From NCBI GenBank assembly GCA_026874595.1, contig CM049316.1, positions 75,685,676 through 75,749,675 of the forward strand: a stretch of 64,000 nt of DNA. The letters are read 5' to 3'. Shown here one piece after another: positions 1 through 64,000 of the stretch. The stretch is from Sipunculus nudus. Its lineage: Eukaryota > Annelida > Sipuncula > Golfingiida > Sipunculidae. Under the pieces are notes generated by a model that did not search any database, had not been told where the DNA came from, and saw nothing but the letters and a program-made list of their open reading frames with translations. Within the stretch, counting starts at the first letter, position 1. Every line of letters begins with the position of its first letter. Position numbers and translations under genes: made by a program.

Positions 1-3000
1 GTGAGACGACTGTCACACGTGACGTCACGGATTTCTCCCTGGGCTTGCAACAGTTTCCAAGTGTACTCGGCGCGTCAGTTTCAAATTGTCGTTCTAATTG
101 ATTAAATGAACCATAACATCGTGTTTTAATACATAGAAAACGGGTATATGACATTAATCGACCTCCGTGCTGAGACCTGGACTTTGAGAGAACTAGAGGA
201 GAAGATCTTTGATTTGGATATTACTTTCCCGGGGCACTGACACCCTGGTAAATCTTGTCTGGATATCGAAACGTTTGAAATTAAACAGTAAATTTTAAAG
301 TTTCGAGGTCCCGTAGATGATCGTTCTTGATCTATTGATAATGATATGGGTGAGAGTCATAGCCAAAGAAAAACACATGCGTCAATGTTCTTAAGAATCA
401 CAGGGTCAGCTAAAGATTTTTCATTCATTATATATAATTTAAAACTTCCATACCGTTTATTTACTTATAAAATCCTCTAATATGCCAAACACAGCGAAGA
501 AAATTTTTTTATTACCAAAACTTTAATGATGATAATAATAATAATAATTATTATTATTATGTTTATTATTATTATTATTATTATTATTGTTATTATTATC
601 ACTTATATACAGAATAAAATTTATCATGGATTTGAGTCTACTACGTGGCTTTATAGACATCTATTTTCTACTGCTGGATCAGTTTGTGTTTCATATATAT
701 TTCTTAATCATTGAAACGAATTTCTTACCAATGACACTATAGTCCAACATTTCTCTTGCTTGCTTATGATGTGAATTTTGTGTATGTAGCTTTATTATCA
801 AGACGATTCATAACTGATAAAATTAAACTGATAAAATTAAATTTCTATGATAAGGATAACAACGGGATAGTCAGTTTGACTGCATATTCGATATTGAAAA
901 AAAAAACTCTTGTGTGATCAGCAGCTTGTAATTATACTATTAATTTTATATAAAAATATAAAATAGATATATATCGGTGTTTGGTAAAGAAAGACTATCT
1001 AAAACAGAATATTTCATTTTAAAGGCCTACATAACAATAGTTTGTAACTGATCGGTCATTCCTCTCATAGTTTAAGGATGTTTAAGTTGTCTTAAGTTGT
1101 ATTACAACACCTTTATTCATCAGATAACAGGAGTAAAATTTATTATGAATGTCTATTGAATATACATTACCACAACAGTTATATTAATGGTGCTGTAACA
1201 ACTACGGCTTTATTTTTCATTAATCAAACATTCCAAGGTCAACAAGGACTTCATATAACTCTTTTCTCCGAGGTGAAGTGTTTCAAATGGATAATTGTAT
1301 CAGGATAGACCTTCACTCATACCTTACCGTATAACTCACAGGGGTATAGAATATACAAAAGAAATAAATTCCGAATATACTTTGTTATGAAAACTGTTTG
1401 ATTGTTTCAAATAAACTGAATCACGGGTCTCTGTGTGGTACCAAACTGTGCAATACTTATGGAGTAATGGGTATCTGGGAGTTCTTGATCTATGAGTTTA
1501 CCAGAACAACTGCAACTCTTTCTGAAACATTGACCTGGAGATTAAAAGTAATAATCAGTAAAAACTTCTGTTCTGAAATATAAGATATAGTTTATAATGT
1601 GAAGATATTCATTTCATTAAAATATATGTAACTATCTCCAGACAAAGTGACATTGTGTACAATGCTGTTCGTGTTTCCTGTGATAATGTTACTAATTAAA
1701 TCATTCATCATCTTTAAACCAAATGCTTTAAATTGTTTTTTTTTTATTTAAGAATAAGATCAATAACTTTTTTGTAGTGGAATCATATCGTTAAGGATTT
1801 ATAACATACCTGTCAGTGCTATTGCGAAACATATATCACCTTTTTTTGTCATGTCAGAAAAGGCAAGTTATATTTAAACTTACTTGGTGGATTGCCAAGA
1901 ATGCTCGGATGGGGTGATTATAATATGTTAATCTATTGAACAAATGTATACGCTTAATTTGTGTTTTTTTTTTTATTAATTTGCGGTCCACGTTACAAAG
2001 TAAGCACCCGTGATTAAGTATCTGCAGCTGGGAAATATAGAGTATGAATTCTTCGTTTTGATAAAATGTGAAGCCAACCTACTTTAAAGTCCAGCAAAAC
2101 GTGGTCGCTAGCAGATATCCAATCTATATAATACCCAATACAATCTTTGGAATTCAAAGAGGCTTGCATACTTTAATCACATCACACCGTGTCCATATGA
2201 TTGCAAGCATAAGTATGTTTAAAGGATAATAAACGATTTCAATTTTTTTTTATATAGTTTAACATTCACATGTTCTGTTTATAAACCGTTAAAAGGGAAA
2301 CCTTAATGTCATGAAATGACATGTTCTGAGAAATTTGTGGTTAAATTCTTAATAAGATGTGATTCATTCTGCCGATATATTTGACGTATAAACTATTATA
2401 TATACCAGCAAAGCAATAAATCACGTGACTCATCTGATGCTTTTTAGTAATTCATCAAATACCACAACACAGAATCATATTTAATTCAGTGCAAAGTGTG
2501 TTTATTTTGTCCCTAAATGTTCACCAATAGCATACAAAAATAGTAACTAACATAATCTGCAGGTATTTTGTCAATTATGAAGTATAAATACGTGTATGAT
2601 ATCCTGAAAATATCATGTGTTGAACATTCGCAGAAAAAAAAGTGGTAGTTTCTATAATCCTGTTTCATGGGTCTGCCGAGGCGAATTTCAAATATGCTCT
2701 TTATGCCATGTCGACAAATTTTGTAGATGCCCAAATAAAATAAATAATTGGTATCCAAAAGCAAAGTACTACATAGTATGGAAACTGTCCTAAAATTTAT
2801 ATAACAGGGAGCCTATATCATGCTGATAAACAAGATGTTAATTTAAAACGATATTATACATGTATGTGTGCAGTTTATTGGGGAAATGATATATGAATTG
2901 TTTGTATGGTTTAATCAAGGTAGCCTATAGAACAGTTTAAGACTAAGATACATGCTGTTCCTTTTTTTTTTTTTTTGTTTTCCTCACATTGCACCTGATG

Positions 3001-5247
3001 AACTTTTGTTAACTTATTTTAATTAACAGAAAGGAGGTTAATTTTCTGGCTATGTACACGTTATTGTGTTCACTGTAACATCGTGTTATGAACACCTGGA
3101 TCGGGAAAATTTAACGTCAATGTAATGTGCCTAAGTTAATAATATAGTATAACAATAAAATAACAAAATAGAGTTGTGTATGTGTTTTCTTATATCCCCG
3201 CGCTATTATTATTTCATCAGATTAAAGGCTGAGTTATACAAACGTCAGTAACCATTTCACTTTCAGCTATGGTGGATAATAGCATTCATGTTGAATTGCA
3301 TTCATTGTTTATTAATATCGTATAAAATGAGCACAAAACCAATCCACGGCACTAGTTAGCACTCATAAACCTTCGTACACTTTCAATGTGCCCGCGGCCG
3401 TTCATCGTCAGGCAAAGCGTTTGATTGGTCTAATGAAAAATCAGGGGAACCCCCTTCTATTACGGCTCGGTGGGTACACGTTGCATATTACAAAAAGAAA
3501 CACAAAGAACACATATATGCAAACGAAAAGAAGTTCAGAATATTCGAGGTTTACGAATTGATGCAACTTTTTGAGTGATTTATATATGAAAATCCATCCG
3601 TATATATAATAGATTTTGTAACAGTAATAGTATTCATAATAATAATTTTAATTATTAAACCATTATTTGTATAACATATTATCATTACTTATATTAAAAG
3701 TGACAATTTTAGTGTATGAAAAAGAAAGTATATGGATTTTGTTCGTCATGGACATATATCATATTTAAAACATAATAAGCTGCCTCGCTAAATTAGTGAA
3801 CATAAATGAACATACAAAGACACAAAAACAATTCCCGACTCCCTACGAAATTAAAGAAATAGTAACACAGCACAACAGATCTGTAAACTGAGCAATGAAT
3901 GTTTAAAAGATGAAACAAAATATAATTATATTCGAACATAATCTAAAAAAATATATGTGTTCAGACAAAAATATGAAATTAAAGATAAATTGATGACTCG
4001 ATACATGTCAGCTTTATATAGATAATATGACTATCCGATTTAACAATTGCCGTCCCACAATGCTATGGAAAGACTCAAGTATAATGTTTCGTCACCGGCG
4101 AGCAAGATTGCAGCTAATGAATGTGAATATTAAAGAAGGAATAGTAGGCCTATGCAAAACATAATATCTTTTAATATAACAATAAGTGTGGAAGAAAATG
4201 TAAAAAAAAACACCTATTGCTGATCCTCCAACAAAGTCCAATGAAAATACTGTGAAACTTTATCAACTAGAAAAATTTATACACAGAAAAAGACCAAAGA
4301 TGCGTTTTGTGAATATACTAAATGGCTTTTACACACCGACTTATTACCAGTATTTGCGTTGGGACGTTCGAGGGAGGGGGTCTGAGACTCCCCTATCGGC
4401 CAGATACCCGCACTCATTCAAGTTTTTCAATTAAACACTCAAGGCAACCCAGAAACAAGGCCTCAGCGGGACAACAAGGGTGAGAGGGCGCACCCCACAT
4501 GTAAACAGCAGCTTCTATATTTCCTTCATGCTGTCATAACATTTTACACTGCAGCCATTTTCCAGTATACGGCACAGCGGTAATGAATATATATATATAT
4601 ATGTTTGCATGTGTGTGTATTCAATAAAATACGCCTTTAGCCAACAGTCCTTTCTGACTCCGTCTCACTGCAGCACAATGATGATCTCTCAATATTACTG
4701 CTAAAAGGCTTAATATCGCTGCATCAATAAGTCATCCAAACTCTGAACCAAATTATATATTTAAAATAAAATCACACATTGAACAACCAGCAAGGTCTTT
4801 ACCTAAAATCCCAGATAAAGCCGTATACAGCGTGACTAAACAGTCACTTTTGCGGGATTCATTTATATTCAAAGGAAAATTTATATGTCAATAAACGATA
4901 AGGCGTTGACTGGTAGCCGTGTATTCAAGAGATCTGCATTTACCGTTTTAGTTAAAATATACACCCATTGAAAACACCACAGGTAAACTTGATTTAGCTC
5001 CAGGATGTAACAAGTAACACCTCTTTGTTTATTTGTGTAAGATCCGCATGTATAAAGGTATTTACGTACGCACCTTGTCAAGTTATTAATGTTATTGTAC
5101 TCGGGCCCGTTCCGCTTCAGTGGGCTCTATTCAATTCGCAGCGCTTGGGCGGTCAAGTGTTATAAGCACGAGGCTCCATACCAACAGAGGGGAATCACCG
5201 TAAATTCCCCATCACCTAAGACGGATCATCCTGGTTGTCGCCGTATG
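1..5247. other. AT-rich intergenic sequence, no gene seen
   Basis: I found no ORF with recognisable protein features and no convincing exon. The stretch holds short AT-rich microsatellites and mononucleotide runs. Short ORFs here lack domain-like composition. The sequence directly precedes a promoter-like block at about 5248. Confidence 0.55.
526..598. repeat. (ATT/AAT)n microsatellite
   Basis: A run of AAT units followed by ATT units forms a small imperfect palindrome. It produces a poly-isoleucine ORF that is an artefact. Confidence 0.85.
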
Positions 5248-5255
5248 TATAAATA
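5248..5255 (+). promoter_or_regulatory. TATA box of the VWA/vWD/TSP1 gene
   Basis: TATAAATA stands about 25-35 bases upstream of the likely transcription start. It is followed by a GC-richer leader ending in a good splice donor (GTAAGT at 5355). The next acceptor lies directly before the ATG at 6705, so this is the best promoter candidate for the secreted multidomain gene. Confidence 0.6.
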
Positions 5256-5278
5256 AGCGCAGGATCCTTGGCGTCACA

Positions 5279-5354
5279 ACGAAGCTTTTGTCGTAAGAGA
5301 CCACACTATACTGAAGTGAGACAAGACCGATCGAGGCGATACTGAAGATTAATT
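5279..5354 (+). other. 5' UTR exon of the VWA/vWD/TSP1 gene
   Basis: This is a putative non-coding first exon between the TATA box and the splice donor at 5355. The start is estimated from the TATA position. No ATG in it opens a long frame. The intron to the coding start is about 1.35 kb and carries long (AT)n runs. Confidence 0.45.
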
Positions 5355-5587
5355 GTAAGTAACCATGAATTATAAATGCGCTGCCTTAACTATTTCAGTA
5401 TTACATTTGAAATAGAGAAAAATATATGCTAATGCTAGTTCTCCTTGTGCAAACGTAACAAATATGTATGTATATAACTATTTATTAAATAATTATATAT
5501 GTATCTTTATATTTTATTATTATTTTTATAATTATTCAATATATTTATTAATGGAAATATGATCAAATGTGACGTCTTCTTGTGATC

Positions 5588-5590
<3 letters not shown>

Positions 5591-5629
<39 letters not shown>

Positions 5630-5755
5630 ATAATAATAGTAATATAAATATATATATATATAATACAATCTAAAAATATATAAAATTATAATAATAATAA
5701 TAATATATATATATATATAATACATTAACTTTAAAATACATGTGACCAGGTATAT

Positions 5756-5829
<74 letters not shown>
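5591..5829. repeat. (AT)n microsatellites in intron 1
   Basis: Two long TA runs, about 5591-5626 and 5758-5829, are separated by AAT-rich sequence. ORFs of alternating Tyr-Ile come from these and are not genes. Confidence 0.9.
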
Positions 5830-5832
<3 letters not shown>

Positions 5833-6704
5833 TACATATATTAATTCTTCTAGATATATAATAATAATAGAATCATAGAAAATAATAAGCATACGATATA
5901 GCAGAAAAAAATAAATCCTCGGTAGTTGGAATGAATGAAAAAAGAGTATGTGTATGAGTATGTGTATGTATGATTAAGTAATCAGGTAAGTCATTACATG
6001 ATATTAAAACGATGGAAAAGAAAACAAAGGTTTAACTATTATAGTGTATGGAGTTCAGTTCTTAAAAACATGGATTATGGCACTATAATTAATCGTGACT
6101 CAGGACTTTACTGATCTATTATCTTATATCCACAAATTTTATATCAATGCACCATTTTAAACCAAACCTGACCTATAACACTTCCGTAGTCGACTTAGGA
6201 AAAACATTTTAATTATTTGTTGTAATGTAAGCTAATTAGCACTACAACACCATTCGAAATACATATTTGATCTAAATGTTATTTTCTCAAATTCGGGTGT
6301 GTTTCTAAGACAGTTGTTTTCCGCCATGTTCATGTCGCGTTCAGGTAGTTCTTAGTCGACATATTCATATTATTTAAATATGTAATTAGACAAACTCCCA
6401 GCGAAATGAGAATAGTTGTTATTTTTCATTGTATAGTTGGAGTTTTTAATGATAAAACAAAACATGTCACAAATGGTCAGGAATTCATGCATGTAAACAA
6501 GTGCATCCATTTATAGTAACTTTTTCCATGCGATCCCGAGTTATTGCTGGAGTATCATATACCCACGTGTTTGAACAGTTTATACTGTTGTGCATTTATA
6601 TGTTGGTTTTCGGGCATGTGATGTGCCGCATTATACACAACGCAGGTAATAAACAAAAGAAACACATTTATAGCTTTTTAATGGATATCCTTTTCCCCTA
6701 ATAG

Positions 6705-9700
6705 ATGTCGCCACTGTACGTTGTGCCCCTGTCCCTTCTGCTTCTTGCTGCCCCCGGGTTCGCGGCCCCAGAATCAGCGAGAGAACTGGAGAGAGGTAAG
6801 GTTTAAATTTACTACGTGCGTGTCAAACATTTTATGAATTAGACAAACTGTGAATATTATAAACTGAAATATTTTAAATATATGAAGACTTAAAAAATTG
6901 CTATATTGAAAGACTTGTAAAAGATGTTTAGAAGATGGGTTCATTAATTTACACTGAAAGATACAGATGCTGGAGAATATAAATAAATAAAACACAATAT
7001 TTCAAAGAAAAGTACTATTAGATTATTTTTGTAAAATAATTTAAATTACAGTGAACCCAGAAGACGCTGCTGGTCTCCGACCGGTGGCTCCTCCTAGGGG
7101 TGCACGACCAGTTACTACACCTTGGACTCAATGTGACAAAAAATGCGGTGGTGGCAAGAGAACCAGAATTTATAACGGACGTAAAGAGGAAATGAGCTGC
7201 AACAACAACCCCTGTACACCTGGTGAGTACACTATGACATACAGACAATGAGCTGTAAAAACAGCCCCTGTACATCGGGCAGGTACAATGTGCAATACAT
7301 AATAAATTCAGCTGTAACAGCAACCCCTGTACACACTGTATACATACGATGAGCTGTAATGGCAAACCAATGACACCAGGTAAGTAAAATATGATATACA
7401 GAAAATGTCCTGAAACAGCAGCCCGCGTAGACCTGTTGAGTACAATATAACATATAGAAATTGAGCTGTAACAACAACCCCTGTATACCTGTTCAGGAGA
7501 GGGTATGTATATTTAAGTTGGCATTAGATACGAAATAAATATAGCACGGCCTCAGTCTCTGCAGCTAAAACAAACAGTTTTCTCGGTGCAAGGCTTAATT
7601 TTAGTTACAAGGTTGCCAGCCATTTTTATAATTATGAATCCATATCCATAACCTCTTCTATATTATGGTTTTGTTTGCATTCTATCCGTCATTGTCCTTT
7701 TAATTGTATATATTTTAGTAGTTTCCTCACGAAGCAGCAGTATACCGGTTTGGCCTTTCCGGGATTTCTTCGTAGACTTTATACCCAGTTCGATCTGGCT
7801 TTATTATATTTGCACTTTATAAATAAAAAATGGCATATATAATGCTGGAAATATTTACCATACGAAACATTCCACGCCTCAACTATTCTATGGTCCGGTG
7901 ATTTTCAATGTAATAACTTGTTAACTGTCCTTATTGTATTCATTTTATAGTAATTATGTGTTGTTGCCATTTAGCCGTTGGTTCTAATACACAATTATTT
8001 CTGGTATTCGTGATGCAATATTTTTCCATCGTTAAGTAATCTATATATTTATGGATACATATGATTGGCTGATTATAAACAGAAAGAAAAAAAATTAAGA
8101 TAATGTTTTTCTAATATCAGTTCCTCTACGCTGCAAACTGGATTTGGTCTTTGTTCTGGATACTTCGGGGTCCGTCAGAGAATCCAACTGGTGGAGGGTA
8201 AAACAGTTCGCCATTGACATAGTCAGGTCACTTCCGGTCAGCCAGAGTACCACTAGGATTGGAGTTGTGACGTATTCGTCCGGCGTCTTCATCAAATTCC
8301 ACCTGGACCAGGGCAACAGTCTGGCAGCTGTGGAGAGCGCCATCTGGGGGTTGCCTTACCAACCAGGCGGCACGAACACCGCTGGAGCACTCGAGAAAAT
8401 GAGGACCACCATGTTCACAGCCGGAAATGGGGATCGCGCAGGCGTACTAAATGTAGGCATCTTAGTGACAGATGGATGGTCCAACAACAGACAATCTACA
8501 ATCTCGCAGGGAAACCTGGCAAAACAAGCTGGCATCAAGATGTACACAGTTGGTAAGTCTCTGAGACGTTTTATTTCGATAAGCTATGCTGCTACACTTT
8601 CCGTGTAAATATATCACAACAAGAAGTCGATTTTCTGCCCTCACAGCCTCAAAATACAGATGAGCACCGAGCTTTCGTTGTGTTTCATAAAGATATTACA
8701 AAATAAGGCGAAAAAAAGCACTGAGGTACACGAGTACTTGTTCTGTGATAATGAATCCAATTTAAAACGAATACCTCATATTTAGACTTACAACTCGTAA
8801 CCTGAAATAATGTATGTTTAACAGATAATAAAAGTTCCTGATTGGTTGGAAGATAAGTGCAGTCTGCACAAAATTGAGAGTTATCCACGCATTCATATAT
8901 ACCTCAGTTTCTTAGTGTATATATTAAATCATATATTATTTCATGTTTGAACAGGTATTGGGTCCAATGTGAATGTCAACGAACTAAAAGCCGTCGCCAG
9001 TGACCCTGATTCTACATACTACCACCAGGTGGCAGGGTTCTCCGCTCTTCAGACCATTGTACGGAGCCTGGTCAAGAGTGCCTGTTGTAAGTGTAGGGAA
9101 TTTGTATACTGGATTTTTAAGTGTGGTATTATATTTTATAATAAACTGGAACAGATCAGACATTGACAGCACAGGTATATGATTGTCAGACCTATATACA
9201 CTGAGTCGGTAAAGAAAAAAAAAATAGAGGCCTGATTCAAAACTCATCCCTTATTATTACTAGAATATTTCTGACACATTATAGTTTCTCAAAATTATGA
9301 AAGGCAATGCCATCAATATGATAATAAAACGTTTATGAAACATTGATACATTGTCACGATCTGATATCATTGCAACGATCGTGTTGTCTCTAACAGGAAT
9401 TACGCTCTTTTTACATAAACTGTCATTTGCCGAAGTATAATTGATTTCAAAAGCGATTGGATGTTTGGCTCGTTACTAAATATATAATGATATACGTGTA
9501 TTTTGTTTTCAACTTAAGGAACTTGTTATGGCAAATGGTTATTTCATGATATTATTTTATTTTAGTAGCGCTATTAGACTAATCGACACATTGATGTGTA
9601 TGTATAATTTGTCGCTGATTTTCCTCCTTTAGCTTCCTCGACATCTACCACCTGCTGTAATATATGCGGTGATCCTCATTACAATACGTTTGACGGACAA

Positions 9701-12700
9701 ATGATCCACTACCAAGGGACATGCAAATACAACCTGGCCACGCCTGCTGGAAAAGAGTTTCGTATAGAGGGCGCCAACGAGAATCGCTACTCAAGTTCAC
9801 ATGTCAGCTTCCTTAAATATATTGATATCACCTTTGGCGGAGTGACAGTGCGTCTCGACAAACACAAAGTGCTAAAGGTAGGACTCTATTTTTTACATGT
9901 CATCGTTTATCACTCGTTATTTTTGCTATGACTGATTAAACATTATTTGATCCAGGTTTACCTTAAAACAGGGCTAACATATATATTAATGATAGTGTCC
10001 ACATTAATATAGAGCAAGGTTCGGAATATATTTGACGTAGTTGTTTTCGTTAGGTCATCATACACGGACAACAACATGGTTGTTCTATAACACGGAATCA
10101 AAATACTTCCCCTTTTACTATAGTTATATCTATGTACTGATAAGCATACTTTGTTATGTGTGGGGAAAGTGTCATATAGTGAATAACGATAATGTGGCAC
10201 GACCTATTGCCATTATAAAACCTGCCTCAATACTGTTAGTCTGAACATGGTCATTTTTATGCCCCCGCCACAAAGTGGCCGGGGCATATAGTTTTACCCA
10301 TGTCCGTCATTCCGTCATACCGAAATCAAACAGTTGTACGGACTTTTTTTCGCAATGCCTGCAGATATTGGCCTGATTTTTGGTGTGTAGGCAGATAATG
10401 ACCAGTTACAGATCGAGTTCGCGTTTCGTCCCGGTTGACCTACTTTTGACCGTTTTACGGCTCCTAAACTTAGAAACTTTCATGAAAAATAGAAATTTTC
10501 ATGACAAATACACATGTACGGACTTTTTTTCTCAATGCCTCCAGATATTGGCCTGATTTTTGGTGTGTGGGCACATATTGACCAGTTACAGATGGAGTTC
10601 GCGTTTCGTCCCGGTTGACCTACTTTTGACTGTTTAACGGCTCTTGAACATAGAAAATTTCATGAAAAATATAAATGTTTATGACAAATACACATGTACG
10701 GACTTTTTTTTCGCAATGCCTGCAGATATTGGCCTGATTTTGGTGTGTGGGAAGAAAATTGACCAGTTACAGATCGAGTTCGCGTTTCGTCCCGGTTGAC
10801 CTACGTTTGACCGTTTTACAGCTCCTAAACTTAGAACATTTCATGAAAAATATAAATGTTCATGACAAATACACATGTACGGACTTTTTTTCGCAATGCC
10901 TGCAGATATTGGCCTGATTTTTGGTGTGTGGGCAGATAATGACTAGTTACAGATCGATTTTGCATTTTGCCCTTGTTGACCTACTTTTGACCATACGACA
11001 CCTCCCGAACTTAAAAAAAAAATTTACAAAATTTAACAAATGTTTCTAATTTGCCCCAGGCGGGGGCATTCGTGTCGTTCCGACACATCTAGTCATAACC
11101 ATAAGTAATGAAATTCAAACGTACATTAATCAATGTAGGCTCTGTTAAGTAAACCATATATTGACTTTGCGATGTATTAAGAATTGTTCAGCATAACAAG
11201 TAGACTGTTCCTGAATATCTTTTTACTGTGGCATTCAATTACAGGTAAACGGAGTCGTTAAAAGCGTTCCTCACACCACGGCTAATGGTATCTATATAGA
11301 GCTGTCCGGTGGTTACCTGGTCGCCACTCTTCCGAATGGAGTTGTGGTCAGGTATAACGGTAACGCTTGTGGCAGAATCTGTGTACCTTCAACTTACCTG
11401 AACATAATGACCGGTATGTGTGGTAACTATGACAACAATGCCGTGAACGACCTACGTACAGCTGCTGGACAACAAATGCCTGCTACCGCTGCAGGATATA
11501 AACAGATCGGAGACAGCTGGAAAGTATATGATCCGGAGAATCCAAGGTAAGTGTCCTAATGAAGTCAAAGCATTTTCCTTGAACAATTTTTGAAAACCTG
11601 TCCCACATATTCAGAATCTGCAGGTTTCTATACTTGTGCACATTACGATGGTATACGACTGATGATTCGATGAGAATACCTTTACTTTCATTATATCAGT
11701 CCTCATTTAATTAAGTAAGATTGCATGATTGAGTGGCCTTACAGTCCCTTTTCTATTTTGTGTGTTAAACTTCACACATTTTTTAAGAAACTGATTTTGC
11801 ATTCAGTAGCTTGGACCGCTTCTGACTATCCATCCTTTTTACTTTTGGATGTTATGGTATTTTATGGAAAACTGATTCCAATCACTGCAGGCAGAACAAG
11901 TTAATATAATGTTAATTCTATCTAAATAGTTTAGTGACTAGATGTTTCACTAATATATCACTTGGGCGTAAAAGCAGCTGAAGCCCGAGTAACTGGAATG
12001 GTGTTAAGAACAGTGATGGAATGACAATGAAAAATTACTGTTTTCTGGTAAACTGTTTAGGTATAAAAATCCCACTGTGATGGAAAAAAATAATCAATCA
12101 GTGAACTATTTTTTTTTCTTTTTTGGTAACTGTAATTTCATTATTATACAAAGCTTATATTTCAATTACAGATGTATCAACAACGACTACCAGACGCCGA
12201 CATGTCCCAAAGACGTGTTGACACGTGTGAGGTCACGATACTACTGTGGTCTTCTCTTGGAGAGTTATGGTCCCTTCCGCGCTTGCGCAACTATACTCGA
12301 TCTGAAGAAATTTTTCGAGGCCTGTGAGCAGGACGTTTGTGCCGCTTACCCAGATGGTCGACTGATGAAAGCCATGGCTTGTAACGCACTGGAAAATGTG
12401 GAGGAAGAGTGCGTTGGTCAAGGGTCAGAGGTCACTGACTGGCGAAGACTCTCAGGCTGCAGTAAGTTTATTGAAGGATTTACATAAAGTAATGACTGGT
12501 CATCTAGTATTCCCTACACTTGAATTTGATATTGATAAATATATAATTGCTGCCTTTAACCAATTAATACGCATTATAATCATGAAACTGTATCCTGCTT
12601 TACATCTTAGTTTTGATAAAACAATAATCGCCTGAGGATATGCGTATCATTTACAACACCAGGACATAATTTGGTTAAGATTTTACATCATGGGGTGAGA

Positions 12701-14951
12701 AAAAAACGTGAAACGCAATGTCCATTTTCCGCACCTACAAAAATAGAATACCCGTCTTTTCGTGTAACCTATACGTTTCAAGATTTATTACGGCTTTTGA
12801 TCTCTATTTCAGTCTCATATATAATTAGTTACGTAAACAGCTGGCACACAATAAAATAATTAAATTCTGCTTTTTTTTATACAGGTTCTGCGCCACAGTA
12901 CGGTCCATGGTCAGCGTGGGGCAAGTGTTCTACAGGAAGCTACAAGGTGTGTTACCAGGTCCGGACGAGGGAATGTCTTTCTGGCGACTGCTCTGGTCCA
13001 TTTAGCCAGAGGCGACCTTGTATTTGTGGAGGAGGTGAGGTCACATGAATATTCATATCATAAACATTGTTAAAGTAATGATTATACCTAGAGTGGAACA
13101 TAAAGTTTACCGATGTTGGTAAGATATTTGGTTTGCATTTAAACGACACGAGGCCTCATAAATGCAGGTAAAAGATCAATAAACGTTAACCCTATCTGCT
13201 TACAAAGAGTAAACATGTATAGTAATTGCATTTATACGTGTTATCAAAAACGTTCCCCTGCACACAGACGTATGGCTTCTCCTCTTCACTGGGATAAATT
13301 GTAAGTACTTTTTTTATATCCAGGAGTGGACGGTGGGTGGAGCACCTGGGGTTCGTGGAGTTCATGTATAGGTGCACCTTGTGGGCGCGGTTACAGAACC
13401 CGGAGACGAAGTTGTACAAACCCCCGTCCCTCAGCCGGAGGCAAACCTTGCAGTGGCGCCTCCTACCAACGACAATCATGTACAGTTCCATGTGCAAATG
13501 GTAAATATATGCACACATTATGCAGTTAAGTTACTACTACAACTTTTGACGCTGGATACAGGGGCGTTTGGGTTCATAACTTGTCTATTTTGCTTGTCTA
13601 ACTTGTCTTGACTGTGTCAAAACTCGTCATGTAATGTGCCATTCACACCTATCAGTAGAGACTGGACGATACTGTTTTTTTTTACATATATCCGTTAACA
13701 GAAGCTAGAAAATAAATTGTAAAGATAATCTGTAAAGATATATAAATAAAATATTTGAAAAGTTTTTCACGCAGGAACTAAATGCGCCTCCTGATACATA
13801 AATGATATATACATTATTGCTTTAAAGATCACACTTTCGAAAGCTCCGTATTGAAGTGACAGGTAAAAGGAGACGCCCAAGTTCTAAAATAAGGAATTTT
13901 ACAATTTTTAAATGCCTTGTTAATAATTCTTTTGTCTCAAAAACGATGACGGCCTGCTCTCAAGGTTGAAATTTAGATTTTCTGATTCATCTGTTTTTCA
14001 GATTGTGAACGTTGCAGCCCGTATATTAACAACAGATGTTACCTGCCTCACAAAACAACCTGTACACAGTACTACGTCTGCTACCGTCGCCCGGTCCTCC
14101 AACAAGCCACTCTCCGTCCTCCTGTAACGACCCGCCGATTGGTGGCGCCACCGGCTCCTTATTCATACTACAAATTTACAGGAATGTGTCCACCGAGGAC
14201 AGGATGGAATCAGTTCACCAAAAAGTGTGATTCGTCGTTGTATCCATGTTACCACGCAGGTAATTACACCTACTGAGTCAAGCAGGTCCAATAACTGAAA
14301 TGATCAAATAGGTTGACATTTCAAGCTAGCAAGTTCAGATATAGCCCAATCGCAGTAAAGTGCACTTACACTGTGCTTGTACATGACGATTCGTTGAAAT
14401 AGTAAAGTGATTTCTCACTAGGGGTCACCATGTTAAAGATGCTGTACACAATCCTGTTCTGACATACCCATGGTGTTTCACTTAACTTATGGGTCTGTGT
14501 TATATTTGAAGACATTAGGTACCGATAGCACAGTACCCTTCCAAGTTTAATATATGGAAAACATCCTGTGTAGCAAATTAGATAATTAAAGGCCTAATGT
14601 AAATGAGACGTGTCAGATATAAAAAAGATGTCCCCGTTAAATGGGTGACAATTCCTTACTTAATAATATTTACTCACATGAAGAAGGAAGCAATGTCACA
14701 AGCAGATGTGTATAGATTATAGATACTTATAAAATAATCGTGATAACTTAAAGTGAGTGCAATATAAATATTAACTTAATGATTTGAGGTAAGGCTGTTG
14801 CTTATTTATAACACTCTGTATTCAGGTTTAAGCTGATTTTTTCTTTATGCCAGGATTCAATGGCACGCTTCCCTATTAAATCATCTTGCTATGTTTATTT
14901 ATTTTAATAGTGCCGCGGGAGCCAGCCGAGGGGCTTCCTGAAGAGGCCTGA
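6705..14951 (+). CDS. Secreted VWA-vWD-C8-TSP1-chitin-binding matrix protein
   Basis: Coding exons are 6705-6795, 7052-7222, 8121-8552, 8955-9086, 9633-9877, 11245-11546, 12172-12461, 12885-13034, 13324-13500, 14002-14259 and 14911-14951. All junctions are GT-AG; the 2289 nt give 762 residues plus stop. Residues 1-20 are a signal peptide (Leu-rich core, AxA-like site). Residues 31-87 hold a short TSP1-like module. Residues 88-275 are a VWA domain with a complete MIDAS (DTSGS at 101-105, GGTNT, TDG). Residues 276-457 are a vWD domain (GDPHY at 288, GMCGNYD at 414). Residues 458-554 are a Cys-rich C8 module. Residues 555-604 and 605-663 are TSP1 repeats with WxxW motifs. Residues 664-749 are a peritrophin-A-like chitin-binding module. 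Such modules are typical of shell-matrix, byssus and other extracellular proteins, so an extracellular structural role is inferred. I do not recognise a named orthologue. The ATG lies directly after the splice acceptor. Confidence 0.88.
7195..7490 (+). repeat. Degenerate ~56-bp tandem copies of an exon end and its splice donor
   Basis: The last ~28 bases of the TSP1-like exon plus the first ~28 bases of the intron are repeated about five more times. Copies begin near 7249, 7310, 7350, 7406 and 7462. Each starts like GAGCTGTAACAACAACCCC. The copy near 7350 keeps a strong donor-like AGGTAAGT. Reading on from the exon meets a stop at 7249-7251, so the copies are intronic. Confidence 0.75.
10258..11092 (+). 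mobile_element. Helitron-like non-autonomous element with internal tandem repeats
   Basis: The left end is an imperfect palindrome at 10258-10288 (ATGCCCC...GGGGCAT around GCCAC-AAA-GTGGC). The right end has a GGCGGGGGCA segment complementary to the left end. It then has a GTGTCG/CGACAC hairpin (11072-11086) and CTAG at 11089-11092, followed by T. A hairpin followed by CTAG before T is what Helitron 3' ends show. Bivalve genomes are known for Helitron-like elements of the pearl/DINE type with a central tandem array. No protein is encoded. The 5' TC boundary is not clear, so an inverted-repeat MITE remains possible. It lies within the vWD intron of the host gene. Confidence 0.6.
10331..11040 (+). 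repeat. 180-bp tandem repeat, four units
   Basis: The phrase TGTACGGACTTTTTTTCGCA recurs with a spacing of about 180 bases, starting near 10335, 10514, 10694 and 10875. Units differ by a few per cent, and the last diverges towards its end. The array is the core of the Helitron-like element. Confidence 0.9.
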
Positions 14952-15114
14952 AGAGGAACGAAATACACCTGGCGCCATCTGGTAGCATCTCTAAGAAAAG
15001 TCCTGAAATGACTATTATGTATAAGAAGTGTTTGGAATTGAATTAACTGTTTTATGTATGTTACACCTTTGTGCCTGTACTGTCTGACTGTTGGAAGATG
15101 ATCACCATTAGTAT

Positions 15115-15140
15115 TCACACACACACACACACACACACAT
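15115..15140. repeat. (CA)n microsatellite in the 3' UTR
   Basis: An ACACAC run lies just before the poly(A) signal of the multidomain gene. Confidence 0.9.
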
Positions 15141-15146
15141 ATATCA

Positions 15147-15152
15147 AATAAA
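15147..15152 (+). terminator. Poly(A) signal of the VWA/vWD/TSP1 gene
   Basis: AATAAA lies about 195 bases after the stop at 14951. A second AATAAA near 15487 could be used instead. Confidence 0.55.
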
Positions 15153-15849
15153 TGTTTTACTGCATTAACATAAACTATGATTTCATAATGTAAGTAATAC
15201 TCTCAGCTCAGTTTTTATATTGTTTGTATCTATAGCTGTGCAACGTATCACATTGTCATTGTCAGCAGTATGGCGTGCTGAAGAAGTCTTAGGGGTTGTC
15301 GCATGTCCGCTGGGATCATGTGATAACAAGTGGTTAAATATGTGACATACCTGTGTTAATTAGTTTATGCAATCAAATGAACAAAATATTGTTTAATAAG
15401 ATATATTTTATTATTTCATTATTCTCTTCTTATCCACCTGACTGGATAAAATGTTTGTATGTTGCACTATAGAGTATATATCTATTTAATAAAACCGATT
15501 TTGAAAAATCCATTTGTTTTCCGTAATTTCTTACATAGGCGTTTTAAGTGAATCCATCCTTCTCAAGTCTTTGCAGGGACTAATATTTGTTTTTATTTGA
15601 TAGTGGCTGTCAGATGATGCATTTATTTTTAGAATATAGCAGGCAACTCGGAGAGGTCAACAATGTATGATCAAACGATCGAACTGAGATGGACTGAAAA
15701 CGGGCTATTGCTTGTACTATCAGTGTCTCACAACTTGTGTCGGCATAACTAACAATGTTTGAGATGCTGGGAAGTTTTAAAAGTTTACTTACTGTGGGTC
15801 ATGAGGAGTGAATGGAAAAAAAATAACCTGATATAACCAGACATATTCA

Positions 15850-18540
15850 AAGAGCACATACCACCACCAACACAAACAGATAGCACTCAGGGAGCATATA
15901 CCGCCACCAAAATAAACACACAGCAATCAGAGAGCACACACCTCCTCCAAGACAACCATACGGTACTGGGAAGGAAAATACCTCGACCAAGACAAATAGA
16001 CTACACTCAGAGAGCACATACATCCACCAAAACAAACAGACACCCCTGAGAGACCACATACCTACACCAAGAAGAAACTCAAAACGCACGCAATTCCACC
16101 AACACAAACAGAGAACACTCAGTGAGCACATACCACCACCAACACAAGCAGAGAACACTCAGAGAGCACATACCACCACCAACACAAGCAGAGAACTCTC
16201 AGAGAGCACATACCACCACCAACACAAGCAGAGAACACTCAGAGAGCACATACCTCGACCAAAACAAACAGAGAACACTCAGAGAGCACATACCTCCACC
16301 AGCAGAAACAGAGAACACTCAGAGAGCACATACCACCACCAGCACAAACAGAGAACACTCAGAGAGCACATAACACCACCAACACAAACAGAGAACACTC
16401 AGAGAGCACATACCACCACCAACACAAACGGGGAACACTCAGAGAGCACATACCACCACCAACACAAACGGAGAACACTCAGAGAGCACATACCACCACG
16501 AACACAAACAGAGAACACTCAGAGAGTACATACCACAACCAACACAAACAGAGAACACTCAGAGAGGACATACCACAACCAACACAAACAGAGAACACTC
16601 AGAGAGCACATGCCACTACCAACCCAAACAGAGAACACTCAGAGAGCACATACCTCCACCAGCACAAACAGAGAACACTCGGAGAGCACATACCACCACC
16701 AACACAAACAGAGAACACTCAGAGAGCACATGCCACCACCAACACAAACAATCAGGAATCGGAAACACTCGGAGAGCAGAAACCTCCACCCACAGAAATT
16801 AACAGCAATCAGAGAAAACAAATATCCGCCCATACGTATAAGCAGCACACAGAGCATGCTAACCTCATGGTGAAAAGAGACAGAGCCAAAGAGCACATAC
16901 ATACAGTAACACAAACAGTCGGGGCTCATAGACCATATACCCCCATCAAGATAAAAAAACAACACTCAGAGAGCACGTACCTCCACCAACACAAACAGAG
17001 AACACTCAGAGAGCACATACCACCACCAACACAAACAGAGAACACTCAGAGAGCACATACCACCACCAACACAAACAGAGAACACTCAGAGAGCACATAC
17101 CACCACCAACACAAACAGAGAACACTCAGAGAGCACATACCTCCACCAGCAGAAACAGAGAACACTCAGAGAGCACATACCACCACCAACACAAACAGAG
17201 AACACTCAGAGAGCACATACCACCACCAACACAAACAGAGAACACTCAGAGAGCACTTACCACCACCAACACAAACAGAGAACACTCAGAGAGCACATAC
17301 CACCACCAACACAAACAGAGAACACTCAGAGAGCACATACCTCCACCAGCAGAAACAGAGAACACTCAGAGAGCACATACCACCACCAACACAAACAGAG
17401 AACACTCAGAGAGCACATACCTCCACCAGCAGAAACAGAGAACACTCAGAGAGCACATACCACCACCAACACAAACAGAGAACACTCAGAGAGCACATAC
17501 CACCACCAACACAAACAGAGAACACTCAGAGAGCACTTACCACCACCAACACAAACAATCAGGAATCGGAAACACTCGGAGAGCAGAAACCTCCACCCAC
17601 AGAAATTAACAGCAATCAGAGAAAACAAATATCCGCCCATACGTATAAGCAGCACACAGAGCATGCTAACCTCATGGTGAAAAGAGACAGAGCCAAAGAG
17701 CACATACATACAGTAACACAAACAGTCGGGGCTCATAGACCATATACCCCCATCAAGATAAAAAAACAACACTCAGAGAGCACGTACCTCCACCAACACA
17801 AACAGAGAACACTCAGAGAGCACATACCACCACCAACACAAACAGAGAACACTCAGAGAGCACATACCACCACCAACACAAACAGAGAACACTCAGAGAG
17901 CACATACCACCACCAACACAAACAGAGAACACTCAGAGAGCACATACCACCACCAAGACAAACAAAAAGCACTCCGGGAGCACATGCCTCTACAAATACA
18001 AATAAACAACACCCAGAGAGCACATATATGCACCAAGAGAAACCGACGGCCCCGAGAGAGTACATACATCCACCAAGAAAAACAGACAGCACTCAGAACT
18101 CACATACCTTTATAAACAAAGAAAGACAGGGCGCAGAAAGGACAAAACTCCACCAAGAAAAATAACAGAAAGCATTGAAGCAGCATTAAAAGTCTACCGA
18201 GATAAAGAAACACATTTCGTAGAACGCACGCTCCTAACCAACTTAAAACTGATAACACTGGGGCAGCATATACTTCCAGAAATACAAAAATAATCAGGTT
18301 TCGGAGAGTGCATGACTCCACCAGGACATATTAACATCCTGGTGAGTACATGCCTCCACCAACGCCACTAGACAAAGCTGCGACATCACATACCTCCACC
18401 TAAACAAAGACACAGCACTCGGAGAGCACATACCTCCACAAAGACAAAAAAAGAACCACTCGAAACGCACATAATTCCATAAACACAAATAGATAATACT
18501 CACAGAGCAAATACCTACAACAACACAAACAACCAGGGCT
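15850..18540 (+). repeat. 40-bp minisatellite with higher-order structure
   Basis: The unit reads approximately ACAAACAGAGAACACTCAGA plus GAGCACATACCACCACCAAC. Units are nearly identical in the centre and diverge towards both edges. A ~240-bp interruption (AATCAGGAATCGG to CAAGATAAAAAAAC) occurs at 16751-16990 and again at 17558-17795. This gives a higher-order repeat of about 807 bp. Because 40 is not a multiple of 3 and all frames lack stops, the array yields a 432-residue ORF with a 40-residue period and several antisense ORFs. Confidence 0.95.
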
Positions 18541-19053
18541 CGGTCTGTGTAGAAATGATCTGCGAGAATGCATATTTTCCTCTATGCACTTTATGTTTAG
18601 AAACAGACCAGTTAATATTTAGGTATGTGATAGATCTGCGTCACTAACGCCGGTACAGCCTCATGGCTCATCAGATGACTGAAATTCAACTGCTGCGATG
18701 TCGGTCTTTGTCATTTCTTCTTCGCACGGTTGGGTGCTCTTCATCTGCAGCAAGTTGATACAATTTCCGAACGTTCGTTCAGCAAGTTCTTTCATTTGAG
18801 CTTAGTATTTCCAGTTTCTCGGCCAAGCACAAGTTGCACTGATTTGAAGAGGTCATGAATGTGTTTGCGAGCTCAGTAAACATCAAACAAGTAATAAGTC
18901 CACGAATTAAAATGGGGGTTAAATGGTTGCTTTAAATAAACACGTGTGAGAGAAGCCGATGCATGTGATATAAATAGTCACAAATGTGTATGGGTACTTG
19001 CTAGCTCCTTGAGCCTGTACAAATGTAAAGTATATATGCAAAAATATCCTACG

Positions 19054-19057
<4 letters not shown>

Positions 19058-19134
<77 letters not shown>
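19058..19134. repeat. Compound (AT)n(AG)n microsatellite
   Basis: An AT run of about 46 bases passes directly into an AG run of about 30 bases. The same compound structure recurs at 22237-22318. Confidence 0.95.
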
Positions 19135-19137
<3 letters not shown>

Positions 19138-20084
19138 TGAGAAGAGATGTGAGAAAAGCCGTGCTGTTTCATTGTTTATAGTAATGGAACATGAATCCAC
19201 TGAAAACTGATGGTCGTGGACAAGCCACTATAACCACTCTCATTGCCGAGCCAGGAATTGATTCTTGGTCGCCACTGGACTAGCCAATCACTCTAACCTA
19301 AAGCCTTGACATTTATCACGGCACAAGAGCGATTTTTACTCTTTTTCTATAGGATATATTGTCGATTCTGAGTACGTTTAGTTTTTAGAAATCCGAGGCC
19401 CTATGTCCATTGACCAAGCCGCTATATCGTACAGCGGCACACAAATGTATTTTTCATGGACATACACATCAACTACATAATTTATGACATATGTCATATT
19501 TATCTACATGACTGCATTAATGGGCCATTACACACATAAACTGATAAATTGCCACTTGAACGGTAAATGGTCGACCAGTTTATCGACCTCAGGGTCACAT
19601 CGTCCGCACACGAAAAAGGGAATGCCCTGTGTAGTTATTTATGTTGCTTCTACACGTTTCAATCCGATAGATTATATTTCTACTATACAAGGATCACAAA
19701 ATGTTTTTCCATGAAAGCTATTTTCTAAAAGTGTCAAAGACACACACACGATAAATACATTGAATATGTGTTTATATCATCTTGAACTAAGATGGAGCCA
19801 TAATTGTCAAAATAAGTATTTGTGTTTCAGGGTAGTAAAATTCCATATTTAATCCAGATAAACCTTAAACAAATAAAAGAGCATTAATACACGGTATATA
19901 CATGAAACTGACCATTGGAAATGGAAATTTATTATAAATCGGAGGTCATCATGAATTTTAATTCGGCATCCCTATTTGAACGTAACACTCATTTAGAAAC
20001 TGGACTTCAGTGACCGATTCGGGAAATTGTACATGAAATTCCTATGGCTGCACCACGAATTTTCGGGTGGAAATTTTATTGTTA

Positions 20085-20315
20085 CGTCAAGAATCTTATA
20101 ATGTAATCCTGCGACCGCAGTCATCACTATTGAAGTTGGATTCCTATGACCCGTGTCGTCACAATTAAAGTTGGATTCCTCTGACTGCGTCAAGTCTGTT
20201 AAGGTTTGATTCCAATGACAGCGTTATTACTATTGTAGTAGAATTCATATGACCGTGTCATCACCATTAAATTTAGATTTCTCTGAACGCGTGATCACTT
20301 TTGAAGTTGGTTGAA
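20085..20315 (+). repeat. Degenerate 34-bp minisatellite
   Basis: About six units have the form TCATCACTATTGAAGTTGGA followed by TTCCTATGACCGCG, with a period of about 34 bases. Units vary by 20-30 per cent by eye, so the array is old. Confidence 0.7.
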
Positions 20316-21142
20316 AATTGGACGGGCATTCCTCTTGAACCATATTGAGCATGGCGGGGAAGCTAGCATTTTTTTTTATTCTGATCGTACAGTTGGGATA
20401 TCAGGTTTCTATATAACCTAAGTAAAGTGGTTCGATTAACTCGTAAAAAACGCTTTATTGCGCATCTAACGTGTACGTGTATTATATGTATCGCGCAGGG
20501 TAATTAATAGTTTTAAAATGTTTCGGCGGCCATTTTGGACTCCATCTTGAATTTCTCCCTTTCTGCTCGCGATCCAGGATGTCTACCCAAGTTTTTTTTT
20601 ACTCCCATAAGGGTGTCCTACCTGGATCAGAAGTCAGAATTAGGAGACATATGATTGCACACAGGAATCCCCTCAGCCCCAGGACTATAGAGATATAAAT
20701 ACGCCAGTAAACTACAGAGGCAATTGGGCACAATTACATTCATAATTCTTATCAATTAAAAGTGATTTGGAGTGACTATAATTGATGGGCAGTTAAGGCT
20801 CTACCCTCTACATTCACTAGGACATTAAATTATGGATACACATGCTCTGAAACAAGAGCCATTTTCATTCCTGTTCTCTTTTCTTGTTTGAAAAATAGTA
20901 TAAATATTTGATGACAAGAACTGGGAATACATATATGTAAGTTTCTTAAATGTATTTGTGCAAATAAGTACATGCACATACACATTCATAAACTGATCCA
21001 GTATATCTTAATTAAGATGTGTTATAATCAAATTTGACATAAATTGTCCAGGGTTGTACACATATAATAGAATAATGATAGAATAATAGAATAAATTTGA
21101 CAATATAATATGTTGGATATCCATCACACAGTTATACATCAC

Positions 21143-21150
21143 TATATATA
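21143..21150 (+). promoter_or_regulatory. TATA box of the cysteine-rich peptide gene
   Basis: TATATATA is about 80 bases upstream of the ATG at 21229, leaving room for a 5' UTR of about 50 bases. Confidence 0.5.
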
Positions 21151-21228
21151 CAGGTCAGCGTGTGACCGATCGCACATCAGAGTCTGCAGAATACAGAGGG
21201 CATCACCAGTATATAGCAATATTTCAAC

Positions 21229-22137
21229 ATGAAGGCTGCAATCTTCACTTGTTTAGGTAAGCTGAATTTTGAAATCTTTATTTTATATTCTGTCTTTTTT
21301 ATGCTGTATATGAACGCCCATAATAAACACACAACATAATTTATAATTTCGCGTTATGGATATTAATAAATAAACCAGAGGTTACTGTTTCGTTAAACTG
21401 TTAATTGAAATAAGAATTGACCATTTTTCATCAGATATCTTTTCGTACCCATTTGATTATATTCATAGGTTACAGTGAAACCAGCTGCAAATATATTATA
21501 TTTACTTTTATTTTCTTCAATTTATATCTGAAGGATATAATTAAGTAATGCCAGGCCCAAATTAGGTGGAAAAAAGTCACGCAGCTCACCATATCTTATG
21601 TTTAAACTACATCCTAGGCCCTGACGGTAGCTGGTGACAGCTTTTCCGACCCAGGCACTTTGTCATTAATCATTGAACACGGATTTTAAGTAAAGTAATT
21701 TATAACATATAATGTCTCCCATAAAAATACATATGAAAAATGTTTGTCCTACTTAAGGGACGTCATTGCTATTAAGTACGAAATTATAATTATGTTATAA
21801 TTGCCTCTGTTTGTCTACATAGGTGGTTATAAAGTATATAATATTTCACCCTCTTTTTGCAGCTGTCTGTGTGGTCCTGGTCACCGCAGACAAAAGCTGC
21901 ATCGACATTGACGGTAAAGAACACTCGGCCGGTGATCGTTTCAACCTGGACGGTTGTAATTTCTGCACCTGTGGTGGACCTGACCAACCCAATATGTGCA
22001 CCTTGATTGGTTGTAGGGGCGCTTGTTATCATAATGGCCGTTTCTACCGCCAGGGGGCCACCTTCAAAAACGACTGTAACACGTGCACATGCGGTGATGA
22101 TGACACATTCGCCTGCACACAAGCCGTGTGCAATTAG
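21229..22137 (+). CDS. Small secreted protein with two VWC/pacifastin-like modules
   Basis: Exons are 21229-21256 and 21863-22137 (GT-AG, phase 1). They give 303 nt, 100 residues plus stop. Residues 1-18 form a signal peptide (MKAAIFTCL... to VTA). The mature ~82 residues contain two copies of C-x(16-17)-C-N-x-C-T-C-(6-9)-C-T-x(3)-C: first CNFCTC...CTLIGC, then CNTCTC...CTQAVC. The CNxCxC...CTxxxC pattern fits the VWC family and closely resembles pacifastin-type inhibitor modules, although those usually have a shorter first loop. Small proteins of this kind in invertebrates include protease inhibitors and immune or matrix factors; the function here is not shown. A TATA box and AATAAA frame the gene. 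No transmembrane segment or basic processing site is evident. Confidence 0.88.
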
Positions 22138-22163
22138 GTCTGCTCTGCTGAAGGTTTTATTGG

Positions 22164-22169
22164 AATAAA
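22164..22169 (+). terminator. Poly(A) signal of the cysteine-rich peptide gene
   Basis: AATAAA lies 27 bases after the stop codon and is the first such signal downstream. Confidence 0.65.
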
Positions 22170-22236
22170 ACAATATATAAAAAAGGTGAAATTATATCTC
22201 TTTCTATGTATGCGAGATGGCATATATAATTTGTAT

Positions 22237-22238
22237 TA

Positions 22239-22318
<80 letters not shown>
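22237..22318. repeat. Compound (AT)n(AG)n microsatellite
   Basis: A TA run passes into an AG run immediately downstream of the cysteine-rich peptide gene. It has the same structure as the one at 19058-19134. Confidence 0.95.
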
Positions 22319-22321
<3 letters not shown>

Positions 22322-22377
22322 CGGACAAACAAACAGCTGATGATGTTCATGGAGCATTTGAGTCTATAGTATGTGTA

Positions 22378-22432
22378 TTTCCTCACGCCGTGTGTAATTA
22401 GTCCTATTCTGCTGAAGTTGTTATTGACAAAG
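22378..22432 (+). repeat. Degenerate duplicate of the peptide gene's 3' end
   Basis: The bases around GCCGTGTGTAATTAG and TCTGCTGAAG match the last codons, stop and 3' UTR of the cysteine-rich peptide gene (22118-22165) with a few changes. No upstream coding part is attached. Confidence 0.65.
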
Positions 22433-22602
22433 AACCAACTGATCAAAAAAGTTGAGTCTATATTTTTCTGTGTTTAGCAACTGTTCGTATAAAAAATGTA
22501 GATATATATTTTTATATAAAGAGAGTGAGAGAGAGTGAGAGACAAAAAAAGTGAGATAGTGAACGAGAGAGAGATTTTTGAGCATGTGTGTGTGGCCTAG
22601 TA

Positions 22603-22605
<3 letters not shown>

Positions 22606-22668
<63 letters not shown>
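22606..22668. repeat. (AT)n microsatellite
   Basis: A long TA run is flanked by GA-rich sequence. It makes Tyr-Ile ORFs on both strands. Confidence 0.95.
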
Positions 22669-22670
<2 letters not shown>

Positions 22671-22854
22671 TGTGTGAATAATTTAGTAAACATAATGATC
22701 AACAATTTTTTGTATGATAATTTGATTACATTGGAGCTGTCTTCCTCCTTGCATGGTGTCTGATTCTGCCGCGCGTTTATACTGACAATGATATCAGACG
22801 CGAATGAAAAAAAATATCGACTCTCATAGAGATAACTGTACCATATCATGTAAA

Positions 22855-22995
22855 AACCATACAGCACCAAGAGAGCACATACCTCCCCCAAGACAAACAG
22901 GCAGCACTCAGAGAGCACATACCTCCACCAATCAAACCTCGCTCAGAGAGCTCATACTTCGACCAATCAAACAGCACTCAGAGAGCGCACATCCA
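22855..22995 (+). repeat. Isolated copies of the 40-bp minisatellite
   Basis: Three to four diverged units (CACTCAGAGAGCACATACCTCC) are in the same orientation as the main array at 15850-18540, about 4.3 kb away on the other side of the cysteine-rich peptide gene. Confidence 0.8.
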
Positions 22996-23563
22996 CGCTA
23001 TATTATATATGAAAGCTGAGATCAGGATTCTCACATCCGGCGACTAGGACATTGATTTAAAAAACACAAGGTATTCAGAGAGCGCACTCATCCGCCATAT
23101 CCTGGGTCCACGTACAAACCAGCTCTTCAATGTAAGGATCAGCCTCATTATATATAATCACTCCCTCTTCGGCTGATCGCTCATCAGTTTGATATTTACA
23201 GAATCAAATGTGATTTCTCCTGGACATCCAAATATAGTCAAACAAACAACGGCGGACACATAACCTCCCCCAAATTCTCTTCTCGGAGGTGTATTTTTAT
23301 TGTCATAGGGTATCGCAGATTCTCAAATCACATCTTTAACTTTATTACTACAACAATTACAAAATATCAAGCAAGTCTATATCTCCTGCGGATGCCTTAG
23401 CTATAACTTAATGTGACTTTCATTGATATTATATGGCATGAACAAGCTGAATGCGATAAATTGTCCGCTCACATAGTTTAAATAGTTATTTTGATCTACA
23501 GATTTTTACAAAACCAATTTCGTAATGTGGGAGATTGTTATAGCTAGCTGTACAAGACGAATA

Positions 23564-23750
23564 CAGGAACTCTCGGCCCCAGAGACACTCGGCCCGGAGA
23601 CACTCGGCCCAAGCGACTCTCGGCCCCGGAGACACTCGGCCCAAGAGACACTCGGTCCCAGAGACAGTCGGCCCCTGAGCATGGGGACCTAGCGACACTC
23701 GGCCCCGAGACGGTCGGTCGGTCCCAGAGACACTCGGCCAACAGGTCCGA
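23564..23750 (+). repeat. Left inverted-repeat arm built of ~17-bp units
   Basis: Tandem units like GAGACACTCGGCCCC fill this stretch. The part at 23564-23689, from AGGAACTCTCGG to CTGAGCATGGGGACC, is the reverse complement of 26278-26404 with few differences. ORFs in it repeat short peptides and are artefacts. Confidence 0.85.
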
Positions 23751-24024
23751 TTTAACCCCCGGGAAACCCCTCGTTCACACAATTGTTCCCGTAGTAACAA
23801 GCTAGATCGACTCGGCATGAATGGAGTAGTGACTTGGTCGTCTACGAATATACCGGTACTTGAATGCCACGAATTTAAGCAATTAACAAAAACTGAATTT
23901 TCTATGAATAAAACATAATGCACACACAAAGTTTACAAAAATAGGCCTATATATATACAGATATAACGAAACTGTGCATAATTCTGAAACAATCAAAAGC
24001 ATTATTATTTGATAGTCCAAATAA

Positions 24025-24033
24025 TGATATTTC

Positions 24034-24072
<39 letters not shown>

Positions 24073-24073
24073 C

Positions 24074-24114
<41 letters not shown>

Positions 24115-24197
24115 TTAATACATATTAATATTTTATTTGAAATTCATATAGCTGATTGAATTAATGATGTTGTACAATCGCTCCGCAGTGATGAAGA

Positions 24198-24275
<78 letters not shown>
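24025..24275. repeat. (AT)n microsatellites
   Basis: Three long TA runs (about 24042-24069, 24078-24110 and 24200-24276) lie between the left inverted arm and the palindrome array. Confidence 0.9.
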
Positions 24276-24280
<5 letters not shown>

Positions 24281-24334
24281 CATTAAACAATGGGATCCAT
24301 ATAAAATCAGTGTTCATAATTGCACCTTTAAAAG

Positions 24335-26150
24335 AAGCAAATAGCTGCTATTTGCGCGTTATAATCATGGGGCCCCCTCGGCCTCTGGCAGCCCGCTCTG
24401 ATTTCTACTCCCCCTGGCGGCAGTCTTAACACATTTTATGGTAGTAAATAGCTGCTATTTGCGCTTGCGACTCCTGGGGGCCTCCTTGTCAGGCCAGTCT
24501 CATAACCACTCCCCATGGCGGCAGTCTTGGCGCATTTTAAGATAGCATATAGCTCTATTTGCACGTGCGATTCATGGGGCCCCCTCGGCCTCTGGCAGCC
24601 CGGTCTGATATCTACTACCCCTGGCGGCGGTCTTGACACTTTTATGGTAGCAAATAGCTGCTATTTGCGCTTGCGACTCATGGGGGCCTCCCTGCCAGGC
24701 CACTCTCATAACCATTCCCCCTGGCGGCAGTCTTGGCACATTTTAAGGTAGCAAATAGCTGCTATTTGCGCGTGCGATTCATGGAGCATCCTCTGGCAGC
24801 CGGCTCTGTGTCCACTCCTCCTGGCGGCAATCTTGACACTTTTTTTATGGTAGCAAATAGCTGCTATTTGCGCTTGCGACTCATGGGGGCCTCTCTGTCA
24901 GTCCGCTCTCATATCCTATCCCTCTGGCGGCAGTCTTAACACCTATTAAGGTAGCAACTACCTGCTATTTGCGCCTGCGATTCATGGGGCCACCTCTGGC
25001 AGCCGCTGTGTCCACTCCCCCTGGCGGCAGTCTTAACAATTTTTATGGTAGCAAATAGCTGCTATTTGCGCTTGCGACTCGTGGGGACCCCTCTGCCAGG
25101 CCGATGAGATCTCTACTCCCCCAGGCGGCGGTCGTAACAACCTTTCTGGTAGCAAATAGCTGCTATTTGCGCTTGCGACTCATGGGGACCACTCTGTCTG
25201 GTTGCTGAGATATCCACTCCCCCTGGCGGAAGTCTTGACTCCTTTTATGGTAGCAAATAGCTGCTATTTACGCGTGCGATTCATAGGGCCCCTGTTGCAG
25301 TCCTGCTTCATTTCCACTCCCCCTGGCGGCAGTCTTAACACTGAATGCGATGCTACCAGAAAATTTACCCCCACCTAATTTTTTTAGGGTAGCAAATAGC
25401 TGCTATTTGCGCGTGCTATTCATGGGGGTCCCTCTGTCTGCCCGCACTCATGTCCACTCCCCCTGGCGGCAGTCATAACGCTCAATGCGATGCTACTAAA
25501 AATTTTACCCCCTCCTAATTTTTTAGGGTAGCAAATAGCTGTTATTTGCGCGTGCGACTCATTGGAGCCCCTCTGTCTGTCTACTCTCATGTCCACTCCC
25601 CCTGGCGGCAGTCTTGACATATTTTATGGTAGCAAATAGCTGCTATTTGCGCTTGCGACTCGTTGGGACCCCTCTGCCTGAGATCTCCTCTCCCCCCTTG
25701 CGGCAGTCTTGACAACTTTTATGGCTGCTATTTGCGCGTTCGATTCATGGGGCCCCTGTGGCAGTCCTGTCTCTAGTCCACTCCCTCTGGCGGCAATCTT
25801 AACTCTCAATGCGATGCTACCAGAAATTTTACCCCCTCCTAAATTTGTTAGGGTCGCAAATAGCTGCTATTTGCGCGTGCGATTCATGGGGCCCCTCTGT
25901 CTGCCCGCTTTTATGTACACTCCCCCTGGCGGCAGTCTTAACACTCAATGCGATGCTACTATATATTTAACCCCATCCCAATTTTTTTAGGGTAGCAAAT
26001 AGCAGCTATTTGCGCGTGCCATTCACGGGGCCCCTGTGGCTGGCCGCTCTCATTTCACTCCCCCTGCCGGCAACCTTAACATTAATGCGATGCTTCTATA
26101 AATTTTATCCCCTCTCAATTTTTTTTAGGGTACTACAGGCTGCCAAAGCT
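24335..26150 (+). repeat. ~100-bp tandem array with a palindrome in every unit
   Basis: About 16 units are present. Each contains GCAAATAGCTGCTATTTGCG, then a C/T-rich phrase (GATTCATGGGGCCCCTCTG), then CTCCCCCTGGCGGCAGTCTT. GCAAATAGC/GCTATTTGC is nearly self-complementary, so each unit can fold into a hairpin. Spacing is about 100 bases; several units from about 25330 on are 130-145 because of an added segment (CAATGCGATGCTACC...TTTTACCCC). ORFs on both strands are repetitive by-products. Confidence 0.9.
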
Positions 26151-26156
26151 TCCAGC

Positions 26157-26180
26157 CCCCCCCCCCCCCCCCCCCCCCTC
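26157..26180. repeat. Poly(C) run
   Basis: A run of about 20 C residues lies between the palindrome array and the right inverted arm. Confidence 0.9.
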
Positions 26181-26277
26181 CCGGCACTAATGAGAAACTG
26201 CCTGCGAAAAATCGAAAAGTCCCATAAGCTTAACTACAGGCCGCTACCGAAAACCGACAGTTCCCCGCCTATCATTG

Positions 26278-26404
26278 GGTCCCCATGCTCAGGGGCCGAC
26301 TGTCTCTGGAGCCGAGTGTCTCTTGGGCCGAGTGTCTCTGGGGCCGAGAGTCGCTTGGGCCGAGTGTCTCCGGGCCGAGTGTCTCTGGGGCCGAGAGTTC
26401 CTGT
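26278..26404 (-). repeat. Right inverted-repeat arm
   Basis: The reverse complement of 23564-23689, from GGTCCCCATGCTCAGGGG to CCGAGAGTTCCTGT. Together the arms enclose about 2.6 kb containing the AT runs and the palindrome array. No target-site duplication is obvious outside the arms. Confidence 0.85.
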
Positions 26405-26641
26405 TACCGTACAAGACGGCTGTTTTTCAACACCTGACTTTGGGGCAGGGTAATATTCACAGTTGATAGAATGGGTAGAGGGCAGTGGGGTGGACGGGGG
26501 TGGGGGGTGATGGGGTAAGTTTCCTTTGTGATCTCTGAGTAATTACAGACATCTACTCTATTGATAACCTTGAAGTTATTGGTAAACATACAAAACATCA
26601 GACAAACAGACTGAACAAAAAGATGAATATACAGCCTGCTT

Positions 26642-26702
<61 letters not shown>

Positions 26703-28100
26703 TTTTTTTCGTTTTTCTTGTACATTTACTTTGAGCCTACACTGAGCCTAACCCTTGTGTTCGGTTGAACTGCTTGATCCAATGACCCAGTCCGTGACGA
26801 TTTAGAGTGGAAAGACGTTCGGATTAGGTGGTTGGAACATGCTTGACATATAGTCTTGCCAGCTCCTTTACCAACGTCAAAGGAGACAGGTAACGGGAGA
26901 TTTGACATTTTATTGTACACCATAAAAGGAAAGATTTGAGAAGGTATATAGACTTAGGCTAAACCTAATATAAAGATGCCACACCGCTACCGCCAACGTC
27001 TACCCGAACCGGTGACCGAGGAAGACCACAGCACCAACACCCACAATGCCACCCGACACAAGCTCCAGTTGCACGGCCACACCACCAATAACTCACCATC
27101 AACATCACCCCGATACGATCTCCACCAAACACCAGCAGGGAAACCCAGACCACCGTGAAGAGCCGGATGACATGTGGTCCCTTTGATTTTGACTTGAGCT
27201 TAAATCTTGATCTTAATTTGGGTTTTGGCTTGGGTATAGACTGATCTTCGGTTTGACTTGATCTTGCTTGCCTTGCTTGTTTGTCTTGTACCTGACTTGG
27301 CTTGTCTTCAGGGCTACCGGGTCTTGACTTGGTGCTTGTTACGGGTCTTGAGTCTTGGGTTTTTGATGGTCTTGTTGACAGCAGACCCTAAAGGGAGTCT
27401 GTCCGCCCGCTGCTAGCCGAAGAGCAATTGTGAAAGCCGATTGGTCCTAAAACGTATTGTTGTTGTTTAGTCCCACAATGGACCGTTGTGGCGTAGTCCT
27501 AAAAAGGACTATTTTTGGTGTGGGTGGTGCTGATTGCGGCCTTGGCACATCAGACGGCTGGTTCGGCTCCGGGTTTTGGTTTGGCTTATCCGAACTTGAC
27601 TTGCCGAGAATTGCCCAGTGGGACGGGTTGTTCGTCGGAGGCAGAGACCCAATCCTCCATGGTGACAAGCCAATTTTGCTGAAACAATGCCCAGTAGGCG
27701 GAGTCAGTAGCTCTCTGTAGCTGATGGGCAAACATGCCAGTAGTCACTTGATTTGCAAGTGGGGATGCATGAACTAGTGACAGATGAGGGGAGGGAAGTT
27801 ACAGTTATAAATCTGTATCTTCTTCTGGGATATCAGATCCGTGGCCCAGATCAGATAACATTAGTTTCTAACATGGATCACAGGGGGTGCCTCCTGTCAC
27901 GCATACCTGCAGCCTGCCGTCGATCATTTCCAGATATAGACCCCCAGTCGCCACCCCCCCCCCCCCTCCCCCACACACACACATAGACGGATGTTATGCC
28001 AGGAATATACAAACTACCGAGTAGCATAAAATCCAGTTGAAGTAGAACTGTTACACGAATTAAAACTTTCCTCATTAGAATCATGTGAACAAATGTTCAT
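26405..28100. other. Intergenic, no gene seen
   Basis: Contains an (AT)n run at 26645-26695, a low-complexity stretch rich in CTTG/ACTTG at 27170-27380, and short palindromes such as AGTCCTAAAAAGGACT near 27498. The ORFs are short, overlap in antisense and match nothing I recognise. Confidence 0.45.
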
Positions 28101-28104
28101 TCAT

Positions 28105-28855
28105 TAACCAAAGAGAACTCCTGCATGACGACCATCCCGTTTACACGACCACCCACTTACACGGTCAGTATTTCTGGTCCCAGAATTTTATTTCTATTTT
28201 ATATTAACATATAAAAATTTTCGGTAACACGACAACCCCGCTATCACGACCAACGACCAACTTTTTTTTCCGACTTTCAGATGAGCCCCCGTATCACAAC
28301 CACAACCACTGGCCCGTGGCTAGCGCGGCCCGTCAGCAGATGCTCATCGCCAAGTTTGGACTTAGATATTAGTCCGTGATTAATAAGACGGACATGTTAG
28401 AAAGACCGATTTCATCTGCCCATGCAGCCATATTTAGGTTTTTTATAATGCCTCCAAACCTGTTAACCAAACTCAACGCATTAATAGATATTCGAACCCT
28501 TTGGTGTGTTACATCATTTTTTGAGTACGGATGTTGGATTAGCATTCAACATATTGATAACAAAGCATAACTGACACCACACGCATACATTCAGGTGAGT
28601 AAAGTAAACCTGTGACAAATCACATTTCAATGATCACGCATATACACGTATAATGGCTTAGTCAGTCTACTTGTTTCATTTGTGTGTTTTATTTATATGT
28701 GCACGAAACTTTTGAATCATATTGATGTTTCTTATTCATGTTTCTTTATATTTTAAACTTTGACTAATGTACAAACATCCCGCTAACTCAACCACTCCGC
28801 TAACACGACCACTATATCTGATTCCGCAGGTGGTCGCGTTAGTGGGGTTTTACTG
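28105..28855 (+). mobile_element. Pogo/Tigger-like DNA transposon remnant
   Basis: The right end reads, on the opposite strand, CAGTAAAACCCCACTAACGC followed by GACCACC. The left end has the related ACGACCATCCCG and ACACGACCACCC. Repeated phrases of the type 'cgctaacacgaccac' next to CAGTAAAACC are characteristic of pogo/Tigger inverted terminal repeats. No transposase is visible, so this would be a decayed non-autonomous copy. The left boundary is uncertain. Confidence 0.5.
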
Positions 28856-29214
28856 TTTTTTACAATTAATAAGACCCCCCCCCCAAAAAAAAACTTAATG
28901 TAGAATTATCATTAAGGACAAGTGTATATATATATATATATATACATACATATATGTGTGTCTAAATGGTTCAGCTCCTCCTTTCATTAAATTCTGGACT
29001 TGGTTAAATGAATTTTATCCTGCTAATTATCTAAGTGTTGTCATATGACAACGCTTACATGTCTGTATATTTACGTATTTGTGTAAACATAAACTGTCAT
29101 TACTGAAATACAATAGTCAATTTGTAGACCATAACAGGGCGGATTCAGAATTCAGGAAAAGGATAGACCAAACCCAGGAAGACAAATGACAAATTCTGTA
29201 AAATAAACAGTACC

Positions 29215-29272
29215 GGGGGGGGGGGGGGCAAACCGATATAAAAAGGATCAGGAACTGCCCCCCCCCCCCCCA
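29215..29272. repeat. Paired poly(G) and poly(C) runs
   Basis: A run of about 14 G and one of about 13 C are 30 bases apart and could pair as a hairpin. Confidence 0.85.
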
Positions 29273-29373
29273 AACGCACACACCCACTCACACGCCACTG
29301 GATCCGCTTCTGCTTAATGAAATACGATTATTTTCACGATATATAAGAAATAAATGTTGAATTATACACATAT

Positions 29374-29379
29374 TTTATT
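29374..29379 (-). terminator. Possible poly(A) signal of the PDZ gene
   Basis: AATAAA on the minus strand, about 260 bases beyond the stop codon at 29640. Confidence 0.35.
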
Positions 29380-29639
29380 TGTCGAATAAATAAAGTGTAA
29401 ATACATGGAAAATATATGTTAGCCAAGACATTTGTTAATATAACAGATGCAAATGGAATATTTCTTAAATGTCTATTATGAGTGTAATAAATGTATGTAA
29501 ATCATAAAAAAAGAAAGGATATGGTGAAATTTAAAATATCAGTGGACGTTTCTGTTATAAACAGTATATAATTTTTGGTTGTAAATGCCTTTATAGAAAT
29601 GTCATGAACACAAATGAGAGTGAGAAAGCATACCCTTTT

Positions 29640-32600
29640 CTAACAGACAGACACACACCGAAGGACGGGAGGCACACATGAAATGTCTTCTGAGAATGGC
29701 GCCAGTCTAGTTTGTGGAACACAACGGGGTTCCCATGATGCACTGCAGCTCAAATGACGTGAAAATTTGCTGACGTTTCTCTTTTTGCATTCGACCGCTT
29801 GCACAGTGAGAGAAGACTTTGCTTCGTCAATTATCTCTAACTTCTCAATCAGCCCCTCGAGATTGATCAATGGTGCTTGATCAGCAGATCGAATGCGCCT
29901 TCTGAAGGGTGACGTCACTAGTCGTGTCGCCTCTGTCCTCGAGATGGGAACACATGTGGTGTCTTCATTCTGTTTACATCCAGAGTCGTCATGGTAAATG
30001 TAGAACAGCGATTCTTCACTCTTTGTTGAACTCCCCAAAGTCAAGGATGACGTAGTGTTGTTCACATACTTGCCTATAATACCAAAGGAAGTGAAATTAG
30101 TTGTTTCCTTTCTAATATGAATATCAGTTGTATATAATATTTATATCAGTTTTCATTTGAGGACAATTATATATTTGCTAGGAATAAGGCATATCGTTAT
30201 ATATGTATTAATTGAAACATTTAAATAAAAATTTAAAAAAAGAGAACTTCTCTATTTGGATAAAATGTCAGGTTGATCACAAGTTCTAAACAAAGTAACG
30301 GGGTACATCAAAATATGTCTTCAATAATATTTACGGTGAGATTGTAAACAGAGTAATTATTTGTGAGAAAACTTGGAAATCAAGTGAGCCCCCCCCCCCC
30401 CCCCCCCCTCCCAACGCGTTCTTCTTTCAGAACAAGGATAATTAACCCGAAAGTCACACTTAAGGTGAACTAGATTGTAACAAATCCACAGGCCCCAAAG
30501 TTGTACGATCCCCAATTATGTAAAGAATATATTTTGCTCAGGGTAAATATTGGCCTATCCCGGGAATCCGATCCATACCGGCGCTCCGTCCGCTTCGCTG
30601 GAGAAGCAAGCTTAACTGTACAGTACGGTCCGCTTTTATGTGCACCCCATAACAATAGTTATTTATAATATTAGGTTTCAAGAATATATGCAGTACTTAT
30701 ACAGACGATGTAGCGTACGGACGAGTACTTTTATGACTAACATTTACCATATATTACAATAAGTGTTTATTGAACTAGGTTTATGCCCACCAGAATATTT
30801 CAGGGATTCCAACTTGTACATTAGGCCAGTTTTGTTTACTTTGAAGCAAATATCTTCCTCCGGGTCAGTTTGGAGACTGTTCAAGAAATCTCGCATATCC
30901 TGAAAAAATAAAAATTAAACTTTTGTAATCATTCAGATTTTTAACAATTGTATAAAGTCTGACAAGGATCATTACTGTATGTATGCGTAATATTCGGTGC
31001 ATAATTGTATCGATGAGTAATTTTTCGCTGCGTAACTGTGTGTGTGTTCATTTGTGGGATGGACTTGCCTCGGGCAACAGGCCCCAGGGTGTTACACTGA
31101 CTATAGAATTATAATATAAACTTGTTATCTTCAAAGTAGCATATCAAATGTTACGCCAAGAAAGGTTCATTTTAGTTCAAAGTAGCGCTTTATGACGTCC
31201 AATGTACCAAATCATTACCCTTCAGATGTATCAGATATAAACATCAGATGTAATACAATTACCTTTAATTTCAAGGTGTTATCATTAACAGCGGTCAGAA
31301 TCCGGGCCACCCCGTTCTCATGGTAACCGATAACGTAAAAGTTGACTGGGTTTCCTACTCTCCCGAATCCTCGGTACATGCAGACTGAGAACTTATCTGA
31401 AAGTAAAAAAAAACAATTAATGCTCAAGCAGTGGAAACTTATTTAACATGTACGAGCTAAAAATGAAACACGTGTAACGCGTCCAAAAGAACGTTTGCCT
31501 GTGAGGATGCGTGACAGCTGTTTACATACAATCAATTAAGAGATTGCCAGGCGCCATCGAAAACAAAATCGCTTTAGTTTTAAGCATTGTTGAGAACGTT
31601 AAGAAATCGTATTGTCTGAGAACCGGAAACAAATTCATATCAAACCCTAAAATACAAAATGTTACCCTTTACTTTAATGGGTCCACAACAAGATTGGATC
31701 AATTACTTGTTTTCCTCCTACAACCCCCCCCCCCCCCCGCCCGTCTTCCACGGAATGACCTTAAGTGAAATATTTAAAAATCACTCGTTCTTAAAAAACG
31801 AAAAACCAGCTTGTATGTCTGAGTAGACAGGCGTGGTTTTGTTTTGGTCAAGATAAAGTATAAACTTACATTCTTTGTTGTCGTTGAGACCTTCGCTGGA
31901 TGGCCCGACTGTGTTTTCTCTGACTTGCCAGTAGGTGGCGTTGTCAGCGCAGGCGATCCGTGCCTTATGAACGCCCGTCCTCACAACGTTGTACAATCCG
32001 TTGGCCCCTGGTTCCATTGTCAGCTGCTGATTACTGACGCATATTATCAGGGGCTCCCTGTTTTCTGGAATGTATAAAATCACTTAGAATAAGCATTTTC
32101 TTTTATTTGTTTTGAAATAAATTGTATTGAGGTGAAAAGTCTCTTATATTTTTAGAGAAATTTATCAAATGCACAAAGAATAAGGTTATATAAGAAAGGT
32201 TGGAAATAATAATATTAATAATAATTATTATTATAATAATAATAGTAATAATGATAATAATAATAATAGTAGTAATAATTGTGGGATCGCTAGTTGATAT
32301 ATTATACTCGGAGAATTTACAACCATTAACACTTGATTCCAGTCTGATCCAAAACCTGGTACTCACCTGTCATATATAGACCCACGGTTCCAGACACTTC
32401 ATAGTACTCATAGACTGGTTCTCCCTCAAATTTGACCACTCTCCGTACAGTCTGAAGTTAGAAATAACAGGAAGTTTAAAGCATATTTTGGAAACATATA
32501 GTTATCCTTTTTTGTGGATGAAAAAGATTTTAATCATTATGACAAGAAATCAAGTTATAATAAAAGATGCCATAGTTAAAGGAGAAAAAAACAGATACAA

Positions 32601-34078
32601 TGCCAAATCTTATGAACAGATTTAAGAAAAATTTTAAAATAAATACACAGAAATAGCATTAAATGAGAATTTTAAATGAAAAATTGATTCGCCTATACAT
32701 ACCAAGCGCAGTGCACTTCCAATCTGTATTTTCCCGAAAGCCTCCACTGCTGCAGAGTGTGGCTCGTTCACTACGCATGCGCCGTCTACCATAAGGATCT
32801 CGTCGCCATCTCTGTAAATTAAACGGAACCGATTTCCAGTTTTTGTTGATAATAAAAATAACATAATAATAATAATAATAATTATAAAAATATAATGATA
32901 ATAATAATAAAAATTGTATTAAATTTTCTATTTGTACTACTACTACTTCTACTACTTTTAATACTTATAGTTATCATCAAAACCATTTAATATGATGTTG
33001 CATCACTGGCACATAAAAGTATGCATACACGGATGTGTATTGTTTGGCTCCAACAGAGTACTTAACAATTTATCATGTAGATCCTATCGTTGCTCCATAT
33101 TTATTTTACTCATTTACCGTTCTGTTAATTATGTTGGTTTGGTACGATAATTCGATAATGTATCAGCCTATATTTTTTTTTACAGGAAGCAACCGGGTCT
33201 TAGGATTTAAGTATATATTAACTGACCTAAGCCCCATTTGTTTGGCTAGGTTTGGATTGAGAGGTCCCAAGTTGTCGGAAATGGTGCGGATTAAATGTCT
33301 GACGTAATCATGGTCACCCTGGACACTCTCCAGCTTCATCCCGAACGAGAATTTGGGAAATTCCTTGGCCCAAGTCTTCCCAGGATTTCTTATAAAGACC
33401 TCCGTTTTCTGTTGAAAAAAAATAACTTTTATATTTATATGTGATTTTTAACGTTAAACTATACTATATAATATATACATGCATATATTTATACTATATA
33501 TGGCTTTAAGTTGTTAAAACATGGTCGATTTTCTAATAAGTTTTTGATATCATAGAACATTCCTTTACATATGTAAAATCATTGTTAATGTTTATTTTTA
33601 TTGCCGTATTTGCTTTCTCTAAAATAATTTAAAATTGTAGAATTTAATCATGAATAAAGATCCGATACAATATCACAATCATAATAGTATTAACTTTTAT
33701 TTACCTCTAAAATGCGCACCCTCTGGCTATATGTAAGTAAAAACTTAATTTAATTAGTTGGACAAAAGGGATAGAAATTGACTCATTTTCCGATTTGTAT
33801 CATTAAACGTTAGACTGTATATGTTCTACCTTTGAATCCTCAGGCGTATTTACATCTGTGCCACGATACAGGATTGTATCTACTGGCGCCCCCTGTCTAG
33901 AGGCCAGGTAACGAATGCCAACGTTCTTGATGACTTTTGGACTAGGAGTCCTGGATCGGTATTTCCTGTTCACGGTGACTGACAAAGACATTGACGGATC
34001 AGGGACGGATCTCTCGGATCTAGGGGCATTCCGCTGAGAACTCCGAGATCTTCTTTCTTTCTCTTGGTTAAATTTCAT
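29640..34078 (-). CDS. PDZ-domain protein with a possible beta-trefoil C-terminal region
   Basis: Minus-strand exons in order are 34078-33830, 33408-33227, 32811-32703, 32451-32367, 32064-31870, 31396-31263, 30899-30791 and 30073-29640. All are GT-AG and sum to 1497 nt, 498 residues plus stop. Residues 1-83 are basic and Ser-rich. Residues ~84-184 fit a PDZ fold: FSFGMKL in place of the GLGF loop, GLRDGDEILMVDG at ~141, then EPHSAAVEAF whose His opens helix B as in class I PDZ domains. Residues ~185-405 are beta-rich by eye. They include LESLKYSGKYV (348-358) and a later FYIYHDD, reminiscent of the IL-1 family F-E-S-x3-P-G-x-[FYL]-[LIV] signature; this is a weak inference. No signal peptide or membrane segment is seen, so the protein is probably cytoplasmic. 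Residues ~406-498 are Cys-containing and unrecognised. The last intron uses the acceptor before GCAAGTATG; the alternative one base group later hits an early stop. Confidence 0.8.
30389..30408. repeat. Poly(C) run in an intron
   Basis: About 19 consecutive C residues inside the last intron of the PDZ gene. A similar run is at 31722-31738. Confidence 0.9.
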
Positions 34079-34180
34079 GGCTGGCTAACTGTTGTCTGAA
34101 TTTTTTGTTTCTCAATAATCACAATGTGTATGTACATCTATAGCTAGCAGTTGTTAATGGTTTTGCTTGATTTATGATGG

Positions 34181-34188
34181 TATATATA
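34181..34188 (-). promoter_or_regulatory. TATA box of the PDZ gene
   Basis: On the minus strand TTATATATACC lies about 105 bases before the ATG at 34078. This gives a 5' UTR of roughly 75 bases. Confidence 0.5.
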
Positions 34189-34557
34189 AGTACAACGCCG
34201 GATACTACATCGTGTTTGTGTAAAGACTGATGATCTTCCTGTGAGATTACTACAGAAATAACACAGAGATTATGAGATTACGAGGACATAGCTGTATTGT
34301 TGTCCGTTTCCGGGGCTTCAGGAACTGACGTCGACTCCCTGAACGGGCTGTTCCACGGAAAATAACATATAAGGTGTGATACTGCAGCGTCAAGTTCCCA
34401 TACCCCTTCTATCTCTCTCTCTTTGTCTCTATCTTTCTCTCTCTCTCATATCTTTGGCCCAAGTAGTACTACAGTTTCCTTTGTTGTCACCTTTTCGTTT
34501 CTGACGGAGTACTCGAGGGCTTATAACAAGGGCTTATAGGGCTTATTATAGTTATAC

Positions 34558-34675
34558 CCCGGTATCTATGTTCCATGGTTATTATGTTCCCCGGTATCTA
34601 TGTTCCCTGGTTATTATGTTCCCCGGTATCTATGTTCCCTGGTTATTATGTTCCCCGGGATCTGTGTTCCTGCTT
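34558..34675 (+). repeat. ~36-bp minisatellite, about three and a half units
   Basis: Units read CCCCGGTATCTATGTTCC then CTGGTTATTATGTT. The sequence is the inverse of the larger array at 34925-35455. Confidence 0.85.
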
Positions 34676-34924
34676 CCTTATTTCCGAAATCGGTTTTATG
34701 TGTAGACAAGACTAAAGTTGGTTATATTTGCGTGGGAAAACAAACACTCAGGACCACATGTTGATTTTATTCATTAAGGAGCAATACAAATTATAGACCA
34801 ATAAACACAAAAGCAACAAAGGTTACGTTTTCATGTAATATCATAACATTCCCTTATTTCACAAATACTATATGCTCAGATGAATGACGTTAAAACGGCT
34901 TGTAATATTCATTTTTAATAACCT

Positions 34925-35455
34925 TCTGGGAACATAGGTACCGGGGAACATTGATACCGGAGAACATAAGTACCGGGGGATATTGATACCGGGGGAACAT
35001 ATATACCGGGGAACATTGATACTGGGGAATATAGGTACCGGGGGACATTGTTTCTGGGGAACATAGGTACCGAGGAACATTGATACCAGGGAAACATAGG
35101 AACCGGGGATTATTGACCCATGGGGAACATAGGTACCGGGGAACATTGATCCCCGGAGAACATAGGTACAGGGGACATTGATCCCGGGAGAACATAGATA
35201 CCGTAGAACATTGATCCCGGGGGAACATAGGTACCGGGGGACATTGATCCCGGGGGAACATAGGTACCGGGGGACATTGATCCCGGGGGAACATAGGTAC
35301 CAGGGAACATTGATCCCGGGGGAACATAAGTACAGGGGAACATTGATACCGGGGGAACATAGGTACTGGGGAACATTGATACCCGGGAAAACATAAGTAC
35401 GGGGGAACATTGATACCGGGGGAACATATGTACCGGGGAACGTTGATACTAGGGG
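34925..35455 (-). repeat. ~36-bp minisatellite, inverted relative to its neighbour
   Basis: About 15 units of the form GGGGGAACATAGGTACC plus GGGGGACATTGATCCC are present. The period is a multiple of three and several frames lack stops. This produces minus-strand ORFs up to 214 residues repeating CSPGINVPRYL. I do not regard these as genes. Confidence 0.9.
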
Positions 35456-35609
35456 ACATAAAGGCGCGTTGACGCATTGGGCATGGATAAGGCATATTGA
35501 GATATTTGATTTTTACTTCCATTAAATCATACAACTGAGTGTGCTATTTTGTTGCGACGAGTCGATAAAACCCTGGGTACAAAATATGCAAAACGATTTT
35601 TTGTGGATG

Positions 35610-37035
35610 GTTAGGAAACATCTGAGGAGCAATCCATTACATTTTTGATGTAATCTAGATCACCCAAAACATTAATTGAAAGGATTCTGTCGTATTGTTA
35701 TGGCTATTTTATTATAATATAGAGCTAACGATCGTCTTAAACGTGGCTCTGTACCGGAGGTGACCATGGATGGGGTTGGATTAATCTTTCAAAAGGTCCT
35801 GATAGTAAGAAAAAAAATCAAACATATATGAACAAATAACATGACAGTATAATATTCCTGGTTAACACACACACACACACACATACAAATATATAAATAT
35901 GAATATGTATAAAAAAGAAAAAGGTGAGAGTGCTGAATAAGTTATCAAGTCTTGCTGTTCTTGTTTATTAAGATGAAAGAGGTTGCATATTTCTAGTGAA
36001 TTTCAATTTAAGTCACATGAAATAATAGTTTCATTAGTACAAGTTATTACCTATTGCAATATTTCACATAGTTCGTCAAAAACTTGCGCTGTCTGTTGAT
36101 TGACAATACACATATACATATAACATAGCGTTACTTGTAAATTGCTGCTCAGCTCAATGTCGACACTGATAAGTTCAAAAATAGGTACACTTATTCACGC
36201 GGTGCAGCATCACTTTAAATTTTGATTTCAGGGAGACAGATGTCCAGTGCCTGCCAGATTGCTTAATGTGTTAATATCCACAGAACACCACAGGGTAAAC
36301 AGCAGGTCACATCACTTCCGGTTCCAGGCCTCTTTTGATACTCGTGATGATTTACAGATTTGGGATTAGTATCATGCTAGCGAATGTCAGGGTAGAGATA
36401 AACATAACCCGTTTGATGTTATCGAAACTAGAATCTAAATTTATGTGATATTATTCATATATACCATGATATTATTCACTGAATCAAAACTTAGGTACTT
36501 CCCCTAACGAACGAAGCATCCAATCCCAGAGATATTACGCCATTTTTCAGTGATTATGTATACTGGCTGATATTTGTAGTGCATTATGCTACGGTTAAAA
36601 GGAATGTTAAATTCATGACATGTTCAAATAAAATAGAACGCATCAAGACTGCATCTAAAATGATTTGAATCATTAATGTGTCAGTAATTCGCTTTTTTCT
36701 ATAAAATCTTAAAATGTGTGGTAGTTTATTGTGTCGCATATTTGATAAAACCCTCTTAACTACACTTGCTAAATGAAATTACGGGATGGTTGGAGCAATC
36801 CTTCAATTTCTTATGTAATCTGGATCACCTCAAAAAATAATTTAATGGATTATGTCATATTGTTTCGCTCATATCATATATAAAAAATATATCAACTATG
36901 TACATACTTTTTGAATGTAATTTGGATCACTATAAACATTTACTTTAAAGTATTCTGTCGTATTGTTATGGCTGTTTCAGTATAACAGAGCTAATGATCT
37001 TCACTAATGTGGCTCTGTACTGGAAGTGACCTGGG
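35610..37035 (+). repeat. Diverged direct repeat pair
   Basis: 35610-35770 and 36780-37035 share CAATCC...TGTAATCTxGATCACC, then GTATTGTTATGGCT, GAGCTAA and TGGCTCTGTAC, with many differences. The second copy is longer because its TGTAATxTGGATCAC part is doubled. No coding capacity is visible. Confidence 0.6.
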
Positions 37036-37542
37036 ATGGGCTTTTGAACCGTGTAGACCTACACAGAAATGAACCTCCTCGTCAGGGTGGGATATCTCCG
37101 CCATCTTGTTTGTGTAAACATATTAATGGAACATATTACTTGGGTCAAAAACGGATTTCCCCGACTTCCCGACTCCACTGTGATCTCCATGATTATTTTC
37201 ATATTTATACCCAGGTCTCTGGTAGCGGGTGTCGTGACAGAGCTAACCTTATCCCGCCTAATTGTATCAGAATTATTAACAAAACTAACATGCATCACAA
37301 ACACGTATACCATACGCTGCTCTACCGATTATACATTGTAAGGTGTACTGTGATGAACCCTTACTTCAATGATAAAGCAACTTATAATTTTCTTTTCATT
37401 TGTTAGTATGGCTTTCTTATCTTTTCCTTGCCTCTCTCTGTTTATCTGTCTCCTGTCTGTCCGTCTCTCTAAATGTCTCCCTTTGTTTTAGCCTCTGTCT
37501 GTCTCCCATTTACTCAAACACACATACACATGTACTCTCTCT

Positions 37543-37622
<80 letters not shown>

Positions 37623-37852
37623 CGCCAGCGGTCTGAAAAATGGAAAAATGATATTCTTGGTCCTGTTGTTGAAATAGCTTTTAGAGCAACATTAAGTCCG
37701 AAGCTAGAACAAGTTCTTGGTATGAAAAGCAGATGAAAGCTGACGATGACATGCTATATCTATACCTTTTTGTTTCTAGTTCATGTTAGGTTAAGACGAA
37801 TTAAATCTTGGGAGGATTGGATCGGACCAACAAGTCAAATGGCAGCAAATGC

Positions 37853-37904
<52 letters not shown>

Positions 37905-38395
37905 CCTTTGACTGACAACATTTATATATACCCATTAATTTTCACCACATAAACATTTATTTGCATTTGGTAAAGGCAGAAAAGCATTTCACATAAAAGG
38001 GGAAGTCCCTCCTCCACGAAACAGCAGAACAGTGTTCGCAGTGATAATTAAGGTGTATATAATTAGAACAACACTTTGTAAACAGAGGACGTCCGTGACG
38101 TCCGGCTTCCAGCCTCTCATCTGATACCTAAGATGATGATTCCGGTATCCAGAATAAACATCCTGGTAGCGGGTGTCACGGTAAAGATAAACTTAACCCA
38201 TGTGATCTTATCACAAAAAAATGCTGAATTAACTTGCACCAAAACACGCACTGCCTTCGAAAAAAAAAAAAATCTGACGCTGATAAAACACATATTCTAA
38301 TTCACTGAATCAGAGCTTCGGTAGTTCCCCCGACGAACCAACTACCAATCACAGAGAGGACACGTCATTACAATGAGTCTGTATAGTGACTCGTG
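36285..38395 (+). repeat. Diverged interspersed repeat, two main copies
   Basis: 36285-36580 and 38070-38395 align through CTTCCGG/CGGCTTCC, a 'GATAAACxTAACCC' block and ATTCACTGAATCA followed by GGTAxTTCCCC. A partial copy near 37215-37255 shares TGGTAGCGGGTGTC with 38165. The family is unknown to me. Confidence 0.5.
37545..37901. repeat. (AT)n microsatellites
   Basis: Two long TA runs, about 37545-37616 and 37853-37901. Confidence 0.95.
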
Positions 38396-38399
38396 TTGT

Positions 38400-40537
38400 T
38401 CGTATATAAGTAAATAATAAAACAGTTAAGGTATCATTATTGGATGAATACCCTATATCTAAAATGAACCCACAAATGGTTATTAACCATATAAGACCCC
38501 ATAAAATATACATTATTTTTATTTTTTCTTCTATCATGTTATTATCTGGCCTTAAGCTTAAATTTAAAGTTATTATTCAATATTTTTAATGTATGTTCCA
38601 ATGAAATGTTTATGAGTTTGGTGGATATAAACATGATAGAGGAAAAACAATAAAAAAAAAAAGATTTTGAGATAATGTCCTGTGGATTAATATTAGTCGA
38701 ATAAAAACAGGACTGTGGTTTTGTTTTAAAATAGTGTACCTTTTTAATAATTGATTTATTTATAAATGTTACAAAATCATTTGAAAATGAATAAAAACTT
38801 GAAAACATGTATACCATAAGAACAAAAATCAGAGTACCAGGTTAAAATATGTACACTTAAAGGGGTTTATATGACTTTTAAGCACATTTGAATTGAATTT
38901 AGATACAGGGGATTCAAACAATAACGAAACCTCAAAAAAAGGAATATTAAATTCAAATGAATGTTCAAATAAAATGAGAAAGAATAAAAAATACTACTGA
39001 ATCCATAAAATACTTTCCACAATACAGCCATGTTTATGTAATTTGCTTTGGAACAATTTTTATCCAGCACACATGAACGGACTAAGTTCTCCATTTTACT
39101 ACATTTATATCTATAGCGCTGGTGTATTTAGAAGCCCAGGTGCATTGGAAGTGTCAGATTTCGACAACAATCCGTTGGTAGCATAATCGTTCTCTGTGAG
39201 TCCGAGTCTGTGCAATGCGCCGAACCTGATTCTGTCAACCTGACATTTGTTGTGCGCATTGCGAAAACAAAACAACGTTTTGTGAACAGATACTGCCAGT
39301 CTTCACACATTCAATCTTTAAAGCTATAAGACAACACTGATCTGAGAAACACAGGGGAAAATCCCACATATACTGATCTGGACCGCTCGAAGATACAGAT
39401 AGAGGATCTACCACAAATGGGCGATGGATGAGGCATTTGTTGTAAACTTAAATTTTAGGTTAATTACTGGCGGAACCTCGTGACGGTCGATGTTTAGCAA
39501 CATATCAAGCCCATATGATTCAAATTTTTTATGGCAAATCAATCTACTTTTTGTGGAAACTGCCATCTTTTGATGAATGAGTCAGCAGAAATACCGGCCC
39601 GATGGATTTCCGGCGAACTTCTCGAAAATTGCTGAAGTTTCATTGGGCCGTACATACATCCGAGATTGGAAGCCTACGGATTCGGCCGAGGAGTTTCGAA
39701 CGACCCTCCAAGAACACTAAATGGTTTGTAAATTTTAGCTAAAAATATCAACGTCATATTTTTGGTATATTTGACCCTGAAGATCAAGTTCTGGCCTTCA
39801 TTATTCTATCTGTGTGTTTGGTTGAAAATTTTGTGTTTTCGATTTAAGAAAAAAACATAAACATCGCCCTTTTAAAGACATCGTGTATACATCATCGGAC
39901 AGACGATGGCACTAAAAATATCAAATCTACCAGGAAAGGAAGGGGGGAGGGGAGGGACACAGGTGGTATGATTTCCCCGTTGTTCTTTTAGACCTTCTTG
40001 GTAGCTTTGGTGAACAATCTATAAATTTTAGAGGTAAATTAGACCATCATATTATAATTTCTTTTTTTTTTAAATTCAAGATACGATACATCGTTCTGCA
40101 ACACGACAGTACCTTTGTCTCCAGGTAGAGGCCGGCATATAATTAGGTATGATTTGCAGCATTTCCGCAACAACTGAATATAACCATTGTTTGCGAAGCT
40201 TGACACTGAAGTACAACAGCAGACAGGGGCAGAAGCACGATTTAGAAAAAGGAAGGATCCAACCTTGGACTAATGGTTAACCTGTACCAGTGGACCTGTA
40301 TTAATCCGGATAGACGGACAGACATTCAACTTTACCTTCTGTCGGTTCGTCTTGTCCCCAGGAAACACAAGTGTGTACCTGCGTGTAATCGCCGTGGTCC
40401 TTACATTAGGTGCGCGATACTCGTCTCTAATTATATAAACTAGCAGCTGATATTAATATAACTTTACTGTCAGATTTGAGCCAACCCTCTGGACTATAAT
40501 TTTATCTAGATTTGCCTTAATTTTTATGCCTTAAATA

Positions 40538-40590
<53 letters not shown>

Positions 40591-42507
40591 CATATTTAAC
40601 AAAATATAGGATTACCTCGAAAGTGTTTTATTTGATAAGGCCAATCAAAAGAAGACAAAACCTTTATTAGGTTTGATATTAACAGAAGTTTGGGATGACA
40701 ACGCCATTGAAGCCTTGTGTGGGATGCATGCAAACAGTTCACGATACAGTGTCCGATCATTACGGGCTAATTTTGTACCCGGGCGGCTGTACAGGACAAA
40801 ACGGTGTACTGGCTTTAATGTATGTGTCCCGGACTCTTTGTTATTCAAAGATGAACCGGTACGTACGGAACGTGTGGTGACATTAAATGTGGGATATCGT
40901 CGAAGTTTGACATCGGCCCTACGCCGGGGCGGGGTCTCAAGCAATGGGAAAAATCGACAGTGGAATGTTCAAATATTTAAATATCAGAAAAAAATAAATC
41001 AACAATCAGCGGTAAATGAAACATATCATACAGAATACTGTCATAGAATAAACCTTTTCATTATCCTCATTACTGTGCATGTGGGCTGACATAGGTATTT
41101 TAAACAATTGTGATTTCTCCCCTTTCCTTGTGCAAAAATAATTCGGTGCCACCGTGAGGTATCTCATATCAACACATTCCTGCTACTGAACACTTCCAAA
41201 ATGTGGCCCCGTATATATATAAAAGACATTTTTTTTCAAATAATAAATGCAAAAAAGAAGAACTAAACCAAATATGTGACTTTTCCATCCAAACAGAAAA
41301 AGTCGTACACATTTCTAAGTGATCTATGACAGTCGTACACATTTCTGAGTGACATCTAACCTTTCTCATAGGCATACCAGTTAAATAGCAAACCGTTTAC
41401 TCCATAGGGGGCAACAAATAAATAGATATACTTAACTTCTAATGTTATCCGTATAGGCTACAGTGACTGATGTTACTAAATGGTTAAGCCTTTAACCACT
41501 TCATTGTTCTTCTAGACGTGAAGATACGATTCAGACAAGACGTATTAGATCAAATCTGACCTAGTTCCTTCACATTTCTAAGTGACCGAACGCTCAATGA
41601 AGCCATCTGGGCAAAGCACACTCACTGCGCTGGTCACCGGGCGTCTCATCTGTACACATAAATAAATGTAATGTTTCCCAGCATCTCCACAAGAAAGCGT
41701 CACTATCGTTACCATATACCTGTCACTGTTTTATATATATCAGGCACAATACACAAGGCAGACAAAACTAAGCTGGGTATAGCCGGAGGTGACGCATTTT
41801 TGCGTGTCCTGTCAGATAAACGTTTCGAGCCTATCCTTTTTAAATGAGGGGTATGATTAAATATAAAATTGTTTCCTCACCAAGGAGGTATCCCACATGT
41901 TCCAAGATGGTGATCTTTATATCGGTCACAAATAATTTCCAGAATAAGAACTTCAAAAAATTGAAATTAATTTTTAACTTGATGTGTAAGTATTATAGTA
42001 GGCAAACAAATGCATGGTCGGAGCCCACATACCTCCACCAGAATCTTAATTCTAGATTTCTCAATTCCTTGGCAATCAGTGTCACGGTTCATTCATCTGG
42101 TTCACAGATGACCTCCGTAAAAACCTTTTCCTTTTACATATAAATGACAATTGCACTTTCTTCGAATAAAGTGAAAGCCGTATGTCACATAAGGAATTTT
42201 TTTAAGATATAGAAATAAAATCTTACTTTGCCGTGGATACCAAAAGTAAGCACAAAAAAAACTCATAGATTTTTTAACTACAGTATGGGCATTATAAGTA
42301 TGGGCATACCTCATGATCTTCTTAAAACTGTGAGCAGTTTGGTTCTTGAGTGTATAATAGAAACAAATCTATCACATGATTGACGTATAAGCTAGATATT
42401 GCCCATTACAAAAAAAAGTCAATCCAGTGTCAATATATGTTAATTTTAGTATATTTTACAAAGCACTGTATAATTATGTCGAGCGTGTTACATATTTATA
42501 TCGTTAC
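38400..42507. other. Intergenic, no confident gene
   Basis: An (AT)n run lies at 40540-40588. A relatively GC-rich stretch at 40660-40960 is open on both strands (138 residues forward from 40673, 99 residues reverse from 40944), but neither product resembles a family I know and no splice partners are evident. The rest is AT-rich with only short ORFs. Confidence 0.45.
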
Positions 42508-43557
42508 AGTAATTACTGGTTTCATTCATATTGTATTGATTTCTCTTGTTTTATTTTTATGAAGATTATGAATGAATACGGTATTACATCATTAATCTTT
42601 TCATATAATATCTTTACCACCTTTTGATTTTTTAATTCTCTGAAAGTTTTAATTGTGATGTGTAAAATGCTTTGTTTATACAGGAAGACATGTACATAAG
42701 TCTGACCGGCTATATTTGTAATCCTGCATTAAATATATTTAAACCAAAGAGGTGTGTGCTTTGGCCGGACCGGTTCACAATATTGGGCTTGAACGGGACG
42801 AAACGCTAATTTAAAAAAAAAGCCGGATCGCTAATGCTGTCCGGACCAGCCTTCCTAATGAATTTAATTGCTTATGATACAGATAAATTGGATTTATTAG
42901 ATGTTAACTGATAACCTGACCCTTATTATGGAGAGTGTGTTTGTTGTTTGAAGTTTGTCACAGAAAGATTTCTTTACCACAATAAATGTTCTAAAACATT
43001 TGCAATTATTTTTTCTCAACACGTCAGTTTTGAGTTTACGGTAAGATGCTTAAATTTATGGAGAAACAATATGTGTGTTTGCTGTTATAGTGAAGGTATT
43101 AATCAGGAGTGACACGGAAGGCCTGGGAGATAAACTAAGAAAACATATGCATAAGAATATGTAAATAGGGTCTTGAATGAATTTATTGTTTCATTATTTT
43201 ATAAAATGTTATAAACTTTATTTAACATTGACAGTATTGATTTCATAGTATGTTTTTTAACATTTTATCAGCTAAATCACTGGAAGAAAGTAGGAATTAT
43301 TTACTAATGGATATTATTTCTTCAGATTGTGGTACCCCCTTAACTTTGATCAGACTATTAAAACAGAAATACGACTATTCTATAATGTTAATACTTTTTT
43401 TTATAATTATCACATGTATCAAGTTAATGGTACCAGACTACTTAAAATATGACCAGACCCGGTAGTTGCCAGAAAGTTGCTAAAAGACAAACCAGCTAAA
43501 GGACTCGGGGAAACTACAATTCCTCGCTTCCCTTCACTTTCAGCAAATCAGGATACC

Positions 43558-44360
43558 ATGGCAACACCTGAGGTTTCCTCTCCCTTTTGGTGCTCCATTT
43601 GCTTCTACAGCAAAGAAGGACTACAGCCCGGAGCCCTGTTGTGTCTGCATTCGTTCTGAGATACATTTCTCAATGAATGGCGCGAAAAGCGTCACCGAGA
43701 TGGACATTAGACCAGAGCCCAGGTAGACTGCCCCACCTGTCGAACATACCTATACTACAATCTGGTGACATTTCAAGCTTACCTATTGATAATATTGTTC
43801 AGCAGATTGCTGATTACATCAATAAAGATTCGAAATCTTCCTGCCAGGTATGTAAAATGAAGAGTGGAAAGTCAGCGTGCATAAGGTGCTGAGTTTTCTT
43901 GTGCGTGGACTGCGGCGAGGAACACATCAAATCGCGTTTGTTCTCGTCTCATGTACTGAGCACAAATATATGTGAGCTTCCTGGGGCGGCACTTCTTTGC
44001 ATCTGTACCACGTGTTTGTGTGCTTTTTTTTGTTTACATTGTGTTAATGAAGACCTGCACAAGGACAACTGCCTTGACGAAATGTCATACGGGATACAGA
44101 AGATTAAAGAACATGTGATCCAATGTACAAGAAAATAAGTAACTGCTAAGAATAGGAATCAAAGAGATGACAGTAGAAAGAAGACAATTCGAACGATTCC
44201 TTTGTATGGAAGACTTAAGAAGTTCACTTGATTTGATTAAAAACGAGGTTGAGAGAATTAAAAAGAAAAAAAAAACATGAACAATCTTGTGAAGATATCA
44301 TTGACAAAGTGTTGTTTAAAGAGAATGCAAGGATCACGAAGAACGGGCATCCGCCGCTAA
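43558..44360 (+). pseudogene. TRIM-like RING/B-box pseudogene, copy 1
   Basis: A good ATG context (ACCATGG) opens a RING finger: CSIC, CLHSF, then CPTCR about 30 codons on. In-frame stops break it: TGA directly after CLHSF where a zinc-binding Cys is expected, TAG before the CPTCR segment, and a frame change near 43745. The next frame gives a B-box-like region (CQVCKMKSGKSACIRC, then a TGA, then FLCVDCGEEHIKSRLFSSH) up to a stop at 44138, followed by a Lys-rich coiled-coil-like piece in yet another frame. TRIM proteins with this arrangement are E3 ubiquitin ligases and are numerous in bivalves. No intron is seen, as is common for TRIM N-terminal exons and also for retrocopies. All lesions are shared with copy 2. 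Confidence 0.75.
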
Positions 44361-45159
44361 TTTAAACGGAAATCAACTACTTGAGGAAGATGAGGCAGGG
44401 GTTCTTGGTAAGTTGATTTCCGTTGATATCCCGAATAATGAAATGACCGACAAATTCAGTCACTGTAATGAAATGTCTCCAATGTCACGTAAAACGTTGC
44501 CTTTTATGACAGTCCTATATTCATTCGTATTATTTTGAAAATGTTTAAACAGAGAAAAGGGGCCTGCCTTGTCAGTTGAGGATTCGAGGAATGGCAGGAA
44601 TATACATGTTTAACATGTGTAGCCAGAGTACATGAGGGACTAAGAGACAACTCTAGCTGAAGTGAATTGAGACTTTAGCAGATCAATCTCATAATGATAT
44701 GAGGTAGCGACCATTTCTGTACCAGAAAAGTTTGAAGTCAACATTCGGTAACTTGAATGAAGAAAATGCTTTGTATCACCCCGATTAGCGCGTTGCAATA
44801 TATTGCGTTATGTGGTATTGCATTGTGATGCATGTTCCGATATCTTTCATTGTATCTAATCGTAGGAAATAAAAACAAAGACAACAGGAAAACACAAATA
44901 GATCCATGTATGACGAACTAGGAAAATGCAAAAAGTACCTACTACAGTATTTATTTTTTATGAATATTTAAATATCAAGCTCAGGTGAGGCGCTATCATC
45001 CATTTTGTAAATAGGTAGATAGTGCAGAAGTGTCTCAATGAAACAGGGCTTGTCCGGTAAAAAAGACTCAAGCATTCAGGTAGATATCGAGCGACATTTA
45101 CTTGTTTTCTGTTTGCTACCAGGAAAGTTTGAATTACAACATAGTCAGGGTCTTCTTTA

Positions 45160-45179
45160 TAATAATAATAATAATATTT

Positions 45180-45218
<39 letters not shown>

Positions 45219-46980
45219 TTTCATGTTGTTAAGCGTAAAATCCACAGTGTTGTGCTCTAAAACGCTATAACAAGCAACCATTTGCATAAAAATGACTATG
45301 AGAAAAAATATTCATTAAATAAAAATTAAGACAAGCATTTAAATATTGCTTAGGCTAGATAAAACATGCACATAATCCATTAATATACATTACCTATTTT
45401 ACTAAACCAATAAACGACATTAAATCTATAAAAGTGTAGATAAAATTACGGTATAAAATTGAAAATCTGCACGTATGCAAAATCACAGCTAATCGAAATA
45501 CTGCACAAATAAGTATGTCTTAAGCATTTTTTTAAAAGCAGTTAGGCTCTCAGCTTTTCTTAATTATAAAGGAAATGAATTCCACAAAGTGGGACCTGCC
45601 ACACAAAATGCTCTTTGAGCAACCATGGAAGACTTTGTATGTGGAACAAAAAGTAAGTCATGATCGGCCGATCTGAGGCATCGAAATGGTGTGTACGAAT
45701 GAATTATATCCTGTAAGTAGACCGGGGCCATGCGATGTTTGGTCTTGAAAAGTAGTATGGCCACCTTGAATTTAATAGGCTGACTTACAGGGAGCCAGTG
45801 CAGCCCCCGCAATACAGGTGTAATATGATCATACTTGTCACATCCACTTAGTATACGGGCTGCGCTGTTTTGAACTCGCTGAAGCCTCTGAATTAATGAA
45901 GCCGGATACCCAAGAAGTAAAGCATTTCCATAATCTAACTTGGTGGTGACAAAAGCGTGGATCAAACGCTCAAGAGAGCGTTGATCCAAATACGCTTTTA
46001 TTTTATAGATGTTGTGGAGATGCATGTAGGCCACACGGCATATGGTGTTCACATGCTGCTCCATGGTGGAATGAGAATCAAAATAAACACCAAGGCTTCG
46101 AATCCACTGAGATGGTTGAACATAGTGTTCGCCGATTGGAAGATTTGGACATTTAATCTTTGTCGCCAAATGTATAGGTGTAATCAGCATCACCTCTGTT
46201 TTATCATCATTTATTTTCAAGCTGTTTTTGGCCATCCACTTACGTACTAAACCAGCAGTAGCCTCCATATATGTGATGTTATTGCTGAGGTGCTCAGGCC
46301 TGAAAATCAAATACAAAGTAGAATCATCAGCATACATACTATAAAAACCACGCTCATGCAGTAAAGTACCTAAGGGAGCATATAAAGAGTAAAGAGGACA
46401 GGTCCTAAGACAGAGCCCTGGGGCACACCACAGTCCAATATTTGTAACTTAGACTTAATCCCTTCAATCTGGACTGACTGGCTACGTTTACAAAGATATA
46501 ATGCAAACCATTCTAGGGCAGTGCCAGTAACTCCCATTGACCGAAGTGTATCAAGCAAGATCTCATGACTGACCGTATCAAAAGCAGCTGACAAGTCAAT
46601 CATGACTAAAAGTACACAATTATTCTCTCCAAGAGCACACTGGATGTCATTATGAACTCTCAAAGTAGCAGTCTCTGTGGAGTGTCCAGCCCGATAAGCT
46701 GATTGAAATGGCTCCTCTAAATTATAATCTACAAGCGGAGTCGTGAACACACGATCTTCTCTATCACGTTGGAAACAAACGCCAAATTAGAGACAGGTCT
46801 AAAGTTTTTTTAAATTTTCAGGATCAAGTGTAGATTTCTTAATAAGCGGGGTGACGAGAGCGGTTTTGTAGTTCTGTGGAAACACACCAGTTGAAAGTGA
46901 CAGGTTAACCATGTGTGTAATGACAGGAGTTAATTCCTCGGAACATGCCTACAGCAGTCTGGTCGGTAGGGGTCAAGGTC
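45160..46980 (-). mobile_element. CR1/Jockey-type LINE, 3' half, copy 1
   Basis: On the minus strand 46750-46370 encodes reverse transcriptase motifs (DLSAAFDTVSH, GVPQGSVLGP). A different frame at 46337-45564 begins with the YADD catalytic motif and continues to the C-terminal GPTLWNS region. The 3' end carries an (ATT)n tail at about 45160-45217. The element is cut at 46980 by the duplication border, so the endonuclease and 5' part are missing here. Confidence 0.85.
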
Positions 46981-48031
46981 AGTAATTACTGGTTTCATTC
47001 ATATTGTATTGATTTCTCTTGTTTTATTTTTATGAAGATTATGAATGAATACGGTATTACATCATTAATCTTTTCATATAATATCTTTACCACCTTTTGA
47101 TTTTTTAATTCTCTGAAAGTTTTAATTGTGATGTGTAAAATGCTTTGTTTATACAGGAAGACATGTACATAAGTCTGACCGGCTACATTTGTAATCCTGC
47201 ATTAAATATATTTAAACCAAAGAGGTGTGTGCTTTGGCCGGACCGGTTCACAATATTGGGCTTGAACGGGACGAAACGCTAATTTAAAAAAAAAGCCGGA
47301 TCGCTAATGCTGTCCGGACCAGCCTTCCTAATGAATTTAATTGCTTATGATACAGATAAATTGGATTTATTAGATGTCAACTGATAACCTGACCCTTATT
47401 ATGGAGAGTGTGTTTGTTGTTTGAAGTTTGTCACAGAAAGATTTCTTTACCACAATAAATGTTCTAAAACATTTGCAATTATTTTTTCTCAACACGTCAG
47501 TTTTGAGTTTACGGTAAGATGCTTAAATTTATGGAGAAACAATATGTGTGTTTGCTGTTATAGTGAAGGTATTAATCAGGAGTGACACGGAAGGCCTGGG
47601 AGATAAACTAAGAAAACATATGCATAAGAATATGTAAATAGGGTCTTGAATGAATTTATTGTTTCATTATTTTATAAAATGTTATAAACTTTATTTAACA
47701 TTGACAGTATTGATTTCATAGTATGTTTTTTAACATTTTATCAGCTAAATCACTGGAAGAAAGTAGGAATTATTTACTAATGGATATTATTTCTTCAGAT
47801 TGTGGTACCCCCTTAACTTTGATCAGACTATTAAAACAGAAATACGACTATTCTATAATGTTAATACTTTTTTTTTATAATTATCACATGTATCAAGTTA
47901 ATGGTACCAGACTACTTAAAATATGACCAGACCCGGTAGTTGCCAGAAAGTTGCTAAAAGACAAACCAGCTAAAGGACTCGGGGAAACTACAATTCCTCG
48001 CTTCCCTTCACTTTCAGCAAATCAGGATACC

Positions 48032-48835
48032 ATGGCAACACCTGAGGTTTCCTCTCCCTTTTGGTGCTCCATTTGCTTCTACAGCAAAGAAGGACTACAG
48101 CCCGGAGCCCTGTTGTGTCTGCATTCGTTCTGAGATACATTTCTCAATGAATGGCGCGAAAAGCGTCACCGAGATGGACATTAGACCAGAGCCCAGGTAG
48201 ACTGCCCCACCTGTCGAACATACCTATACTACAATCTGGTGACATTTCAAGCTTACCTATTGATAATATTGTTCAGCAGATTGCTGATTACATCAATAAA
48301 GATTCGAAATCTTCCTGCCAGGTATGTAAAATGAAGAGTGGAAAGTCAGCGTGCATAAGGTGCTGAGTTTTCTTGTGCGTGGACTGCGGCGAGGAACACA
48401 TCAAATCGCGTTTGTTCTCGTCTCATGTACTGAGCACAAATATATGTGAGCTTCCTGGGGCGGCACTTCTTTGCATCTGTACCACGTGTTTGTGTGCTTT
48501 TTTTTGTTTACATTGTGTTAATGAAGACCTGCACAAGGACAACTGCCTTGACGAAATGTCATACGGGATACAGAAGATTAAAGAACATGTGATCCAATGT
48601 ACAAGAAAATAAGTAACTGCTAAGAATAGGAATCAAAGAGATGACAGTAGAAAGAAGACAATTCGAACGATTCCTTTGTATGGAAGACTTAAGAAGTTCA
48701 CTTGATTTGATTAAAAACGAGGTTGAGAGAATTAAAAAGAAAAAAAAAAACATGAACAATCTTGTGAAGATATCATTGACAAAGTGTTGTTTAAAGAGAA
48801 TGCAAGGATCACGAAGAACGGGCATCCGCCGCTAA
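48032..48835 (+). pseudogene. TRIM-like RING/B-box pseudogene, copy 2
   Basis: Equivalent to 43558-44360, with the same stops and frame change. One extra A near 48749 alters the frame of the downstream Lys-rich part. Shared lesions show that decay preceded the duplication. Confidence 0.75.
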
Positions 48836-49654
48836 TTTAAACGGAAATCAACTACTTGAGGAAGATGAGGCAGGGGTTCTTGGTAAGTTGATTTCCGTTG
48901 ATATCCCGAATAATGAAATGACCGACAAATTCAGTCACTGTAATGAAATGTCTCCAATGTCACGTAAAACGTTGCCTTTTATGACAGTCCTATATTCATT
49001 CGTACTATTTTGAAAATGTTTAAACAGAGAAAAGGGGCCTGCCTTGTCAGTTGAGGATTCGAGGAATGGCAGGAATATACATGTTTAACATGTGTAGCCA
49101 GAGTACATGAGGGACTAAGAGACAACTCTAGCTGAAGTGAATTGAGACTTTAGCAGATCAATCTCATAATGATATGAGGTAGCGACCATTTCTGTACCAG
49201 AAAAGTTTGAAGTCAACATTCGGTAACTTGAATGAAGAAAATGCTTTGTATCACCCCGATTAGCGCGTTGCAATATATTGCGTTATGTGGTATTGCATTG
49301 TGATGCATGTTCCGATATCTTTCATTGTATCTAATCGTAGGAAATAAAAACAAAGACAACAGGAAAACACAAATAGATCCATGTATGACGAACTAGGAAA
49401 ATGCAAAAAGTACCTACTACAGTATTTATTTTTTATGAATATTTAAATATCAAGCTCAGGTGAGGCGCTATCATCCATTTTGTAAATAGGTAGATAGTGC
49501 AGAAGTGTCTCAATGAAACAGGGCTTGTCCGGTAAAAAAGACTCAAGCATTCAGGTAGATATCGAGCGACATTTACTTGTTTTCTGTTTGCTACCAGGAA
49601 AGTTTGAATTACAACATAGTCAGGGTCTTCTTTATAATAATAATAATAATATTT

Positions 49655-49687
<33 letters not shown>

Positions 49688-50032
49688 TTTCATGTTGTTA
49701 AGCGTAAAATCCACAGTGTTGTGCTCTAAAACGCTATAACAAGCAACCATTTGCATAAAAATGACTATGAGAAAAAATATTCATTAAATAAAAATTAAGA
49801 CAAGCATTTAAATATTGCTTAGGCTAGATAAAACATGCACATAATCCATTAATATACATTACCTATTTTACTAAACCAATAAACGACATTAAATCTATAA
49901 AAGTGTAGATAAAATTACGGTATATAATTGAAAATCTGCACGTATGCAAAATCACAGCTAATCGAAATACTGCACAAATAAGTATGTCTTAAGCATTTTT
50001 TTAAAAGCAGTTAGGCTCTCAGCTTTTCTTAA

Positions 50033-51428
50033 TTATAAAGGAAATGAATTCCACAAAGTGGGACCTGCCACACAAAATGCTCTTTGAGCAACCATGGAAG
50101 ACTTTGTATGTGGAACAAAAAGTAAGTCATGATCGGCCGATCTGAGGCATCGAAATGGTGTGTACGAATGAATTATATCCTGTAAGTAGACCGGGGCCAT
50201 GCGATGTTTGGTCTTGAAAAGTAGTATGGCCACCTTGAATTTAATACGCTGACTTACAGGGAGCCAGTGCAGCCCCCGCAATACAGGTGTAATATGATCA
50301 TACTTGTCACATCCACTTAGTATACGGGCTGCGCTGTTTTGAACTCGCTGAAGCCTCTGAATTAATGAAGCCGGATACCCAAGAAGTAAAGCATTTCCAT
50401 AATCTAACTTGGTGGTGACAAAAGCGTGGATCAAACGCTCAAGAGAGCGTTGATCCAAATACGCTTTTATTTTATAGATGTTGTGGAGATGCATGTAGGC
50501 CACACGGCATATGGTGTTCACATGCTGCTCCATGGTGGAATGAGAATCAAAATAAACACCAAGGCTTCGAATCCACTGAGATGGTTGAACATAGTGTTCG
50601 CCGATTGGAAGATTTGGACATTTAATCTTTGTCGCCAAATGTATAGGTGTAATCAGCATCACCTCTGTTTTATCATCATTTATTTTCAAGCTGTTTTTGG
50701 CCATCCACTTACGTACTAAACCAGCAGTAGCCTCCATATATGTGATGTTATTGCTGAGGTGCTCAGGCCTGAAAATCAAATACAAAGTAGAATCATCAGC
50801 ATACATACTATAAAAACCACGCTCATGCAGTAAAGTACCTAAGGGAGCATATAAAGAGTAAAGAGGACAGGTCCTAAGACAGAGCCCTGGGGCACACCAC
50901 AGTCCAATATTTGTAACTTAGACTTAATCCCTTCAATCTGGACTGACTGGCTACGTTTACAAAGATATAATGCAAACCATTCTAGGGCAGTGCCAGTAAC
51001 TCCCATTGACCGAAGTGTATCAAGCAAGATCTCATGACTGACCGTATCAAAAGCAGCTGACAAGTCAATCATGACTAAAAGTACACAATTATTCTCTCCA
51101 AGAGCACACTGGATGTCATTATGAACTCTCAAAGTAGCAGTCTCTGTGGAGTGTCCAGCCCGATAAGCTGATTGAAATGGCTCCTCTAAATTATAATCTA
51201 CAAGCGGAGTCGTGAACACACGATCTTCTCTATCACGTTGGAAACAAACGCCAAATTAGAGACAGGTCTAAAGTTTTTTTAAATTTTCAGGATCAAGTGT
51301 AGATTTCTTAATAAGCGGGGTGACGAGAGCGGTTTTGTAGTTCTGTGGAAACACACCAGTTGAAAGTGACAGGTTAACCATGTGTGTAATGACAGGAGTT
51401 AATTCCTCGGAACATGCCTACAGCAGTC
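50033..51428 (-). pseudogene. LINE reverse transcriptase, frameshifted
   Basis: The fingers/palm part (51219-50839) has FQSAYRAGHSTETATL, the DLSAAFDTV catalytic block and GVPQGSVLGPVLFTLY. The frame then changes before MYADDSTLYLIF, so the catalytic YADD lies in another frame (50806-50033). Upstream, 51428-51220 also carries stops. RT copies RNA at the target site in LINE retrotransposition; this copy is inactive. Confidence 0.85.
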
Positions 51429-52110
51429 TAGTCGGTAGGGGTCAAGGTCGCATTGCTTTGAGGCAGATGCTGAGATAATACGCCCGATTTCGTCCAGGCA
51501 GGAGCCAAATTCCTCATGGGAGTAAGTACGCGAGTGCTCGAAAATGTAGGTCCAGAGTAAGAAATGTCTGCTCGAATGGACTCCCTGATATCCTGTATCT
51601 TGGAGACAAAGAAGGAACTGAAAACTTCAACTAGGTCAGTTACTGGCTTTCTTGGAAGAGGTACCGTCTTATCCTTACCCAGAAAGGTGTTTACCACTCT
51701 GAACAACTCCTTCGAGTTGTCTTGACACTCTGCAATCTTGTTACTATAGTAACTAGTCTTTGGCAGTTTAATTAGGCGATTGACCTTCAATCTCTGTTTA
51801 AAGAACATGTCACGATGGACTGCAAGTCCGGTTTTCCTCCACAACCGTTCCAACTGTCTACGTAATTGCTTTGCAGCCCTGACCTCATATGTATACCATT
51901 CTGCATCTTTTTGTATGGTAATAACTCGCGTTTTCACAGGGGCATGGGCATCAAGCAGGGTAGACAGTTCTGTGTTGTAGAGAGAGACAAGATCATTCGG
52001 AGAGTAGGCACTGACATCAGTAGACAGCACAGATCTCTGAATGTCACTGGCTAGATCTGTCACATTCAAAACTTTTAGCTTTCTATACGAGATAGTTTTT
52101 TTTTTTGGCT

Positions 52111-53167
52111 TTAACAGTCTCTGTAAGCACAAAGTAGAAAAAAAGGATAATGATCCGGAAATCCGTGGTCCTGAGACTCCACATTGCTGACAGGGTTATC
52201 ATTTGATGGTGAGAGGACAAGATCAAGTGTGTGGCAACTACGATGTGTGCTCTGACATACATGCTGTACGAGACCGAAGCGCTTAATCAAACTAAGGAAT
52301 TCTCGTGCATTTCTGTCATCATTTTTTACATGAATATTAAAAAAACAGAGGATCACAATTTGTTTAGAACACGACCTGATATGCTGTTCAAGGAATCAGC
52401 AAATTCAGTTAGAAAGAGATTATAAGTAAGAGCATTCTTTCCAGATGGAGGAGGCCTATACACCACAAATACTCTGGCTGATTGTTTCACTGAAATATCA
52501 CAAACTAAGACCTCAAAAGATGAAAACTGGCCTCTACTGTTGATATTCACACGTTTGGCATCAATATTCTCATGATATACAATTGGTATGCCACCACCTC
52601 TAGCCTTTCTGGCTTGTTGTAATACTTTATATCCGGGAGGGGTCATGTCATGAAGGATCACATCGTCACGAGTGTCACCCTTGAGCCAGGTTTCAGTAAG
52701 GGCTAGAATATCTATTCCCAGGTTAACAAGGAAATCATTTATAGCTATTGTTTTATTACAGACTGACCAGGGATTTAGGAGACATATATGTATGTTCTTA
52801 CTTCTGTTAACAGCCGATGCATAGACTGGGTGGTATTTACCGCACGGGGTACACTGACAAGATTGTCCCAACACTGGGTTATTTGTTTACCAGGAAAAAT
52901 TACAGTCCTTGGGGTGATAATGGGTGGAATTGGTCTTGCATGATACTGACCTGCCCTGGTTCCCCTCAGAGTGTGTTTATGAATACCAAAGCTTTTCAGA
53001 GTATTCCATAATTCTGATAATGGCGAGTGGTCAGTGTTTACCCTAAGTGCAGGTGACCTCATCTCAAAAGCTGGTCCACACTGTACTTGAGCCCCACTTT
53101 GGTCATAGTTGACTGCCACGCAACTACAATGGTGGAATACGGTTGGAATGTCCAGTGATATCCACAT
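52111..53167 (-). pseudogene. LINE endonuclease region, frameshifted
   Basis: 52874-52353 carries NPWSVCNKTIAINDFL and DILALTETWL, where the Glu is the usual catalytic residue of APE-like endonucleases. The expected GDFN motif reads CFFN at the start of the next frame (52356), and the expected SDH reads PDH, so active-site residues are lost. The N-terminal part (53167-52775) is in a third frame. Confidence 0.8.
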
Positions 53168-53195
53168 AGATTGGTCGTCAACAAAGCATAAGAAA

Positions 53196-54004
53196 AAAGC
53201 ATTTTATCTAAAAAGTGACGCCTATGCTTCTAAAAGCGTCTTCTAATGGTACAACCTAACCTTATATAAGCAACTGTAACATAGTTATATAGCAATTCTT
53301 TGTGAAAATACACAACCAGTCCAGCAATTAGACAGGTAATAGTTCTAGAATCTGACCCTAGTTGAAAATGCCTGCAAATGTAAGGAATTGTAGCATGAGT
53401 GGGATTTTATTGGGAATGTTTCCCTCAGTGCCAGTGAGCCTTCAAGGCTTTTTGAGGTCATTGGAACTATTGTTTCAACAGGTTGAGCAATATGGGGAAG
53501 CTATCCCTTGATTTTTCGTTTTCGTACTTCGTGATATGTCTTGCAGGAAAACAGAAAACAAGAAAAAGTCGCCCGACAGAGCAAGCAAAACCATAAGTAA
53601 TGATGATGCAAACATATCTATCAATGGATATTTTTTTTCTTAAATGTGCATTTTGGCCTTACCTTCCCATGTTCCAGATAATGAAGATTTGATCTAACTA
53701 GCTGAGACGTTTGTGTAACTGTCCTGTCATGAAAAAAAACCAGAATAATCTTTATAAGAGTAGCGTACGATCTATGCGCAGGTGTGTGTGACATATGGCG
53801 GTTTTCCGCTGTCAGGTGCTTTGTACCAGCTATCATTGCTATGTCATAGTGATAGGAATAACGGGGCTAAACGCCGACAAATGGCGCTTTGATATCCGTA
53901 AAAAACTATGGTATTCTCTGCTTGCACCGTCACATTATCATCCTCGCTGCAGATAATTGTTCTTATATCGACCGGGTCGTGTATGTACTTAACTCGATCG
54001 AATA
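53196..54004. other. Intergenic, no gene seen
   Basis: Only short ORFs without domain features are present between the LINE 5' end and the inverted-repeat element at 54005. Confidence 0.45.
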
Positions 54005-55013
54005 CTGTGGTTGCATTTATATCGGCGGGGCTGAATTTTCGCGGTTTTTGTATTTTTTAAAAGTTTCACGGGGTGCCTTTTTCGCGCTCTATCATAAGTG
54101 CAGTAGTATATTTTATTATCAAATATTAAAATATGAACTGAAATGACGAAATTATTTCATAAACCGCTGATTTCATGGTTATCCAGGTATACTATTTCTC
54201 TGTCCGGATATCGCATGTTCGAATGGTCACGGACGGCCGAGCCGACACGTGCGAGAAGCATTGACCCCGCTGGCTGTAATTAGTTCAGGGCCAAGGCTCA
54301 TTCAAAACAATTCACATTCCACTGTTCTACGGCACTTTGGCCCCATAATGAACTGTAACCTTTCAAATATATTCAAAACTCATATCATCACTAGCCAAAC
54401 AAACATCGTTTTGCGCGTCATGGTTTCGGTAGTGACAGAATTGGTCCATTATACAGTTACAAGGTGGCGCTACCCTTGCGGCTACGTTCACTACATTAGT
54501 GGCAAATTAAATTTATTAACAATAACTAAATACGGCACAATGTGAAAGAGTACCTTCTACTCAATATTCATTTTAAGCGCAGTGGATGTCACCTGGCTTT
54601 GCGCACATACACGTAATTTTAAAATATTACTGCCCGGCGGGCATTGACACTTTCCAGACCTCAGTCCTGTGCCGGGCGGCAGGAAATACTGCCAGGCGCG
54701 CCCACCGGGTCAGCACATCCCTGCAAAGGTTCACGGTTTTGCATCTAAGCAAACCCATATTATTTTAAATTGGCCCTGTTTTTAATTCTCCCTGAATCAC
54801 TTGAATTATATGCACGAGGCTCGATGGACATCACCACGTAGCTGAAGATTAATCTCAACTGTCGCCAACTATAATTATAACGACAGCTTCTGAAAGTAAC
54901 GATCATGGCCTGGTATATATACATTCAAAACTGTGTGGTTTCAATTTCGCGGTCAGAGAGCGACCGTGAATATCGCGAATTTGAAACCACCGCAAATAAG
55001 AAGACAACCACAG
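54005..55013. mobile_element. TA-flanked inverted-repeat element (~1.0 kb)
   Basis: The left end CTGTGGTTGCATTTATATCG and, on the opposite strand, the right end CTGTGGTTGTCTTCTTATTT are related, and both continue into TTCGCG-rich sequence. TA flanks both sides (54003-54004 and 55014-55015), the target signature of Tc1/mariner-type elements. No transposase is recognisable. The right end contains a further internal palindrome (GGTTTCAATTTCGCGGTC). It could be two adjacent short copies instead of one element. Confidence 0.55.
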
Positions 55014-55015
55014 TA

Positions 55016-57666
55016 ATCTACAAGGTACTGGTAACAACTGATTTTATTTGTTCACTGCGACGTAATAGCCAACGTCATTTAACTTATAAATCTCAATATT
55101 AATTGATCTTTATATCTGTTTCTCAAATACCTTCCTGATTCACCTGTATTTGTAGAACAATTGGCGAATGCTCAGAATATGCATATTCAAGGGACATTTT
55201 GTCTATGGCGTATACGTATAGTTGATACAGGCAACAAATCCTATAAATGTACGACATGGGATTTTAATATATAGAAAGATTACATAAGAAGTGCAACTCT
55301 GACTGTTTTGTTAGTGCAAACTATGTGAATATAAGTTAAACCTATAACATGTTTATATATAACATCATTATTGTTAATTTATCAACATCAGTACATGTGA
55401 TATTTGTAGAATATCACATTTACATAACAAATTCCAGTGACATATGTACCACATGATCTCTTACAATAAATCTTACAGGTGTCCCTCTTTTGTTTACCAA
55501 TTATTCAGACCAACCGTCTTAAGGCTCTAGAGTGCTAATTTATTACGATCTCGTACGACAATTCTGGTCAGTTGAACGTACATATGTCATTGTTTACTTA
55601 TTTAACATACCTATGTCGTATAGGGTGATTGTTTAATATGCAGACGGTTTTAAACTCCGACGATGAAATTGTGCCAATTCTTTATCAGTTACCCTGACAC
55701 TTCACAGCATATGACTGATTTTAAATTTGATTAAGGGACAGAGCACTCCTTCATGTTTCTTATTCCAAAAGGTTTCGGAGACGGAGAAGAAGGTGACGCA
55801 AATTTTGAAATCCCAAAGTTACGTCTGACTCGGAAAGATTAAAATGTAACATTTAAGTATGTTGTTTCGTATAATATTCCTTGGTGCCTGTATTATACAA
55901 CATCATGAATTCAATGCATTCACCATGATTATTGGTTGAAGGTTACAACTAATAGCGTAACTTACTAAGGATTACAGCGTCAGATACATAGCTGTTTTCT
56001 AAGATGAACTGTTCTGAATATAGTATCAAGCGACCAACCCAAACGCCGTTGGTATACACTTTTGTTATTATATACTACATATCGTGTATTGATTATATAC
56101 TGGGCTACACTTCGCCTAAATAATCCATTTAATCCATCGCCCTATATACCAATCTGTTTCACTTTGTTAACCGTACTTAAAACTTACTACTATGATATAG
56201 ATGGTGACGATGTAATCTGCACTATATTAATAACATTTAAAAGAGCACACAATAAATATGTGTGTGTGTGTTACAGGGCTCCCTCAACAGAGTGTTGTGT
56301 TGGGCTGTCATTGGTTCAGTTCAGTAAACAAAACTGCTCTGGAAAATGCGCTTCCTTTATTTTGTAAAAAAAGAGTGCTTACACCCAGTAAGAGATAAGT
56401 CACTTTTATAACATATATACAGGGAATGATAGGAGAACATTTTAAATCACATAACACAATATAATACAATATTTATACGAAAAGTTTTCTCAAACATGAA
56501 GGTTTCCATAATTTCATGATACCGAGTTAAAATTATGTGAATCGGCATAACTGATTCATAGTATCATATAATTTTTACACGAAACAGTAAAGTCATACAA
56601 AAATCTTATTACGCCTCAGAAAGACTGACAATTATTCTTACAGGCAGTTTCTTTTACAGAAGATATCTCAAGCGTAATTTGTACAAGATAATAACGATTA
56701 GGAATAATCATAATATACAGTACAATACGAGTAGAATGTCAGTTCACTGTTAAACAATATAATTGTGGTAATAAAAATGTTAAACATACCTGCAAATAAG
56801 AGTGTGTCAATCAGTAAGAGAAATGCCTGCCAAGTGGCTCTACTTGGCTAGCTTGGCGGCGAAATCACACCAGCTATTACTGAAATACGAACACGAAAGA
56901 GGTTTTACAATTTAGCGCTTACAGAACACTGAATCCTGCGTATAGTAAAGATAATAAAATAACATACAATCAAAGACATGAGTGATTGATTATTACCTTA
57001 ATGACTTAATAATAATATTACTTTAATCGGGTTTCTGTCAAAGCTCTGATGTCGCAGATGTTCGGCGCGAAATATTTTGCCAAACATAATCAGGTCGATG
57101 TTAAAGTTTGATTTTCCCAAATGTTTGAAGCCATTTACACACAGCCTCCCTGGAACCACACTTAATTATTAAAATGGGTACACGTATCATATTATTAGAC
57201 ATCTCCGGTCATACCTAATAATAATAAGGCTTACAGACGCAGTCTGTTACACACATATATATATATTTATAATATATATATATACACACGTATATTATGT
57301 TGTTCAACATATGATATTTTAAGCCTCTATAAGCCTCTTTTTACAATAATTCACGCTACAATGTTCTTGAATACTCTTCCATGACTCGTTTTAATGTGTT
57401 GACTTGTCCGTAAAATGAGAAGCCGGAGATAGTTAAGGTTAAAGACTTACCCAAAGAAATGCTATTGATCCCAATTTCCCTCGTTACACAGTAATGATAA
57501 TCTCGCCTTAAAAACAACTATGTCTATAATCGACACCTGTATACATACATTACTATAAGGTCTATAGTAAGGTCTGTATTGAATAGAAACTGTGTTGAAC
57601 AACGTGTGTCAAAATCTGTCATAAAAGTATAAATGAAACGTGACTTATTATTTAAATAGTCAATTT
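55016..57666. other. Intergenic, no gene seen
   Basis: AT-rich sequence with only short ORFs. Nothing resembling splice-connected exons, tRNA or transposon ends was recognised. Confidence 0.45.
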
Positions 57667-57682
57667 TTTATTTAAATTTATT
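57667..57682 (-). terminator. Possible poly(A) signals of the methyltransferase gene
   Basis: Two AATAAA on the minus strand, at 57677-57682 and 57667-57672, about 300 bases after the stop codon. Confidence 0.35.
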
Positions 57683-57975
57683 CATCTATCGCACATACTA
57701 TACAGAATGCTAAAAAAGTGGGCTCAAACATGTTTGTAAGAATCAATGATCATCTCAAAATATTGCTAACACATATACCCATGAAACCATTTTTTTTAAC
57801 AACGGGAGTTACCATTCTGTAACGTACAGGCCAAGGACAAGTAAATGGATTCATATAAAGTCTGTAAAATGTCTTCGTTCTATCCGGAATTGCCAACGAC
57901 TGACTGTAATCTTACAATGTCTGTAAAGTCTGTTCCACCTATTCGAAATTGCCACGGATTGACTGTAAACGTATA

Positions 57976-60483
57976 TTACCATTTCTTGACCGTGTGTACC
58001 AATACTGTGAATGAATAAATTATTTTTTTGTCTTCCTCCAAGGACGCAATTTTAAGTTGTTCCTGGAATTCCTTTACAAAGTCCGGTTCTGAGGTCTCGC
58101 GGAAGTGAGGCACGTGGGTTAAAAAGTCCAGTAGCATATTTCCTTCCGAACCACATTCATATATTGGTCCTGAAATTAAATGTAAAATATAAGTGAAAAC
58201 TAACGTTCATCGTTATTTTAAAAACATTTACTTAGAACCCATATGATAATTGTTGGCCCCCACAAGAAACAATATTATCATTGATCGCTCTGGCAGTTAT
58301 ACGATTGTTTATGGCTCCAACCAGAGACGGTGTTATAATGGGTGGCTCTGACAAAAGTTGACATGATCAGCAATGACTCTAAAAAGTAAAGTTACGATCA
58401 TAGGTGGCCCTGACAAAATGACATGATTATTGATGGCTCTAACAAGTAACGATAAAATCATGGGTGGCCCTGACAAAGAAATGACATGATCATTGATGGC
58501 TCCAACAATAACAATAACGTCATGGGTGGCCCTGACAAAAAATGACACTCTAAAGGGCTCTTACAAGTAACGATACGATCACCGATGGCTCTGACTATAA
58601 GGGTACAACCATTAATGGCTACGCAAAAGAAGGAATCGTACATCGTAAATCAATCTGACTAAAAATAATAAATCGTCCATGATTCTGACAAGAAACGATG
58701 CGATTTTCGAACCTCGAGATAGGAAAGGATAACAAAATTATATATAACATTTAAAAAATATTGCAACAAATGCAAATTTTGGAAAGCAAACAAACAACAG
58801 CTGAAAAAGCAGCCTTTCCCTATAGTACAGTTTAATTGCGGGTACTTTCCTGAAATGTCATGAGCACTTCGATAGAGATGTCAGAACAAAAGTGTCATTG
58901 TGCTCTCCCTTCTATAATAAGCATTAGCATTTCTCTCCATATTAAGCCGTGACATTACATTTAATCGAACTGCGACCAGATATATTTTTTTCTGTCCGTA
59001 CAGATGTCTAGCCGTGATGATGTATATGAGTTATTTTCCGATAAAATTTATCCTCCGTACCTATATTTAGGTGGTACTGGAACTCTGTCCGTTTGAAGGT
59101 CAGATGCCCATGCTCAAGTGCAATGTCAACGTCCTGACCATATGCGATATCAGATATCGGAAGTTTCCCTTCGTATTTCCTGAAAAAACTATCTGAAAAC
59201 ATACAATAATATTAGTGATTAAATTATAAATAATTTAAAATGGAAAATTCTAATTGAAAACAACGTAGAAGAGTGACCTAAACATTGTTGGATAAATTAA
59301 CCGATGTTGTCCATTGATTTCGCATGTCAGGGATTTAGTACATTCTTGTTTGTAACATCAGCCAGAAAGCACACAAACGTAGATACCCAGTTATGGAATT
59401 ATAACCAATAATGTCTCACCTTTTTCACCGGTAATGGCAATTATAATTCCATCTTTCGCTGTCAAATTATAAAAACATTCCAAAACCCCACCAACTCGCC
59501 CGTAGAAGTAATACAAGCTATGTATGAAGAATACCATGTGAAACTTTTCCGTTGAGGCATTGGCAGATAAGTAGTCTTCAGCTGGCATATCCCGTAAGTC
59601 GAATTCTACACCTGAGTATCTAATGTTACCGGCTACTCTCAGTTTAAACTGCTTCATGTGGTCACTATTCGGGTCAACGGCAGTGTAATGGACCGGCAGC
59701 TTAAACTTGATAATCTCATTCAAGATTGCGGCGTCAGGCTCTCCTAAAACAATAGAAATTATTATAATTGTAGCGTTAAACTGAACTTTTTTGATTATAC
59801 ATGTTAGATGAACTAAATGTTCGGGTACAGGAGATGATAACAATATCTTATTTTGATATGGTGAATTTGTGGGATGAATGTTTGAAGACCTTTCGAGTAG
59901 TTGTTCATACCGTGTTAGCATGGATGGACAAAGCCTATTTGGTAAAACATATATAACGGCGTACCGATCTGAGCACCGATCCATATTGGTCCACTAGGTT
60001 TCAGCGCTACTCTATGGATTTGCTTTCCTATGATCTGGGCACTGAAGGGCTGATAAAGGCAGACAAGAAAGCGTGAACTCTGTGGTCTCTGGAATCACTG
60101 GGACGGGGGGTCTGCAGAGAGGCAATGAGGGTTTTACATAGAGACAGTATGGACATGTCACAAATTATCAAGATGGCTTCCCGTGTTAATAGGCGAATAC
60201 CTTTATAACCATTTGGGGCCTGTTTTCCTTATAGAACGGATAAGGTCACGTGCCTCAGATATTGCAGTGGACCTAGTTGGTAATTAATAGATATCATTTT
60301 TATGAACTGAAGGTTGACAAGTTTTTTAATCTTGCGTTTCATCGAATTCATCATATAAAACTTGTTAAATGTTGTTTCGTTTGTCAGTATTTTAGAAATA
60401 CATAGTAAAACAAAACTTTAACAAACAGCGAGGATACAGCAAAGTCTCATGAGACTTAATTATTTTGGGTAAAAGTATTGGAA

Positions 60484-60553
<70 letters not shown>

Positions 60554-60822
60554 ATTAAATATACATTATATATATATATATATCAGCATTGGTGTGTAAA
60601 AAATAAAAAAAAGTGAGAAAAGAACCATTCAGCCACACAAACCTGTTCCTGAGCCAATCGAGATAATCCGGAGTTGTTCCCCATCTGCGACCGCTCCTGC
60701 CTCTGCCATTTCTCTAAATATTCCCGGTTGATTTGTCTGATCCAGTCCACAGTGCTTTCCATGCCATTGGAGTTCCTCTTTAACGCCGCGTATGTTTGAG
60801 CAAAATACAAAGAGGTTTCCAT
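57976..60822 (-). CDS. Histamine N-methyltransferase-like SAM-dependent methyltransferase
   Basis: Minus-strand exons are 60822-60643, 59743-59420, 59192-59061 and 58169-57976, all GT-AG with phase 1 introns. The glycine-rich SAM-binding motif SIGSGTG spans exons 1 and 2, followed by EPDAAIL. The acidic-loop segment DPNSDHMKQFK and the MVFFIHSLYYF segment match the usual HNMT layout. The end CGSEGNMLLDFLTH...IIYSFTVLVHTVKKW fits the family C-terminus. The family transfers a methyl group from SAM to the histamine ring in the cytosol; the substrate here is unproven. In exon 1 the first ATG (60822) opens a frame with a plausible HNMT N-terminus (YFAQTYAALKRNSNGMESTV), but SIGSG lies in the frame one base away. 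Either a base is missing near 60730 or translation starts at the ATG at 60709, giving 238 residues. Intact family members are about 290. Confidence 0.8.
58250..58690 (-). repeat. Degenerate ~65-bp minisatellite in an intron
   Basis: Six or so units contain ATGGGTGGCCCTGACAAA, then ATGACATGATCATTGATGGC, then TCTAACAAGTAACGAT. They lie in the last intron of the methyltransferase gene and account for short antisense-like ORFs. Confidence 0.75.
60485..60550. repeat. (AT)n microsatellite in intron 1 of the methyltransferase gene
   Basis: An uninterrupted TA run of about 65 bases, with a second shorter run at 60570-60583. Confidence 0.95.
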
Positions 60823-60899
60823 TTTAAAAATGAAGGTGATCAATATATATGTGTAATAAAACCACGGATTTACTGAGTAAAATGGCAACGTTCATGCAT

Positions 60900-62330
60900 C
60901 CACACGCAGTAAATTAATCATGGCTGTAGGGTTAGAAACCTGGAAGCAGTCAGCCAAATATTTGCATATATAAATAACTTTGAGCTAACATATGATGATA
61001 TCCGGATGCTGCTGCAGGGCTCGAAATTAACAGAAATATGGGGACTAGTTTAGCCAACGATTATATTGTCATCAGAGGTAACACAGTCTTCTAATGACTT
61101 TGTTTTTAATCAATTAATTATTTGATATTATATCATCATTTAGCAGTCGGTTAATTTGTACTTAAATGGAATATGGTAAGTTGAAAATGCCACTTTCACT
61201 ATTTCAGTTCCATTAAATTTAGTTACATCCTCCTAATCTGTCAGTATTCTGATATCAAAATCGTATTTACACATATGGAAAACTTTGATTGAGTGAACTG
61301 GAAATATTAATGATACATGTTCGGATATTAATGGCTGGTCGTCTGGACGCTTTCAAACTCAATATAATTAACGTTGATCTCACTGGAGTTTACTTGCCTC
61401 GGGCCACTGGGCGGTAACAAAGTTGTAGCCCGTGCTTCTATTTTTTTGTGGGTAACGTGTACACGGTGGATCTCTGGCGAGCTATAAAAAATTCAAGCTA
61501 CTTGTGAGTCGGTTTCTCTGTTGCTCACCTGCTTGTACACCTCTTGGTGTCAGATGTATGACAAGCTATATATATCTTAGTATTTTATAAATCTGTCAAA
61601 AAAACCGGATTCAGTCTGGGAACGAATTATTCCCTGCGAACTGAATAAAACTTTCTTGTATTTATTATTGGAGTTTATAAAAAAATCCGAGTTCAACGAC
61701 CTGCAAACATTGCCCTATGTCCACTTTAACAATAATGTCCCACATGCTATTAATATCCTGCGGACGGTCTTCCATGTTTTATACAATATCTTCCCCACAA
61801 ATATCGTTGTCATATGTTTATCAATACGGCAGAAAATGATTTAAATGCTTATTAGTATTGTCTGTAGAAGTTTGGTGTCTTTGTCTACAGACACCATTGT
61901 GACATAAGTGTGATCATTTTAACTTTATTTAAATCGCTTTTCTAAAGTCTTCCTTATATAAATGATTGGCGTTTAATTGATTTAACGTTTTGTAAAATGT
62001 TTTAAAGAATGTAAATACTTTATTTGTTTGCTTTGAATACACTGTAAGTTAACTGCGATAACTGTAATTAAGATAGATACACGCATTTCCCATCTGGTGT
62101 CTAATACAATAAATATCTGTCGTCATAGGACTATTCCTGATTCTTGAGAATCATGATATCTCAAGTTAAAAACCTAGACCCACAGTGTCCCAGCCTTTAC
62201 ACGTTAAAAACTTTTTTAAAAATATATAATACATACCTAATTTCTGGCATGTACATAGGACCCATATAGAGGAATATTTATGGTATTTACGAGGAAAACA
62301 AATGAGTGGTTTTGACATTAGGCAGTCCTG
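60900..62330. other. Intergenic, no gene seen
   Basis: Upstream of the methyltransferase start. A TATA-like TTTATATATGC on the minus strand near 60965-60980 may belong to its promoter. No other feature was recognised. Confidence 0.4.
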
Positions 62331-62340
62331 AAGTGTGGAA

Positions 62341-63590
62341 ATAGGTTTTTAATTAAAAAAAGTGAGGGTTTTCCTTAATTTCTCAAAGGAACGAAGTCGC
62401 AAAGACCCAGTTTTTGTCTTGGTAGGAGATCTTGTGGACATCTAACATTATGCCGAATTTTGGATTCCTAGGCTTTATAGTTTCAAAACGTGCCACATCT
62501 ACGGACGGACAGACGGACAATGGACCACGACTATAGCTCAGATGACTTATAGTTAGCTGAGCTAAAAATACAGGTGGCACCACCCCTTTTGAGGAACTGA
62601 CAAAACTGGACATGGTCAATATTTAAGGCAAGTTTCATAACAATTCATACCTTATTTATCAAGATATTGGAGTTTTTTTTATCCAAACTTGTATTTTTTA
62701 AGCCCCATAGCTCGGAGGATATACTTTCCAATCATCTAATTTCAGGTTTCCAAGGAGATTGTTTATAAACACTCTGGACGTTTACTTTGAAGTTTCTAGG
62801 GCCAGCAGTTACGATGTTTGCCTGCTAACGAACGCCCGGACGGACAACGGACTAAGCGCCATTGCTATCCCCTATGTTGACTTACAGTCAACTGAGCTAA
62901 AACAGAGAAGTGTTTGATATTATGCCGTCTGGAAGTGTAAAAATGGGTTTTTAATGTGGAATTGAGGTTTTTCCTTAATTTCTCAAAGGAATGAAGACCT
63001 AGTGACACAATTTTCAGTATGGTAGGAAATTTTGGGGACATCTTACTGTTTCAAAACATGCCCTGTTAACGGCCAGCCGGACGGACGGATGGACGGACAA
63101 AGGACCATGACTTTAGCTCAGCTGACTACTGTGGTTGCCTTTTTGTTCGCGAGGGTTTTAATTTCGCGATATTCGCGAATGGGAAATAATCGCTAAAATG
63201 AAACCCTCGGGAATAATCGGCCAATTGAGAATGTTCTTCTTATTTAGTGTAATCAATACTTGTATGGTAATAGGTTAGAACAGAGAGAATGTTTTAATAA
63301 ATTACATCCTTGCAGGTATAGGGAAATTTAAACCTTAATTTGAACTAAACCACCTATGCTGTGTGTACTGGCCCATCATTATATAAGAAAATGTCACAAA
63401 CTCATGACCTATTCTCATTTTATAAAACCCAAAGGTATATGGTTTTGCCAAAGATTTGATATACTAGTAGGTTCTTGTGAGATCGCGAAAATGAAACCCT
63501 CGCAAAACATTAAAAATGGAAAAATCGCGAAATTTCAGCCTCGCGAATATGAAGCCAACCACAGTATAAGTCAACTGAGCTAACCAGGGA
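62341..63590 (+). repeat. Interspersed repeat family with ACGGACGGACAA core, three copies
   Basis: Copies at about 62341-62575, 62640-62905 and 62925-63128 (continuing at 63567-63590) share TTTCCTTAATTTCTCAAAGG (first and third copies), GGACGGACxGACAAxGGAC, and an end AGCTCAGxTGACTTATAGT followed by AGCTGAGCTAA. No coding capacity is seen; a SINE-like or non-autonomous element is possible. The third copy is split by the element at 63129-63564. Confidence 0.7.
63129..63564. mobile_element. TA-flanked MITE (436 bp) nested in another repeat
   Basis: Terminal inverted repeats CTGTGGTTGCCTTTTTGTTC on the left and, on the opposite strand, CTGTGGTTGGCTTCATATTC on the right continue into TTCGCGAGG and AAATTTCGCG. 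TA flanks both sides (63127-63128 and 63565-63566). An unfilled copy of the host repeat at 62545-62570 reads GACTTATAGTTAGCTGAGC where this one reads GAC-TA-[element]-TA-TAAGTCAACTGAGC. Same family as 54005-55013. Confidence 0.8.
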
Positions 63591-64000
63591 ATTAATCTCA
63601 AATAATACTTTAAAATTTCACTGTTTCAATAGTTTTGCCTTATAGCATAATTTGCTTTAAAATGGTCTGTTTATAAACTCTTAAAATTATGGTTTTTTTT
63701 TAGGCATAATTTCAAATCCATATTACTTATTGAGTCAAAACTCATTATAATTAAATAACTAGTGAGAAATAAGATTGGTGTCTTAGGTAGTAATATGGTC
63801 ACAAACACATGTATTTTTATCCAAAATATTAAAATAACATGTTGACCTTAAACTAAGTATAGTGGATAGAGAGGGGCAAATGCTTAAAAGGGTTTGACCT
63901 GTAGAATAGTGATAAATAGAGCGCTGCACCAGTTTCTGGATTCCAGTGTACATACATAACTTTCACTACGTATATATACTATTTGTACATGGGCTATGAT
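63591..64000. other. Terminal intergenic sequence, no gene seen
   Basis: AT-rich sequence with no ORF or repeat that I could identify. Confidence 0.4.

What the first reader, a model, noticed from the sequence alone, without database searches (positions are those of the whole stretch)
6705..14951. Secreted protein joining VWA, vWD-C8, TSP1 and chitin-binding modules
The 11 coding exons splice exactly in frame to 762 residues with an intact MIDAS, vWD signatures, a C8 module, two TSP1 repeats with WxxW motifs and a peritrophin-like end. Known mollusc shell proteins such as Pif and BMSP join VWA with chitin binding but, as far as I recall, not with vWD-C8 and TSP1 in this order. It would be able to bind metal or collagen-like ligands and chitin in one chain.
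Basis: partly seen in the sequence, partly recalled or inferred. Interest (0 to 1): 0.75.

Follow-up and report, generated by a model that had tools for sequence, protein, structure and literature searches.

The report
Modular chitin-binding matrix protein gene
This looks like a real, intact animal gene for a secreted protein that strings together adhesion, mucus-protein, thrombospondin and chitin-binding-like modules; it has relatives elsewhere in the same genome and carries the signature of proteins that cut their own chain, so it may be a self-nicked linker tying chitin to other matrix proteins.

Summary
Eleven exons (6705-14951) splice at GT-AG sites into 762 residues. Pfam finds VWA, VWD, C8 and TSP1. 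The C-terminal module scores under the CBM_14 cut-off, but a paralogue's passes.

Corrections: a third, incomplete TSP1-like module precedes the VWA; the exon-8 TSP1 is weak.

It is not a one-off. The same assembly holds more loci with this exon order, mostly partial or damaged. One, on C3, repeats all 11 exons in an open frame, 89% identical, dN/dS 0.14. That argues for one coding gene without RNA. Module borders lie at phase-1 introns, as exon shuffling leaves them.

New: the VWD keeps GDPH, and a Gln that aids autocatalytic Asp-Pro cleavage in FCGBP, in 7 of 7 close copies read.

Best reading: a secreted, self-nicked adaptor between chitin and matrix proteins. Tissue, cleavage and chitin binding are untested; the species was not identified. 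Papers opened showed VWA+TSP1+chitin-binding shell proteins, none with VWD-C8. A new variant of a known kind.

The parts
6705..6795 (+). Exon 1: signal peptide (by eye) and short propiece, phase 0-1; in-frame TAG just upstream of the ATG
   Evidence: conserved in copies B, C and H
7052..7222 (+). Exon 2: TSP1-like module, 4 Cys, phase 1-1
   Evidence: PF00090 20.8 bits, cut-off 21.6; TSP1_CCN 21.7, cut-off 27; phases
8121..8552 (+). Exon 3: VWA, first part, phase 1-1
8159..8173 (+). MIDAS DxSxS (DTSGS, residues 101-105); T172 and D205 follow in the same exon
   Evidence: DTSGS in 6 of 6 close copies whose exon 3 was read (A-E, H)
8955..9086 (+). Exon 4: VWA, last part, phase 1-1
9633..9877 (+). 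Exon 5: VWD, first part, phase 1-0
9668..9679 (+). GDPH (residues 288-291), candidate autocatalytic Asp-Pro cleavage site; Gln at +14 from the Asp (residue 303) also present
   Evidence: requirements from PMC10880436
11245..11546 (+). Exon 6: VWD, second part, phase 0-2
11410..11421 (+). TGMC in place of the CGLC seen in FCGBP, mucins and VWF: no CxxC
12172..12461 (+). Exon 7: C8 module, phase 2-1
   Evidence: E 4.8e-13
12885..13034 (+). Exon 8: divergent TSP1, WSAW motif, phase 1-1
   Evidence: PF00090 9.7 bits, below cut-off
13324..13500 (+). Exon 9: canonical TSP1, WSTW/WGSW motifs, phase 1-1
   Evidence: 36.6 bits
14002..14259 (+). Exon 10: peritrophin-A (CBM_14)-like module, phase 1-1
14091..14159 (+). 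23-residue proline/arginine-rich stretch inside the CBM_14-like module (mostly absent from paralogue C, present in H)
14911..14951 (+). Exon 11: last residues (13 by translation match) and stop
   Evidence: copy H encodes 12 of the same 13
15147..15152 (+). AATAAA, candidate polyadenylation signal (others at 15488 and 15911)

Best explanation
A gene for a secreted, basic, cysteine-rich extracellular-matrix adaptor of about 81 kDa. Shown by sequence: signal peptide - TSP1-like - VWA with intact MIDAS - VWD-C8 - weak TSP1 - TSP1 - CBM_14-like, built from modules framed by phase-1 introns, and low dN/dS against one full-length duplicate. Inferred: the VWD nicks its own chain between Asp289 and Pro290, giving a 29 kDa N-terminal (TSP1-VWA) and a 52 kDa C-terminal (VWD-C8-TSP1-TSP1-CBM) piece, which stay joined by a disulfide from the first VWD strand. 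The C-terminal piece anchors on chitin; the metal-dependent VWA and the TSP1 modules bind matrix glycoproteins or collagen-like partners. The protein thus works as a hardened cross-link between a chitin scaffold and the protein matrix (shell, periostracum, byssus/adhesive or a chitinous gut lining).
For: Exon chain and domains. Full-length second copy: 11 of 11 exons, frame open, 10 of 10 introns GT-AG, dN/dS 0.14 overall and 0.10-0.28 by module (no significance test). In partial copies B-F, 32 of 32 exons among exons 1-8 with both ends projected keep AG/GT and a length equal to the window's or changed by a multiple of 3; dN/dS 0.15-0.19 against the window copy over the shared exons. 8 of 10 introns phase 1, the other two inside the VWD-C8 unit. 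CBM_14 passes Pfam's cut-off in paralogue C; the 8 Cys of the aligned module are invariant in 3 copies. GDPH and Gln(+14) in 7 of 7 close copies read; Asp, His and, in part, that Gln were shown by mutation to matter in FCGBP D10 (PMC10880436). FCGBP chains 8qci_B, 8r0t_B and 8r0t_C start at the Pro of this motif in the alignment. VWA proteins are abundant in pearl-oyster nacre and knock-down of two disordered it (PMC5597905, passages); Pif's VWA binds five nacre proteins (PMC11291548, abstract).
Against: No RNA, proteome or binding data here. GDPH is common among the other VWD exons read from this genome, so it may simply be ancestral; MUC2's was not cleaved in one expression system. The distant paralogue G has GNSW instead. 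The -4 Cys that would hold the first strand is Tyr in copy B, which has a Cys at -5 instead, so the tether may shift. No CBM exon was found at E and F, in the stretches read or in the genome-wide rows, so chitin anchoring is not a family-wide trait. Chitin binding is untested, the window's module is under the Pfam cut-off, and no structure could be predicted.
Confidence: 0.55

Rival explanations
1. A mucus-network protein of the FCGBP/zonadhesin type: it stabilises gut, gill or pedal mucus, and the chitin-binding module merely ties it to a chitin-framed mucus or gut membrane, as is predicted for Ciona Ci-GFM1.
For: VWD-C8 is closest to FCGBP among solved structures; limpet pedal mucus carries VWD proteins, one listed with a TSP1 (PMC7333891 passages); Ci-GFM1 joins D assemblies with a chitin-binding domain (PMC6109156 passages).
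Against: Only one VWD-C8, and no TIL or cystine-knot hit; no CxxC; no long Pro/Thr/Ser stretch in the 762 residues by eye; VWA is not part of FCGBP (recalled).
Confidence: 0.25
2. A secreted recognition or opsonin protein of haemocytes/haemolymph that binds chitin of fungi or parasites and recruits partners through VWA and TSP1; copy number and C-terminal variation would fit an immune family.
For: At least 9 loci counting the distant G, with varying C-termini and broken copies; VCBP-C of Ciona shows that a CBM_14 protein can act so.
Against: dN/dS of A versus H is 0.10-0.28 by module, with no sign of fast evolution in that one comparison.
Confidence: 0.12
3. The exons belong to two neighbouring genes, or the chain is a chance product.
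Against: Same 11 exons in the same order on another contig with open frame and low dN/dS; frames and phases match at the 10 junctions; exons 1-8 repeat at C11:74.06 and 74.08 Mb and exons 2-9 at 75.23 Mb.
Confidence: 0.03

Closest known systems
Pif/BMSP family (VWA + CBM_14 + laminin-G-like shell proteins; PMC11291548, PMC5597905)
   Same: Signal peptide, VWA, downstream CBM_14-like module; exon 10 (E 0.075) lies about where those authors put CBM_14L1 (1e-5 to 1, independent E-value)
   Different: VWD-C8 and TSP1 between VWA and CBM; no laminin-G hit; VWA clade not tested
Tridacna crocea Tcr_684094 (TSP1, CBM_14, VWA; PMC8217771) and Haliotis laevigata idb_25730 (VWA, TSP1, chitin-bd_II x2, ConA-like; PMC6003135)
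   Same: VWA, TSP1 and chitin-binding in one shell-matrix protein
   Different: No VWD or C8 listed; order of Tcr_684094 not seen (figure not held); sequences not compared
FCGBP / IgG Fc-binding protein and gel-forming mucin D assemblies
   Same: VWD-C8 pair; GDPH and, in the D10 segment of PMC10880436, Gln(+14); best PDB match 8rde, E 2e-165 for VWD-C8
   Different: One VWD-C8 only, no TIL hit, no CxxC, extra Cys pair CGRIC; joined to VWA, TSP1 and CBM
Pinctada fucata byssal TSP-1 protein (PMC4597212)
   Same: Signal peptide, TSP1 repeats and a VWA with MIDAS, foot-expressed
   Different: 24 TSP1 repeats and a GGSS region, 191.6 kDa; no VWD or chitin-binding module in the passages seen
PTMP1, proximal thread matrix protein 1 of Mytilus (PDB 4cn8)
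   Same: VWA domain; phmmer E 8.3e-26, best stretch 94-278
   Different: Two VWA domains; no VWD-C8, TSP1 or CBM (recalled)
SCO-spondin
   Same: VWD, C8 and TSP1 in one secreted chain
   Different: TIL and LDLa repeats; no VWA and no chitin-binding module (recalled)

Membership tests
Pif/BMSP family | VWA domain | tested here: met
   147.2 bits
Pif/BMSP family | VWA falls in the Pif/BMSP clade of the molluscan VWA tree | not testable with these tools
   no Pif or BMSP sequences held
Pif/BMSP family | CBM_14 or CBM_14-like downstream of VWA (38 of 50 members) | tested here: met
   as CBM_14-like only; below Pfam cut-off in the window copy, above it in paralogue C
Pif/BMSP family | laminin-G-like region after the chitin-binding module (PifG members lack it too) | tested here: not met
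   no hit; only the short exon 11 follows exon 10
FCGBP / gel-forming mucin D assembly | VWD followed by C8 | tested here: met
FCGBP / gel-forming mucin D assembly | TIL and E modules after C8, repeated assemblies | tested here: not met
   no TIL hit, one VWD, one C8, TSP1 follows C8 directly
FCGBP / gel-forming mucin D assembly | CGLC-type CxxC | tested here: not met
   TG[MI]C in 6 of 6 close copies with exon 6 read (A, B, C, E, F, H)
Self-cleaving VWD (GDPH class) | GDPH with cleavage-supporting Gln | tested here: met
Self-cleaving VWD (GDPH class) | Asp-Pro bond is actually hydrolysed | not testable with these tools
   needs protein
CBM_14 / peritrophin-A | six-Cys pattern and Pfam cut-off | tested here: inconclusive
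   window copy 13.6 bits, cut-off 22.1; spacings 4 of 5 fit (pattern recalled); paralogue C 23.0 bits
CBM_14 / peritrophin-A | binds chitin | not testable with these tools
   needs protein

The most novel reading that the evidence does not exclude
A lineage-expanded family of self-nicking matrix adaptors in which a mucin/FCGBP-type VWD-C8, cut at GDPH but held by disulfide, was inserted by exon shuffling between the VWA and the chitin-binding module of a Pif-like matrix protein. The nick would make a stiff, protease-resistant joint between a chitin anchor and a metal-dependent adhesion head; copies without the CBM exon would be soluble partners of the anchored form.
Probability: 0.3. Interest if true: 0.62.

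Novelty: new variant of a known kind. Interest (0 to 1): 0.48.

Why it matters
Shell, byssus and mucus proteins of marine invertebrates are built from the same modules in different orders, and how those orders arise is open. Here one genome holds several copies of one order that differ by whole phase-1 exons (TSP1 or chitin-binding exon not found in some), with an intact duplicate for comparison, so gain and loss of anchoring modules can be followed directly. The conserved GDPH gives a simple testable prediction for a protein likely to be anchored on chitin, and the purpose of GDPH cleavage is stated to be not yet revealed (PMC10880436).

Tried and rejected
Two-gene or chance chain: rejected by the C3 copy. 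A plain 'two TSP1' count: replaced by one clear, one weak and one extra N-terminal TSP1-like module. Membership in Pif/BMSP: not claimed (no LG hit, clade untested). Search for relatives in viral contigs: no match. PDB search with exon 10: no match at E up to 10. Folding of the C-terminal module (window alone; paralogue C alone; three copies aligned) was never taken by the busy machine, so no model supports the CBM call. COX1 search to place the animal: unanswered twice. The co-location script used all 125 VWD rows but only 88 of the 150 VWA rows, so it is a lower bound. One search translated exon 3 out of frame by my slip and was not used.

Results against: B has an in-frame TAA in the VWA exon; D stops matching within exon 6; the C3:24.39 Mb copy's VWA rows overlap by a few bases as two pieces, which hints at a frame break, and its full DNA was not fetched; J (C17:45.75 Mb) has the VWA but no VWD in the 10 kb read; two further CBM pieces at C11:74.11 and 74.14 Mb hold stops; no CBM exon at E and F; L018 holds 5000 N where exon 3 of F should be; weak exon-11 matches in B and C are 33 and 32 nt against 41, so their ends are unsure.
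Full report
WHAT IS THERE. The start is preceded by an in-frame TAG and AATAAA lies at 15147. Pfam finds VWA (95-267), VWD (284-432), C8 (482-555) and TSP1. MIDAS is intact. There is no N-glycosylation sequon and no RGD; 42 cysteines; the chain after residue 20 is 81 kDa with pI 8.9 (the signal cleavage site is my estimate, no predictor was run).

THE C-TERMINAL MODULE. By itself it only hints at CBM_14 (13.6 bits, cut-off 22.1), and no CBM_14 row appears in the whole-chain scans of the window copy or copy H (E up to 0.01). Cys spacings are 15 (with one extra Cys inside), 5, 35, 12 and 6 (from the positions); four of five fit the peritrophin-A pattern as I recall it, and the 35 is long because of a 23-residue insert. 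Without the insert the score rises to 20.4 bits, still under the cut-off; 0 of 8 shuffles that keep the Cys in place hit CBM_14. Paralogue C, which lacks most of the insert by nature, scores 23.0, over the cut-off. I take it as a divergent CBM_14; chitin binding is untested and no structure could be predicted.

IT IS A FAMILY. The window lies at C11:75685676-75749675 of a 1.43 Gb assembly. VWD exons are many there (125 matches listed; 150 of 284 candidates scored). I fetched 20 stretches and later 7 more. Near copies with the same exon order, as far as each goes: B C11:74.06 Mb (exons 1-8), C 74.08 (1-8 and 10), D 75.06 (2-5 and part of 6), E 75.23 (2-9), F 75.30 (4-9), H C3:24.34 (all 11); I at C3:24.39 was seen only in search rows, and G at C11:69.29 is distant (32-44% identity in its better matches). 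Among exons 1-8 of B-F with both ends projected, 32 of 32 keep AG and GT, and their lengths equal the window's or differ by a multiple of 3. Exceptions: for exon 9 of E and F my projection missed the acceptor, and an AG lies close by; the exon-11 matches of B and C are weak and 33 and 32 nt against 41. Copy H matches 11 of 11 exons, 10 of 10 introns GT..AG, 761 codons open, 89% identical; dN 0.059, dS 0.429, ratio 0.14; by module 0.22 (exon 1), 0.10 (N-terminal TSP1), 0.12 (VWA), 0.13 (VWD), 0.13 (C8), 0.28 (exon 8), 0.10 (exon 9), 0.14 (CBM) (Nei-Gojobori, no significance test). Against B, C, D, E and F the window copy gives 0.15-0.19 over the shared part of exons 1-8; the recent pair B-C gives 0.42 at dS 0.07. 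Some copies are damaged: B has a stop in the VWA exon, D breaks off in exon 6, F has a 5000-N stretch where exon 3 should be. In B and C only a 37-nt match at the 3' end of exon 9 is left (28 nt of it exon, and AT where the donor GT was). The CBM exon was found at A, H, I, C (two pieces) and at two stop-bearing places (7 rows, 10 of 10 candidates scored); not at E or F.

HOW IT AROSE. Eight of ten introns are phase 1 (chance of 8 or more 0.0034 if phases were equally likely). The other two lie inside the VWD-C8 unit, so each module is framed by phase-1 introns, the classical mark of exon shuffling (established knowledge). Loss of exon 9, as in C, leaves the frame intact because its ends are both phase 1.

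HOW IT MAY WORK. VWD-C8 is nearest to FCGBP in the PDB. The motif GDPH (288-291) is present in 7 of 7 close copies read (A-F, H), as is Gln at +14 from the Asp. In FCGBP D10 the Asp and His are needed for Asp-Pro cleavage and Q4094, 14 residues after D4080, contributes in part (PMC10880436, section 2.4); the equivalence is my count. FCGBP chains 8qci_B, 8r0t_B and 8r0t_C begin at that Pro in the alignments. Against it: GDPH is common in the other VWD exons I read from this genome, G has GNSW, and MUC2's was not cleaved in one expression system. Cysteines: compared with FCGBP both the Cys after 'AEL' and the first Cys of CGLC are missing. In VWF these two pair with each other (recalled), so a whole disulfide would be lost. 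The GTC/GAC Cys, the Cys of TG[MI]C, the one at 459 and a new pair CGRIC (399, 403) are kept in 6 of 6 close copies with exon 6 read (A, B, C, E, F, H). The Cys just before GDPH is kept in 7 of 7; the -4 Cys, which lines up with the first-strand Cys of FCGBP, in 6 of 7 (Tyr in B, with a Cys at -5). The window VWD has eight cysteines. So after a cut the 29 kDa N-terminal piece should stay tied to the 52 kDa C-terminal piece, as in FCGBP. I infer an adaptor: chitin anchor at one end, metal-dependent VWA head at the other, TSP1 modules as further contacts. In a pearl-oyster model, VWA proteins with chitin-binding domains are placed in such a role, and knock-down of two VWA proteins disordered nacre (PMC5597905, passages); Pif's VWA interacts with five nacre proteins (PMC11291548, abstract).

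WHAT IS KNOWN. Seen in passages only: Tridacna Tcr_684094 with TSP1, CBM_14 and VWA (PMC8217771), Haliotis idb_25730 with VWA, TSP1, two chitin-binding and a ConA-like domain (PMC6003135), Pinctada byssal TSP-1 with 24 TSP1 and a VWA (PMC4597212), corals with TSP1+VWA and with TSP1+VWD (PMC4890752), tubeworm tube proteins rich in VWA, ChtBD2 and TSP1 domains (PMC8476170), limpet mucus VWD proteins (PMC7333891). Passages without a closer match: PMC7853314, PMC3893171, PMC6337334, PMC6109156, PMC3390340, PMC13114020. More than passages: PMC10880436 (abstract, first part of Results, section 2.4, Discussion) and PMC11291548 (abstract, passages, one Results section). Nine answered searches on domain combinations led me to no paper with VWA, VWD-C8, TSP1 and CBM_14 in one protein, but about a dozen listed papers were not opened, figures and supplements were out of reach, and databases of mollusc proteins could not be searched. 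An automatically annotated orthologue is likely to exist.

VERDICT. Observation confirmed, interpretation improved. It looks like a real and constrained gene, one of a small family, with an unusual but explainable module order and a clear testable prediction. The species, the tissue and both biochemical activities remain open.

Noticed in passing
window 7191-7493 (intron 2): Decayed tandem copies (56-nt unit) of the 3' end of exon 2 together with its donor site; an in-frame TGA follows the true donor, so they look non-coding.
   Followed up: partly
window 10260-11090 (intron 5): Repeat element with 180-nt units (3.7 copies at 10335-10992) between ends resembling CCCCCGCC and GGCGGGGGCAT (by eye); not classified.
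   Followed up: no
window 15847-18108: 40-nt minisatellite, about 56 copies, starting about 0.9 kb after the stop codon; its long open frames (up to 679 codons) look like a by-product of the repeat.
   Followed up: no
window 45564-53203, minus strand: Two nearly identical pieces of what looks like a non-LTR retrotransposon (ORFs 45564-46448 and 50033-50917; endonuclease-like ORF 52353-52886). Pfam was run on 45564-46448 and 52353-52886 only; RVT_1 and Exo_endo_phos, both below cut-off.
   Followed up: partly
window 59391-59993, minus strand: 200-codon ORF weakly like a methyltransferase (PF08242, E 1.5e-4, under cut-off).
   Followed up: partly
window 34928-35460: 33-nt minisatellite, about 16 copies.
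   Followed up: no
G000 C9:14770733-14816901: VWA and VWD exons lie within about 12 kb of each other here too: possible older relatives of the family.
   Followed up: no
L018: 5000 N where exon 3 of copy F should lie; assembly gap or withheld stretch, not known.
   Followed up: no
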